NCBI GenBank assembly: GCA_025526915.1
Contig: JAHLKH010000082.1
Span: 1-64,000 of the forward strand
DNA: 64,000 bases
Direction of reading: 5' to 3'
Source of the DNA: Entophlyctis helioformis
Lineage: Eukaryota > Chytridiomycota > Chytridiomycetes > Chytridiales > Chytriomycetaceae
In this document: in pieces, positions 1 to 64,000 of the stretch
Layout: each line of letters begins with the position of its first letter
How positions within the stretch are numbered: the stretch's first letter is position 1
Notes under the pieces: generated by a model
Databases searched by the model: none
What the model saw: the letters and a program-made list of their open reading frames with translations, nothing else
Told to the model about the DNA's origin: nothing
Translations under genes and position numbers: made by a program

Positions 1-31
1 TCAATATGCAACCTGCTTGCCACGGATGACA

Positions 32-1450
32 GAGTGCGGCTGCAGCTGCAAGGCCAGGCATCCAAGCTCGCAGCAAAAAAGGCGGCAGCCGCTGGACTAC
101 CGCCGCCACCTGCCGCGTCTGCGGTCGTCTACAAGAGCAGCACAGATGCGCTTGTCAAGATCTACACAAACGAGGGAATCAAGGGCCTGCAGAAGGGCCT
201 CACGCCTGCCATCCTGCGCGAAGGCTCAAAAAACATGTTCCGTATTGTGCGTGGCGCCCCCGGCCTTCTGCCGCTGCGCGTGTCCGCCGACGCCCACACG
301 GCTGACACGACGGCTGCCATCAACAGGGCATGTACGATCCCATCATGAACCTCATGCACGATCCGGCACAGGGCAGCGCGCCAGGCTGGAAACGCATGCT
401 GGCCGGCTCCATCTGCGGTGTCATGGGTGCCGTCTCGTGCAACCCGTTTGAGCTCGTCAAAACACGGCTGCAGTCTGCTGTCGGCGGCAACTCGGTCGCG
501 GTCGGCCACCAGCATGGCTACGCAAGCGTCTGGGATGCTCTCCGCACCATCTACAAGAACGAGGGCTTCAGAGGCCTCTACCGTGGATCTGGTCTGTCCA
601 TGGGCCGGTCCATGGTGGGCAGTGGCGCCAACCTGTCCTCGTACTCGATGCTCAAAGAATACCTGTTGGTCGAGGCCAAGTGGAAAGACAATGCGTTCTT
701 GGACATGGTGTGCGGTCTTGCATCGGGCGTCGTCTCATGGTGCGTCCTTTGCATGGCTGTGTTGCAGCCGTTTCTTACCGAGCGGCCGTGACTAAGCCGA
801 GTCGGATGTGTAGCCTGTTCATGAACCCGATTGATGTGGTGCGCACTCGATACTACAACCAGCCCTACGTCAATGGCAAGGGCGAGCTATACAGCAGCGG
901 CGTGGACGCCGTCAAGAAGATTGTCAAGTACGAAGGCGCGTCGGCCTTTTACAAGGGATTCTGGTCACACTTTTTGCGTATTGGCCCGCATTTTTGCCGT
1001 GAGTGGCTTGCCGACTCTTTGTGCACCACTACTGTGCCATGTGCAGCATGTGAAGCATGTGGCTGACTGATGCTGTTGATGGACAGTCACGTTTGTGTTT
1101 TTGGGTATGCTGCGGAGAGGGCTGGGGCAGTTTTACGGCCATCTGGACGCACGCGAGGCGTTCCAGAACCTGGACAAGGACGGCAACGGCGTGCTCGATG
1201 AGGCGGAAATCGCACAGGCCATCCGCCGTGTGGTTCCGAAATCCGAGGATGCTGCGCAAGTAAGTTGATCACACTCTGCCCTGGAAAGGACCATGCACTG
1301 ACATGGCTGGTGGTGCGTGGACAGCTGGCACATCAATTGGTCGAACTGGCCGACCATGATCACGACCATGTCATCAACTTTGACGAGTTTGCGGATCTGG
1401 AGCGCGAGGTGGCAACATTCATTGCCAATCAGCCCAAGAAGGTGGAATAA
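32..1450 (+). CDS. Mitochondrial carrier (OAC1/SLC25A34-35 type) with C-terminal EF-hand pair, 5' partial
   Basis: This is the 3' part of a mitochondrial inner-membrane solute carrier; the 5' exons lie outside the window and the first visible exon starts after an AG near 31. I read exons 32-246, 327-739, 814-998, 1087-1259 and 1325-1450, with GT-AG introns of 65-88 nt and consistent phases. Carrier signatures are NPFELVKTR (repeat 2) and NPIDVVRTRYYNQ (repeat 3); the RTRYYNQ form followed by YKGFWSHFLRIGPH resembles the oxaloacetate/sulfate carrier Oac1 and SLC25A34/35. After the last carrier helix the protein continues about 80 residues with two EF-hand loops, DKDGNGVLDEAE and DHDHDHVINFDE. 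The first is canonical; the second has His for Gly at position 6. Ca2+-regulated carriers normally carry EF-hands at the N-terminus, so this order is unusual. The substrate is inferred from family resemblance only. Confidence 0.85.
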
Positions 1451-1587
1451 ACCCAGTGGCTTGGCCACCACCACGTCTGTCACTGGCCGCCTTGGATGCT
1501 GTCATCTCGAGAGGGAGTGAGAGCGTCTATGCTCAGCTGCTCAGGTGCTGGCAGTTGCTGTGTCGCATGACACGGCAGAGTCGCCAC

Positions 1588-1666
1588 GAATGGAAGCCGT
1601 TGGAAACCGAGCGAACGCGGCAGAGTGGAAGCGTGATGGAAGGGAAGAGAAGGGAATCCCGTGGAA
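1588..1666 (+). promoter_or_regulatory. Heat-shock element cluster upstream of HSP70
   Basis: GAA cores occur in two groups with regular spacing. The first is at 1588, 1593, 1603, 1613 and 1628 (steps of 5, 10, 10, 15); the second is at 1639, 1644, 1649, 1654 and 1664 (steps of 5, 5, 5, 10). The 10-bp steps match the step-type HSE known for fungal HSF1. All cores point the same way, unlike the alternating canonical HSE. The cluster ends about 110 bp before a TATA-like box and about 220 bp before the HSP70 start codon. The role as HSF1 sites is inferred. Confidence 0.6.
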
Positions 1667-1774
1667 GGCAAGCGATGCGCGGCGATGCGCGGCGATTGTC
1701 GGCGAAGCAGATGGAAGGCCGGCAGGGGGCAGTGCAGCCGTGCGAGTCACTGGCGGCGACTGCACACGGAAAGC

Positions 1775-1782
1775 ATAAAAGG
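1775..1782 (+). promoter_or_regulatory. TATA-like box of the HSP70 gene
   Basis: The sequence ATAAAAGG sits 112 bp upstream of the HSP70 ATG and about 110 bp downstream of the HSE cluster, the usual order for an inducible fungal HSP70 promoter. No transcription start can be seen directly. Confidence 0.5.
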
Positions 1783-1808
1783 CGACGATTCCCACTCGGC
1801 TTTGTGCC

Positions 1809-1845
1809 ATCTCAAGCATCTCAAGCATCTCAAGCATCTCAAGCA
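1809..1845 (+). repeat. Four-copy 9-bp tandem repeat in the HSP70 5' leader
   Basis: Four head-to-tail copies of a CTCAAGCAT-like 9-mer lie between the TATA-like box and the HSP70 start codon, probably within the 5' untranslated leader. No function is evident. Confidence 0.8.
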
Positions 1846-1886
1846 ACAACACCAACCACAAACCAAGACACTCACAACCACAACCA

Positions 1887-4039
1887 ATGACAAGTGCTGC
1901 AATCGGCATTGACTTGGGCACGACGTACAGGTGCGTCTGCTGATCCTCGCTCCGTGCTCTCCATGGCACAGTCACGCACACGCCTGCCTGCTGCCCCTCT
2001 GGACACGCCGTGTGCAGGCTGGCTGACTCGCTGGCTGGCTGGCTGGCTGACTAGCTGGCTGGCTGACTGGCTGACTGGCTGATCACTGACTCAATCCACA
2101 CTGCCTTCCATGCACACTTCACACACACACACCACACAGCTGCGTCGCCGTCTTACAGAACGACCGCGTCGAGATCATCGCCAACGACCAGGGCAACCGC
2201 ACCACGCCGTCGTATGTCGCCTTCACAGACGACGAGCGGCTCATTGGCGATGCCGCAAAGAACCAGGTCGCCATGAACCCCGTCAACACCGTGTTCGACG
2301 CCAAACGCCTCATTGGCCGCCGCTTCGACGACAAGGAGGTGCAGTCGGACATGAAGCACTGGCCGTTCAAAGTCATCGACGTCAAGGGCAAGCCGCAGGT
2401 GCAGGTCGAGTTCAAGGGCGAGACCAAGACGTTCACTCCCGAGCAGATCTCGTCCATGGTGCTCGTCAAGATGAAGGAGACGGCCGAGGCGTATCTCGGC
2501 CACGCGGTCAAGGACGCCGTCGTGACGGTGCCGGCGTATTTCAACGACTCGCAGCGCCAAGCGACCAAGGACGCCGGCATCATTGCCGGCCTCAACGTGC
2601 TGCGCATCATCAACGAGCCGACGGCGGCGGCCATTGCGTACGGACTCGACAAGTCCAACACGGCCGCTGGCGAGCGCAACGTGCTCATCTTTGATCTGGG
2701 CGGCGGCACGTTTGATGTGTCGCTGCTCACCATCGACCAAGGCGTGTTCGAGGTCAAGGCGACGGCTGGCGACACGCATCTCGGCGGCGAGGACTTTGAC
2801 AACCGCCTGGTGACGCACTTTGTCGACGAGTTCAAGCGCAAGCACCGCAAGGACATTTCGGCCAATCCGCGCGCGCTGCGTCGGCTGCGCACGGCCTGCG
2901 AGCGTGCCAAGCGTGCGCTGTCGTCGGCGGCGCAGGCGTCGCTCGAGATCGACTCGCTGTACGAGGGCATTGACTTTTACACGTCCATCACCCGCGCGCG
3001 CTTCGAGGAGCTCTGCGCTGACCTGTTCCGCGGCACGCTGGAGCCGGTCGAAAAGGTGCTGCGCGATGCCAAGCTCGACAAGGCGGCCGTGCACGACATT
3101 GTGCTCGTTGGTGGCTCGACACGCATCCCCAAGATCCAGAAGCTCGTGTCGGACTTTTTCAGCGGCAAGGATCTCAACCGGTCCATCAACCCCGACGAGG
3201 CTGTGGCGTATGGCGCGGCTGTGCAGGCAGCCATCCTCACCGGCGTGCAGTCGGAGAAGACGCAGAACGTGCTGCTGGTCGACGTGGCGCCGCTGACGCT
3301 CGGCATTGAGACGGCGGGCGGCATCATGGCGGCCATCATCCCGCGCGGCACGACCATCCCGACCAAAAAGTCGCAGATCTTCTCGACGTATGCCGACAAC
3401 CAGCCCGGCGTGCTCATCCAGGTGTACGAGGGCGAGCGCAAGGAGACGCGGCACAACAACCTGCTCGGCAAGTTTGAGCTGTCGGGCATCCCGCCTGCGC
3501 CGCGTGGCGTGCCGCAGGTCGAGGTGTCGTTCGACATGGACGCCAACGGCATCCTGAATGTCTCGGCTGCCGACAAGACGACGGGCCGCTCGAGCAAGAT
3601 CACCATCACCAACGACAAGGGCCGGCTGTCCAAGGAAGAGATTGAGCGCATGCTCGCCGAAGCCGAGCAGTACCGTGCCGAGGACGAGGCGATTGCCGAG
3701 CGTGTGGCGGCCAAGAACGGGCTCGAGTCGTATGCGTACAACCTGCGCAACTCGGCCAACGAGGAAGCGGGGCTCAAGAGCAAGATTGGCGCAGACGACC
3801 GTGCCAAACTGGAGGCTGCGATCGAGGAGACGATCAAGTGGCTCGACCGCAACCAGCAGGCGACCAAGGAGGAGTACGAGCACCGCCAGAAGGAGCTGGA
3901 GAAGACGGCGAATCCGATCATGATGAAGGCGTACTCTGCCGGCGGTCCTGGTGGCGCGGCGGGCGGGTTCCCTGGCGGCGCAACACCGCGGGAGCAGGCG
4001 GCGTCTGCAGCCGGGCCGACGGTTGAGGAGGTCGACTGA
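1887..4039 (+). CDS. HSP70: Cytosolic HSP70 (SSA/HSPA8 type)
   Basis: ATP-dependent chaperone of about 647 residues, encoded by exons 1887-1930 and 2140-4039. The single intron (209 nt) interrupts codon 15, within the IDLGTTYS phosphate-binding motif. The nucleotide-binding domain shows [16 protein letters not shown] and [11 protein letters not shown]. The substrate-binding domain and lid follow, then a Gly-rich tail ending in EEVD, the docking signal for TPR co-chaperones such as HOP/Sti1 that marks cytosolic forms. No signal peptide or mitochondrial presequence is seen (start [11 protein letters not shown]). Length is normal for the family. The HSE cluster and TATA-like box upstream suggest heat-inducible expression. 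The large opposite-strand reading frames here are codon-bias shadows. Confidence 0.97.
2031..2082. repeat. CTGGCTGG/CTGACTGG short-period repeat in HSP70 intron 1
   Basis: A 4-bp-period run of GGCT/GACT units fills the 3' half of the HSP70 intron. It is low-complexity sequence with no evident function; a similar GGCTGGCT run occurs near 22900. Confidence 0.8.
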
Positions 4040-4359
4040 GCGTGACGTGACGTGCTCTGTCTGTCCCTGTCTGTCCTTTGTCTGTCCTTGCATATCTCTC
4101 GTTATTCGCGTGTTTGTCAATGAACGCAGTTGCACATTCCCTCGCAAATTCTCCTGTGTACCGCGCGGCTGAACCACGTGGCTGTGTCGCAAGGCACATG
4201 GTCAGGCTGTGCACAAGGCTGCAAGGAGGAGCAGCCAAGCGGATGAGCTTGTGGATGAGCCCACTGAAGAGCCAAGCGGAGGAGCAGCCTCAATCGTTAT
4301 CGTTCTTGCACCTGCAACCACCAACAACAACAGCAGCAGCAGCAGCAACCACCACCACA

Positions 4360-5271
4360 ATGAACAGCGCCGTCATCAAGATCCAGCTCGACACCGACGT
4401 CTGCGTGGCAGGCGACCCGGTGCGCTTCACCTGCCTGCTGCACAACACCGAGGTGTTCACGGCGCAGTCGCTGGTGGTGCACTTTGTGATGGCCGACACC
4501 ACGGCCATCGGCTCGCACAACTTCAGCAACAGCAACGAGGGCGCCTCGCAGAGCACCACGATGAGCAACACCACCACCATCCAGTCCATCCCGCTCTGGC
4601 GCTCCAAGTCGCCGGCCGGCACGCTGCTGCACGCCAAACCCCGGCTCTTCCACGGCCTGTTTGTCGTGCCCATCGATGCGCAGCCGTCGGCCATCCTCAA
4701 GAACTTTTCCAGCTCGAGCATCAAGTACTCGCTCATCGCCGAGCTGACGCAGGCGGCCGGCACGGCCAGCGCACAGCTGCTGCGCAAGTCGACGCCTGTT
4801 GTTGTTGTGCGGCCGCTGCCCGCCACCAACCCGCCGCTCGTGCTCGACCCGCTGCCCAAGGACTTTGCCCACTTTGACGTGGACGTGGGACTGGTGCTTG
4901 ACCAGACCGTGTACGCCACCGGCACGCCACTTGCGCTCGACGTGCGGGTCACCAACAGCGACACGCGCGACATCAAGTGTCTGCGCATCTCGCTCGACGA
5001 GCGCCACAATGGCGTGTTTCTGACCGAGCATGCCATCACGACCAAGATTGCCAGCGCAGACGTCAATGCCATCATCCGTGCGGGCGAGACCAGCCGCGTG
5101 CACGTGGCGCTCGTGCCCAAGACCGTCAAGAACGATATTGTGCCGAGCGCCATGACCGGCTCGTGCCAGGTCGAGCACTTTGTCACCATCCAGGCTGTGC
5201 CCAACACTGTGTTTGGAGCAACGCCCACGTTCAGGGTGCCGATCACACTCGTCGGTCCACAGCTTACCTGA
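4360..5271 (+). CDS. Arrestin-like domain protein
   Basis: Single-exon protein of 303 residues. The ATG at 4360 follows a CAACAACAGCAG leader; an upstream in-frame ATG at 4078 would add a stretch that looks untranslated. The chain is beta-strand-rich, with two halves separated near residue 165 (KSTPVVVVRPLP). Strand patterns such as IKIQLDTDVCVAGDPVRFTC and VGLVLDQTVYATGTPLALDV, each followed by an LHNTEVF/VTNSDTRDI turn, resemble the N and C arrestin domains of fungal alpha-arrestins and ARRDC proteins. Such proteins act as membrane-cargo adaptors. No PPxY motif was noticed, so coupling to a Rsp5-type ligase is not indicated. The 3' end converges on the LysM gene 248 nt away. Family assignment is by fold-like pattern only. 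Confidence 0.55.
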   Translation: MNSAVIKIQLDTDVCVAGDPVRFTCLLHNTEVFTAQSLVVHFVMADTTAIGSHNFSNSNEGASQSTTMSNTTTIQSIPLWRSKSPAGTLLHAKPRLFHGLFVVPIDAQPSAILKNFSSSSIKYSLIAELTQAAGTASAQLLRKSTPVVVVRPLPATNPPLVLDPLPKDFAHFDVDVGLVLDQTVYATGTPLALDVRVTNSDTRDIKCLRISLDERHNGVFLTEHAITTKIASADVNAIIRAGETSRVHVALVPKTVKNDIVPSAMTGSCQVEHFVTIQAVPNTVFGATPTFRVPITLVGPQLT

Positions 5272-5519
5272 TCCCAGTCTCTCGTGTCCATCCTTTCACG
5301 TTCACATTCCACACACACACACACACTCGCTCTCGCACATTCGATCCTTTGCCTTGTTCTTATCTTGTAATATATACCCATGTCTGACACTGCCACAAGC
5401 GCCGGTTGCCAACCTTGCAGTTCCAATTCATTCACTCCGCATCATCAAAGTCATTATCAGGCTTCATAAAGCACCAAAGCACGCCCTCAAGACCAGGCCG
5501 GATCCAGCCAGCCAGCGAT

Positions 5520-6440
5520 CTAGCACAGATCGTAGTAGTAATTCTCGATGGCTGCCGGCAGGTTGTAGTTGCATCGGCCCAGATACGTGTGTGCGAGCCC
5601 GAAATCATCCTCCTTGATGAGAATCAGAAAGTTGCGGCACAGCTCGTGTCGCTCTGTGTCATCCCATTGCCGTGCACCGTGTCAGCCAGGCGCTGTCAGC
5701 GTATGCATACAGGCACGTATGTGTGCGGTCAAACAAACAAGCAAGCAAACAAAGAGAAGCTTGGCTCACCTTGGTCGACATCCCAAATGGGGTCCTGGAA
5801 CGTGGACGCGGACGGAATGACAAGAAACCGCCGGCCCTCGAGTGTGGCGCCAGTCTCGGGCAGCTCGTTTGCCTTTTGCACCAGCCAGCTCTGCCGCCAC
5901 CGAGCACACCGAGTCAGCCTTTCCTCCTCCTCTACTACCTTCCTCCCTCTTACGTCCTCGCATCCATTCGCGAAGCCGCGCGCGGCACTTACATTAGTGT
6001 GGTAGGTTTTGATGATCTTGGCCATTGTGTCGCCGTTGCGGATCCAGTGGATGTACACGGGCTCGCACTCTTCAAACTCCTCGTCGTCGTACTCTTCAAA
6101 CTCGTGCTCGCGATCGCTGTGTTGCTGCGATGGTGCCGGCAAGGCATGTCCGGTGTGTGCTCTTGCTGCTGTTGCTGATTCTGCTGCGGCTGTTTCGTGC
6201 GGAAGGCTGTCGCCCATATCGTGCTGGAGCTCCTCGAAGCGCGCCAGCGATGCTGGACGTCTGGATGCGTCGTATGCATGGGTTGGCTGTGCAGCGCTTG
6301 TGTTGGGCTGTGCCTGCGCCGACTGGAACGACGCGGCTTGTTTGTACTGCGCATAGTACTCTTTCAGATTGGACTGCACGCCGTGGACGTAGTCTGGAGT
6401 GTGCGCCGTGACATTTGCCGCATGATGTGGTGATGGTCCC
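5520..6440 (-). CDS. LysM-domain protein with UBA-like C-terminus, 5' end uncertain
   Basis: Minus-strand gene with exons 5993-about 6440, 5770-5890 and 5520-5653, joined in phase by GT-AG introns of 102 and 116 nt. An acidic segment (EEYDDEEFEECEP) precedes a LysM-like domain running from VYIHWIRNGDTMAKIIKTYH across the first intron to LEGRRFLVIP, about 45 residues. The last exon encodes ERHELCRNFLILIKEDDFGL and then AHTYLGRCNYNLPAAIENYY, which looks like a three-helix UBA/TAP-C fold. No signal peptide is visible, suggesting an intracellular LysM protein like LYSMD1/2 rather than a secreted chitin-binding effector. The reading frame stays open upstream to about 6510 without an ATG, so at least one 5' exon is missing from this call. 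Confidence 0.6.
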
Positions 6441-7155
6441 AGGTAACGTGTCCAGATCAGATCGTGATTAGCGATATTGATATTGTTGTTGTTGTGCAGG
6501 TGCGAGCGAGTGCGGTTAGATCAGGGTGTCGTAAAAATGCCACATAATGGTGCATGCCAGCAAGCCAGCCAGGCCACGGTAGTTGCAGATCAGGGCAGGC
6601 AGCGGCAGGATGCTGCGGGCTGGTCGCATCGATGCATCGCAGTGTCTGCCGAGCGACCGCTCTGATGGCAGACTACGCACAGAGAGCAGGCACGCCAGGC
6701 ACTGCGGTAGCAGTGGCGGCAGTGGCGGCGATCGGGCTCGCAGGCATCACATGCGACTGCAGCGGCATGCATGCACATTGCACAGATCGGTTGCCGACTG
6801 CCTACCATCTGGAATAATTGCTGCAGACATGGCGACGCGAGTGAGAGACGGGCTGATCTGGTGTGTGTGTGTGTGCGTGTGTAGTCGATAGCGGGCAGGG
6901 ATCGGAGCGCGGCTGCTGTGACTGCAAAGTGCGACAGAGAGAGGATTATGAGAATGCAGGCAAGATCAGGCTTCAGTCTCGCACGCTCTCGTATCTATCT
7001 GCGCCGGCGTCTGTCTGCACACGAGAACAAAGGCATGCACCGGAAGGAGTTTTTGGATGTGGGATCGTGCATTGTTGTGTTCTGGTGCATTGTGCTGCCA
7101 TTGTCGTGCACTGTTCATTCGGACATGCGTAAACAAACAGACATTATGAAAAGCT
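6441..7155. other. Intergenic stretch without a recognised gene
   Basis: This holds short runs of GT (6862-6880) and GCGGCAGTGGCGG-type repeats but no convincing reading frame. It should include the missing 5' exon or promoter of the LysM gene and the 3' flank of the TMEM42-like gene, both on the minus strand. Confidence 0.5.
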
Positions 7156-7990
7156 TCAATCTGTTTTCTTCTTGTTGGCCTCTTCGTTGGCGCTGTCCTC
7201 CTGGCCCATGAGAATCGATCCCGCCACAACCAGCGATGCGCCAAGCCACCACTGCATCTTGACGGGCTCGCCAAACAGCATCAGTCCGGACAGACCCTGC
7301 ACAAAACCAAATGCAGACAGCAATGAGTACAAGACGACCAGCCTCAGTCGCGGCCACATCACATACCGTCACGACCATGTTGGCGGCGCTGTTGAGGATG
7401 GTGACGTGAATGGACGCGGGTGCCAGCGACAGAGCCCGCGTGAACGACTTCCACATGGCAGCATTGGCCAGCAGCACGCATCCGATGAACGCAAGACGGA
7501 CAACTGTCGCCACCTGTGTGCGGGTCATTCCGTCGACCCGTTGCATTGACCCATGGCATCGACCCATGGCATCCATTGCATTCGTTCATGCCAAACGCAA
7601 CGAGCGTTAGTGTGATCAGTGCATGCGAGCCAGAGCCGCCTGGAGCCGGACAGCGCAGCCATGCCAACGTGCCTGGTAGTATGCAGCAAGAGCATCCGCT
7701 GGACCATCGGCCGCACACGGACTCGCAGCCCCGCCCAAAGGCACAGGCACGAGAGCGCTGCAGAGCGTGGCGTACACGATGCCGCCCGACACGGGCGATG
7801 TGTTGGAGGCGAGCTTGGCGAACACGGACGCGAGTGCCGCCAGGATGCCCGACGTGACTGCGACGGCATAGAACCCTCCGCTGGCACCGCGGGCCGCTGC
7901 TGCTGCTGCTGCCGCGTTGCTGCTGTTGCTATTGTCGCTGGTGGTGCCATTATGCGTGCTGCTGCCTGTGCTGCTGCTCCGACACCTGCG
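7156..7990 (-). CDS. TMEM42: TMEM42-like small drug/metabolite-transporter-fold membrane protein
   Basis: Minus-strand gene. The last two exons, 7367-7513 and 7156-7296, are clear. The first exon lies between about 7770 and 7990, but its donor and start codon are uncertain. Hydrophobic helices run FYAVAVTSGILAALASVFAK, then LAFIGCVLLANAAMWKSFTR, then LMLFGEPVKMQWWLGASLVV. This spacing and the WW-G-LVVAG ending match TMEM42, a half-size EamA/DMT-superfamily protein of unknown substrate. The tail is hydrophilic (DSANEEANKKKTD). The gene is divergent from the debranching-enzyme gene and likely shares its promoter region. Confidence 0.7.
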
Positions 7991-8045
7991 ACAGCTGCGA
8001 CAATGAGATTTGAGCTTTGGCTGGCAAGCATGCAGTTTGCCTGCA

Positions 8046-11000
8046 ATGATTGCTCTGACGCTGCGGCTGGGCGACGGTGGCTCGCCCGAGGGGCCCAAGA
8101 AGGTGCGTGCGTGTGCCTCGCTGGCTGGACATTGCCGTATGGCACGGCACGGCACGGCTCGGCTTGGCACGGCTTGGCATGCCACGTCTTGGCATGGCAT
8201 GGTGGCGATGGTGTGCATCTGCCACCTCGCCAGATCCAACGCTGCAAGTCCGCCATCGGCACCGTCAGTTCACAGCATCATGCAATGCACCACCAACACC
8301 ACCACGACCACCACCAGCCACAACCCCAGCTGCTGGCCGGCAGCGCCTTTTCTCGCCGTAGCCTCACACCTAGCAGCGCGGCGGCAGCAGCAGCACGGGC
8401 AACAACAGCCACTGCCGCAATGGTCGCGGCATCGCACGCCAAGCCGATGCGTCATCGTTGCGTGTCGTGCCTGCTTGCCTGTGGCTCTCAGAGGACTGAC
8501 GCACACGCCTTGCACACGGCCGCCGCGGGCTGCCCTGGCTGCTCTGCGGCTGCAGTACATCCGCCTGCCGCCGCCCGTCGAGAGGCAGCCGTACATTCTG
8601 CGCTTCCTCATCACGGCGGGCTCGATCGCCTCCAGATCGCCCGTGCTGCTGACCAACTATCCTGCCGATGGGTGCGTTTGCTCGCCTCCCATGGCTCAGG
8701 CACGCCCTCGCTTGAGCGAGCATCGAGCCCTTGCCACGCACTCGACTGATCTCCCATTGATCCTGCCTGCCAACAGAGACTCGTTTGTGCGCGCCAACTT
8801 TCACCGCATCCCGTAAGATCGCTGGCCATCTCTCAAGATCATCGTCTCAATGCAGGTTGCGGCCGCCGTGCACATCACAGCTGACCCCATTCCCATGTGC
8901 ACGACACCAGGTTCGAGTCGGACGGCCTCTCTGACCCAATCTGCGACATCGCCGTCAGAAAGCCCGGCGCGTTCGAGTACCTGATCGAGTACCGCGACTG
9001 GACGACAGGCAGCCCGGTCCGCTCGCCCGTCACAGGCTACTTTGTCGTCGATCCGCGTCTGTATCTGCCCAACGACTCCATTCTCGATCCATCCGTTACC
9101 CCCATCAGCCCGACTTCCGGCCAGCACACGCTGCTGCCCCTGGACGGCATCACCATCTTGACCGTCATCCCCAAATGGATGCCCACTATCTCGAGATGGC
9201 CGTCGTTTTTCCAAACCTTTTCGGACGGAGGCTACAACATGGTCCACTTTGCACCCATCAACCAGCGCGGCATTTCCGACTCGCCATACTCCATCTACGA
9301 CCAGCTTTCGCTCTCGGACGATCTCTTTGACGAGCCGGCACTCCCCGAGCAGGAAAAGGAAGACCAGATGAAGGATATGCTCGTCAGCATCCACCAGACC
9401 AACAAGATCCTGAGCATCACCGACATTGTTTGGAATCACACGGCTTGCAACAGCTCGTGGCTGCTGCACCATCCAGAGGCTGGCTACAACCTCAAGACGG
9501 CTCCACATCTGCGGCCTGCTTACGAGTTGGACGAGGCCATCATCCAGTTCTCCGAGGACATCCATGCCGTGCACGGCCTGCCAGACACAATCAGCTCCGA
9601 GGCCGACCTCTCGGCAGTCCTTGCCGTATTCAGCAGCAAGATCCTGCCCAGCCTCAACCTCTGGCAGTTCTTTGTGGTTGACGCCAAGGCAAGCGTCGAC
9701 GCCTTCCGCGTCCAATGGAAGGCTGCAAAGACTGGCCCAACCAGCGTGGCTCCTCCCTACGATCCTGACCGGTACAAGTCTGTCAATCTTGGCTCGCTTC
9801 CGCTCAAGGAACGCGCTCAAGTGCTGGCTCGCGACGCGCTCGAGCCTGGCAAGACCCACGATCGTTTCTCGAAAACCATCAACGTGTCTACGGCCATGGC
9901 GTTTGTGCACAAGCTGTGCTTGGATCTCGGCGTTACAGACATTGACAAGCAGGTCGAGCAGTATGCAGCGCTGGTGGATGAAGTCAACCTGCCCCTCTAC
10001 CAGGAAACGGATGCCGACATTGCGGTCATCAAGGAGCAGATCGGCAACCGTGCCAGGTACCTGCGCATTGCCGAGCACGGCCCACGACTTGGACCTGTAA
10101 CTCGAGTGTGAGTTTTTGCCGATGCTTTCTTGCAGCTGTTCAGACCGTTGCAGACAAACTAACCGTGTTTGTGCATTCAATGGCACAGGAATCCCATTGT
10201 TGACACGTACTTTACTCGCCTGCCGGTCAATGACATCACCAAGGGCCGTGATGCAGGCGAACTGGCTCTTGCCAACAACGGATGGATTTGGAACGCCGAT
10301 CCGCTGGTCAACTTTGCCGCCGAGGGCAGCAAGGCGTACTTCCGCCGCGAGGTCATCCCTTGGGGAGACTGTGTCAAGCTGCGCTATGGCGACGGCCCGC
10401 AGGACAGTCCCTGGCTGTGGAAGCACCAGATCGAGTACACCAGCAAGATGGCGCGGCTGTTCCATGGGCTCCGTATTGACAACTGCCACTCGACGCCAAT
10501 CCATGTGGCGCAGTACCTATTGGACGTGGCTCGCTCGGTCAACCCCGATCTGTATGTGTTTGCAGAGCTGTTCACGGGATCAGAGGAAAAGGACATTCTG
10601 TTCGTGTCCAAGCTGGGCATCAACTCGTTGATCCGCGAGGCCATGAACGCGTGGGACCCACACGAGCTCAGCCGCCAGGTGCATCGCCAGGGCGGCTCTC
10701 CCGTCGGCTCGCTCGCTCTCCCTGCCGAGTACTTTCCTCTCGACATGGTCGGCCACTCGCTCAACTCGACGTTTTACGAGCCATGCTCGGCAGACACTGA
10801 GATTGTTGTTGAGCTCCGAGGATCGACCCCACACAACCTGTTCATGGACTGCACCCACGACAATGAGACGCCGCACCAGAAACGCACGGCCGAGGACACG
10901 CTCCCGAATGCAGCCGTTGTAGCCATGACCATGTCTGCCATTGGCAGTGTCAAGGGATACGACGAGATTGTGCCAGAGCTTCTCAATGTCGTCAAGGAGA

Positions 11001-14000
11001 GCCGCAAGTACCGGCTGCCCGACAGCTTCGAAGGCATCATTCCGGCCAAGTCGATCCTCAACTCCCTGCACACCAAGATGGCGCGCGAGGGATACTGCGA
11101 GATCCATGTCAACCAGGAACACGACTTTATCTCGATCCATCGTGTTCATCCGGTCACGCACGATGGGTACCTGCTCATTGCCAGATGCGCTTTCCGAGGC
11201 AACCGGTCGGACCAAGTGCATTCGCCCATCATCCTCCGCAACCAGTGTGTGCATGTCCTCGAGTCCGCCACCCTGGCGGTTCAGGCTGGTGGACACCCGT
11301 CCACGCCATCCAGTCCGTACATTCACGAATCGGGCACCGATTCAGAGCCGGAGGAGCTCCTGCCGCCGCTCACGCCAACACAGATGTACCACGCATTCGA
11401 CGGAGAGGCGTTTGAAGAGGCCATCAAGAAGAACGCTGCAATGACAAACAACAAGCAGCACCACCGCCATCGCAAAGTCCTTGGCTAATCTCGGGTCTGC
11501 CGTCCACCTCGAGTTCTCCACGTACTTGAGCCACATCACGCATGCATTTGTCGAGCAGATTGGCGATTCGGGCGATATCCAGACCGCGATCACGGTCGAT
11601 GCATCGCAGTTCAAGCCGGGATCCATTGTCTTGTACCGCACATGGGTGGTGGGCACTGGCGTTGGCAGGACGCTGCAGTCCAGATTGGCAGCTCGCCAAC
11701 GTCCAGTCCGGCCATTGACGGCAGGACCCAGCCTGGTGCCAACGGCATCCAGCTGCCCGAAGGCGGCACTGCATCGCCGTCGCCCGAGTACGCGTTGTCG
11801 CTGAGTGTGCAATCCGTGACACTGCAAGGCGAGACAGTCGGCGCGTTTGAGCGGCTGTGGGAGCTGCTCGGCATGACCCAGCGCAACGCAACCATTGAGA
11901 TGATGGTGAAGTTTGGCTACGGCTTACTCGGCTCGTCGGAGCTGTGGTACTCGTCGCATGCGAGCAGATGGCCGCCTGGTCTGTACGAAGCAGTCAAGGG
12001 TCTCTCTGACGTGGACATCAACCTCGCGCTCTACCGCACCGGCCCCGAGGAAGCAGAGCTCACTGGCGGCGACTCTGTCTACGACATTCCTGGATTTGGG
12101 CCGCTGCCATACTGTGGACTCCAGGGCATCGTGTCTGCCCTTGTTCCCAGTGCACGCAACAACGACATGGGTGCCAGTCTGTTCTCCAACATCCGTCAGG
12201 GTCCGTGGCTGGCCAACTACACCATCGGCCGGCTGGAAAAGCTCGCGGTTCAGTTTCCCGGGCTGTGGGCTCTGTGCGACTGGATCAAGACGCGTCTGCG
12301 ACTCGTGTCGTCTCTCTCTGCCGCGTTCGTCCCCAAGTACTTTGCGATTGTCATCATGGCTGCGTACCAGGGCGTCAAGTTCCGTGCGCTGACCTTGTCC
12401 ACTGATACGCTTGCTCTGCGCCACCCTGAGGACAAGCGCGCATCCTCGCTGGTCAAGTTTGGCGAAAGCTGTGTCATGACTGCGTTCCAGCTGTATGGAA
12501 GCGTGCAGTCGACTGGTCTGCTGCCCAAGGCGTACCCACTCCATCTGTATGGGCCGCACGCAGATGCTGGCCATGCGTCAAACAAGCGCGCCGACAGCCC
12601 GTCCAAGACCCACAACCACCACGGGGCAGCAGCAGCAGCAACTCGTCGACGCACAGCAACACCATCGCAAACAGTGCCAGCAGTCCTGGCGGCGGTGTTT
12701 TCCCCCGTGATCCCTGCCTGGCTGCCGGTCTTCCGCACTTTGCCACCAACCACATGCGATGCTGGGGCCGCGACATCTTCATCGCCCTGCGCGGCCTCTT
12801 CCTGATCCCCGGCCATTTCCCTGCCGCCCGTGCCCACATCATCGCCTTTGGATCCACCCTTCGCCACGGCCTCATTCCAAACCTCCTTGACCAGGGAATC
12901 CGTCCCCGCTACAATGCACGCGACGCCACCTGGTTCTGGTTCCGATCCGTGCGAGACTACTGCCGCTACTCCCCCGAAGGATACGCGTTCCTCGGTGCTC
13001 CTGTTGCGCGGCGGTTCATCCCCAAACGCCGCTACACGTCTGGCCCAGACTTTTGCGTTGCGCCGGACCATGACGCTGCCGCTGAGGTTCCTGATGCAGA
13101 CACGTACATCGACCCGAGCGACCCGCGGGTTTACCAGTCCGTGTCGACTATTGCCGAGCTGTGCCAAGAGGTGCTCGACCGCCACGCGCGCGGCATCCGG
13201 TTCCGTGAATGGAATGCGGGCACGCAGCTTGACCATGCCATGCGCTCCGAGGGCTTTGATATCAGCATCGATGCTGATCTGGCTGTGCCTGGCGGCACTG
13301 GCTTGGTGCGCGGCGGAAACCGCTGGAACTGCGGCACTTGGATGGACAAGATGGGCGACTCGGACAAGGCGGGAATCAAGGGCGTGCCAGCGACGCCGCG
13401 CGACGGATCGCCTGTCGAGATTATCGGGCTCATCAAGGGCGTGCTGCACTGGATTGCCAGCGACGTGTCTGTCAAGGGCAAGATGTGGTGGAAGTGGACC
13501 GGCGTGCACATCAGGAGTGCGTGAGAATGCCGTGCAGTTCATGGTATCTGGAGAATGCTGGTTCTAACTTGGCTTGCATGATGTCCAGATCCGGCAGGCG
13601 GCAGCGATCGCCATGTTTCGTATGCGGACTGGGACAAGATGCTTGTCAACTCGTTTGAGGCGTGCTTCTATATCCCGATCGGTAAGGGGCGCGAGGCGGT
13701 AACGAGCAGAGTGTAGTCACTGACGCAGCCGAACAGATCCAGCCGAAGACCGCAACCACCTGATTGACCGCAAGGAGCTCATCAACCGTCGCGGCATCTA
13801 CAAGGACGTCTACGGCTCGTCTCTTGCCTACATGGACTACCAGCTGCGTCCCAACATGTGCGTTGCCATGGTGGCCGCACCAGAGCTCTTCAACCCAGAT
13901 CATGCGCGCACGGCACTCTCTCTCATCAAGTCCACGCTTGCTGGCCCGCTCGGTATCAAGACGCTCGACCCCACCGACTGGGCGTATCGCGGCGTTTACG

Positions 14001-14350
14001 ACAATGCCAACGACTCGTCCGACCCGACTGTCGCGCACGGCTTCAACTACCACCAAGGCCCCGAATGGGTCTGGGTCAACGCCTTCTTCCTCCGCGCGTA
14101 CATTCACTTTTTCACGCGTGCACCGGGCCACGACAAGGACCGCGTCGACTCGGAGCTCATGTGGGTGCAGCGGCAGCTGATGGCGCACAAGCAGCACATC
14201 AATGACACGGCTGTGAATCCGTTTGCCGGCCTTCCGGAGCTCACGAACGAGGGCGGTGCCAAGTGCCATGGGTCGTGCCCGACTCAGGCGTGGAGCTCGG
14301 CCGTCATGCTCGAAGTCACTGAGGATCTCGGCAAGCACCGGCGCTGCTGA
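8046..14350 (+). CDS. GDB1: Glycogen debranching enzyme
   Basis: Bifunctional 4-alpha-glucanotransferase (GH13) and amylo-1,6-glucosidase (GH133) of cytosolic glycogen breakdown, about 1,500 residues. Exons read: 8046-8102, 8557-8671, 8777-8812, 8911-10107, 10189-about 11385, about 11456-13516, 13589-13681, 13737-14350. Transferase motifs are ITDIVWNHTA, LRIDNCHSTP (nucleophile Asp), VFAELFTGSE (acid/base Glu) and DCTHDNE. Glucosidase motifs are MRCWGRDIFIALRG, GGNRWNCGTWMDKMG, ATPRDGSPVEIIG and FNYHQGPEWVW. The N-terminus, with YIRLPPPVERQPYILRF and TNYPADGDSF, matches the family. Intron 1 (454 nt) is long for this locus and holds GGCACGGC-type repeats. The frame breaks near 11650 and in the low-complexity linker at 12560-12680; both look like one-base losses. 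The frame change at 11386-11455 fits a 70-nt intron with a weak GTACCA donor. Confidence 0.95.
8135..8210. repeat. Degenerate GGCACGGC/GGCATGGC repeat inside debranching-enzyme intron 1
   Basis: A run of 5-6-bp units alternating between GGCAC, GGCTT and GGCAT sits in the first intron. CATGGCATG-like patches recur in introns near 24250, 24790, 45545 and 58430. Confidence 0.6.
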
Positions 14351-14579
14351 CCAGCCATTAACACTGTCCGAGCCCCAATACATTTTCACTATCAGTGTGT
14401 CGACAGAGGTGTTGGTTCATTAGGGTCGATACAGGATCACGCTGTGGTGCGTTTTGGGTAGTCAGGCAGAGACAAGACACACGCTGGTTGATCAAGTAAG
14501 AGATGTCATGGATGGAACATGATTGATGGCTGGAGGGCACGAGGGACACACAGACGTGGAATGGAGGGAAGGGGAGGCA

Positions 14580-15969
14580 TCACTTGAGCCGCATGGCCAT
14601 CAGATAGCTGAACACGCTCGCTTGGCCAGACAGAGCTGTTTGTGCAGATGTGATTGAATGGCGGATATGCGACTGGCCGATCGTCGCGACCGTCACCGAC
14701 GCGGCGTGGCCACCGAGCCGAGAAAGAGTGTGCGGGCAGGCTTGGACCTTCACGACGGGCTGGCAAACGTTCAATGTGTGGATGCTTGCAACCGATGGTG
14801 GACTGGTTGTGCATGGCTTGGTGTGTGGATAGTAGCGGCTGCGAGTGTTGTTCCACAGACCAGGACGGCAGACGGGCTCAAACACGAGGACTGAGGCGTT
14901 CGTGGCAGAGAGAGTGATGCCCGACCGTGTGGCAGGGGGAAGAGTGGCCATGGATGGGGCCGGTCCACGAACAGTGGCGGTGCGAGTCACATTGATGCAG
15001 TCGTCGCTTGCATGAGTGGTTGTGGCACTGGACGGACGAGTGTCGGATGTCGCAGTGGCAGTGTTCGAGTCGTGTTCGGCAAAGAGATCAGCAAGGATGT
15101 CATCCCAGCAAAGGTCGTCTTCAAGGTCATGGACAACAGCCAAATGCTTGGCAGTGCCGGCAGAGTGGCACAGGACAGTCTTGGCTGCAGTCCAGCAAGG
15201 GCCAGCGAGAGAGAGCAGAGACACGCTCTGCTGAATCAGCACACACAGAGTCCAAGACGCGTCCAAACGCCAACCACTTACAGACAGTTTGGACGCGACG
15301 TGAAACAGCCATCGCGGCATCAGCGGCAGATGGACAGATTGAGACGGCAGTGGAAGCAGGCGACGGCGCATCAGACGGCGTGGCCATGCCGTTTCGCACA
15401 GGCAGCACCATGTGAGTGTCAATGTGCTCAATGGATGCTCTAGACGGGCTGAGGCTGCAAGGCAGCATGGTTGGCTCAGCAGACGGCGGGATGGCGGCGG
15501 AAGCCATCTCACGCTCAGACACGGCATCAAAGACAGAAACGGCAACGTTTGACTCGAGCGTGAGCTTTGGCGCGATATCGCGGACGACAGTGGCGCTATC
15601 GGGTTTGGGCTTTGTCGTGGTGTTCGTCGTGGTGTTCGTCTCTTCATCAGGCTCAGGCTCTTGAGCACGCTTCTCATCGAGCTCGAGCGTATCGTGGGTG
15701 GTTGCATTGGCATTCTCTGGCTCGGAAGAGTTGGCCACGGCAGCAGCAACGGCAGCATCACAAGCAGCGCCGCCAGTGGGCTGCTCAAACTTGAAGAATG
15801 CCTTCACAAACGCATAGAGGAGCGTGGCCGCGATGCCCTTGCCACTGGTTCCAGTCGTGGGCAGGGACGCTGGCTTGTCCGACGGTGGCGCGGGGTTCGT
15901 GGACGATGGAGCGACATCCGACTCGCAGTCGGCAATGCCATTCAAGTACAGGTCAATGCTGGTCAGCAT
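14580..15969 (-). CDS. Unknown protein, Ser/Thr/Ala-rich, two exons
   Basis: Not recognised. Exons 15282-15969 and 15184-14580 join in phase across a 97-nt intron with GTAAGT donor, giving about 430 residues. The start is MLTSIDLYLNGIADCES. The only ordered-looking parts are an amphipathic stretch GIAATLLYAFVKAFFKFEQP near residue 50 and an acidic segment DLEDDLCWDDILADLFAEHD in exon 2. The rest is low complexity with runs such as ETNTTTNTTTKPKP. The 3' end converges on the debranching-enzyme gene (229 nt apart), and the 5' end is divergent from the EF-hand gene. An alternative GTCTGT donor would also keep the frame but is weaker. Confidence 0.55.
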
Positions 15970-16303
15970 ACTTGCAGTTGGTTGTCTTGGTCAGTCAGGG
16001 GTTCTGCAGCAAGGAGAGCGCGAGGGTCTAGCAGGCTTTTATGCGCGTTCTGTCGGAGCAGCCGTGGTTGTGGGCTGCATGTGCGGACTGGCGCGTTGGG
16101 ATGACGTCGCGACGCGAAGGCACGCGAGGGGGTTGCTGCCGTGGCAGTGGCATCTGCATTCGTCCAGACACGCATCGGACCTTTGCCAGGATTTCAACTC
16201 GGCATGCTGCAAGCTCGCCGCAAGCAGCAGCCACTCGAGGGCTCGCTCGTCCAAAATTGCCCCGACTTTACGTTGCCACCCTTTGCCCACTGTTTCACAT
16301 CCG
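15970..16303. other. Divergent intergenic region (334 nt)
   Basis: Shared upstream region of the minus-strand unknown gene (start 15969) and the plus-strand EF-hand gene (start 16304). No TATA box or clear regulatory repeat was noticed. Confidence 0.5.
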
Positions 16304-18112
16304 ATGGTCGATCAAAGAGAGGTCGAGCTGCTGACTGCCATGGACGCAGTTGCGGCAGCCGTCGACTCGGCACTCAAGACGCTGCTGTCCGTCCCCGAGC
16401 GGCTGCGCACTGCAGGCGTTCTGGCCGCCGTCGACATACTGGCGGCCGAGCTGGCTGCCATGCAAGCGCCAATGACGCCGCTGTCGATGCAGTCCAACCC
16501 GTCCGTGTCGTCCATGTCGTCCATCCAGTCGTCGGTGCGCATGGGGCACACGCCGCACTCGCTCGTCTCGGACGCCGTCCGCCCGTACTCGCTCTCCAGA
16601 CACTCCTCCGTCACGCCCCTCGTCGCCACCCACAGCGGCTCGCCGGCCGCCAGCGAAGCGCAGTCTGATGCTCCCGATTACGCCTCGGTGAACAGCTCGG
16701 CCGTTGGTGCCACAAGGAGCAGCGTGCCTGATCCCGCTGGAGGGCAAGCACCGTCACAGCTGCTTTCGCCGCAGTCTCCCTCGACGCCCTCGGCCGATGC
16801 CTCGGATGCCGCCCAGTACGCTTCTGACGCTTCTGACGGCCCTTGCCGCACCAGCATCGAAAGTAACGACACAGCCTCGATTCACGACTTGCCGCGATCG
16901 GCCACCAAGCTCAAGCGCCGCAGTGCACAGTACCACAAGAGACGGCCGACATCCCCGCTCAAGTTTGACGCCCAGCAGCTGCCTGCCGTGACGACATCCG
17001 TTTCCGATCCTGCCTTGTCTGCCATCCCGAGTGCATCGTCAGCAGACGCCGCTGTCCCGCTTGCAAGTGCGAGTGCAGACGCGATCCACACTGTCGGCGC
17101 AGTCGATGTGTCCAAGCTGACCATCGAGAGCGCAGTCAAGCAGCCGACCCTCAAGCACGACTCGGGCATCCAGCTCGAAGTGCCTCCACGGTCGTCCAGC
17201 ACAGCCAGCTCGCTTGCGACGCCGCAGCTGCCGTCAGCGTCCGTGTCCAATCCAACATTGCATTCGTACGCGATGGAAGGATCGTCTGCATCAGTTCGTG
17301 TCGCTGGGTATCCTGGCCATGACAGCACTGGCAGCTTTACGCTCAACAGAGGCGGCAGCAGCATCAGTCTGAATGACGCAGACACCATTGGCCGCATGAC
17401 CCTGCGCCGCGCTCTCACAACCGTTCGCAGAGGGCGAGCGGCTAAAGAGGCAAAGGAGGCAGCTGCAAACACCAGCCCGCTGTCAACACGGCCGATCGTA
17501 GCAGCGCCAACCTCTGCCGAGGCACCGCAAGTTGCTGCCGATCCAGCCCCCATCCCGCCAACTCCACAGCCCGTGCCCGCCAAGACACCGCAGGCATCGT
17601 TTGTGGCGGTCTCGGGCGACATTCCGCTGTCCAAAGTGCTCTTCTCTGCCCACGACGTTGACGATTCCGGCGGCATCTCCGCCCACGAGTTCAAGACGCT
17701 CGTCTACTCGATGGGCTACTACCTCGACGAGACCGAGGCAGCCGTCGCGATCGCTACGCTGGACGGCGGCCACAAGGGCGAGATCTCGTATGACGAGTTT
17801 CTCAAGTGGTGGACGTCGGACAACCGGTTCAAGCGTCTGCAGCTCAGCGAGGAGCAGACGGCGGCCGTGCAGAGCGCCACCGAGTTCTTCCAGCACTTTG
17901 ACCGCGACGAGAAGGGATATGTGGACGAGACCGAGTTCCAGAGCATGTACGCGTACCTGTCTGGACTGCCTGGATACTTTCCGCCTGGCACGACCCTTGA
18001 GCAGGCGCTTGGCCAGCTGCGCGGACCCAACGACGACTACGTGTCATTCAACGACTACATTACATGGCTGCTCCGCATCGGCAGCATCAAGACTGGCCAC
18101 ATGGCTGCCTGA
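16304..18112 (+). CDS. EF-hand protein with long disordered N-terminus
   Basis: Single-exon protein of 602 residues starting MVDQREVELLTAMDAVAAA; the frame is open further upstream but this is the first ATG after the promoter-like spacer. Residues 1-60 could form a helix. About 60-425 are Ser/Pro/Ala-rich and probably disordered, with a basic patch KLKRRSAQYHKRRPTSPLKF. The last 170 residues hold EF-hands: DVDDSGGISAHEF (canonical), LDGGHKGEISYDEF (first ligand replaced by Leu in this alignment, probably weak) and DRDEKGYVDETEF, followed by a helical end. The C-terminal domain looks calmodulin/calcineurin-B-like, so a Ca2+ sensor or adaptor is likely; the partner is unknown. The 3' end converges on METTL5 99 nt away. 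Confidence 0.75.
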   Translation: MVDQREVELLTAMDAVAAAVDSALKTLLSVPERLRTAGVLAAVDILAAELAAMQAPMTPLSMQSNPSVSSMSSIQSSVRMGHTPHSLVSDAVRPYSLSRHSSVTPLVATHSGSPAASEAQSDAPDYASVNSSAVGATRSSVPDPAGGQAPSQLLSPQSPSTPSADASDAAQYASDASDGPCRTSIESNDTASIHDLPRSATKLKRRSAQYHKRRPTSPLKFDAQQLPAVTTSVSDPALSAIPSASSADAAVPLASASADAIHTVGAVDVSKLTIESAVKQPTLKHDSGIQLEVPPRSSSTASSLATPQLPSASVSNPTLHSYAMEGSSASVRVAGYPGHDSTGSFTLNRGGSSISLNDADTIGRMTLRRALTTVRRGRAAKEAKEAAANTSPLSTRPIVAAPTSAEAPQVAADPAPIPPTPQPVPAKTPQASFVAVSGDIPLSKVLFSAHDVDDSGGISAHEFKTLVYSMGYYLDETEAAVAIATLDGGHKGEISYDEFLKWWTSDNRFKRLQLSEEQTAAVQSATEFFQHFDRDEKGYVDETEFQSMYAYLSGLPGYFPPGTTLEQALGQLRGPNDDYVSFNDYITWLLRIGSIKTGHMAA

Positions 18113-18211
18113 GCGGTCCGCTGTCCAGCTATGCCATGCCATCTCATTCTTTTTATACGTATGCTCGACTGTTACGCTTCTTATTCAATATATACTATGC
18201 ACTCTGTGCCT

Positions 18212-19006
<795 letters not shown>

Positions 19007-19071
19007 TGTTTTGTGATCGTCCGGCAAGTGACAACATAAGAGGGTATCAGCGTTTATGGTGCAAGGCAAGG

Positions 19072-20523
19072 CTACAGCATGATCTCGAACTGGGTCTGCT
19101 GCCGTTGCTGGATGATGCCTGGCTTGGCGACGGCCTTGCTTTGCTGCGCATACTGGCTCTGGTACACTTGGTAGCTGTCGATGGGGATGGCAGACAGCGG
19201 CAAGGCGGCCGGCCGCGTTGCAGCACGATGCGGAAGATGAGATCCGAGTGCGCGCACAAACTGCTTCCACACTGACGAGATGCGGCGGGGCCGGCTGGTG
19301 TTCTGGACGCTGACAGTCTTGCTGCTTGATGACAATGAAAGAGACGATGATGACGAGGTGGTGTTGACGGCCGTTGATGCAGAGGAGGCAGACGAGGATG
19401 ACGATGCAGACCAGTACGACTCGGTGAACTGGTCGCCATGGGATGTGGCCGTGGATGTGAGCGTGGATGTGGACTGGCGCGCGGGCAGTGCCATGGAAGT
19501 TGACAAACGGCGCGCATCCGATCCACGTTGGCTCTGCGAGTGCGCCGTGGAAGACCGGATCGCTGCTGGCACAGGGACGTCGGCAGGCGGCAATGCGGCA
19601 CTGGGCTCGATGTCCGAAGTACTGGCGAGCGACGCCGAGCTGATGTCCGAGTCGATGAACCGGATGTGGCGAGCAAACGAGACGCGACGCGAGGGTGCCG
19701 CCATGGTGATCGTCGGCGTTTGTTCTTGGGCACACGGCGATGGCGCCTGCATGGGTGCAGGGAGTGTGCGATTGAGCTGCGCATCGACGGCCTGACGATC
19801 TCGACCTTCAAAGCGAGCTGCATCACCGTTGCAATGGATGGCCGCCACCGGCTGAAGATCGGCATTGTTGCAGAGGCCAGACTCAAGGGACCTTGTCCAT
19901 CTGCCCTCGGCTGGTTCGCCAATGCTGCTGTCGTGCGTGGAGTGTGGTGAAGGGCTGCTGCTCTCGAGGTCGAGACTTGCAGCAAAGGCAGAGGGATGCA
20001 CGGCTGCTGGTGCACAGTCGGCATCGAGACCCGGCTGCGAGTCCCATACCGAGTTGGCTCGCTCGACTTGCAGCAGCTTGTAGTGGCGTGACTGGCGCAT
20101 CATGATGGAGAGACGACGCCGACGCTCGGCCTCTGCCTCTGGCGGCACGTCTGTCATGGCGCAGCGTGACGAAAACATGCGCTGCAGCACTTGGTCGTCA
20201 TCGTCTGCGGTGGCTGTTGCGGTTGCGATTGGTGTGGCCGTGGCTGCGATGAATGGTGTGGAGATCATGTTGCTGTTGTTTGTGGCAGAGCCAAGTGGAG
20301 TGTCGATGTTGTTGGTAACAAAGTCGCTCGGCGACTGTGCGGCCGCCCGCGCATCATTGGCGAGTGAGTCAGCGTGAGTGGTGGTGTTGCATGCACGGCT
20401 GCTGGCCGTTGAAGGGGTAGTGGCACAAGCAGGGCTTGTCGCGCATGCCGTCAGGCTGTAAGTGAGAGGCGTCGGCTGGTGCAAGCAGGTAGCGCCAGCA
20501 GATGTGGGCTGAGTGGCGAGCAT
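19072..20523 (-). CDS. Unknown Ser/Thr/Ala-rich protein
   Basis: Not recognised. A single uninterrupted frame of 483 residues starts at the ATG at 20523 (MLATQPTSAGATCLHQ). It is mostly low complexity, with an Asp run (ADDDDQVLQRM), a basic helix candidate EAEAERRRRLSIMMRQSRHY, a short motif RRVSFARHIRFID reminiscent of protein-phosphatase-1 docking (RVSF), and poly-Ser/Thr near the C-terminus followed by RRISSVWKQFVRALGSHL. The RVSF match to the RVxF consensus suggests a possible PP1 regulatory subunit, but only as inference from a short motif. Confidence 0.5.
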   Translation of the reverse strand: MLATQPTSAGATCLHQPTPLTYSLTACATSPACATTPSTASSRACNTTTHADSLANDARAAAQSPSDFVTNNIDTPLGSATNNSNMISTPFIAATATPIATATATADDDDQVLQRMFSSRCAMTDVPPEAEAERRRRLSIMMRQSRHYKLLQVERANSVWDSQPGLDADCAPAAVHPSAFAASLDLESSSPSPHSTHDSSIGEPAEGRWTRSLESGLCNNADLQPVAAIHCNGDAARFEGRDRQAVDAQLNRTLPAPMQAPSPCAQEQTPTITMAAPSRRVSFARHIRFIDSDISSASLASTSDIEPSAALPPADVPVPAAIRSSTAHSQSQRGSDARRLSTSMALPARQSTSTLTSTATSHGDQFTESYWSASSSSSASSASTAVNTTSSSSSLSLSSSSKTVSVQNTSRPRRISSVWKQFVRALGSHLPHRAATRPAALPLSAIPIDSYQVYQSQYAQQSKAVAKPGIIQQRQQTQFEIML

Positions 20524-21326
20524 GGCTGCGGGTGAATGGCGTGGGATGGCGTGGGATGGGATGCCGGTCGGTGGTCGGTGTGCTGTGGGCGTGGAGAGCT
20601 GGACGGGAGAAGGCAGTCGGTGCACTCGTGAAGGCGAGGGAGTTGGAAACAGTCAAGCGGGCACGACGCGGACTGAAAAGAAGGGCGGCAGCGCGTGGAG
20701 ATGCGCCATCTGCCTGCCGCACAATGAAGCGACCCCGTCAGCAGTCCGCAGGCGTGGAGGGTCCGAGCGACTGTGTCGCGACTCTGCTCCAGTGACTGCA
20801 ACCTGGTCCTCGGGATCGGGGCATGATTCCACTCCGGAACATGGCCGAGGGCACTGATTCTTGCTGGCCGTGCCATTTTGGAGAGGACGCCACGTTTGCG
20901 AGGGAACAGTCGAACAGGAAGTAGTGATGCGATCGCTACTTCGATCCAATTGGACAGAGAGGTTATACCCGAGTCTGGTTCCCTCGCTCTTTTTCATGCG
21001 ACTCCCATTCTCACAGACGCTGCTATACCAACGGTGTGCAGTCAAGGGCAGATGGCAAGTGCCGGCAAATCACCTGCATTGCACTCGTGGATCGCTGGTT
21101 TCAAACCATGGATCGAGCCAGGAGCGAGTCGTGCACCATACTCCACGATCGATCCCGTGATCCAAGTGCAGACAGATCGAACCGCCAGCGAAAGAACAAT
21201 GGCACGGTGGACTTGGACCCCGGGATCATGACTCTGAATGACACAAGATCCGCCGGTGCAACAATATCATTGGGTTGGATTCAGAAACGTTGAGAATTTT
21301 AAGAGGTCATAAAGTGAGGGGAGTGA
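20524..21326. other. Intergenic stretch, about 800 nt, no supported gene
   Basis: Only short unsupported frames occur on both strands. It should contain the promoter of the minus-strand unknown gene ending at 20523 and the 3' flank of the tropomodulin-like gene. No repeat or RNA gene was recognised. Confidence 0.5.
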
Positions 21327-22771
21327 TCAGTTAGAGTTGGCAGCAGCAGCAAGGCGAGCCTTGCGTGCGATTTCCTTGTTGCGGGTGATGTAACGGTCGA
21401 CCTGGTCGCGCGACGGAACATCGCGGAACTGGAGGGAGAGCTTCTGCAGCCTGTGTTCTCGACACGTGTCAGCGAGATGCACAGCATAGCATCCGATGAA
21501 TGATGCAACGTACGTCTCGTTCTTGAGAAGCGCGCGCGAAAAGGCCTGCTCGGCGTCAGTGCCCGTCTGGGTAATGGAGCGCTGGTGGTCAAGCTTGAGC
21601 TCAGTGAGCGTGCTGTTGGTTTCCAGCGCCTGGGCGATGGCGCGCATCTGCATGGATCACAATACGAAAAAGGTGTGAGACGCAGGAAACAGAAGATGTG
21701 CACCATTGAGAGGAATCCAGTGAAAGAGAGCGCAACGTACACCAGCGGGACCGATGCTGTTGCCGCTGAGATCAAAGGAGAGGACACCGGTGTTGACAGC
21801 AAGGCCCTTGGCAATCTCGACAGCTGACTGGTTGTTGAGCTTGACATTGTGCATGTTGATGGACTTGAGGTGCGTGTTGGTCTTGAGGCCCTCGCAAGAG
21901 CAACGGCATGGTGAGCCATGAACACATCGCAGTCCTTGATGTCAAAGGACGTCAGCGAAGGGTCGTTGGACTTGAGCATCACAAGCGCGTGGAGGAGCTC
22001 GTCGAGAAGCGGGTTGCTGGCACGGATGGCGGCTGTGACGGACGAAAGCGGCACTGGGGGGCCGTCTTCGCGGTTGAGAGGGGCGATCGCCGGTGCAGCG
22101 GCCGGATGCTCGTCGCGGAAGGCCTGGCTGTCGCGCCCGCGGACGCTCGAACGGGGAGTCTCTCGGACGGGAGCCGCCTTTGGCTGCGGCTCTGGCGAAG
22201 GAACACGCGGAGGCTCAGCAACAGCGACTGGCGTCGGCTCGGGCACAACAGCGGGTGCCGCAGCAGGCTCGGGGACAGGCTCCGGGACAGGCTCGGGGAC
22301 GACCGCAGGCGCCTCGGGCTCGGGCGTAATGGCAACACTGACGGGCTCGCTGTCTTCCTCGGCAGCGGCAGGCTCTGGTGTGTGGGCGGGCGGGCAGATG
22401 CGGGCTGATCAGCAAGCATATCGCCACGGCAGCGCACGATACAGCAGAGACGGTGCCGACGAACCAGGAGCAGCAGCAGCAGCAGGAGCAGCAGGCTCTT
22501 TGGCAGAGACGGCAGGCGTCTCCTCGCTGGCAGCGGCCTCCTCGACAGGGGCGGGGGCGGGGGCAGGCTTGGGGACAGCCGCATCTGGCGATGTGGACGG
22601 CGTGTCTGCAGGCGTCTCGGGCAGCGGCGTGCTTGCGGCAGCGGCAGTGCCGGGAGAGACGACGGCAGCAGCCTCGGGCGAGGCCAGCGGGGTCTCGGGC
22701 ACGGGCACGGATGCAGCCTCTGCGAGCTCGACCGTCAGGGCGGCGGCAGCCTTGTCGTCGTGTGATGCCAT
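21327..22771 (-). CDS. Tropomodulin-like leucine-rich-repeat protein with Pro/Ala-rich N-terminus
   Basis: Exons 22465-22771, 21741-22374, 21514-21647 and 21327-21450 (start MASHDDKAAAALTVEL). Residues 1 to about 190 are Ala/Pro/Glu-rich and repetitive ([16 protein letters not shown]). The C-terminal half is an RNI/LRR array: SLTSFDIKDCDVFMAHHA, then THLKSINMHNVKLNNQSA, VLSFDLSGNSIGPAGMRAI and STLTELKLDHQ, ending in a basic helix. This order resembles the tropomodulin C-terminal actin-capping domain, though the tropomyosin-binding N-terminus is absent, so actin capping is uncertain. The exon phases close only if one base is missing near 21895, where the frame jumps between HHAVALA and GLKTNTH. 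A spliced 5' untranslated exon may lie near 22972-23100. Confidence 0.65.
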
Positions 22772-23477
22772 GTGTTGTGATGGTGAGCGAGGCCGAATTT
22801 GGGAGCGTGTGCACAATAGCCACCGTGCCCACAGCGCCGCAGACAATGGCGGGCGGCAGGCAGGCGGCGGCACGCAGACCGGCAAGTTGATGGCACAGGC
22901 TGGCTGGCTGGCTGGCTGGCACACAGGCACACAGACACGCAGATGGATGGATGGTGGGCGGCAGCTGCTTACCTTGAGAGTGTCAACAGACAGCGTTTGG
23001 GCATCGGCCGCATCTGCGGCAGGTGTGGCGTTCACGACGGATGGTTCTGAATGGCCGACTGAGGCAGAGCACAGAGCAGGGGGCAGAGGAGGTGGCAGAT
23101 GCAGTGTCAGGCGATGGGCGGTGCATGCTGTGCAGAGCAAGCCAGGCACCCACTCATTATGAGGCTTGTAAGGCGGTGTTGGTTGTTGTAACGGATGAGG
23201 TTCTAGGTCGTTGGTTGTTGGAGAAACCACAAACGCGCGCTTGAAGTGAGGGGTGGGCAATAGGGCGAGGGAATGCCGGCAGTTGCCGGCAAAATGCCCG
23301 ACATCCAAACAATTACCAAGAATCATTGAATTAAATTGGACGCGAGAGGCGTCGAATGCAAGCAAGCACATCACACGAGGGAAGGTTCGAGTCAGCAACC
23401 AGCATGCGACGACAGGCGGGCGAGGCACATCCAACGAAGTGCTTACCTTATCGTTAGAAAAGTGACCCTATTGGTCG
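22772..23477. other. Intergenic stretch with possible 5' untranslated exon of the tropomodulin-like gene
   Basis: On the minus strand a good donor (CAAG|GTAAGC, near 22972) and a pyrimidine-rich acceptor (near 22897, in CAGCCAGCCAG) could join an upstream exon of about 100-300 nt to the exon carrying the start codon at 22771. No independent gene was recognised. The rest is the 3' flank of the Fanzor gene. Confidence 0.35.
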
Positions 23478-23495
23478 ATCGGGAGGTGCCCCGAT
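23478..23495 (-). other. Hairpin abutting the Fanzor stop codon
   Basis: A perfect 6-bp inverted repeat, ATCGGG/CCCGAT with a 6-nt loop, starts at the first base after the Fanzor stop codon. In TnpB and Fanzor systems the guide (omega) RNA usually derives from the 3' end and downstream flank of the nuclease gene, so this is the place to look. A 6-bp stem alone is weak evidence. Confidence 0.3.
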
Positions 23496-26400
23496 TCATA
23501 CTGTGCTGGAAGTCACAGCACGTGGAGTGGCATGTGTCTTGCTGGCTTGTGACCTGCGAACAGACCGTGTCCGTGGTGGAGGCGGCAGGACGATGGGCGG
23601 ATCGGGTGGTCTTGGAGGCCGCTGGTTGACAGGCAGCTCAGGTACTGGAAGCTGCTGGACGACAGGCTGACTGGCCTTTGTGTGCGTCAAGTAGAGCGGC
23701 CGCTCTCCATCGAGCAAATGCCCCAGTGCGACCATTCCGATGTTGGTGGCTCCAAGCACGTCTCGGTGGTAGACGGCCTTGCATGCTGTGCACTCGTAGC
23801 GTCGCAGGTTGGTGCGGTTCTTGTATGGGATGCGCTGCTTGCACTGCGGGCACATCTGGCTGGTCAGGTTCTCGTTGCAGCGGTAGATCTGTGTGTGTGT
23901 GTGTGTGTGTGCAGGATCGTGTGTCAGTTGGTGCACAGATGGATAGATGGATGGCATGGCATCAGACGCACATAGGCATATCCAGACGACCGCAGATGCC
24001 TGATGAGAAACTTCTCAAACACAGCGTGCCGACCACCCTCGCCAGTAAAGTCGATGCCCAATGCCCACACAACTGGGATGTCCTTCTCTGCCGACTTTTT
24101 TGGATCGAAGGGCAGGCCTTGAGACGCAGGAGATGCTCGCTTGCCAGTGGTTGATCCTGCCAGCTTCATGATGCCTTCAAGAGCATGTCCGCGAAAAGAC
24201 GTGCTGTTGCTGCGCATGGAAAAACGCTCGGCCTTGACCTTCTGTGGAATGCCATGCCATGCCACTCAATGCAATCAGCAGGCGATCAAGCAGCTTGGCG
24301 ATCATGCCGATATGCATTCAGAAGCAGAGAAAACATACCTTTGCATTCAGGAATGTCGAGCAGTACGCCAAGCAGCGAAGATCCCAAAACGCTCGCTCAC
24401 CTGCTGAGACTGTCGGATCGGCATGCTTTGCCATCTTGAAGGCAATCGCCTCATGGATGTCGGCTGCCTTGGCATATCGGCCATTGAACCTGGCACAAGA
24501 GACAGGCACTGTGAGTTGATCTGGTCAAGAGTGCACAGAGTCATTGCATACATACCATCGCAGAAGTTCGCACTCAGCTTGAAATAAGCCAGAGGAGAGC
24601 ACATAGTTGGACTCGTGCGTGTATGTCTCGTCCTCGACATTGACAAGCATGCTGGACGCGCCAAACAGGTACCGCTGGCCCCAGTCTAGACTGACAACGC
24701 GAACAGTCTCATAGCCCTTGTCGGCGAGCAGCTTGTTGGCATCAGCAACATCAGGTAGTCGCTGGGATGCATTGAAGTTGCGCTTGGCCTGTCATGCCAT
24801 GGCATGAGTGAGGGATGTGCAATGCATGTGCACCAATGCGCGAGGTTAGCATGCAAGTGACATACAAGGTTTGGCACTTTTGGCTTGGCAGCTGTGGATG
24901 GCATGTCAGTTGGTGTGGACAGCAAGTACGCGTCTGGATTGGCACAGCAACTCACATTCGCCATTGAGGTAATCAGGCACACAATCAGCCTCATTGGCAA
25001 GACTGGGAAGCTCGCATGAAGACGCCGTGTCGGGACCTGCGAAGCAAGGCGGCGGTTAGAATTGATGTGTGCACCAAAGCATCCAAGCACGGCACATACT
25101 GCAAGGCGACTCTGGACGGTCTGTGCGATAATCGCGAACCAGCTGGCCGACGCTGTATCCGTTCGAGATGACACTACTCATCCGTGTCCGTTTGGTTGGT
25201 CTCGCTGGGGGTAGAGCATCAACCGCAGCCTGGATGAAGTCCTTGCGCTCCTTGCCACGCAGACGCTGCTTCTTGGCCGCTCGCGTCGCCTTGGCTTTGG
25301 CCACTTTCTTGGCCTTGGTGTTGGCTGCCTCCATTTCCGCTTCGGCTTCTGCCGGCGTTTGATACCGGCCTTTCTTGGGGCGGAGGCCGGGAAGCAGGAC
25401 GTCCATGACGCAATTCTCGCGACTCGAGCTGAATGCCTTCTTGATCTCGCTGTCGGTTGACTTGAGTGTCAACTTTTTCGAGCCAGGCTCTTTGAGAAAG
25501 GTGGATTGTTAGTATCAAATCATAAAAAGATGGCACAAACAGGCAGTGCAACTTACTGATCGCAGCAAGTAGCTCCTTTCGCAGTGCTTGCAAAGCAGGA
25601 TCCTGCCCCTTGCTGTCGCGCTCCTTCTTTGTCCCCATCACAGACCAAAAGAGTGTCCTCTCTGTGATGAGAACGAAAGGGTCGCAGCTTGCTGGCTGCG
25701 GGCAAAGCTTGATGCTCTGTCTCCCAGCGAGATCGCGCAGCGCATGGAACTTGCCGGGATGCGACAGCGACTCACTGAGCACAATCGCAGCGAGCTCGTC
25801 TAGCTCTGGAGGTAGCACGACAACGGCCTTGCCCTCTGTGGCTGAGGAAGAGCTGGATGCTGCGGCCTTCTTACTGCGTGGCTTCTTTGGTGCGTCCTTG
25901 CCCTCCGTGGCTGGCGATGGGCTCGGCGCCACGCTCTCGGTGGTGGCAGCCTTCCTGACACATGGCTTCTTGGCGTCCTTGGCAGTGGCAGCCTTAGCGA
26001 CGCGTGGCTTCTTGGCGGCTTTGGCAGCAGCACCGTTGGCAGCCGTGGCGTCCTTGGCAGTGGTGTCCTTGCCGACGCGTACCTTCTTGGCTACGCCGCC
26101 CTTGTCGGTGATTGAAGTGCTGGACGCGGTCCGCTTGTGGGTTGGCACGGCGTCCTTGCCGACGCGTACCTTCTTGGCTACGCCGCCCTTGTCGGTGATT
26201 GAAGTGCTGGACGCGGTCCGCTTGTGGGTTGGCACGGCGTCCTCAGTGGCAGCCTTCCCAACGCGTGGCTTCTTGGTGGCTATGGCAGCAGCAAGCCTGG
26301 CGTCCCTGGTGGCTTTGGCAGCTGCATCCCTGACGGCTTTGGCAGCTGCACGCTCGGCGTCCTTGGCAGCTTTGGCAGCTGCGCGCTTGGCGTCCCTGAC

Positions 26401-28118
26401 GGCTTTGGCAGCTGCGCGCTTGGCGTCCCTGGCGGCGTTGGCAGCTACACGCTTGGGATCCTTGGCGTCTGCGGCGTCCTTGGCAGCTTTGGCAGCAGCG
26501 CGCTTGGCGGCGTTGGCAGCAGCACGCTTGGCGGTCTCAGCGTCCCTGGCTTTCTTGATCAGGTACGTAGTCCACGCCGTCGCTTGCTTGGGAGTTGAAC
26601 CGCGCACAAGCTTGAGGCACGCTGCAAACACCAGGTCGGACTGGCTTCCAATGTAGTGCTGCGCCAGCATGGCACACACACTCTTGGCGAGGTTGCTGAA
26701 GATATCATTCGCAGCTTCCGCGCAGAGGCTGCCGTCAAGCCTGTCTGGTAGAGCCGGCTCCTGCGCGACGGCTGGCGGCATTTTGGGCTGTGGTATGCCT
26801 TTCTTGATCGCATCGGCGTGCACCATGCCTCGCGTCCATGACCGGTGCATCATCAGCTGCATGGCCGTGACGAGCCACGCGTTGATCGTGCTCATATTGA
26901 GACCCGGCTGGGCCATCTGCTTGCCACTGAAAATGTACGACAGGTGGCGCAGCATACAGGCCATGGACGTCTCGCCGCCAGAAGCGCTGCTGATGATCTC
27001 TGTGAGCAGTTGGTTCGCTGTTGGCACCGCCGGTGCTGCTCCTGGCTGCTCAGACTCGTCGGCGTCCTCGGTGTCCTCAGACTCGTTGGCGTCCTTGATG
27101 TCCTCAATGTCCTCATACTCGTCGGCGTCCTCGCTGTCCTTTGACTTCTTGACCCTCTTGTGCAGACATATCTCGAGTCTCGTGCCTGTGGCGAGTGGCA
27201 CCGGATCGCCAAAGCGAGGATCGCTGCTCTCTGGGTTGTACAAACTTGAGCCATACATGATCTGCGCGTTGATGCCCTTTCTGAGCGTAAATCGGCCGGA
27301 CAGGAAATCCTCCCTTGACACGCCACCGGGGCGGTTGGTGCTGTCTGAGTTGCTGGGATCGTCGAGGGCTCTGATATCATCGCTGCTCAAGAAGCAGAAC
27401 CCGGTCTGCTTTTCTTGGAACCACTGGTAAACGTGGTATTTTGGCGGGAGGGGCGCGTCTTGAACGATCTCGAGGAGCTCTTCAAGGACGGCACCAATGA
27501 CGATAAGGCCGGCCTGCGAGTACCGACGGTGAACGAGTACACACGGGTAAACTTGTCCTCGACAATCAGATCCCGCGTCCATGTCTCTGGCGTCTTCCTG
27601 CCATGAAGGCCATGGAATCTGACGCGCAATGGATCACTCGAGGTAAGGTCCTGCAAACCACGCCAAGCTGCCAGTCAGTACATGCATCGCCATGCATGCA
27701 GGCAGAATGGCGATCCTAAATCGTACCTCGTATAGCACTCTAATGCCACAAAGATCAGCTGCGTGCACAGCGGGTCGATCGGTCGCGTCCACAGCGGGTA
27801 GATTGGTTGCGCCTCCTTTTGATTGCCGCACCTTGTCGCCGATGGCCGCAAGGAGTGTTATGAATCGCGCGGTAACGATCTGGCTCATCTTTCTGAGCTT
27901 CAGCTGTAGTGCCCGTCGTGAGCGAATGACGACTCTACCAAAACACGCATGTCAGCAAGTGCTCTCACAGCACATCGCACAGCATACATCACTTACACTC
28001 GCGTTGTGCCAGAAGGAAACCTGCGGTGCTGCAGGCTGACTTTGCTGTTGTCTTCGCGCTTCTTTGCCTCAGTATCTACAGCTTCCGTTTCGCTCTTCTT
28101 TTGAGCTTGGCGAGCAGC
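23496..28118 (-). CDS. Fanzor (eukaryotic TnpB/OrfB-like) RNA-guided nuclease, 5' end interrupted by Ty3 element
   Basis: Ten exons in consistent phase: 27997-28118, 27727-27934, 25557-27650, 25100-25489, 24956-25036, 24866-24891, 24556-24788, 24339-24489, 23972-24241, 23496-23888; about 1,320 residues. The C-terminal part carries a split RuvC nuclease: RuvC-I RVVSLDWGQRYLFG (Asp near 24684), the segment ALGIDFTGEGGRHAVFEKFL, RuvC-II CNENLTSQMCPQC with Glu at the alternative position typical of Fanzor (near 23871), a CxxC...CxxC zinc ribbon (CPQC, YECTAC), and RuvC-III HRDVLGATNI (Asp near 23761). The N-terminal 800 residues include an acidic stretch and a Lys/Ala-rich segment that could be nuclear-localising. 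One base appears missing near 27525. Many introns rule out bacterial contamination. The longer exon has no start at its 5' border; an internal MSQIVTARF (27840 region) could serve if the gene begins inside. Confidence 0.8.
26070..26243 (-). repeat. Exact 87-bp tandem duplication in the Fanzor gene
   Basis: Two 87-bp copies head to tail encode a 29-residue unit containing AVPTHKRTASSTSITDK and GGVAKKVRVGKD twice in frame. Flanking sequence (26250-26560) codes for degenerate AAKAAKDA/RDAKRAAAKA repeats. Multiple of three, so the frame is kept. Confidence 0.85.
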
Positions 28119-28120
28119 AC

Positions 28121-28369
28121 TGGGCCGCCAGACGGACTTGCCGGCTGGTTGCAGGGGCAGTGAGTATGCACGCGAGGAAGGGCGGGCAGACGACTTCATT
28201 GAGACATAAGCACGGACCTGGTTGCAGGGGCAGTGAGTATGCACGCGAGGAAGGGCGGGCAGACGACTGCAAGAACGGGGGCAACCAGAGCGGGGGACGC
28301 GGCCGGGCGATGTCTGTCCGGTCACGTGGGTCACGTGGATCACGTGACCGCGACCGAGCATCCGTTACA
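28121..28369 (-). repeat. 3' LTR of the Ty3 element
   Basis: 249 bp, identical to the other LTR except one base. It contains an internal direct repeat of about 47 bp (28147 and 28219 regions, GTTGCAGGGGCAGTGAGTAT...) and three CACGTG E-boxes at 28323, 28332 and 28341, spaced 9 bp. Confidence 0.95.
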
Positions 28370-28380
28370 CTCCCCCCAGC
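28370..28380 (-). other. Polypurine tract of the Ty3 element
   Basis: GGGGGGAG on the coding strand lies immediately upstream of the 3' LTR, the normal position for plus-strand DNA priming during reverse transcription. Confidence 0.75.
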
Positions 28381-28508
28381 GTAGACAGCCACTTATAAGA
28401 AAGAAGAGTGGATGAACAGCGACTAGGGGATGCAGGGGCATTGCGCACACGAGAGGCAGAAGTGCGGGCAACAATGGACGCGTAGGACACAGGACGGGGG
28501 CCGTGCGC

Positions 28509-31500
28509 TCAGAGCGACGAGGTGGGGCGGGATGGTTGAGAGGGGGAAGAGAAGAAAGAGAGAAGGAAGGAGGAGAAGAGGGAGGAGGGAGAGGAGGGAA
28601 AGATGGAGAGAGAGGGAGATGCGGGTGCAGCAGGTGCGATCGGCTCGTCAGCCGGAGCAGGTGCCGCGGGCGTGGCCGCGTATGGAGCAGAGGCCACTGG
28701 TGCAGGAGCAGGCGCAGTGCGCTTGCGGCGAGAGGACTTGGATGCCTTGGGCTGCGTGGGAGCAGGCGCCGCGGCGGGAGCAGGAGCAGCCGGTGCAGGA
28801 GCAGCCGGAGCAGGAGCCGCGCGCGTGGGCTGAGCCGGTTTGGACGCCTTGCCCTTAGGCGCCTTGGTCGGCCGAGCGTGGAACGCCTTGACGAGGTCCT
28901 GGGCCTTGCGCATGTCGGCGGCTGGGACCCATGTGTTGTCGTCGGCTGGATAGCCAACCCACTTGACCAGATACTCGATCTTGCCGCGATAAGTGCGCGA
29001 GTCGACGATCCGCTCGACCTCGTAGTTGTCCGACGTGCCGTCGTCGGCGTGGTACTCGGGGTCAGGCCGTGAGGGCACGTCCTTGCGGCCGGTAGGCGCA
29101 GACAGAGGGTCAACGTATGGGCAGATCCGGTCGGCATGGAACACGTTGTGGACGCGGTGCAGCGAGGCAGGCAGCGCGAGCGTGTAGTTGAGGCCAGATT
29201 CACCAGAGTCCAGGCTGGTGATGGCAAAAGGGCCGAGCCACTTGGCGGCCGTGAGCGGCGGGCGGTGCGAGTCCGCCGGCCAGGAGATGCCCTCAGCGTT
29301 GAGGAGCACCATGTCGCCGACCTTGTACGCAGGGTGACGGCGGCGACGCTTGTTTGCCTGAACAGCCATGGCTGCCTGGGCTTTGCGCCGATTCAAAATG
29401 GCTGAGTCGCGAGCAGCAGCCATGTCCAGCAGCAGGTCGCGGGCCGCGGCAGATGGTGCCAGGGCCGGCTCAGACGGGAAGGACCGCGGGTGGCGGCCAA
29501 ACGCCAGGAAGAAAGGAGCAAAGCCAGACGAAGCCGACGGCGCGCAGTTGAGGCCAAAGCAGGTGGGACCGAGCAGCAACGGCCAGTCAGAGCCGTGGTA
29601 GTCGGCCGCCTTGGCGAGCGCATCCTTGATGGTGCGGATGCTGCGTTCGGCCAGGCCGTCAGTCTGCTGGTGGCGAGCCGTGCTGAGGTTCTGCTTGATA
29701 CGGGCAGCGGTGCAGAGGCTCGACCAGAAAGCCGACAGCCAGCGGGCGTCACGGTCCGAGACGATGTCGACCGGGAAGCCCTTGCCCGAGCAGACCCAGC
29801 GAGTCAGGAAGAGCTCGGCCAGCTCCTGGGCCGACGACGAGCGGCGGCACGGGAACGCGTCGCAGAGACCGGACAGGCGATCGACCACAACCAGAGCAGC
29901 ATCAAACGCATCGTCTTGTCCGCCCGCAGGCAGGAACATGACGTCCATGGCGACGCTCGAGAAGCAGTCGTCCGGGATCGCGAGTGGATGCAGCAGGCCG
30001 TCAGGCCGGTGATTGGGCGTGCGGTGGCGCTGGCACACGTCGCATGAGGCAACATAGGCAGCAATGTCCTCAGACATTCTGGGCCAGAAGTACCGGTTCG
30101 ACAAGCGGCTGGTGGTCCGCTGACGTCCCTGGTGCGCACCGAAGGGAGAGTCGTGGTAGTGGGCGAGCAGATCCGCGCGCAGAGACTGCGGCACATACAA
30201 GCGGTTGCCTTTGTACCACCACGCACCATCCAAGCACTCCATGTGCACTACGACCTTGCGGTCGGCCGGCGTGGCTGACGACGGGTCAGCCTTCCAGCCA
30301 GGCAGTCTGGAGGCGAATGGGTCGGCCGGCAACGCCGCACGCACGTCTTTCGCCCAGTCAGAGTCAGTGCGCAGATTGGCAGCACGGATCGGGACAGGCG
30401 AGCGACAGTTTGTGCAGAGAGGGGCCTTTGAGGGATCGCGGGACAGCAGATCGGCCAGCGAGTTGAGCTCGCCAGGCACGTACTCAATGGATGTATCAAA
30501 CTCCTGCAGAGACAGGACCCATCGAGCCTGCCGATCCGACAGGTGGGGCTGCGTGGCCAACCAGACCAGCGCCTTGTGGTCAGTGTGCGTGACAGAGCGC
30601 ACACTGGACAGCAGATGACGGAAACGCGAGAAGAACTCCACGATGGCGAGCAACTCGCGTTCGTGGGTTGGATAGTTCATCTCGGCTGGGCTAAGCTTAC
30701 GTGACCAGCAGGCCACCAGCTTCTCGCCATCTGGGTGGATCTGCGACAGGTAGCCGGCAATGACGTAGTTGCTGGCATCAGTGTAGACATGCGTTTCCAG
30801 AGCCGGGTCAAAGAACCGCAGCTCGGTCGCTTTCAGCACTGCCTGTCGCAGGTCTTCCACAGCCTGCTTTTGAGCAGGGCCCCACTCCCACTTGGCATTC
30901 TTGGCCAGTAGCTTGTATAGTGGCAAGCACATGGTGGCGTACGCCTTTGCAGGGTTCGGCCCACCAATGAATGACTTTAGCCATACCAGCTTGCCAAGCC
31001 AAGTTGCCAGAGTGGTTGTGTTTGAGATGTGTGGCGCTGCTGCCATGTCCTGCAAGTGCTTTGGCGCAATGGAATAACCAGTGGGCGAAAGCACGTGACC
31101 GCAGAACTCAATGTCCTGCTGCAGGATCATGCACTTGGACGGCTTAATGTACAATTGAGCCTCCAGTAGCAGCTTGAGAACAGTGCGTAGGTGTTTGATA
31201 TGCTCCTTGTACGTCGCGCTGTAGATGTAGATGTCGTCCATGTACACCGAGACGCACGTGCCCAGCAGCTCATTGAGCGTCGACTGGATGGCCTGTGTAA
31301 ACACAGCCGGAGCATTGGTCAGCCCAAAAGGCATGACCGTGAACTCAAAGTGACCAAACTGGGTGGAGAACGCAGTTTTCCACTGGTCCTCCGCCTTAAC
31401 ACGGATGTTAAGGAAGCCCTCGCGGATGTCAAGCATCGAGCGGAAGGGTTTGTTTGCCAAGTTATCACGGAGGGTCTCAATCTCCGGGATCGCACTGTGG

Positions 31501-34286
31501 AACTTCACCGAGATGTTGTTCAAGCCGCGGTAGTCAATGACCAACCGCAGCGAACCATCCTTCTTGCGGACAAAGAGCGTGCCGGCGCCCAAAGGCGATG
31601 ACGAGCGGCGGATGTAACCTTTGGTGTACCACTCGTCCAGCTGCTTCTTGAGCGCTATGGATGCATCCTGATTCAGTCTCTTGAGGCCACGACGCGGCGG
31701 CAGCTGCGCATCCTTAATGAAAGGGATCGCAATCTCGAACTCCGAGTCGTGCGCACGGCCTTGCGGCGGGCAGCAGACCTCGTAGTAGTCGATGAATGCC
31801 TTCTGCGTCTCCTCGTCCGGGCAGACTGGAAGGTAGGGGTACTTCTCCTTCAGCTCGTCCGGGGTGAGGCCGTTTGCAGCCGCGACGCGAAGGCGCGCAT
31901 CGGCAGCTGCCTCACGGTCCTCAGGCAGGTCATCCACATAAACCAGCTCCGCGTACTCGTCCGGATGGGCGAGGATGTCCGACATGGTAACCACGATGTC
32001 AGAGTGCGGCCGGTGGTGGGGGACAGCAGACGGCAGAGCGTCCGCATGCTGCCAGATGTGGTGCACATCGGGGCGCGACTCGGTCGAGAAGCGGAAAACA
32101 CCGCGACGGAAGTTGAACGCCGCCTCCGCGGTGGTGCGCAGCCATGGCATGCCCAGGATGACATCATCCACACCATCGTAGACAAGGAACCGCACCTGGC
32201 TGACCGCAGCTGATCTGTCGGCCAGCGTGAGGTAGACCTCCGAATCTAGTCTCTGCAAGTTGCCGTTGGCAAACTCGAGAGTCACCGCCTGCCGGGTGAA
32301 CGGCCGGGCAGCGGCGAGCAGGCCATTGGCATCCAACCAATGGCGAGCCACTAGATTCGCGCTGCTGCCAGTGTCCACCAGGACGCTGGCGCTGCGATTG
32401 TCTAAGAAGACAGGGAAGGTGCACCGGTTCTCTGTGATGGGCTTCACAGGAGCCAGGTGCCCCTCCTTCAGTCGCGACGGCGGCAACACAGGACAAACAG
32501 GGTGATCAGGGGCCACAGAGGGCATCTTTTTATTCGCAACACCGCCCAAAGGGTCACTCTTCTTCGTCTGCGTCGCTGTACTGGGTCCCGTCGTCTGAGA
32601 ACGACGAGACGGTTTCGAGCGACCGCGAGCCGGAGCCATTGCTGGTGCGCCGTCGTCACGGGCAGGGACCAATGGAGGTTCGGTGTCAGCATTGGGCTTA
32701 CGCACGGCTGCAGGCTTAGCCGCCGAAGCGTGCTTGGCCGCAGGGGCAGGAGGAGCCAGAGGGGGCGAGCGAACATACCCGGGTGCCTTGGCCTTTGCCG
32801 CGATGCGCCCGACCTTAGAGTGGGGCGGGCGCTGGCTAGGCGATCGGCTGGCATGGTCGGCTGTCGCAGCGGGCGAGGCAGCCCTACGTGTCTCAGACGC
32901 GCTGTTGTTGCCAGAGGGCGCAGGGGTGGCAGCCTTGGGCGATGAGGAGCTCCAAGAACGCGGCGGCGTGGCAGCCGTCTTGCTCGGGCTGGGCTTCGAC
33001 TTGGGCTCGAGGGCCTTGGCGGCGGCTGCCTCAGCAGTGGCCAGCGCGGTTGACTGCTTGTGGTTGGCCTTCCGCGTGTGCAGGGCCATGAGGTAATCCC
33101 GGATGGCCGCGTACGAGGAGAACGTTTCCGAGGGCGTCGCCTTGAGGCGGCCCAGGATGAAGTCGATCTTGAGCTGCTCCGAGTGGCCGGCAACCTTGAA
33201 CAGCGCCTCCGCGCGGGGTACCCAGTCCTGGGGGGCCCAGCCGTGGCACGACAGCGGCGGGAAGTCAGAGGCAAGCTTGGCCTTGGCGCTGATCCGGGCC
33301 GAGTCCTGGTGCGTGTAAGTCGACCGGAGGTGCTCGAGGAACGTGTCGAATGTGAACGACAAGGCGTCGGCCTTGTTGTCGATGTACCAGGTGGTGACCT
33401 CCTGGAGCGCGGCTCCCTGGAAGGCATTCAGGAGCTGCCCAAAGATCCGCGGCATGGGAATCGAGGTGCATGACAGCGACTCGCAGGTGTTGCCATAAGC
33501 CATCTCGATGGCGAGGGCGAACGGCTTGAAAGCCGCGTGGGTGGCCGTCCAATCGACGTCCATCGAACCCTCAACCATCACAAAGCCCTGGAATGGCACA
33601 AGCTTGCTGCCCAGGTTGTCTGCAAACAGCTTGGCAGGGCTGCGGGCATCCACCGAGGATCCAGACGCGAGGGTCGGACGCGAGTCCACCGAGGACCCAA
33701 GCGCCTGGACCGAATGCGCAGTCTGCTGGGCGGCTGTGGCTGAGGCCTGCGCCAACGCGGCGTTTGCCGTTCTGGTGGCCTTGGCGACGGCATCTGAGAG
33801 GGCCTGCTCCAGTGCGATCACGGATTCCGACGTGTTGGCGACGCTCTTCTGCAAGCCCTGTATGGCCTCTGAGTTGGCCTCGACGGAGTCAAAGAGTGCC
33901 ACCATGCGTTGGTGGTGGAGCTGGATGGCATTGGAGTAGGCCTCGGCCTGCCTGGCGGCCATGTCGCGGTCCGACTGCAGCTGAAGCCGCAGATCGTTGA
34001 GGGCTGCGTGGGCAGCGGCCGCAGATGATGTGGTCGCCTTGAGTGCGCGGCCGGTGTCCAATGTCACCGTGCCAAGGCGTGCCAGCTCCGCAATCATGTA
34101 GTCATCGACTGTGGTGCCAGGCTGCTCAGGGCGGCTTGCGGCGCCCGGCTGGGCGGCCGGCGTGCTGGAGAGGAACGCCTCTTGGTGCCGACCGGAACCC
34201 GCATCGTGGCGGCCCAACAGGTCGGCCGAGGATTGGCGGCGCGCCGCTGAGGCGCTAAAAGACACGCCCAGAGCAGAGTCGGCCAT
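28509..34286 (-). CDS. Gag-Pol polyprotein of the Ty3 chromovirus, single frame
   Basis: An uninterrupted 1,925-residue frame starts at MADSALGVSF (34286); the frame is open into the LTR but this ATG is the first outside it. Order: Gag with a helical coiled-coil-like region (about 60-230) and a capsid-like segment (about 250-430); basic Ser/Pro-rich linker; aspartic protease LVDTGSSANL (about 639); reverse transcriptase VYMDDIYIYS (about 1015); RNase H VYTDASN (about 1166); integrase HHCC HYHDSPFGAHQ...CDVCQRH (about 1373), then the catalytic Asp/Asp/Glu with DGLAERSIRTIKD; chromodomain EYLVKWVGYPADDNTW (about 1755-1800); Pro/Ala-rich tail. No CCHC zinc knuckle was seen in Gag. No stop or shift separates Gag from Pol. 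Confidence 0.95.
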   Translation of the reverse strand: MADSALGVSFSASAARRQSSADLLGRHDAGSGRHQEAFLSSTPAAQPGAASRPEQPGTTVDDYMIAELARLGTVTLDTGRALKATTSSAAAAHAALNDLRLQLQSDRDMAARQAEAYSNAIQLHHQRMVALFDSVEANSEAIQGLQKSVANTSESVIALEQALSDAVAKATRTANAALAQASATAAQQTAHSVQALGSSVDSRPTLASGSSVDARSPAKLFADNLGSKLVPFQGFVMVEGSMDVDWTATHAAFKPFALAIEMAYGNTCESLSCTSIPMPRIFGQLLNAFQGAALQEVTTWYIDNKADALSFTFDTFLEHLRSTYTHQDSARISAKAKLASDFPPLSCHGWAPQDWVPRAEALFKVAGHSEQLKIDFILGRLKATPSETFSSYAAIRDYLMALHTRKANHKQSTALATAEAAAAKALEPKSKPSPSKTAATPPRSWSSSSPKAATPAPSGNNSASETRRAASPAATADHASRSPSQRPPHSKVGRIAAKAKAPGYVRSPPLAPPAPAAKHASAAKPAAVRKPNADTEPPLVPARDDGAPAMAPARGRSKPSRRSQTTGPSTATQTKKSDPLGGVANKKMPSVAPDHPVCPVLPPSRLKEGHLAPVKPITENRCTFPVFLDNRSASVLVDTGSSANLVARHWLDANGLLAAARPFTRQAVTLEFANGNLQRLDSEVYLTLADRSAAVSQVRFLVYDGVDDVILGMPWLRTTAEAAFNFRRGVFRFSTESRPDVHHIWQHADALPSAVPHHRPHSDIVVTMSDILAHPDEYAELVYVDDLPEDREAAADARLRVAAANGLTPDELKEKYPYLPVCPDEETQKAFIDYYEVCCPPQGRAHDSEFEIAIPFIKDAQLPPRRGLKRLNQDASIALKKQLDEWYTKGYIRRSSSPLGAGTLFVRKKDGSLRLVIDYRGLNNISVKFHSAIPEIETLRDNLANKPFRSMLDIREGFLNIRVKAEDQWKTAFSTQFGHFEFTVMPFGLTNAPAVFTQAIQSTLNELLGTCVSVYMDDIYIYSATYKEHIKHLRTVLKLLLEAQLYIKPSKCMILQQDIEFCGHVLSPTGYSIAPKHLQDMAAAPHISNTTTLATWLGKLVWLKSFIGGPNPAKAYATMCLPLYKLLAKNAKWEWGPAQKQAVEDLRQAVLKATELRFFDPALETHVYTDASNYVIAGYLSQIHPDGEKLVACWSRKLSPAEMNYPTHERELLAIVEFFSRFRHLLSSVRSVTHTDHKALVWLATQPHLSDRQARWVLSLQEFDTSIEYVPGELNSLADLLSRDPSKAPLCTNCRSPVPIRAANLRTDSDWAKDVRAALPADPFASRLPGWKADPSSATPADRKVVVHMECLDGAWWYKGNRLYVPQSLRADLLAHYHDSPFGAHQGRQRTTSRLSNRYFWPRMSEDIAAYVASCDVCQRHRTPNHRPDGLLHPLAIPDDCFSSVAMDVMFLPAGGQDDAFDAALVVVDRLSGLCDAFPCRRSSSAQELAELFLTRWVCSGKGFPVDIVSDRDARWLSAFWSSLCTAARIKQNLSTARHQQTDGLAERSIRTIKDALAKAADYHGSDWPLLLGPTCFGLNCAPSASSGFAPFFLAFGRHPRSFPSEPALAPSAAARDLLLDMAAARDSAILNRRKAQAAMAVQANKRRRRHPAYKVGDMVLLNAEGISWPADSHRPPLTAAKWLGPFAITSLDSGESGLNYTLALPASLHRVHNVFHADRICPYVDPLSAPTGRKDVPSRPDPEYHADDGTSDNYEVERIVDSRTYRGKIEYLVKWVGYPADDNTWVPAADMRKAQDLVKAFHARPTKAPKGKASKPAQPTRAAPAPAAPAPAAPAPAAAPAPTQPKASKSSRRKRTAPAPAPVASAPYAATPAAPAPADEPIAPAAPASPSLSIFPSSPSSLFSSFLLSFFSSPSQPSRPTSSL

Positions 34287-34549
34287 CAAGACAGACGACG
34301 TACCCGCAGGGTCGAGGCGGCGCTGGAACCTTAAGGGGGTGGCATCAATGAACGAGGGGGCCGTATCGAACGAGGCCTCGCCGAGGAGGTCCTGGTCGGT
34401 GCCCGAGGGGGCGGCGGCTGAGTGAGCCGAGGCCTGGGCGAATGCTCGACGGCCATCCGAAAAAAACGGAAAAATCGACGGAAAAATCGATCGACGGCGG
34501 CGGGGAACGGCGGCCGACGGCGTCGAAAGGGGGGTTCTTGCTGTAGTAC

Positions 34550-34798
34550 TGGGCCGCCAGACGGACTTGCCGGCTGGTTGCAGGGGCAGTGAGTATGCAC
34601 GCGAGGAAGGGCGGGCAGACGACTTCATTGAGACATAAGCACGGACCTGGTTGCAGGGGCAGTGAGTATGCACGCGAGGAAGGGCGGGCAGACGACTGCA
34701 AGAACGGGGGCAACCAGAGCGGGGGACGCGGCCGGGCGATGTCTGTCCGGTCACGTGGGTCACATGGATCACGTGACCGCGACCGAGCATCCGTTACA
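34550..34798 (-). repeat. 5' LTR of the Ty3 element
   Basis: 249 bp, matching the 3' LTR except at 34764, where the change turns the middle of the three CACGTG boxes into CACATG. Confidence 0.95.
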
Positions 34799-37681
34799 GC
34801 TGGCGTGAGAGGGCGTGGTGCCTGCAGAGGTTGGATGGCAACATGAGCAATGCATTCCGAGTGCACAAAATACATATGCAAGCATCAATGGTACATCAGA
34901 ACTAACCGTCGTCTGGGTGTCTGCAGCTCGATTGAGAGAAAAGACAACCCGCTGTGCTTGTCCAGGCCAACAGTTGGTAGATGACCATTTACGCTTGGGC
35001 GGCGTTGGCGGTTGAAGCCCCTGTCAATTGGAAAAATGAGCGACTGCACCAAGTCATCACATGCACACACGGCCAGTGTAGACAGAGACGCACCGATGCC
35101 TGCTCGATGATCGACTTTAGCAGAGCAATAGCCTCGGCTTGCTGCTCGACAAGTGTCACTGGTTGGCCCTTTGTTTGAGCTTTCAGGTCTTTCAGCTGTT
35201 TTATGGCCCTGTCGCGGATTTCGGCAAAGGTCTTTGAGGAAACGCGGCGGGTGTTGATCTTGCCTTGATACTTGGGTTTCTGCTTGTTTTTCTGCGTTTC
35301 TGGTACTAAAGTAGCACATTCGACAAAGGCAGCACTGTGAGTGGATGGTGTCAAGTCATTCTGATGCAAGCAGCACGTACTTGGAGTTGATGAATGCTCA
35401 AAGGGTACGCATGGAGGATACACGATCTTGTTCAGCTGGGTCTGCATCACCAAAGCGACAGTCTGTTCGATGGACAGTGGATTGGGTTAGACACTTCCAG
35501 GCGAGTAATGCACATGAGTCCAAGTCATGCAGAAACTTACGGTTGCATGCTGAATGGCCCAAGCTGGTTTGTTGAGCAACGTGCGCGCTTCCCGTACAGG
35601 AGGCTTCTTGCAGGCAAGCGCTACAAGTCGCGCGCTTGCCGCCCGGCTGATCCTCGCCAGAATGTCGCGGCCCGCGACTCCGCCATGATTGCCAGAGAGA
35701 CGGCCCGCCGCGTGCTTGACGATGCAGTCAAATGCAATCGGGCAGCCGTTGACCTGCTCAAACGCGGTGTCCATTTGCTCGCTGCTGACAATGGTCTCAA
35801 GGTGCCCGTCGATATCCTTCTGCGTCAGGTGCACGACGTTGGAGTCTGGGTGTCGTTCTTGCCAGTTGGAGTGGGTCAGGAGGCAGCCGTCATGTCGCTG
35901 GCAACTGCATCATGATCCAAAAGTTGCATCAAGGACAGGAGAACAGAGTCAGCAATGCGAGAACCTGCAGAGATCGCATGCATGAGTACCTTGGTTGAGC
36001 TGCGGCGGTCTTGACGGCAGCCTTGCCGCTGTCATTCCATGTGGCGATGGATGGTCAGTACAGTGCTCTGCATGCAAATGCATCAACAGTGCCGCGTGCT
36101 TGACCGATCGTGCAATGACTTGCCTCTGCCCTTGCGCATCGCGAGATTGACCGCTGCTTCCGCTTGGGGCTTTGAACGCCGCAGCGGAAGCTCCTGACTC
36201 GTCGAGGTAAACGAAAACGTCAAAGGCGTTGAGAAATGCCTTGGCGAGGTCCTCGCCTCCGATTGGCAACAAGTCCTTGACGTACGCGTCCCTGAGGCCC
36301 GTCAGGAAGTCGTCGGAAAACTTGCGGTTGCAGAGGCGATCACGGAAGCCGGCCAGATCCGTGTTTTCCTTGCTTATCACGCCATCAACGTACTCGTTAA
36401 TGAACTTGGCACCAAAACCAATGCCTGCAAGATGATGTGAGTGGCAATGCATGTTAGTCGGCATCGCAGCATGGATGACAATACAGAGCATGAAGCCAGG
36501 AATCGCACGCACCACGCCCGTAGCAATCGAAAAAGTCATTCTTGGCGAATGCAGCTAGAGTTCGGCAAGTGTCAGAGTTCCTGCTCGAGTGCAGCGAAGG
36601 CACAGGGAACTGCGGGTCTGCAACACAGACAGAGGGAGAGGAGCTGTCAGGCGACAGCGTCTGAGGCAGGCAAATGAATAGAACAGCAAGGGAAAGGCAG
36701 AGACGCGAGACATAGAGTTGGAAAAGCCAACAGACGATAATCTAACAGCAAGAGCCATCGAACTCGTACACTCCCATGGCTGACGCAGTGGACGGGATAC
36801 CTGCATGGTTATAAGACCGGATCTCGCTGTCATGTCCCTTGCGCATGCTCATCGTGATGACAGGGCAGCGGCCGTCGCAGTGCATCACCAAGTCCGAGTC
36901 GTTGGCGATAACCACCATTGGTGTGTCGCTGTTGCAAGATGAAGACTGTTAGCCGTCAATCAAAACATACAGTTGCGATGGCGGTCAATACCTTGGATTT
37001 CTTGCATACTCGGCTGCGCACCGGGCGATGCAAACGTCCGCCTCGTGGTCACACCAATGAGCCGTATGCTGTGGCTTGGTCTTGAGGATCTCTGCGATCG
37101 CCTCGTAAATACGCTGCTTGTCGTCGTGCGTGAGCATGAACGAACGTCGCAGCGCCTGTCTGTCTTTCCTGGATCATTGATGGTTAGTTAGAATCGCCTT
37201 GATGTGGCATGAAGAAGTGGACGCACCTGGTCAAGTGTTTCGATCTCTTGCACTTGCCGCGTTTGCGAATGCACCGCAGAACAGTGGCCACCCCATTCAG
37301 GACCTTAACGGCACGGTTCCTGTGCTCGATCTTAAGCCCAGAGTCGCCGTGCTGACCGTCAACATGAAAGACGTATGTGTGCTTGTCGCCGAACTTGCCA
37401 ATGAACGACTCGAGTACTGGCTCGAGGACTGACTTTCGTTCGGCCATGGATGGTTGTAGATCAGGCCTTCCTTGCCCGATAAAGTACGCAAAGAAGACGC
37501 TCATCACATCGACGTGGACGATGCCGCAAGTGCTGGGTGTGGTCGTGCTGGTGTCGCTCGGATCTCGTGGCGGTTGTGCATTGTCCAACACAAATGTCAA
37601 CGCCGAGGACCAAGGCACGTCCTTGTGTATGACGACGGCCTTTGCCTTCCTGGAATGTGCAGACTGGCCGATGATGCCCAT
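34799..37681 (-). CDS. XPG/FEN1-family nuclease, 3' end interrupted by the Ty3 element
   Basis: Eleven exons in consistent phase: 37227-37681, 36992-37168, 36801-36928, 36513-36617, 36124-36424, 35990-36028, 35541-35904, 35381-35462, 35094-35305, 34907-35020, 34799-34821; about 667 residues. It starts MGIIGQS, like the MGI(x)G start of Rad2/XPG nucleases. Family acidic residues are visible: IVHVDVMSVFF, YVFHVDGQHG (with K/R downstream), CDHEADVCIARC and VIANDSDLVMHC. A helix-hairpin-like DFFDCYGRGIGFGAKFINEY corresponds to the DNA-binding segment (FEN1 RGIGPKRA). The remaining 350 residues are unassigned, basic near the end (TPPKRKWSS). The intron at 36029-36123 uses a GC donor. No stop codon is met before the retrotransposon border, and the frame continues into the Fanzor exons when the element is skipped. 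The donor at 36800 has an alternative that would retain more sequence. Confidence 0.75.
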
Positions 37682-37719
37682 GTTGTGCGTGCGTGTGTGC
37701 GCAGTTGCTGATCGTGCGT

Positions 37720-37761
<42 letters not shown>

Positions 37762-37832
37762 AGTTGCTGATCGTGCGTGTGTGTGTGCTGATTGTGCGCG
37801 TGTGTGTGCGAGTGCGTGTGTGGTTGCTGAAA
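37682..37832. repeat. GT-rich microsatellite
   Basis: Several (GT)n and GTGTGC runs, the longest near 37731-37760, lie directly upstream of the XPG-like start codon. A 25-nt segment around CAGTTGCTGATCGTGCGTGT is repeated within it. Confidence 0.85.
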
Positions 37833-39125
37833 GCTCAATCAGACAGTTGCAGAGTGTCGCGGAAAGCTCGAAATCGCTTCTCCATTCCTTGCAGCGAGCA
37901 GCCCAAGAGTGGAACAATGGACAAGTAAAAAAGGGCTCCACGCCTCGTCCTCCATGAGCATGGCCGTGGATGGCAAGCTGGGCTCGGCACAAGGCATTTG
38001 TTCCCTTTGGCCGAGCACAATGATTGGACGCCACTGGTCGCCAAATTTAATATCATTTTCATTGTTCTCGGCCAGTCACTCTGAGCAGCGAACAGATGGC
38101 ATTGATGCGGATCGTCTCTGCTTTGAGGCTGGCTTACAGCCCATCTTGAAGGGTATGGCTTGATGGCCACTGGGCAGCATACCAAGGGCCATCCTGCTTG
38201 TGGCAGTCTTGACTGGTGACAGCCGGCATTCTTCTGCAGAGACAACCGCGTCACAGCAGACCTTGACGTCTTGGTTGATGCTGGAGTGCGATGGCGCGCA
38301 CAATGGCGCACGCGTCGGTAGAAGCGCCACCCCTCTTGAAACAGGCAGTGATCTAAGGGTTGGTGGCACCCAGAGCGCCACGCCCATTGTCAAGTTGAAG
38401 TGGCTTCTGAGAACATCAACCCAGATCGCCTCGATTCCACAATGCTCATAGGTTGAATCTGCAACCAAAGGCTTGCTTGATGCTCAACGGCGGTTGGATG
38501 CTGGCATGGCAGCCACAGCACTGGTTGCCCATCCAGCCTTGTTCATAGGGTCCATGCCGCAGTTGGAATCACCAAGTGCACATGGAATTGCTAGATCTCA
38601 TCCGTGTGAATTCCTCCAACCTGATGTCCAGCCCTCCTTTGTGCTCTGAGCAGTACTGAGATGCGCCATATCGCTATCTGGCTCTTTGGAACAGAGTTGC
38701 CAACCAACACCATGACAATCCTCCAATCTTTGACCAAGTAGTCATCCCAGATCTCACAAATGTGTCGCACTTTCTTGTGATGATGGTGCAAGGCGAGTTT
38801 CTCCTTGGGCACAGTGTCTTCATTGCCGACTTTGGATGCTGTTGACTTCAGTCGCCAGCAGGTCTGGGACGACTTGTTCTTTGCAGCCTGCAGTCGATCA
38901 GCCCTTTGTTGTTGACCGAGACTATGCATGCTGCTCGTCATTGCATTCGCGGGCATGCTGACAAGTCAGGTGGGCATGGCTGTTGGCTGTGGATGACGGG
39001 GTGCGACGGCATCGTGCCTTGAATGTAAGACTTGCTGATTATCTGCGCTGCTGGCTGTTGCAAAGACACTCGTCGCTGTGACCTTGCTGTCTACACAAAG
39101 GCAGCCAGGACAGAGGTTGACATGA
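37833..39125. other. Gene-poor stretch, possible relic fragments
   Basis: About 1.3 kb with no gene I can support. A minus-strand frame at 38591-38956 encodes 121 residues (KKVRHICEIWDDYLVKDWRI is a plausible protein stretch), and another at 38076-38468 begins MVADSTYEHCGIEAIWVDVL. Both are isolated, without joinable exons or a recognised domain, and may be remains of an older mobile element or gene. Confidence 0.35.
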
Positions 39126-39730
39126 GTGGGCAGAATTGCTGCAGGCATTCTGTGTGTATCGCCTCGACAGTTCTCAAAGTCAGACCAAGCCAAGCGCGAT
39201 GCCTTACAGCAGCTCAACGATACGCCGAGTGATCCATCCATGTCCTCGTTGGTGAGCCCGTCTGCCTCTTGTGCGATGGCTGTCAACAGTTGCGACTCTG
39301 TTGACACTGTGTGCCTTGACAATCTCGACGACGGCAAGGACCTTGCGGACGAGCATGGACAACCAACCGTTGCTGTGGCTGCCACGCCAACAGCCAGCCG
39401 CCAAAGAGCACAAGCAAGCGGAAGAGAGCAGCAGCAGCAGCTGGTGCCAGTGCGTCTGTGTCGGCTGTGACGTCGGTCGTTCGGACATTGCAGCAGGCAG
39501 CCCCAACAGCACCACAAGTGCGCCGACTGGAGGCAGAGGGACAGCAGCTGCAACAGGCAATGACAGGACAGTTCTTCGTGACACTACCAACACGCAACCA
39601 ACTGCTGCCCCTTGGACAGGCTCAGCAGACCACAAGCCAGCGTCAAAGCGACCACGACTTGAGAAGGCATCGCCTGCAGACCGCTCAGACCGCTCAGAAT
39701 CCGGACAAGAATATGAAATTGGATTCAAAA
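39126..39730 (+). CDS. Possible hypothetical coding segment, Ala/Gln-rich
   Basis: Not recognised and weakly supported. A frame from about 39126 encodes KSDQAKRDALQQLNDTPSDP and an acidic piece LDNLDDGKDLADEHG. Near 39400 the apparent coding frame shifts to one encoding VVRTLQQAAPTAPQVRRLEA, which then stays open into the channel gene. Either this is a separate small gene with one base missing, or an N-terminal extension of the channel. The AT-richer stretch at 39700-39860 looks like a promoter and favours a separate gene. Confidence 0.25.
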
Positions 39731-39880
39731 AGTTGGAAATTGGATGCCAAATTGAACAAAATTCGAGGCAAACCAGCCGGCCAATCAGGTGCCGGCGCAA
39801 GGTTTTCTATGGGAACGAAATCAATTACCCCCCCCCCACGCGCGCTTGAAAATCTCTGCCTGTCCGTCACAACACCCGCG

Positions 39881-42447
39881 ATGTTTGCGGCGAACAACAA
39901 GTTCAAGGGAGGCTTGGATGTAGAGCTCGTGTCTGCGGCGTTTGCCATTGCAAGTGCATGCCTTGCCCATGCTGCCCACTGCGCGCACGCGGCTGACTGC
40001 CAAGCCACGCCGCGACAGCCCGGCATTGCTGGCTCATCGTTCAGGGCATCAACAACAAGCCAGCTCGGTCGCCGGACTTCGTCTAAAAAGAGCCGCGCTG
40101 TGGGAGCATCAACAGCCAACACCATTGGCAGCGACGAGGGCGCCGGTGGCGGCAGCAATGCCGACTTTGCAAACAACAGTGCGGCTGCGCCGACTGCGGC
40201 TGCCATGGCGGCGGCATATGCTGCTGGTGCGTCGTCGCTCTCGTCGAGCGCGGCGTCGGGCCAGTCGCGTATCCGCAACGTCAAGCAGCCAACCGTGCAG
40301 TTTGAGGGTCTGTCGCCTCTGCCAGACGCCCAGCCGCCGCCGTTTGTGCCGACATCCGACCAAGACAACACGTCTGTTCCTGCCTCTCTCCACCAGGCTG
40401 TGTTCCCAACATCAATGCTGACATCCATGGCACGCTTCGCACTTGAACAACAACAGAGACTCGTACAACAAAGTCCGGCAGCTCATCTTCAATCAGGCCC
40501 TCAAATACGTACGTCAGTCTCGCCATGCATCCACCGGCATGACGCTCACCATCGCAACCACCTCGGCCAAACAGAATGTGACAAAGGCCGAGCAGAGCAC
40601 AGTCAACTTTAACGAGATTGCAGAGACGGACACGGGCGAGCTGCTCGAGACACACGTCAAGCAGGATCTCGCGTCCAACCTGGGCGAGGGCGACACGTTC
40701 CGTCTCGTCATGCTCGGCATGGTGTTCCTGGACGCCATATCGATCGCCATCCAGGCAAACTCCAAGCTCGTTCTCGCCGTCTCGGTGAGTCGCAGATGCG
40801 TCACGGGGGAGAGCTTGCATTCCAGCAGACGGAACTACCGCCAGGTGTGCAGTACTACTGGGGAGCGAACCTGTTCATGTACCTCAACCGCGTGTTTGTC
40901 GGCATCTTTGTCATGGAGATTCTGTTCAAATGGTACTATGGGTTCTCCAAGTTCTGGCGAAGCTGGTGGAACATTTTTGATGTGCTTATCGTCATTGTCC
41001 AGCTATCCGAACCAGGTGCATATCCTGCCTGTCTACTGTGCTTTGGACCTGTCATGTTACAGCCAATGCTGACACGAGAGCTGCATTGACTCGGGTCAAA
41101 GTGCATCTGGTGCTGGCTCATATCGGCATTCTGCGCGTGATTCGCATCTTTCGGCCATTCAAGTCCCATCGCACCATGCCGATCCTGTCTGGTGCTCAGA
41201 TTGTAATGCAAACCATTGCCGATTCGTCTGCTGGCAAGTTGTCTGGCGCCTGACATGGGACACGCATGGCTCATCTGGTGGCTGACCGCAAGTGTCCGCG
41301 GACAGATGTGGCCAACATCTGCGTGCTGCTCATCATGATCACGTACATCTGGTCTGTGATTGGCGTTACGCTCTTTGGGGTGGTCCAGCCAATCGATTTC
41401 GGGTCTATTGATCGGAGTATGCTCTGCCGTCTCTTGACTGTTGTTGTGATGATTGTCGACTGCACTCGCTGATCTTCTTTCCAACGTCAGCATTCTACAC
41501 GTTGTTTGTGACAGTCACCATGATTGGATGGATGGAGATATTTGAAGAGCTCGAGGTGGGGACACTCTGGCGATGCCGCCCCAATAGCATTGCCCTGACA
41601 CGGACGGACTGGCATTCAGAAAAAGGGATACTTTGTGGTCGCAGCCATCTACTTTTCGTCATACTTGGTCATTGCATCGCTCGTGTTCATGAAGATCGTC
41701 GTGGCTGTTGTCGTGGCCAACGTGGAGGAGGCGTACAAGCTCATGGAGATCCAGAAGCGTGCACAGAATCGCCGGTTGAAGACGACGCGGTCCAGCAAAA
41801 GCGGTGAGTGGCGCAAACCGACAGAGCGCGGCCGAGTGTGGCCAAGTAAGATCGAGTGTGGCTGACGCTGTGAATGCACATGCAGCGCTGTCAGGCAAGG
41901 AGGCGGCTGTGCGCCGTGCAGTCAACATGCCCCGTAGAGACCACGAAGTCTGGAAGACGCAGATCCCATACGAACTGCCTGTAAGCGCGTTCATGCAGGG
42001 ATGCCAGGCATGCGACAAGTGCGCGACAGAAACGTACTGACTGACTGACTGGACCGATGATGAACAGAATTTTGACAACCTGTCCAAGGAGCGGCTGGAA
42101 AAGTATCTGATTGTGCTGGCCATCATCGAGGACAGCATGGCCGAATACATGCGCATCAAGGAAGAGCTCAAGAAGATCCAGGTCGAAGTCAAGCAGCTCA
42201 ACCAGATGTCGCACGAGAGCCAAGAGGCTAATGAGGGTGACGAGCTGGACGAAATGGATGGAGAGGACCCAGTGAGTTGGCACTTTGCATGAGCTTGGTG
42301 CTCAAGAGTGCGGCTGACCTGCGGCTGACATGCGGCCGACATGCACGGTTCCAGCTAATCGACGATCGCCAGTTTGGTGGCGACGCACTGTCGCAGCTCA
42401 TGCGGTCGCGCAACAAGAACGATGCCCGCAAAGTGTCCATCAAGTAG
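39881..42447 (+). CDS. CatSper-like single-domain voltage-gated cation channel
   Basis: Six-helix channel subunit. After a low-complexity N-terminus (ATG at 39881), exon junctions are 40784/40829, 41015/41063, 41233/41306, 41416/41491, 41555/41622, 41803/41886, 41980/42068 and 42271/42355. S1: LVMLGMVFLDAISIA. S2: YLNRVFVGIFVMEILFKWYY. S3: NIFDVLIVIVQL. S4: RVIRIFRPFKSHR, five basic residues at every third position. S5: VLLIMITYIWSVIGVTLFG. Pore: FYTLFVTVTMIGWMEIF. S6: YLVIASLVFMKIVVAVVVAN. A coiled coil follows (EELKKIQVEVKQLNQM). CatSper filters read TxDxW; here the Asp is Ile. The intron at 41234-41305 has a GC donor. The frame changes near 40440, by an intron or an indel. A role in zoospore flagellar Ca2+ entry is inferred. 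Confidence 0.8.
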
Positions 42448-42640
42448 CATGCAATAGCACAGCGCAATCGTGTCAATTGATACAGTGTTAATTGGAAAAG
42501 GATGAGGATGAGACACGCTCGTGACAAAGAGCAAGATCAGACAGACATGAGGAGAATGGAGACACGTATAAGAGCAAAGGTGTATGTTGGGTCGAGGGGA
42601 CGACGAGGCGAGACAGGGACAGGAAGCGGGCCGGTGGCTC

Positions 42641-44777
42641 TTATTCCGTCTTGATCTTGTTCTTGGAATCGTCGTCAGAGTCTGTGCTGGCATTGCTGTC
42701 CACGTCCGACTCGCCGCCGTTGAGGCTCTTGCGCTTGTCGTGCACCGGGTTGCCCATGGCGACGGCAGCGAGCAGGATGAGGTGGGCAAGCAGAAGCGTT
42801 GTGGAGCTGGTGTTGGTGGACGGGTAGACGTTCCAGGCGTACTCGATCATGATGAAAATGGCAATCTTGGCATTGAAGCCGAGACCCGTGCGCCAGAGCA
42901 GGTAGGGGATGGTCCAGAAGTACCAGCTGTAGAACTGGTAGTGCAGCGAGCGAGCAAAGATGATGCCGATCAGGTTGGAGCTGAACAGGATCAGGAGCGT
43001 GTCTGAGGCATCGGGATCGTGTGAGTGGCTTGCATGGGTTAAGCAATCCGTAAACATGGGGGCTACTCCTTACCATCGGCAGAGACAATGTCGTCCTTGA
43101 TCACGGTCGGCCTCTTCTTGACGCCCATGTCGATCTTGAGATCCTCTATGAACTTGCTGATAAAGTCTGCAAGCCAGAGGTGCACCTGGGGACGCTTGTA
43201 GTGGCGAGGAATGTGTCGTCTCCACACGGTGGCGGCAAAGCCAACGAGGAAGATGACGTGCAGAGCGAGGAGACCCATGGCAAACTCGGGCGAGGAGAAG
43301 ATTTCCTCGGGCACAAAGCGCCAGTTGACGGTCCACTTGAAGTCAAACTGACGGCCAAAGTCGAATGCGCGCGTGAGGTAGCTTTCGGGAGCCGTGTAGA
43401 GGAAGGGAGCAGCGAGCACGACCTGAATGGCAAGCACGACGAGGGCATTGCCCAGCGAAACGAAGATGCCTGCGTTGCGGAAGAAGACGAATGCAAAGCC
43501 AGGGGCGAACAGCAGCACGTTCATCTTGACAGAGAGCGCAAGACTGTACACGGATAGCATTTCCGTGTTATATGGGCGTCAAGTGCACAGCAGCGCAAAC
43601 CAGTCCTTGCAGGTACCTGAACAGGACGGATGAACGCAGCCAGCGCTTCTTTGTGAGGGCGAGGACACTCGAGAACAGGAAGAACATGGCAACAGGGTCG
43701 TTGAACAGACGCAGCGTGTAGATGGAATGCATGCGCTTGGAGAACATGAGCAGCGGGATCGCCCAGAGAGGGAACTGTTCAAGGCGATCGCAAGGTTGGT
43801 CAGCAACGTGCTCACGAGTCGATGGAACGAAGCGAGCAGGACCCACAATCTTTGAGCGGCGGTAGATCAGGACAACGACAAAAAGGTGGCGACGTAGAGC
43901 CATGCGAAGATGATCTGGGCGATGGCGACGTACTTGCCGCCGTTGGTGACAAATACAGCAGGGAATACAAGTAGACAAAGCCGGCAGGGTAGACGAGGGG
44001 GCCGGTCGATCCGCTCAGCTTGGCGTAGTCGAACTCGCCGCCAATGAAGCCGGCGACCTCTTGCATGTACGCCTGCCAGTCAATCTCGGTGTCTGTGTGC
44101 GCACAGGACGTGGTGGCGTTTTGGCGATGGCGACGTCGATGGCGCAGCACGGAAAGGGAGATGGTGGCGGAAGGAGCGGGGGTGGTGGCAGTGAAGGCCA
44201 GGCGAGATCATGCGACGCGGAAGTCGTGGCGAGGAACGGGTCAGCTCACAACGAGATGGCGATGACAGGCAGCAGCGATATGGCAGGCAGATGGGAGGCC
44301 CCGGTGCACAGGGACAGAGCGACAGACGGGCAGAGCGACAGACGGGCAGACGTACAGGCGACGTTGACGATGACGGCAAAGTTGAGGACAAGCTCAAAGA
44401 CGAGGAGCGACAGCAGAAAGTACGAGACGAGCATGCGGGACGACAGGTTGCGCTTGAGCTTGCTCCAGGCGCCCTCGTTGGCGGGCTCGCCGTCGACATC
44501 GTCGTCCGAGTCCTCGTCGGGCTTGCGGCCGTGCACGGTCGTGACGGTCTCGGTGGTCTCGACGGTCTCGACGGTCGTGACGGTCGTCTTGCCCTTGCGC
44601 TTGAGCTTGCTGAACAGGCCGCGGGACGACTCTTCCGAGTGGTCGACGACGAAGAGGTCGTCGTCGGGATTGGCGGGCGGCGGCGGTGGCGGGGCTGCTG
44701 CCGACAGCGGTCGACGTCATGAACGTCGTCGTGGTGGTTGTGGTGGTTGTCGTGTGGACGGCGGCGGCGGGGTCCAT
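42641..44777 (-). CDS. ALG3: ALG3, dolichyl-P-Man:Man5GlcNAc2-PP-dolichol alpha-1,3-mannosyltransferase
   Basis: ER membrane enzyme adding the first lumenal mannose to the N-glycan precursor. Exons 44356-44777, 43847-44092, 43617-43774, 43074-43543 and 42641-43002. Family motifs: [67 protein letters not shown] and [20 protein letters not shown]. The N-terminal 120 residues are an unusual Thr-rich, acidic extension before the first helix ([20 protein letters not shown]); the C-terminus is acidic and basic ([11 protein letters not shown]). Two one-base losses in T runs (near 43935 and 43885) and one frame change in the GCC-rich exon 1 (near 44690) interrupt the frame; assembly error is likely since all core motifs are conserved. 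The gene is divergent from the NTF2-like gene (138 nt between starts). Confidence 0.92.
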
Positions 44778-44915
44778 GAGGGTGTCCAGGTCCGAGCTTG
44801 GCGTCGAGGCGTGGCGGGCCGGTCGAGACGCTCAGCGGGAGCCTCGAGGAAGCCCGTTTTGTCCATTCCAGTACTTGGTTTGCGGGAAACTGGTAAAATA
44901 TCGACGCCTGGGAAC

Positions 44916-46311
44916 ATGGACATTGCCAACATCCAGACCGAGATCCGCACGGCGCTCGCCGACATCATCAGCAAGGACACGGCCAAGCAGCGGATCGCCA
45001 TCGAGCGCATCTACGACGCAGAGTGCCGTCTGCAGAACCCGTACCTGGTGAGCGTCGCCGTGCCCTTGTGCGTCTGCTTTGCTGCCTGTCTGTGTGCCTG
45101 CCTGCTCGTGTCTGCGAGGCGACGCAGGCGGCAGCGGCAGCCACGTGCGTCCAAGGCGGGCGTGCCGCAGATGCCAGCAGATGCCGCAGCCAGCCAGGGG
45201 CCTCTGGGATCCACGCACACCGCCGCCACGCACACCGCACGCCGTACAACTGCTGACGCTGCACTGCTCGCCCACTTGCTCGCCCGCTGCACTCGACAGG
45301 TGCTGCAAGGCCGAGAGGAAATCATCCGCTCGTTTGGCTCGCTGGCTGCCAGCAACACGGACATTCTGGTCAGAGTGCTCACTGTCAGTAAGTGGCTGCA
45401 TGGCCTGCTTGGCTTGCTGGCCTGCCCATCGCCTGGTGCACACAGCCGCTCACACTCTGCCGTCTACCAGCCTACGACGCCTCGCAGCAGACCTGCATTG
45501 CTGATGTCCACCAGGTCATCCGTCCAAAGGTACCCATCGCATGCCAAGTCATGTCCTGTCATGCCATGCTACTCCCTGGCCATGCTCCGCCCTGGCCATG
45601 TCCGCATCGCAGACTGACCGTTGCTGATCGTCGCTCTAGGCTCTCGGCGGTGTCATCTCCATCAAAATGCACCACATCCTCAAGCTGCAGCTCGAGCCGT
45701 CCGAGAACGGCCTCTACCGCATCGTCGACCACCACGAGATCTACGTGGCGCAGGACATGATCTCGCAGGTGCCCATCATCGGCGGCTTCTACGACCAGAG
45801 CCTCAGAAACGCCGTCGGCCAGATCTCCATGGCCGGCACGTCCTTGCTCGACTACACGGGCATCCTCGACTTTGTGCCCGCTGCCGTCCAAAAGACGGTC
45901 GGTGCGGCCAGCGCTGTGCGCCAAAAGGCGGGCCAGATTGCAGGCTCCGTCACACACGCCGGCGGCAGAGTCATTGAGGCCACGGGCGTGCCGTCGCTCA
46001 TTGGCGGCGTCGTTGCTGTGGCTGCAGACTACGCCAAGTGGGGTGCTGCGTCGCTCATCGAGGAGGGCCGAGGCGATCACATCGACTGCTACTCGCCCAC
46101 CTGCAGACCGGGCAAGATCTGCTACTCGCCCACATGCCCGCGCGGCCGCAGCTACACCTGGGTCTCGAGCCAGTCGATCCAGGACATCATCAAGGGTGCG
46201 TACACGGGTGCGTCCAAGCAGGTCTTTTTCAGAACGCATTCACACGACAAGCATCTGGACCGTCCAGGCACTCCGGCCCGTGCCGGCACGCCCACTCCCG
46301 GCCATGAATGA
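44916..46311 (+). CDS. NTF2-like (SnoaL-fold) fungal protein with Cys-rich CYSPTC tail
   Basis: Exons 44916-45047, 45300-45387, 45471-45529 and 45640-46311 give 316 residues. The N-terminal 150 residues match a widespread fungal NTF2-like family of unknown function: helices ALADIISKDTAKQRIAIERI, then CRLQNPYL, GREEIIRSFGSLAASNTDIL, TCIADVHQVIRPK, then strands ISIKMHHILKLQLEPSENGL and YRIVDHHEIYVAQDMISQVP. The middle is an amphipathic region (AASAVRQKAGQIAGSVTHAG). The tail holds two copies of CYSPTC (CYSPTCRPGKICYSPTCPRG), a possible metal-binding pair. Intron 1 (252 nt) and intron 3 contain CATGCC-type repeats. A poly(A)-type AATAAA follows at 46327. Confidence 0.75.
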
Positions 46312-46326
46312 CCCATTCCATCAATG

Positions 46327-46332
46327 AATAAA
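46327..46332 (+). promoter_or_regulatory. AATAAA poly(A) signal of the NTF2-like gene
   Basis: Canonical AATAAA 16 nt after the stop codon. Confidence 0.6.
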
Positions 46333-46504
46333 ACACCTGCCCAAACGTTTGACAAGAAGCATCGCGTCTGCCCGCCATGCTCGCCTCTCAGACTCGCCTG
46401 CCAACGCAAGACGAGACGGCCGACCGCTCTCACAAGCTGCCGCACTTCAAGCCCATATCGTCGCTCTTCCCACCCGAAGAGGAACGAGACCAGCACTATT
46501 CAGC

Positions 46505-47675
46505 ATGACCGACCTCTTCTCTGACTCGGACAGCTCAGAGCCAGACTCGATGTGGACAATGCGGCCACTGACCATCAGACGCAAGTCGCGAAGCCAGGCA
46601 AGGCTTCCACCACCAGCACAACAACAGCAGCGACGGCAACGACTGCACCCAGCAAGAAGCATCAGAACCAGTCGACGTCTGCCTGGCTCGTTCTCCTCCT
46701 GTCTGGCTTAGCCACCGTCGTCTTCATCTCAAGCGTCGTCGCCTCAGCCCAGCCAACAAGCGATGGCCACGGCCAAAAACCGGATTATCTCGCGGCCCTG
46801 TTCGCCCGCTTTGCGTCCGTCCTTCCGCCCAGCTCGGCCGACGCTCTCGACGCCAGTCTCTTGGCCGACTTTGCCAAGCAAGCCTCTACCCACCTGGCCG
46901 CTTGGACGGACGCCATCCACCACTTTGCCCTAGCACCCATGGCAGCCTTCGCACCGCTGTTCGCACAGTCTCGGACGCGTGGTTCGCGTTCCTGTGGCCC
47001 ATGTTCGCCCCGCTCGTCCACGACGCTCTCCAGAAGGCCAAGTCGGACTGCGTCTGCACACCCTTTCGGGCTCCCTTCTCGAAATCGGCCCGGGTACTGG
47101 CTCAAACGCACCCCTCTTCTCGCCGTCGCTCGTGTCGTCCATCACGCTGCTCGAGCCCAACGCTTTCATGAACGCCAGCCTGGTGGCTGCGTTTGTCAAG
47201 GCCGGATTCCCGACTCACAGCTCCGCGTCGTCAATACGGGCATCATGGACGGCTCGTCGATCGTCCCCAAAGCCTCCATAAACGCCGTGGTCGGCACGCT
47301 GGTGCTGTGCTCGGTGCCGTCAGACCAACTCGCTAGCTCGATTGCGCTGATTCATGACTGGCTCAAGCCCGGTGGCGAGTACCTGTTTGTCGAGCATGTG
47401 GCGGCCGAGCATGGGAAGTGGACACACACCGCTCAGCGGTTTGCTGCGCCGCTGTTCTACACGTTTGGCGGCGGGTGCAATCTGCAGCAGGAGACAGGCC
47501 CGCGATTCGTGCTGCCGCTGACTGGGAGAGCGTCGAGATCCGCGGCAGTGTCGAGGGCATGCAACCAATCATCTGGGGACGCGCTGTCAAACGCTCGGCC
47601 CCAACGCAGACCGCCACGTCCATCGTCGGTACATCCAAAAGTTTTTCACACGCACCTAGTCCAGCCGTCCATTAG
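46505..47675 (+). CDS. Membrane-anchored class I methyltransferase (METTL7-like), frame broken
   Basis: The ATG at 46505 begins MTDLFSDSDSSEPDS. One apparent base loss later the frame gives a signal-anchor helix AWLVLLLSGLATVVFISSVV, and further one-base losses (near 46970, 47045, 47205 and 47495) are needed to follow the protein. Read this way it contains AWFAFLWPMFAP, the SAM-binding motif LLEIGPGTGSNAPL, then ITLLEPNAFM, VVGTLVLCSVP, LKPGGEYLFVEHV and VEGMQPIIWGRAV, the order seen in METTL7/Methyltransf_11 proteins anchored to ER or lipid droplets. All breaks are same-sign losses with conserved motifs between them, so an assembly problem is likelier than a dead gene, but a pseudogene cannot be excluded. 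Substrate unknown. Confidence 0.65.
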
Positions 47676-47737
47676 TCACTTCCTTGCACGCATTGCCCGA
47701 CAGCTCCCCGCCTTTATTCTGTAAAACCCATCCGTCT

Positions 47738-50700
47738 CTAGAACCACACTTTATACATTTCTGTCAAACGAAGGCCGGCGCAATGCACCCAAGAGGCCGT
47801 GCTCGTTGCCACAACAGTAGCAGTGGCCAGTGTCGGTGACCGGCCACTTCCGAGCGGCGGCCTGCCGTCCAACTGCAACGATCGCACAAGACTTGCTGTC
47901 CGCTCAACCGACTCCTGAGTCAGCGCACGAATACGTGCCATCTCCAGCATCTGCGCGTGCTCCAGGTTGCTTTGCGGTGGCACCGCACCTGCATCCGTTG
48001 CATCCATTACATCCTCTGCAGAGTGCGCTTGTGTTGGAATGGATGCTTGGCGGATACCAAGTCCTGCTGAACCGCTTGCCGACGACACCATGCTGTCCAT
48101 ACGGTCAAGTGATGCAAAAGGCAGGCCCGTCCCAATCGCTGGTCCCTTACTCGACCGCTTCCACGACGCAGCCGTTGTCTTGTTATTCTCGACAGCCTCG
48201 CGGATGGTCTCGGCCGTCGACTCCAGGGACCGTTGCGTGAGCAGCTGGATGTGCTCAAGGTCCTGCTGTGCGTGAGATGCTTGCTGGTTATGGCGGTGCG
48301 CTGCCTCGGCGGCGGCGGCTTTGGATTCCGATGCGCTGGTGGCAAGAGTCGCGCGTGCCTGCATGGCGGCTTTGATGGACTCTGCGGTCGAGGCAAGGGA
48401 CTGCTTGGTCATGAGCCGCACATGCGCCATGTCAGGGTCCGTGTCTGCCGACATGGGGCTGCCAATGCTGCCGCCTGGAGAGGCTGCGTCTGGCTGAACG
48501 AGAAGATGCGGCATTGGTCGCAGCAGCTGGCTCTGTTGCTGTTGCTGCTGCTGTTGCTGCTGTTGCTGCTGGTTGCTGGTGCTGCTGGTGCTGCATGCTC
48601 GATCGGATCGTCTCGGCAGTCTTGGACAGCGACTGGTGGGTCAGATGCCTCACGTGCTCCATGTCGCGAAGATAATGCTGCTCAACTGCGTCGGCCAGCC
48701 GATCCGTCTCGGCCTCTGCGACCAGTGCGGGCCATGACCCACCGCGCGTCGTCCTTGTCGTGGTCGTGGTCGTTGTTGTCGTTGTGGTCACAAGCGATTC
48801 CATGAGCACCGCTGCTGCTGCTGTTCCGGGCAGACTATTGTGGCCCCGCACGTCGTCGCGCATCGCATTCAGGTCTCGCTCAATGGCAGAAATCGCCATG
48901 CTGCTGTCCGCCACGCTCATCTCCGAACCGCCAGCACCGATACCTACAACGCCAACACGGCCCTGGTGTGCCGACTGCACCAGCCCTGCGAGGGTTGCAA
49001 CCGTTTGATCAAGCGACTCACGCGACCGCAGCTGGATACTCCGCAGCTCCTGCTCAAACTCGCGTTCGCGCTGCGCCACCATGATCTCGAGTTGGTGCTC
49101 TGCTGGATCCTGGTCGTGCTGCGCGTCAACTGGCGAGATACTGCGTTCGAGAGGCACAGGAGCAGCACCGGCGGTCGCTCTTGCAGGCGGTCGGCTGCCC
49201 GCATCGTCATTGCTGTCCACAGCATGCTCGAGACGATCGGCATGTGGCACCGCAGGGGTGGTGGGCGACGTGACTCGCGCAACGGCGTTGTCTGCGAGGC
49301 TGCATCCGTTGATTGTGTCCCAGCTTGCATGGATCCGGCCACCTTGCCAATATGCGCATCGAACGGTGCTGTTGATTCTCCAGCAGATCCGGTGGCCACG
49401 ACCGCCAGCGGCACATGATCGGCAACTGGAACCCACGCATCCGCATCCAGACACTTCCACAGATCGCCCATGCCGCCGGTCATTCCACCCGCACTCTGCA
49501 TCTGTCGAATGGCGTCCCGCATGGTCACAACAGCATTCCGCAGCTTGCGCATATTAGCATTCGTCGACACTCGCAACACCGCGTCGCAGAATCCGGTGAT
49601 TCGAGCCAGCAGCTGATCGTGGGTCTCAAGAACCAGGACCACCTGGCCATAAGCACGATCACGCTCAATGAGTCGCACGCGGATATCGTGCCGCTCCCGG
49701 TCGAGCTGGTGCATCTGTCGACGCAGTTCGCTCGTCTCCGTCATCAGTTGCCGCACATTCCGTTCAAGCTCGTCGCGCTCTGCTCGTACGCCGGACAGCG
49801 CAACACTATCGCCAGTCTGCTGGTCGGCGAGCCGCTGAGATCGGCGTTGGTCGTCCAGCTGGGACTTGAGGCGGCGGACTTCGCCAACAGCCGCCTGGTA
49901 ATCAGCCACTGCCGATGCATGCTTGCCTGACAGCTGTGCCATTTCGCGGTCATGCTGCGAGAGCAACTCGGCGAGCCGTGATTCTACGCGGATCTTTGCC
50001 TGGCGGGCTTCCGCCAACTGGGCATCAAGCTCTGCAAGTCGGCTGGTGGCATCGCGACTTGGATCCGCTGCAGACTGGTGCTTGCTTGCCAACAGCCGCT
50101 TGAGGGATGCGTTCTCTGTCTGCACGAGGACAATCTGCAGCGACAGTTCCTGATGCTGATGCAGCCCGCAAGTCGGTGCCTCTGGTTCTGGCTGAATGTT
50201 GTCTTGTGTCTGAGCATCACTCATCGCAATGGCGCGTGTCTGCGTACCGCGGTCAGCAAGAGCCCGCTTGCGACTACGCTTGGATGCTGCCTGGGCCGCT
50301 CGGCTTGTGGCCGACAGCCGATCCTGCTGCGGTGCAGGCGCTTCTTCCGGCGTACGGTCTCCAGTGGACAGAGACGACGCAGCATGCGCAACTTGGGCAG
50401 TCTGCAGTTGAGATGCCATGCGAGAAAACTCCAACTCCATGGCCTGTCGCTGCTGGCCAAGCGCAACCAGCTCTTCAGCCTGCCTCGACGTCGTGGTCTG
50501 CAGCTGCGATATCCGCGCCTCGGATGCCTGCAGCTGGCTTTCCAGAACCACGCGTACTTGTCTGGCCGACTCGATATCAGCAAGCTGCTGAGCCGTGCGC
50601 TTCTGCAGGGACTCCAGAGCAGCGCGCTGTGTTTCCATGTGGCGCAGATCGTCGTCGTCGTCCATGCAGAACTTCTCGACAGCGGCAGTGTCTGTCTTTG

Positions 50701-53700
50701 CGGCTTCGAGCTCAGCCTCGTGTTTGGCATGCGTCTGCACAGCAGCCTCGTTGGCATGTGCGAGTTGCTCTTGAACTTGTGCAAGTCGGTGCTTGAGAGC
50801 GTCTCGCTGATCGACCATGGACGCCAGCTCGTTTTGAAGCGCCATGATCTTGCTCAGTAGCCGCTCGCTGTCATTCGCCATGCTCTCGGATGCGCTGGAC
50901 TGCGCAGCTGTGACTTGATCAAGCTTGCTCTGCAGCTGCAAGAACCTCGACAGCGGAACCGTCTTTCCAGCCTTGGCATTCGAAGGCGGCGTTGTGGCCG
51001 CCTCTGCCTGTGTCTGTGTCGACACAGAGTGGAGGCGTGGCTGATGCTGCTGTGCAAGCCTAGCGTCTGCTGAGCGGAGCATGGTGTCCTTGGCGCGAAT
51101 CTCTGCACGGCTCTTGACCAGACTCTTCATAAGATGCTGCACGACTTGCTTGAGATACGCTTGCTGGTCCACCAGGCTCTTCCAGCTGCCCTCCATCTGA
51201 AAGCATGCAGCTCTGTCAGGACGCATATTTAACACTGCCAACACGATGAAAACTTGCCTGACTCATGGATGCCTCTGCCTCTGAGGGCAGGACGCGCGCA
51301 GCTGGTTGAGTTTGCGGTTGTGGCACGTGCGAGGCTGTCTGCGATGTAAACGTGGTTGTCGTTGTCATCTGCTGCACAATCGTCCGCACTTGGCTGGCTG
51401 TCCGCTCAAAGACGCGCGTTTCACGAGTAAACTCAAACATGAGCTTTGCAACCGACTCAAACGTGGTGTCCTGGTCGTTGTCGCGAACGGCGGCATCCGT
51501 GTCGTGGCCAGACGTCGATCCTGTATCAACAAACGAGGCCAGTTTGGCGAGGACCGGCCGTGACGCAATCCACTGCGAAAGATCCACGGCTGGCGTCGAC
51601 CGGGCTGGCAACGCGGCAACAAGGTCCAATAGATCGGCAAGGATCTCGCAGTATGCTTGCACTTGTCGGGCCATCATGCTCAGCTGGCGACCACTTCCAG
51701 TGCTTTGTGCAGTGGTCTGGCCGAGAGTTTCGAGCCACGCCGAAAGTCCATGCTGGTCACGGAGAACACGGCCCTTGAACGCCTGCAGCAGTCGCTGGGT
51801 TTCCAAGTCAGGCAATGAACTCGAGTCATCTGCAGCAATGCCTGTAGTCAGCATTCTCGCAGACGGATCACGCCCGGCGATCAAGAGCTGGCTTAAACTG
51901 TCGGCAGCTGCAGAGTCCATCAGCAGCATCCGCATCCGCGCGCTCTCCTCCCGCAGTGCCATGTTCTCCGCAGCAAGCCGCTCCTTGGTATCCGTCAGCC
52001 GCTTGTTGGCAAACTCGAGACTCAAATGAAGCACCTTGTTCTGGTCCATGGCGCGATTGAGATCGTGTACCAGCGTCATCAGTCCAGCAAGCTGCTGTTG
52101 TTGCTGAGATGCGAGCGACTGTCGCAGATCGGCGTTCTCCCGCTCTTTGAGAGCGTGGAGCTCAAGCGCCTGCTGCTGCACTTTGAACACCCTGGCGTCC
52201 ATTATGGACTGGATATCATGGGTTGCAGCTGTTGGTGAAAGCGGCGGCTGAGCCGATAACTCCGAGTTCAAGCTGCATGCAAGTATTGGAGATAATGTGT
52301 CAGACAAGCATTGCTCAGCTTCAGACAGGCATTACAAGAGCGCCTTACAAGGTGGTGTCCAGTTTGGATTCAAGGAACTCGAGTGCATGTGTCTTGTCCA
52401 GCAATTCGGATCGCAGGCTGGCAAGTTCAAGCTCATAGCCGTCAATCGAGACACGCAACTGCGAGACAGTGTCGTTGGCTTCTTGCAGTCGCTTTTCGTA
52501 AAGCTGCTTCGTATCTGCAATCTGTGTCTGGAGACTCTGTTGCGCTGCCTCTGAAGATTGATATGCTGCAGTGGTATCAACCAGCTGCTGCCGAATGCGT
52601 GCGACATCGCGTGCCAATGACTCGACTTGGAGAGAGTCGGCAGATGACGCAGTTCGTCCAGTGTCGGTCAGCGCCTCGAGTTGCCTGAGGAGCACGGTCT
52701 GAACTTGTAGGTCGTGTTCGGCCGTCAGTCGAAGCTGGCGCTCTCGGGTGATCTCAGTGCCAGCAGCCTTGGCTTGACTTTCCGATTGCGCTACCTGATC
52801 AATGAGATCTGCAATACGCTTCGCAGCCTGATCCTCCTTGGAAGCAAACTCGGTGGACAAGGATTCGATATGGTCTTGGGCGGCTGCAAGCTGTTCTTCG
52901 ATCTCAGCAATCCTGGCCGTGAGAGTTGACCGCTCTTCGCGAACAGTCTGCAGCTCAGACTCCAGGATCCTCTGCTGAGAAACGGCTGCGATGCGATCGG
53001 TATCCATTGATGCGAATTGCTGCATAAGGACGCCGAGCGACTCTTTGGCCATGGCTTTCTCCTCTTGAAGACGAACAGATTCGGCCATCAGAGCATCAAT
53101 GCGCTCGGCAAAATTGGACTTGGCATAATTGAACGCGGCAGTAATGGACTCTACTTGGCTGCGGAGAGAGGTGGTTGCGATACGAGAAGCTTCGAGCTCC
53201 ATTTGCAGTTGGCTGAATTGCTGCTGCATCAGCGGGGACTGGTTGAGGTCATCGACTGGATCAGTCTGCGTGTCGTGATCGCCAAGTGTGGCTGATTGCG
53301 TCTGTGTTGAGCCACTCGCGACTGATGTACCGACCATTGACGATCCGTGCTGCACGCCAAACGAGACTGATTTCGGTGGATCAGTCTGCGTGTCGTGATG
53401 CCGAGTGTGGTTGAATGCGTCTGTGTGAGCCACTCGCGACTGATGTACCAACCATCGACGATCCATGCTGCACGCCAAACGAGACCGACGTGGGCAGTTC
53501 AGTCTGTGTGTCGTGCTCACCGAATGCAGCTGACTGCGTCTGTGTCGACCACTTGCGACTGATGCACCAACCATCGACGATCCGTGCTGCACGCCAAACG
53601 AGACTGATGTCGGTGGATCAGTCTGCGTGTATGATGCCGCGTGTGGTGAATGCGTCTGTGTCGAACCACTCGCGACTGATGCACCAACCATCGACGATCC

Positions 53701-56700
53701 GTGCTGCACGCCAAACGAGACCGACGTGGGCAGTTCAGTCTGTGTGTCGTGATCACCAAATGCAGCTGGCTGCGTCTGTGTCGAACCACTCGCGACTGAT
53801 GTACCGACCATCGACGATCCATGCTGCACGCCAAACGAGACTGATGTCGGCAGTTCAGTCTGCGTATGGTGATCACCAAATGCAGCTGAATGCGTCTGTG
53901 TCGAACCACTCGCGACTGATGTACCGACCATCGACGATCCGTGCTGCACGCCAAACGAGACCGACGTCGGCAGTTAGTCTGTGTGTCGTGCTCCGATGCA
54001 GCTGATGCGTCTGTGTCGAACCACTCGCGACTGAGCACCACCATCGACGATCCTGCTGCACGCCAAACGAGACTGATGTGGCAGTTCAGTCTGTGTGTCG
54101 TGCTCACCGAATGCAGCTGATGCGTCTGTGTCGAACCACTTGCGACTGATGCACCACCATCGACGATCCGTGCTGCACGCCAAACGAGACTGATGTGGGT
54201 GGATCAGTCTGCGTGTCATGATGGCCGCGTGTGGTTGAATGCGTCTGTGTCGAACCACTCGCGACTGATGTACCGACCATCGACGATCCATGCTGCACGC
54301 CAAACGAGACTGATGTCGGCAGTTCAGTCTGCGTGTCATGATGGCTGAGTGTGGTTGAATGCGTCTGTGTCGAACCACTCGCGACTGATGTACCGACCAT
54401 CGACGATCCATGCTGCACGCCAAACGAGACGATGTGGGGATCAGTCTGCGTATGGTGATCACCAAATGCAGCTGAATGCGTCTGTGTGACCACTGCGACT
54501 GAAGCACCGACCATCGACGATCCATGCTGCACGCCAAACGAGACGACGTGGGCAGTTCAGTCTGGTATGGTGATCACCAAATGCAGCTGAATGCGTCTGT
54601 GTCGAACCACTCGCGACTGATGCACCGACCATCGACGATCCGTGCTGCACGCCAAACGAGACCGACGTGGGCAGTTCAGTCTGTGTGTCGTGCTCACCGA
54701 ATGCAGCTGACTGCGTCTGTGTCGAGCCACTTGCGACTGAAGCACCGACCATCGACGATCCATGCTGCACGCCAAACGAGACTGATGTGGGTTCAGTCTG
54801 CGTATGGTGATCACCAAATGCAGCTGAATGCGTCTGTGTCGAACCACTTGCGACTGATGCACCGACCATCGACGATCCATGCTGCACGCCAAACGAGACT
54901 GATGTGGCAGTTCAGTCTGCGTATGTGATCCCAATGGGCTGAATGCGTCTGTGTGAACCACTCGCGACTGAAGCACGTCTCCTCTCAAGCATCTTGATAG
55001 CCGCAGCATATTCGCTCCGTAGCGCAATCATTTGAAGCCGCACTTCGACGTTTCCTTGAAGGGATGCCCTGAGTTTCATCTCCGTCTGTGCCAGCTTGTC
55101 TTTCAGTACCAATGCCGTTGCTGAATCCTCTCGTGCTGGAGAGCTTGGTGCTGATTGCGTCTGACCGGATGGTGGTCTGTGCCAATACCTTGGTGTCCAG
55201 TGGATGTAGCTGAGCTGGACGATCAGGCGACAGAGCAGCAATTGGTGGTGGAGCCGACTCGACGTCCTTAGGCAAAGCATCACTTGGTCGCTGCTGCTGA
55301 TCGGCTGTCGATGATGTAGGCTGTATAAGCTGTCAAGCTGCTCGATGCGGCTGTGCAATGTCGCAATCAAAGCCTCCTTCTTTGCAATTATTCGAAGAAC
55401 CGAGTCTGCGCTGATTTGATCGTGGTCGCTGTTTCCAGCAGCGTTTGCAAACGAGGGTTGGTTGACAATCGCGATCAGATTGGCAGCGTTGGCAAAGACT
55501 GATCGGATAGCCATCAGCGAGTCGCGATGCGATGGATGCAAAGGGTCGAGCTGTGGCGGCATTGGTGCAACAATCTCGGTGACACGGTTAAGGAGCGTGT
55601 ACGATTGCGACACTGCGCCAGTGACGCCGAACCCAATGTTTTGGCGGATCCGTCCAAACATGGAGATGATTGGCTCGTGAGGGCGTTCGGATGGTGCTGG
55701 AGATGCTGATGCTGCGCGCGAATGGGTTGCAGATATGACATTCAATGACTGGGACGCTTGCTGGAGGGATTGGAGTGTTGGCGCCAGATCGTCGGTCTGC
55801 ACAGAGACAGACACTGGAGCAGCAGCAATAGGCACGACGGCCAGCCCTCCGCCTGATGTGACGATCCTGGACTCAGACTCGGCAGCAGCCGCAGCGGCTC
55901 TGTTGTTGTGGATGCGCACATAGGCTTGCAGATCCTGGCTCAGACGAGTTATGCGCTCCTCGAGGACGGGAAAGTGCTGGCTCAGCAGATCGAGCCACTC
56001 CTGCCGCTGTGATTCCTGGGCAAAGACTGCAGAGAGGTGTGCCTCGGCCTCGGCAAGTCTGCCCTCGATATGCAGGCCACGAGCGTTGCTTGCCAGATCG
56101 GATGTGGCGCGCGTCTCGATCGCCTCAGACTCTGACATGCGAACGATGTCGTCCAGCAGCGATACATACGAAGCCAAAGTAGCGTCACGCGTGGATGGCG
56201 TGGCGTTTTGGCCGAGGGCACTGCGTTGCTGCAAGATGCGAGCCTGGATAGCACGCCAGCGTGCATCGTGCCGAGCAGACCGTCCCTGCAACTCCTTGAA
56301 CAGAAACGCATTCTGTTTGGCATCATCCTGCCTGGCCTGCTGAATCCGCACGCGCTGCAGTCGCTGCTCCTCGAGAGATGTGCCGAGCATCCAGACAAGG
56401 CCCAGAATGTCTCGTAGCAGACCCGAGAACTCTGAAAACTGAAGACGGATGTGCCTGCCAGCCTCGGACGATTCCCTGAGACGCATCTGAGTCAGATCGC
56501 GCAGGTACTCATTTTGTGCAGTGAGCCGTCGCTGGTGTTCTTCGTTGAGCGACATGTACGTTGAGACCTGGCAGGCAAAGTGTGAGCCGAATGCCTGTCA
56601 GCCACGCGGGTCTGCATCCAAGCGTGCCTCGTTGAGCGCGTTTTCTTTGAACGCGACGAGGTTCTTGTTGGCAGTCTCCAGGTCTGCTTTGGCGCGGGCA

Positions 56701-57731
56701 GTGGCGATGTGTGCATCCCTCTCAGCCTTGAGCTGGTTGGCCAAACGATAGCACCATGGCAAAGGTCAGCCAGCGGATTTCAGGGCCAGCGTGCAGCAGT
56801 GCACACCAGACAGCCTTGCCTGTCTAAGCGTGTTCGAGTTGTGCATGGAGAGCAGCTGTGCAGCATCGCCTAGACGCGCAATCTCTGACGTGAGCTCAGC
56901 AATGCGGGTATCTGCCTGAACCCGCTCTGCAGCAATCTCTTCCATCGAAAACCCGCAGGCGTCGCAGTGGGACGGAACGCGGGCCTGACGGGACGTGCGA
57001 ACGTCCTCACGCGACAGACGGCGGGCAGCAGAAGCGAGCTTGTTTTCGAGCGCGTGGATGTGCCGACGGCTAACCCTTGCTTCGCTCTCCATGGTCGCAA
57101 CACGAGCAGCGGTTGTTGCCGATGAGCGCTGTGTCGCTAACAAACTCTCGGCAAGCTTTGTGCGCTCAGCCTCGAGAAGGCCGATCTGGCCGGCCCTTGC
57201 TCGGTCGCTGGTCTCTGCCGCGATCTTTTCCGAGATGGTCTTGTCGAGTGCCGCACGCAGCCGTTGGTTCTCGGCTTCGACAGCGTCGGCAGCGGCTCGC
57301 ATCTCGCCAATCTTGCGTTGAAGCGTTGCATTGACCGCCAGCGTCGAGAAAGGGTCGTATCTGGGCGGCGGACGGGGTTAAGACGGAAGAGAGAGGAAGA
57401 CAAGACAAGGCAAGGCGAGGCAAGGCGAGAAGACGCACTTGAGCTCCTGCACAAGCTGCTTGGTGACCTGCAGCTCCTCGACGGTGTCGCGCAGGGTGGT
57501 CTCGACCCGTGCGCGCTCAAAGGCGGTTGTCTGCAGCCGCGATGCAAGCATCAGCCGCTCGCGCTCCGAGGCAACGAGCGCCTCGTGGGCGGCGGCCAGC
57601 TGGGTCTTGACGGGGTTGGGTATCGACGAGTCGACAAAGGCTTGCACGCCGCGCAGCACCAGCGGCTGCTCGGGCGGCAGCGCCTGATCCTCGAGCAGCT
57701 CGAGGCTCTGCATCTGCAGATGCGCAGACAT
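47738..57731 (-). CDS. Giant coiled-coil protein with TQT-rich tandem array
   Basis: One long gene, about 3,000 residues, not recognised as a named family. It starts MSAHLQMQSLELLEDQ (57731). Exon 1 is 57439-57731; exon 2 begins at 57360. Further exons run to the stop at 47738, with clear in-phase junctions at 52345/52274 (GTAAGG donor) and 51259/51196 (GC donor). Most of the chain is heptad-like coiled coil (for example LTARIAEIEEQLAAAQDHIE). Between about 53293 and 54985 lie 14 copies of a 39-40-residue unit with two TQT motifs each. More TQT/QT sites occur nearby (HSVSTQTQ, DRGTQTR). The C-terminal 500 residues hold five copies of a LTxxSLxxTAExI motif. Several frame breaks occur, mainly inside repeats. 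A centrosomal or flagellar scaffold is inferred from architecture only. The exon arrangement around 56550-56780 is unresolved. Confidence 0.7.
48531..48585. repeat. CAG/CAA microsatellite in the coiled-coil gene
   Basis: A GCTGTTGCTGCTGCTG-type trinucleotide run (Gln-coding on the minus strand). The reading frame changes here between the SSMQHQQHQ segment and QSQLLRPMPHLL, so repeat length is probably wrong or variable. Confidence 0.8.
53293..54985 (-). repeat. 14-unit 114-120-bp tandem array encoding TQT motifs
   Basis: Each unit contains the near-invariant GCACGCCAAACGAGA core (first at 53352, last near 54884). Full units encode HDTQTELPTSVSFGVQ then HGSSMVGTSVASGSTQTQ plus SAAFGD, about 40 residues. 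Units are over 90% alike. Between 53950 and 54970 several carry 1-3-nt deletions that break the frame, while the units from 53290 to 53700 and 53700 to 53949 read mostly cleanly. Recent amplification or homogenisation is implied. Confidence 0.92.
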
Positions 57732-57785
57732 GGCGCGGCTGTTGGCGAGGTTGGCGAGATCGTTGGCAAGCAGTCCAAAAGCGGC

Positions 57786-59277
57786 ATGAGCAGCAGTAAC
57801 AGCAGCAGCAGCAGCAAGAGCAAGAGCAGCAGCTTCACAGGCAGCACGGCCACGGACCAGGCCATTGCAGGCTTCACAGCAGGATCCGTGTCGGCCGCTG
57901 TGCTGCATCCCCTCGACCTCATCAAGACCCGCTACCAAGGTTCGAGCGAGCAGCCAGTTGTGGTTGTGTGCATGCAACATGCCGCATGCAGCATGCGGTT
58001 GGCCGCCTGGAAGGCATCGTGGGCATCGTGGGCATTGTGGGCATGTTGCTAACGCTCGCATGCACGGCAGTGGATGAGCGGTCGGCCAAGCGGTCGCTGG
58101 TGCGCACGTTCAAGGACATTGTGCGGCAAGAGGGCCGGCTGGCGCTGTACCGCGGCCTGTCGCCCAACCTGGCCGGCTCGACGGCGTCGTGGGGCCTGTA
58201 CTTTTGGTACTACTCGATGATCAAGGACTGGATGCGGGCCACGGGCTCGGGCTCTGGCTCGGGCTCTGGACGGCTCTGGAACGGGCTCTGGAACGGGATC
58301 AAGCCAGCAGCCGGCCAAGCTGGCACCGCTGCAGCACATGGCCGCGTCTGCCGGTGCTGGTGAGCCGCTGGTGCCTCGCATTGTGCAGATCCAGATTGGC
58401 GGTGGATGCCGACTTGGCGCTGCATGGCATGGCATGGCTGACATGGCATGGCTGCATGGCAGGTCTCCTCACATGCGTGTTCACCAACCCGCTCTGGTTG
58501 ATCAAGACCCGCATGTGCACACAGCGCGCAACGGATCCCGGCGCTTATCGCGGCCTCTACGGTGCGTGGCTTGCAAGCGAGCGTGCAAGCACGCACTTGT
58601 TTGGGCCATGGATGTGCATGGGATGCAGACTGACAGGCCATTGACAGATGGACTGCGCCAAGTTGTGCGGCACGAGGGTGTTGCGGGTCTGTACCGCGGC
58701 ATCGTTCCTGCATTCATAGGCGTGTCGCACGGCGCGCTGCAGTTTATGGCCTACGAGGAGATGAAGCACATTCGCATGGAGCTCGTGCACGGAGCAGACA
58801 TCAACAAGCTCGTGAGTCGATGCACGTCCATGGCATGTGCTGGCAGGCTGGCAGGCTGACTGGCCGACGAACTGACCGACCGGACCGACTGGCGCGCTGG
58901 TATAGGGGCCGTTCGAGTACATTACCATGGCAGCAGCGTCCAAGGTCTTTGCAACCGTGTGCACGTATCCTTACCAGGTGATCAAGTCGCGGATGCAGGT
59001 GCAGAGCGCATATGTCCAGAACGACTACACGACCGTGTTGCAAACAACGGCGAGCATCTTCAAGTACGGTGCTATGGCTGCTGGATGCTGATGTGGATCT
59101 CTGTAGACAGACTGACTGAACGGCTGACTGGCAAACTGATCTGGCGCGCATAGGAACGAGGGAGTGCGCGGCTTTTACAAGGGCATGGGCGTCAACATTG
59201 TGCGTGTGCTGCCAGGCACCTGCATCACCTTTGGCGTGTACGAGGCCGTCAGCAAGTTTCTGCGAACATCGGCATGA
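57786..59277 (+). CDS. SLC25A32: Mitochondrial carrier, FAD/folate type (SLC25A32/FLX1)
   Basis: Inner-membrane carrier. Exons 57786-57939, 58071-58359, 58463-58561, 58648-58811, 58906-about 59068 and about 59153-59277. Start [16 protein letters not shown] is a Ser-rich leader. The three signatures are [21 protein letters not shown] and [11 protein letters not shown]; the Trp in repeat 2 and YPYQV in repeat 3 are characteristic of the folate/FAD and pyrimidine-nucleotide branch, and [13 protein letters not shown] supports SLC25A32. The Gly/Ser-rich stretch near 58245-58300 contains a one-base frame change before [13 protein letters not shown], and the junction near 59068 closes only with one base altered. 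Start is 54 nt from the divergent coiled-coil gene; the stop overlaps an AATAAA signal. Confidence 0.88.
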
Positions 59278-59282
59278 ATAAA
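59277..59282 (+). promoter_or_regulatory. AATAAA poly(A) signal overlapping the carrier stop codon
   Basis: The last A of the TGA stop is the first A of AATAAA. The next gene starts at 59321, so transcript end and next promoter overlap closely. Confidence 0.55.
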
Positions 59283-59320
59283 GGGCATACAACGTACGTT
59301 GCCCCTCAAAGCTTATCTTG

Positions 59321-61881
59321 ATGCTGCACTTCGACAGCCGGAGCGGGCAGACCGAGATGAATGGCAAGAGCAGCACGCAGCACGGCAGCAGCGCCAGCTG
59401 TAGGACCAGCGACGGGACCAACGGCGGGACCAACGACGGGGGCAGCAAGAGAAGCAGCAGCAGCCCCAAGCAGCTGGTTGCCTTGGGCCAGCCGCTGCCG
59501 CCACGCACTCCGCACGGTATGTGCAGCACACCCGCGATGCTTTCTGGCTGGCCGGCGCACGTGCAACGCTCTCGCATCCAGCTCATCCGATGGCGTTGAT
59601 GGCGCTGATGCTGATGCTAACGATGCTGCTCTTGATGGCGCTGCCCGGTTGCACCGACGGCAGCGGTGTCGGTGTCGCTGCCGACGTGGAGCGACAACGT
59701 GGGCTACGAAGAGGGCCACGAGCGGGTGGTCGCCGCCATGCGCAGCGGATATCCGCGCTTTGTGTTCAACCCGCTGGTCAAGAAGGCAAGTCTGGCGCAT
59801 CGCTCGGTCTGGCGCTCTGCCGTTCGCTTCCTTGGCTGACACACGTGCACATACACGCACATACACGCACGCACGCTCGTTCACACAACAGCTGTTTGAC
59901 CACTGCAGAGACCGCTTTGCGATGCTCGACGAGGACTGCCTGGTGTTTCCTGCGCGGCAGCACGCCAGGCCTGCAGAACGTTCATCCGCGAGCGTGCGCT
60001 GGCCGAGCAGATCGCGCAGGTCGCGCAGATCACGCAGATCACTCAGCGGCAGTCGGACGGCGCAGACAGTGGGCACTTACTGCTGGCCAGCCCACGCCAA
60101 GCAGCCGGCCGGCACCGCCCGCCATCAAGATCCGCATTGCAGAGCTGCTGCTGACCCCGCAGTCGCACATCCACCGATCGCCCGACACGGTTCCCGCTGG
60201 GCTCGACGCTGCTTTCGACAGGTCCATCACACACCCCGTCCTGCACATTGTCCTCTTCCCTGCACATCTGTTTCCCATCGCCAAGCAGTTCTGGCAGCAC
60301 ACTGGCGAAGGCATTTCGTCGCGCTTTGCCGAGCACTGCCTGCGCACACTCGAGATCCCCATCATTGCGCCTGGATCGCCCCTCTCGCTCTCACCGGCGG
60401 GCACCGAACGGGGCAAGTCCAAGCGGTACAGCACTGGGCCATACAGCTCGCAGGTCCTTGAGCGGTTTCTTTCTGCTCTTCATACGGACGCGGCTGCACA
60501 CGAGCTGAACACGTTTGTCGAGGAGCGCTTTGGACGCAACCTCAATGTGCGCATTGCTGACGGCGTCAAGGTCACTCTGCGCAAGCGCATCGCTGGTGTC
60601 ATGGGCGACATGGACCCGACGCGCCGCATGAGCATGAGCCTGGCGGGCGTGGCTTCAGACTCGGATGCCGCAGATGCATGTTCTCCGACTCGATCAGATG
60701 GCCCTGGATTCTTTGATGAGCATCAGACAGTCGGCCAATGCGAGCAGCAGCTGCAGAGCGCCAAAGCTATTCCAGAGCGCGGCGTTCCTGGTGTCTCAGA
60801 GGACGACGTGTTTCTGTTTCCGTGCGGCATGAGCACCATCTACAACATCCACCGCGTCATTCTTCGTCTGCGTCCTGGCATCAAGAGTGTCCAGTTCGGG
60901 TAAGCCGGTGTCGCCTGGGTTGTCCTTGGCCCACGCGACTGACAGCATCCGCAGATTCCCGTACATTGACACGCTCAAGATCCAAGAGCGGTTTGGTCCG
61001 GGCTGCCACTTTCTTGGCCGCGGCGACTCGGCAGATCTGGACGCGCTTGAACGTCTCTTGGACTCTGAGCCCATCTCAGCCATCATCTGCGAGTTTCCAA
61101 GCAACCCACTCCTGCGCAGCCCCGATCTCCGCCGTCTCTACTCGCTGGCACACAAGCACAATACGCTCGTCATTGTCGACGAGACCATTGGCAACTTTGT
61201 CAATGTGTGCGTGCTTCCGTTTGCAGACATTATCGTGTCGAGTCTGACCAAGGTGTTCAGCGGCGACTCCAACGTCATGGGCGGAAGCGCGGTGCTCAAC
61301 CCGGCATCGCCCTTTTGCGCCAGCATCAAAGCAGCCATGGGCGAGGTGTACATGGACACGCTGTGGTGCGAGGACGCCATCTTCTTGGAACGCAACTCGC
61401 GCACGTTTGTGCAGCGATGCCAGATCATCAACCGCAACGCCGAGAGGCTGTGCGACTATCTGCGAGACCATCCCAAAGGTGAGCCACGCATCACAACGTG
61501 CTGGCTTGTTGTTGTGGTGCTTGCTGGCCAACTCACACCCCGCCAGTCGAAGCCGTGTACTATCCAAAGTACGTCGACAGCGACATCTACACGAGCCATG
61601 CACGCCAGCCGGCATCGCCGGGATACGGGGGTCTCTTTTCGCTCATTCTGCGCTCAGACGACGCAGCCATCCGCTTCTACGACGCCGTGCAGATCTACAA
61701 GGGCCCGTCGCTCGGTACCAACTTTACACTGGCATGCCCGTACACAATCCTGGCACATTACACCGAGCTTGACTGGGCGGCGTCGTATGGCGTGCCCAAG
61801 CGTCTCATTCGCATCTCGGTCGGTGCGGAGGACACTGACGCACTGCTTGCTCTCTTTGAAAGCGCCATGGAAGCAGCATGA
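59321..61881 (+). CDS. STR2: Cystathionine gamma-synthase (STR2-type), PLP enzyme
   Basis: Transsulfuration enzyme making cystathionine from an O-acyl-homoserine and cysteine. Exons 59321-59516, 59664-59785, 59892-60899, 60955-61478 and 61547-61881; the ATG at 59357 is an alternative start. Motifs: LGQPLPPRTPHAVSVSLPTW, DNVGYEEGHERVV, RSGYPRFVF, AKQFWQHTGEGISSR, FPCGMSTIYNIHR, CEFPSNPLLRSPDL, VDETIGNF, and the PLP lysine in SSLTKVFSGDSNVMGG. The end is RLIRISVGAEDTDALLALFE. The intron 59786-59891 has a GC donor. Two one-base losses in exon 3 (near 59960 and 60110) break the frame in a poorly conserved stretch. The 3' end carries AATAAA at 61916 and converges on the gamma-tubulin complex gene. 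Confidence 0.92.
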
Positions 61882-61915
61882 CGGTGAATGGCAACAGCCG
61901 GTGTGTGAACACTGG

Positions 61916-61921
61916 AATAAA
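61916..61921 (+). promoter_or_regulatory. AATAAA poly(A) signal of the cystathionine gamma-synthase gene
   Basis: AATAAA 34 nt after the stop codon, 18 nt before the convergent gene's stop. Confidence 0.55.
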
Positions 61922-61938
61922 CGGATTGCATTGCATCG

Positions 61939-64000
61939 CTAGAAGCGGTCGCGATGTCCGCCAATAAGCAGTGCCAGAATCTCGACTGTGCAGGTGGCAC
62001 AACACCAGTCAGCGGACAGCGGACAGCCACGAAAACATGCAGCAGTATGGCCATTGCAGACTTGCCTGCAACACCAGCCTGTGCAGCCATGACCGTCAAT
62101 CCCTCGACCAAGAACCGCGTTACATCATCCACCTGCCGCTCCATCTCGCCCAGCCGAGCCACCGCAGCATGGGACACGCCGAGATCGCGTCCAGCATGTT
62201 GATGTGGTTGGTGGCCAGCGCGAGACCGTGCATCAGCCGACAGACCCGGCTCCGCCACGGCAGCATCGGCCATGACACGATCAAGCTCAATGCACAGGTC
62301 AAACACTGCATGGATCTCTTGCAGGATCGGCGCGGCGCGGTCCGTCAGAAACAGCCGGTCGGCCAGCACGCCAACAAAATCGGCATGCCGCTGCCCGACC
62401 GCGTCCATGGTCGGCTCAGCCTCGATCGTGCCCAGCAGCTCCACAGACCCGGCTTGCAACACCTGCATGCAGAACACTGGCGTCAATGCAAGCCAGCAAG
62501 CACAGACGCAGTGTCGAGACAAAACAAGGAGGAGGAGGGAGGGCAGCGCCGTACACCGTGCATGACATAGCTCTGCATCGAAGTCACAAAGTGCATGAGC
62601 TTCATCCGCAGCTGGATTCCCTCGCGGCCCTGTCGACCCAACCCGCGTTTCCAGCGCTGAGCGCGCTGCAGACTGTGCCGCGCATAGCCCATCGTCAAGA
62701 CAAACGCCGCGACCTTGTTGTACACGCGGACAACGCCAGGATCCATGATCAGCGAGACCGGCCACGGCGCCTGAGACAATCGCGTCAGCCTCGGCATCCA
62801 TCGTGCGCAGCTCCCGACCACGACCACCACCAGTCACAACAGCAGCCACAGCCACTCACGTCATAGTCAATGCGGATGTTGGAAAACACGGACCGGTAGT
62901 GCGACACGGCGCCAGTCCCCGCACTCAACAACGCCAGGTCAAGCCACCGCAGCGTAAAGGCGTCGAGACGAATGCGGTCTTCGAGCTGCTGCTCGAGCAC
63001 GGTTTCTGAAAACACCGTCTGCAGGAACATGGGCCCGCTTTTGCGCAGGAGCCCCGCGTCCATCTTGGCAAACACGCGATCGCTGAACACGGACATGACG
63101 TCCGACGACAGGAACAGGAACACGCTGTGCATGGCAGCCAGGTGGTCGCGCAGCCGGCCGGCCGTGAATGCCAGCTGGACGAAATCGCTGTGGCTGTGGG
63201 CCAAATGCGGTGCGAGCGCGTCGGACAGCGCTGAGAGCATCGCCCTGTCAAACGGCCGTGCCAGGCTTGTCGATGCTATGCCATGATGCCCCACTCGTTA
63301 GTAGCAATCGCTGCAGGCACGGGAGCTCGCATCGCCGCTTACAAAAGACGAGCCGGTGCGAAAAGGCGTCAAGCGGTGACCGGCTGTCTGCACTTGCAAC
63401 CATGAACCCAGACAACCGTCCCAAGTGAGCGTTGAAGGCATCCGTCAGGTACTGACCGCCATCTCTTGAAACACCCTGCGCATGGCACGGTCAATGGTGT
63501 TGGGTCCATCAAGCCCTTGATGAGCGCTTGCACGATCTGCTTACAAGGGGCCGTGTGGTCAGCATCGCAATCTTGATGGCATGAACAACTGTCTCTGCCG
63601 AATCCCTCATGAACACCGGAACAGCAGCAGCGTCCGATACACGGCAGCACCGTCCCCAGAACGTTGGATCGGATCTGTAAATGTCGCTCTCGCTGCTCAC
63701 GAGTCAGTCGTGCAATGATCGCCAGGACATGGCCCGATGAGGGCACGCACCTCTCAAGAAAGAACTCGTCAAATGGGTCGGGTATCAGGCCGTGCATGAG
63801 CGCGTGGTCCAGTGCACTCAGGAGTGGTTGGAGGGAAGCAACGAGCATCTCCACAAACACCTGCGCATGCCGCGTCTCATTTTGCAGCTGATAGTAGAGC
63901 ACAGTGTCGTACAGGCTGCCAAGCAGCCGTGTCGCCGTTTGTCGCCGCGATGCTTGCTGGCTCTGGAGTTGAAGCCGGTTCGTGCCGAGAAACGCGGCAA
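61939..64000 (-). CDS. Gamma-tubulin complex component (Spc97/Spc98 family), 5' partial
   Basis: Gene runs off the window end, so its N-terminus is missing. Visible segments: VFVEMLVASLQPLLSALDHA with IPDPFDEFFLER (63750-63890), the pattern of the GCP N-terminal grip domain; SVFLFLSSDVMSVFSDRVF; DAFTLRWLDLALLSAG; PWPVSLIMDPGVVRVYNKVA (62700-62770), the start of the gamma-tubulin-binding C domain; LMHFVTSMQSYVM; ELLGTIEAEPTMDAVGQRHA; DRLFLTDRAAPILQEIHAVF. The last exon ends VEILALLIGGHRDRF. GCP proteins nucleate microtubules at the spindle pole or basal body. Which subunit (GCP4, 5 or 6) cannot be settled here; the short insertions favour GCP4-6 over GCP2/3. Several frame changes occur near 62260, 63300 and 63550, partly introns. 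Confidence 0.8.

Follow-up and report, generated by a model that had tools for sequence, protein, structure and literature searches.

The locus raises the question of whether an XPG-like coding region and a Fanzor coding region, lying on either side of a retrotransposon, belong to one gene. In the window, the whole 64,000-nucleotide stretch of Entophlyctis helioformis DNA that was analysed, a minus-strand chain of exons breaks off at one edge of the retrotransposon and picks up at the other. Sequence comparison and domain content identify the insertion as a young Ty3/gypsy LTR retrotransposon with a chromodomain (about 28117..34798, minus strand). It carries reverse transcriptase (RT), RNase H and integrase zinc domains in addition to the chromodomain, and its LTRs (approximately 34548-34798 and 28119-28369) are identical at 250 of 251 positions. 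Comparison of its flanks gave no clear target duplication. A preliminary description of this DNA proposed a single gene split by the retrotransposon, and element-free paralogues in one continuous frame support the proposal.

The comparison with an element-free copy was made on paralogues in the same genome. Three close paralogues, C15, C98 and C121 (L065–L067, C15 being L065), are 94–99% identical and lack the retrotransposon, and the empty site is read through in all three. When spliced without any mending, C15 keeps an open frame of 1,754 codons between the ATG of the XPG side and the RuvC-I of the Fanzor side. The sequences support a gene whose product would have about 2,000 residues, its front half resembling XPG/FEN and its back half Fanzor/TnpB.

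In the window copy the gene comprises 18 exons, all on the minus strand. Exon 1 (37227..37681) starts with ATG and encodes the acidic motifs VDxxS and FHVDG; exon 2 (36992..37168) encodes HEADVCIA, and exon 3 (36513..36928), broken by a 178-bp insert, encodes NDSDL and NDxxDCYGRG. Exon 4 (36124..36424) is followed by a GC-AG intron, then by exon 5 (35990..36028), exon 6 (35541..35904) and exon 7 (35094..35462). An intron inside exon 7 was considered and dropped, since the exon is read through in frame and the acceptor is missing in L068 and L070. The junction is formed by exon 8 (34907..35020) on its 5′ side and exon 9 (27997..34821), which is 152 nt long in L065 and is split here by the LTR retrotransposon. 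Exon 10 (27727..27934) leads into the long exon 11 (25557..27650) with its Ala/Lys-rich repeats, and exons 12 (25100..25489), 13 (24956..25036) and 14 (24866..24891) follow. Exon 15 (24556..24788) contains the RuvC-I type aspartate in VVSLDWG. After exons 16 (24339..24489) and 17 (23972..24241), exon 18 (23496..23888) encodes the TS-QM-C4 zinc finger and RD of PF07282 and ends with the stop TGA.

The join between the halves recurs in diverged copies. Junction exons 8 and 9 are in phase in L065–L070 (6/6) and also in L087, at about 44% identity, giving 7/7, and the phase-0 intron 8 is kept in all seven copies examined. Relative to L065, the indels of exons 8–9 in four diverged copies are of 18, 9 and 3 nt, all multiples of three; those of introns 7–9 in the same four copies are all 1 or 2 nt, never multiples of three. 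Between subfamilies, dN/dS is 0.45–0.61 over exons 1–10 and 0.47–0.52 over exons 12–15.

It might be supposed that the element holds two adjacent genes, co-transcribed or internally initiated, at a border that is merely stop-free. An ATG does lie exactly at the empty site of L065–L067 (GCC ATG CTC), the linker exons 8–9 give a dN/dS about 1 (0.97–1.58), with no selection visible there, and exon 9 of L087 is stop-free in another frame too. However, the ATG is not conserved: the corresponding sequence is CAG TTG in L069 and CAG GAG in L068 and L070, and is absent in L087. The constant intron 8, the in-frame exons, the indels confined to multiples of three and the 1,754 open codons of L065 also argue against separate genes. 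In line with the earlier remark that neither half has a clean end of its own, the element-free copies show neither a stop nor a conserved ATG at the border. Two genes appear very improbable, and we are nearly confident that in intact relatives a single gene comprises both halves. A single fused gene that carries both nuclease-like halves is, on present sequence evidence, the probable arrangement.

The window copy itself is, judging from its lesions, a dead pseudogene and not merely a split gene; it would have been wrecked by the 178-bp insert, by small deletions and by the young LTR retrotransposon. The insert (36570..36747, minus strand) has TG...CA ends and a 5-bp duplication, and looks like a solo LTR or a MITE. 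It is absent from L065–L067, and a copy of the same insert lies inside exon 11 of L068. Read straight, it gives TGT TAG in frame, so the XPG chain of the window is not stop-free up to the retrotransposon, contrary to the earlier statement. The matching phase across the retrotransposon exceeds chance in that the join recurs in element-free and diverged copies, but in the window it is owed in part to luck. Immediately 3′ of the retrotransposon, exon 9 of the window has lost 1 nt (CTCAAAAGAAG vs CTCAAAAAGAAG in the paralogues), and the edge bases are changed as well; the paralogue junction reads LTPA-MLAKLKKKSETEAV, not LTPA-ARQAQKKSETEAV as in the window copy. A further 1-nt loss is found in exon 11.

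Rather than belonging to the host, the gene is carried as cargo by a mobile element of high copy number. At least 234 exon-level matches to the front half and at least 220 to the back half occur in its own genome, indicating a dispersed element family; the sequences support at least dozens of copies in this one chytrid genome, a handful of which were examined over their full length. Of 85 matches to exon 1, 38 are followed on their own strand by one of the Fanzor matches listed, in 31 cases at 5.8–7.3 kb, and 34 have no partner among the Fanzor matches listed and no known contig end nearby. A search of viral contigs for relatives of the element found none. Introns are more alike between copies than wobble sites are; CpG decay was dropped as the sole cause and accounts for the similarity in part.

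The whole element spans 23248..39837, with the gene sense on the minus strand, and measures about 9.7 kb without its two later inserts. Its 3′ end is sharp at 23247/23248, and the same end base is found in 22 of 25 distinct elements with differing flanks, the exceptions being C116, C168 and C12. The 5′ end of the window element is a G-run adjoining TAATTGATTTCG. Target-site duplications of TTCAAGCGCGCGT are located at 39838..39850 (5′) and at 23233..23245 (3′, 2 nt past the element end), both given for the minus strand and identified from the sequence. Seven elements have duplications of 9, 9, 13 and about 12 bp, a partial one, none and none. A fixed 9-bp duplication was abandoned, as C169 and the window copy have longer ones. 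One copy, C169, retains a 14-bp TIR at both ends; in most others the 5′ end is worn to the G-run. Exact TIR 14-mers number 78, compared with 0 for the reversed pattern.

Subfamilies that are about 45% apart in protein sequence have in common a 5′ module (38451..39837, minus strand) without a clear conserved ORF. Its edge is sharp, and the segment 38451-39190 is about 96% identical to copies of the other subfamily. A transposase gene hidden in the module was considered and rejected, no long conserved ORF being found. A spliced gene may yet lie there, because in some windows the counts by codon position are unequal, in a phase that shifts. No transposase gene was recognised in the element, and no candidate for the MULE transposase PF10551 was found across the whole genome; Mutator-like (MULE) transposons are marked by TIRs and by short direct duplications of about 9 bp.

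Whether the front half is an XPG/FEN nuclease rests on its motifs and on faint profile matches. The ordered acidic motifs VDxxS, FHVDG, EADVCIA, NDSDL and D-x6-RG are kept between subfamilies; by eye on alignments, the first two are found in 3/3 sequences with exon 1, and EAD, DSD and D-x6-RG in 4/4. The catalytic acid series of XPG/FEN/EXO1 nucleases runs D, D, ExD or EAD, DxD, and D near the GIG loop. The front half has the motif order of XPG/FEN/EXO1. It gave no match to Pfam XPG_N or XPG_I above the cut-off, and PF00867 had no match at the window. Below threshold, one of three sequences, the C15 chain, matched XPG_I_2 (E 0.13) and 5_3_exonuc_N (E 0.17), both 5′-nuclease families and both at the matching place. 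A comparison by hhalign of six sequences, restricted to the I-region alone (chosen afterwards), gave E 0.024 and a probability of 2% in register, pairing DSD with DSD and NDF/NDY with SDY; its score was 18.61 vs 18.41 for the best shuffle, and 0/100 column shuffles were as good.

The alternative is another domain with look-alike acidic motifs. All Pfam cut-offs are missed, and ribosomal protein L23 ranks first, weakly, in the PDB profiles (E 0.041) and NCBIfam (E 0.11), with matches covering residues ~72–174, outside the EAD–DSD stretch. PDB searches with the front half returned nothing relevant. The whole front half (four sequences) aligned with XPG-I profiles in the wrong register and at chance level, the reversed control scoring higher. 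AlphaFold2 of P0001 and window exons 1–3 (four rows) gave a pLDDT of 37.5 and a pTM of 0.22, a model too poor to use. Against a look-alike stand the agreement of the motif order with the FEN/EXO1 series, the two 5′-nuclease families in the right place and the paired acids of the restricted comparison. We regard a look-alike as unlikely and a true XPG/FEN nuclease fold as likely from these sequence comparisons. The label 'XPG-type' used earlier is supported by the order of the acidic motifs and by a faint profile similarity, but by no Pfam match above a cut-off.

The back half is matched by PF07282, the curated profile of the Cas12f1-like TNB domain (E 4.1e-11; 43.3 bits vs a cut-off of 26.3), and, below the cut-off of 100, by NCBIfam guided_TnpB (E 2e-6; 27.4 bits). 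The Fanzor/TnpB motif, given in PMC3627910 as D-X(125,275)-[TS][TS]-XX-C4-X(5,50)-RD, is found in window exons 15–18 as D-X191-TS-QM-CPQC...CTAC-X5-RD. The last 348 residues, searched by phmmer against PDB, found no Fanzor/TnpB; the one match up to E 1 was a ribosomal protein.

The 3′ noncoding end (23248..23495, minus strand) is predicted to fold stably and is a candidate guide-RNA (omega RNA) scaffold. In the predicted fold, the sequence close to the end of the element pairs with that directly following the stop codon. The fold z is −2.62, with 1/200 dinucleotide shuffles as stable, and the alifold z is −4.7 against 60 column shuffles, with 1/64 pairs covarying and 17 incompatible cells. L068 and L070 have lost most of the outer helix, and Rfam gave no match to the 3′ end.

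A mechanism can be proposed in which the Fanzor half would bind an RNA from the element's own 3′ end, with flanking host sequence as guide, and cut the element-free allele. The XPG/EXO1-like half might then trim the 5′ strand or flap of the break and so favour a repair that restores the element by copying, as RNA-guided retention or homing. We put forward such a role tentatively. The complete version, a selfish element without its own transposase acting as an RNA-guided homing device in which one polypeptide both cuts the empty site and resects it before homologous repair copies the element in, is a speculative and rather improbable one.

The family may also have decayed, so that the fusion is a relic that works nowhere now. 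No copy was seen with an unbroken frame between ATG and stop: one or more frameshifts or stops occur in the window copy and in each of L065–L070, each of L065–L070 being frameshifted. Between near-identical copies dN/dS is near 1 where computable (0.78–0.93, from a very small number of changes, and 0 in one case). In a protein database, the C15 chain of 1,754 residues found 0 of 8000 candidates at E 1e-3, the front-half profile found 1 protein (8000 candidates) and the back half 7 (1959 candidates). All eight are Entophlyctis helioformis gene models, fragments of 217–332 residues, which suggests that such proteins can escape Fanzor surveys that depend on gene models. The 94–99% likeness of close copies, the constraint between subfamilies and the exact duplications at some copies speak against a relic, which we hold to be somewhat unlikely. 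Were the homing device real, it would, to our knowledge and by our searches, be without precedent as a natural fusion between an RNA-guided nuclease and a 5′ flap/exonuclease; the literature searched yielded no XPG-like/Fanzor fusion, in line with the earlier view that such a fused protein of ~1,990 residues (here about 2,000) would be undescribed. The fusion bears on the role of Fanzor/TnpB in eukaryotic elements without a transposase: that nature joins it to a 5′ nuclease of repair type, in a family of high copy number, directs attention to the processing of breaks and to copy-back repair, and offers a testable system.

The front half resembles FEN1/EXO1/XPG 5′ nucleases in its acidic motif order and weak profile match, but falls below all family cut-offs. 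It has FHVDG where those have VFDG, and lacks APxEAE. We know of no FEN1/EXO1/XPG nuclease that is part of an RNA-guided nuclease.

Among Fanzor elements, the fungal TIR element described in PMC3627910 is alike in holding a Fanzor inside a TIR element without its own transposase. Its duplications are 9 bp, whereas those of the window family are 9–13 bp, in a genome in which no PF10551 transposase was found; the available part of that account mentions no XPG-like half and uses the word 'fused' 0 times. In MCi-2 of Mucor, described in the same source (PMC3627910), a Fanzor part is likewise joined to different other parts, with comparable duplications of 11–12 bp and without TIRs. MCi-2 varies in its 5′ part, whereas the window family shares the 5′ module and differs between subfamilies in the coding part. 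SpuFz1 of Spizellomyces punctatus, likewise a Fanzor element of a chytrid, has inverted repeats and an RNA from the transposon end, and no transposase was found for it either (PMC10432273); the available portion of that account mentions no front nuclease half. The SpuFz1 locus is about 2.1 kb with a single ORF, in contrast to the window element of about 9.7 kb and 18 exons.

The preliminary description proposed that an XPG-like and a Fanzor-like chain may be one gene split by a retrotransposon. Both chains are read from the minus strand, and other copies of the gene in the same genome support the proposal. Introns were placed by conserved splice sites. The unrepaired frame of L065, a close paralogue on contig C15, is then open for 1,754 codons: it starts at the ATG of exon 1, crosses exon 9 and is broken in the RuvC-I exon 15 by the loss of 1 nt. 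Exons 8 and 9, the linker between the two halves, are in phase in all six copies L065–L070, and the phase is kept also in L087, a diverged copy of about 44% identity. Relative to L065, every indel in exons 8–9 of the four diverged copies (L068, L069, L070 and L087) is a multiple of three, and every indel in their introns 7–9 is of 1 or 2 nt. The L065 frame and the phase kept in exons 8 and 9 support the reading of the XPG-like and Fanzor chains as a single gene.

The preliminary description had called for an element-free orthologue in related chytrid genomes; element-free copies were found in the same genome, as the paralogues L065–L067 on C15, C98 and C121. Their alignment to the window reaches the retrotransposon from either side, and 2 nt lie between the edges. 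Their empty site reads GCCAGC-CATGCTCGCC, where the window has a 6.7 kb Ty3/gypsy element (28117–34798). With one difference between its LTRs over 251 sites, the retrotransposon is young.

Among the matches listed, a same-strand Fanzor match lies downstream of 38 of 85 exon-1 matches, in 31 cases at a spacing of 5.8–7.3 kb; a further 13 reach a contig end, and 34 are without a Fanzor partner among the matches listed. Eight public Entophlyctis protein models (P0001–P0008), of 217–332 residues, are fragments of the fused gene, and one public protein of E. helioformis finds its best match among the fetched loci in L070 (C103). The Ala/Lys-rich repeats of exon 11 (window ~25560–26600) differ among copies, the exon being 1782–2248 nt long in six of them. 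Five contigs end 3.5–4 kb downstream of exon 1, perhaps at assembly breaks within these repeats.

The window copy is dead. Besides the retrotransposon, it carries a 178-bp insert in exon 3 (36570–36747, with TG...CA ends and a 5-bp duplication) and two losses of 1 nt, one beside the retrotransposon and the other in exon 11. The same insert lies inside an exon of L068 (4352–4609) and, judging by its translation, in the locus L093; it carries its own acceptor-like TGTTGCAG and could pass for an intron. Frame breaks are found in exons 4 and 7 of L066, in exon 4 and later in L067, in exon 1 of L069 (2 nt), and in exon 6 of L068 and L070, which share that break, L070 having another in exon 10; exon 7 of L087 contains one additional base.

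By sequence, the back half resembles Fanzor/TnpB. It matches PF07282 (4.1e-11) and NCBIfam guided_TnpB (2e-6, under the family cut-off), and contains the published Fanzor/TnpB motif; phmmer gave no match to solved Fanzor structures.

The front half appears XPG-like, short of proof. The motifs VDxxS, FHVDG, EADVCIA, NDSDL and D-x6-RG are conserved across subfamilies. Of three sequences, one gave Pfam matches, to XPG_I_2 (0.13) and 5_3_exonuc_N (0.17) only. The top weak match was ribosomal protein L23 (E 0.041 in a PDB profile search, 0.11 in NCBIfam), no weaker than the XPG matches; it falls outside the EAD–DSD region, and we take it as chance. A wide four-sequence profile comparison with XPG-I gave a wrong register at chance level, a reversed control scoring higher. 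A six-sequence comparison of the I-region only, picked after the motifs had been seen, placed the DSD and D-x6-RG region in register (E 0.024, probability 2%) and scored above all 100 column shuffles, with a slim margin over the highest. AlphaFold, run on the front half with four rows, gave a pLDDT of 37.5.

Between subfamilies, dN/dS is 0.45–0.61 over exons 1–10 and 0.47–0.52 over exons 12–15, lower in exons 2, 3 and 6 (0.14–0.45), and about 1 or above in the linker exons 8–9 (0.97–1.58). For L068–L070 it is 0.30–0.36. The near-identical L065 and L066 or L067 give 0.78–0.93 on very few changes, one near-identical pair giving 0 over exons 1–10. Divergence between subfamilies (introns 1–17 of L065, L069 and L070) is lower in introns (0.135–0.198 at non-CpG sites of introns 1–10) than at exon wobble sites (0.302–0.372), so that CpG decay accounts for only part of the gap.

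The unit holding the fused gene is a mobile element. Protein searches, per exon, of the genome (29.57 Mb, 482 contigs, the window being from C82) gave at least 234 matches for the XPG side (150 of 311 candidates scored) and at least 220 for the Fanzor side (150 of 459). The 3′ end falls at the identical base in 22 of 25 distinct elements with a visible 3′ end, with a mismatch near the end in one, and the flanks beyond it vary among those 22; the exceptions are on C116, C168 and C12. In most of 16 elements compared at the 5′ end, the element begins with a G-run followed by TAATTGATTTCG. The C169 element has 14-bp inverted ends, GAGGGGTGGGCAAT, on both sides, and the genome contains 78 occurrences of this terminal 14-mer, versus 0 of the reversed pattern. 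In the seven elements of which both ends could be read (C121, C144, the window, C169, C15, C98 and C333), duplications are clear in four (9, 9, 13 and ~12 bp, the two sides of the last differing by 2 nt), partial in one and absent in two. A search of the whole genome turned up no MULE transposase.

An ORF check of the 5′ module (window 38451–39837) found no clear ORF; it may hold a spliced gene. Its part at 38451–39190 is about 96% alike across subfamilies that diverge by about 45% in their proteins, and its edge at 38451 is sharp, as though modules had been swapped between subfamilies. The copies L073 (C98) and L076 (C182) have a common 5′ flank, being either haplotigs or a segmental duplication. 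The neighbouring host gene (window ~40400–42400, minus strand) has several hydrophobic exons and gives the impression of perhaps a cation channel.

In openly accessible full text, no paper was found pairing Fanzor with XPG or 'PIN domain', and none joining transposon, XPG and Academ. PMC7286691, the one paper found to combine TnpB and XPG, appears irrelevant, and the papers found on flap endonuclease, transposon-encoded and RNA-guided all appear to concern editing tools. The available passages of PMC3627910, PMC10432273 and PMC10711439 do not mention a Fanzor–XPG fusion.

The 3′ noncoding end (23248–23495), between the stop codon and the element end, has a stable predicted fold, matched in stability by 1 of 200 dinucleotide shuffles, in which bases close to the element end pair with bases that follow the stop codon. 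Alifold of 23 distinct 3′ sequences gives a concordant result (z −4.7, 60 column shuffles), and 1 of 64 pairs covaries. The 3′ end looks like a candidate guide-RNA scaffold, for which the flank would act as the guide. As the simplest joint role of the two halves, we infer that the Fanzor half would cut the empty allele, the XPG-like half would then resect the 5′ strand at the cut, and the filled allele would serve as the repair template. A guide taken from the flank is a feature of SpuFz1 in the available passages of PMC10432273, and it is by likeness to SpuFz1 that the same is proposed here.
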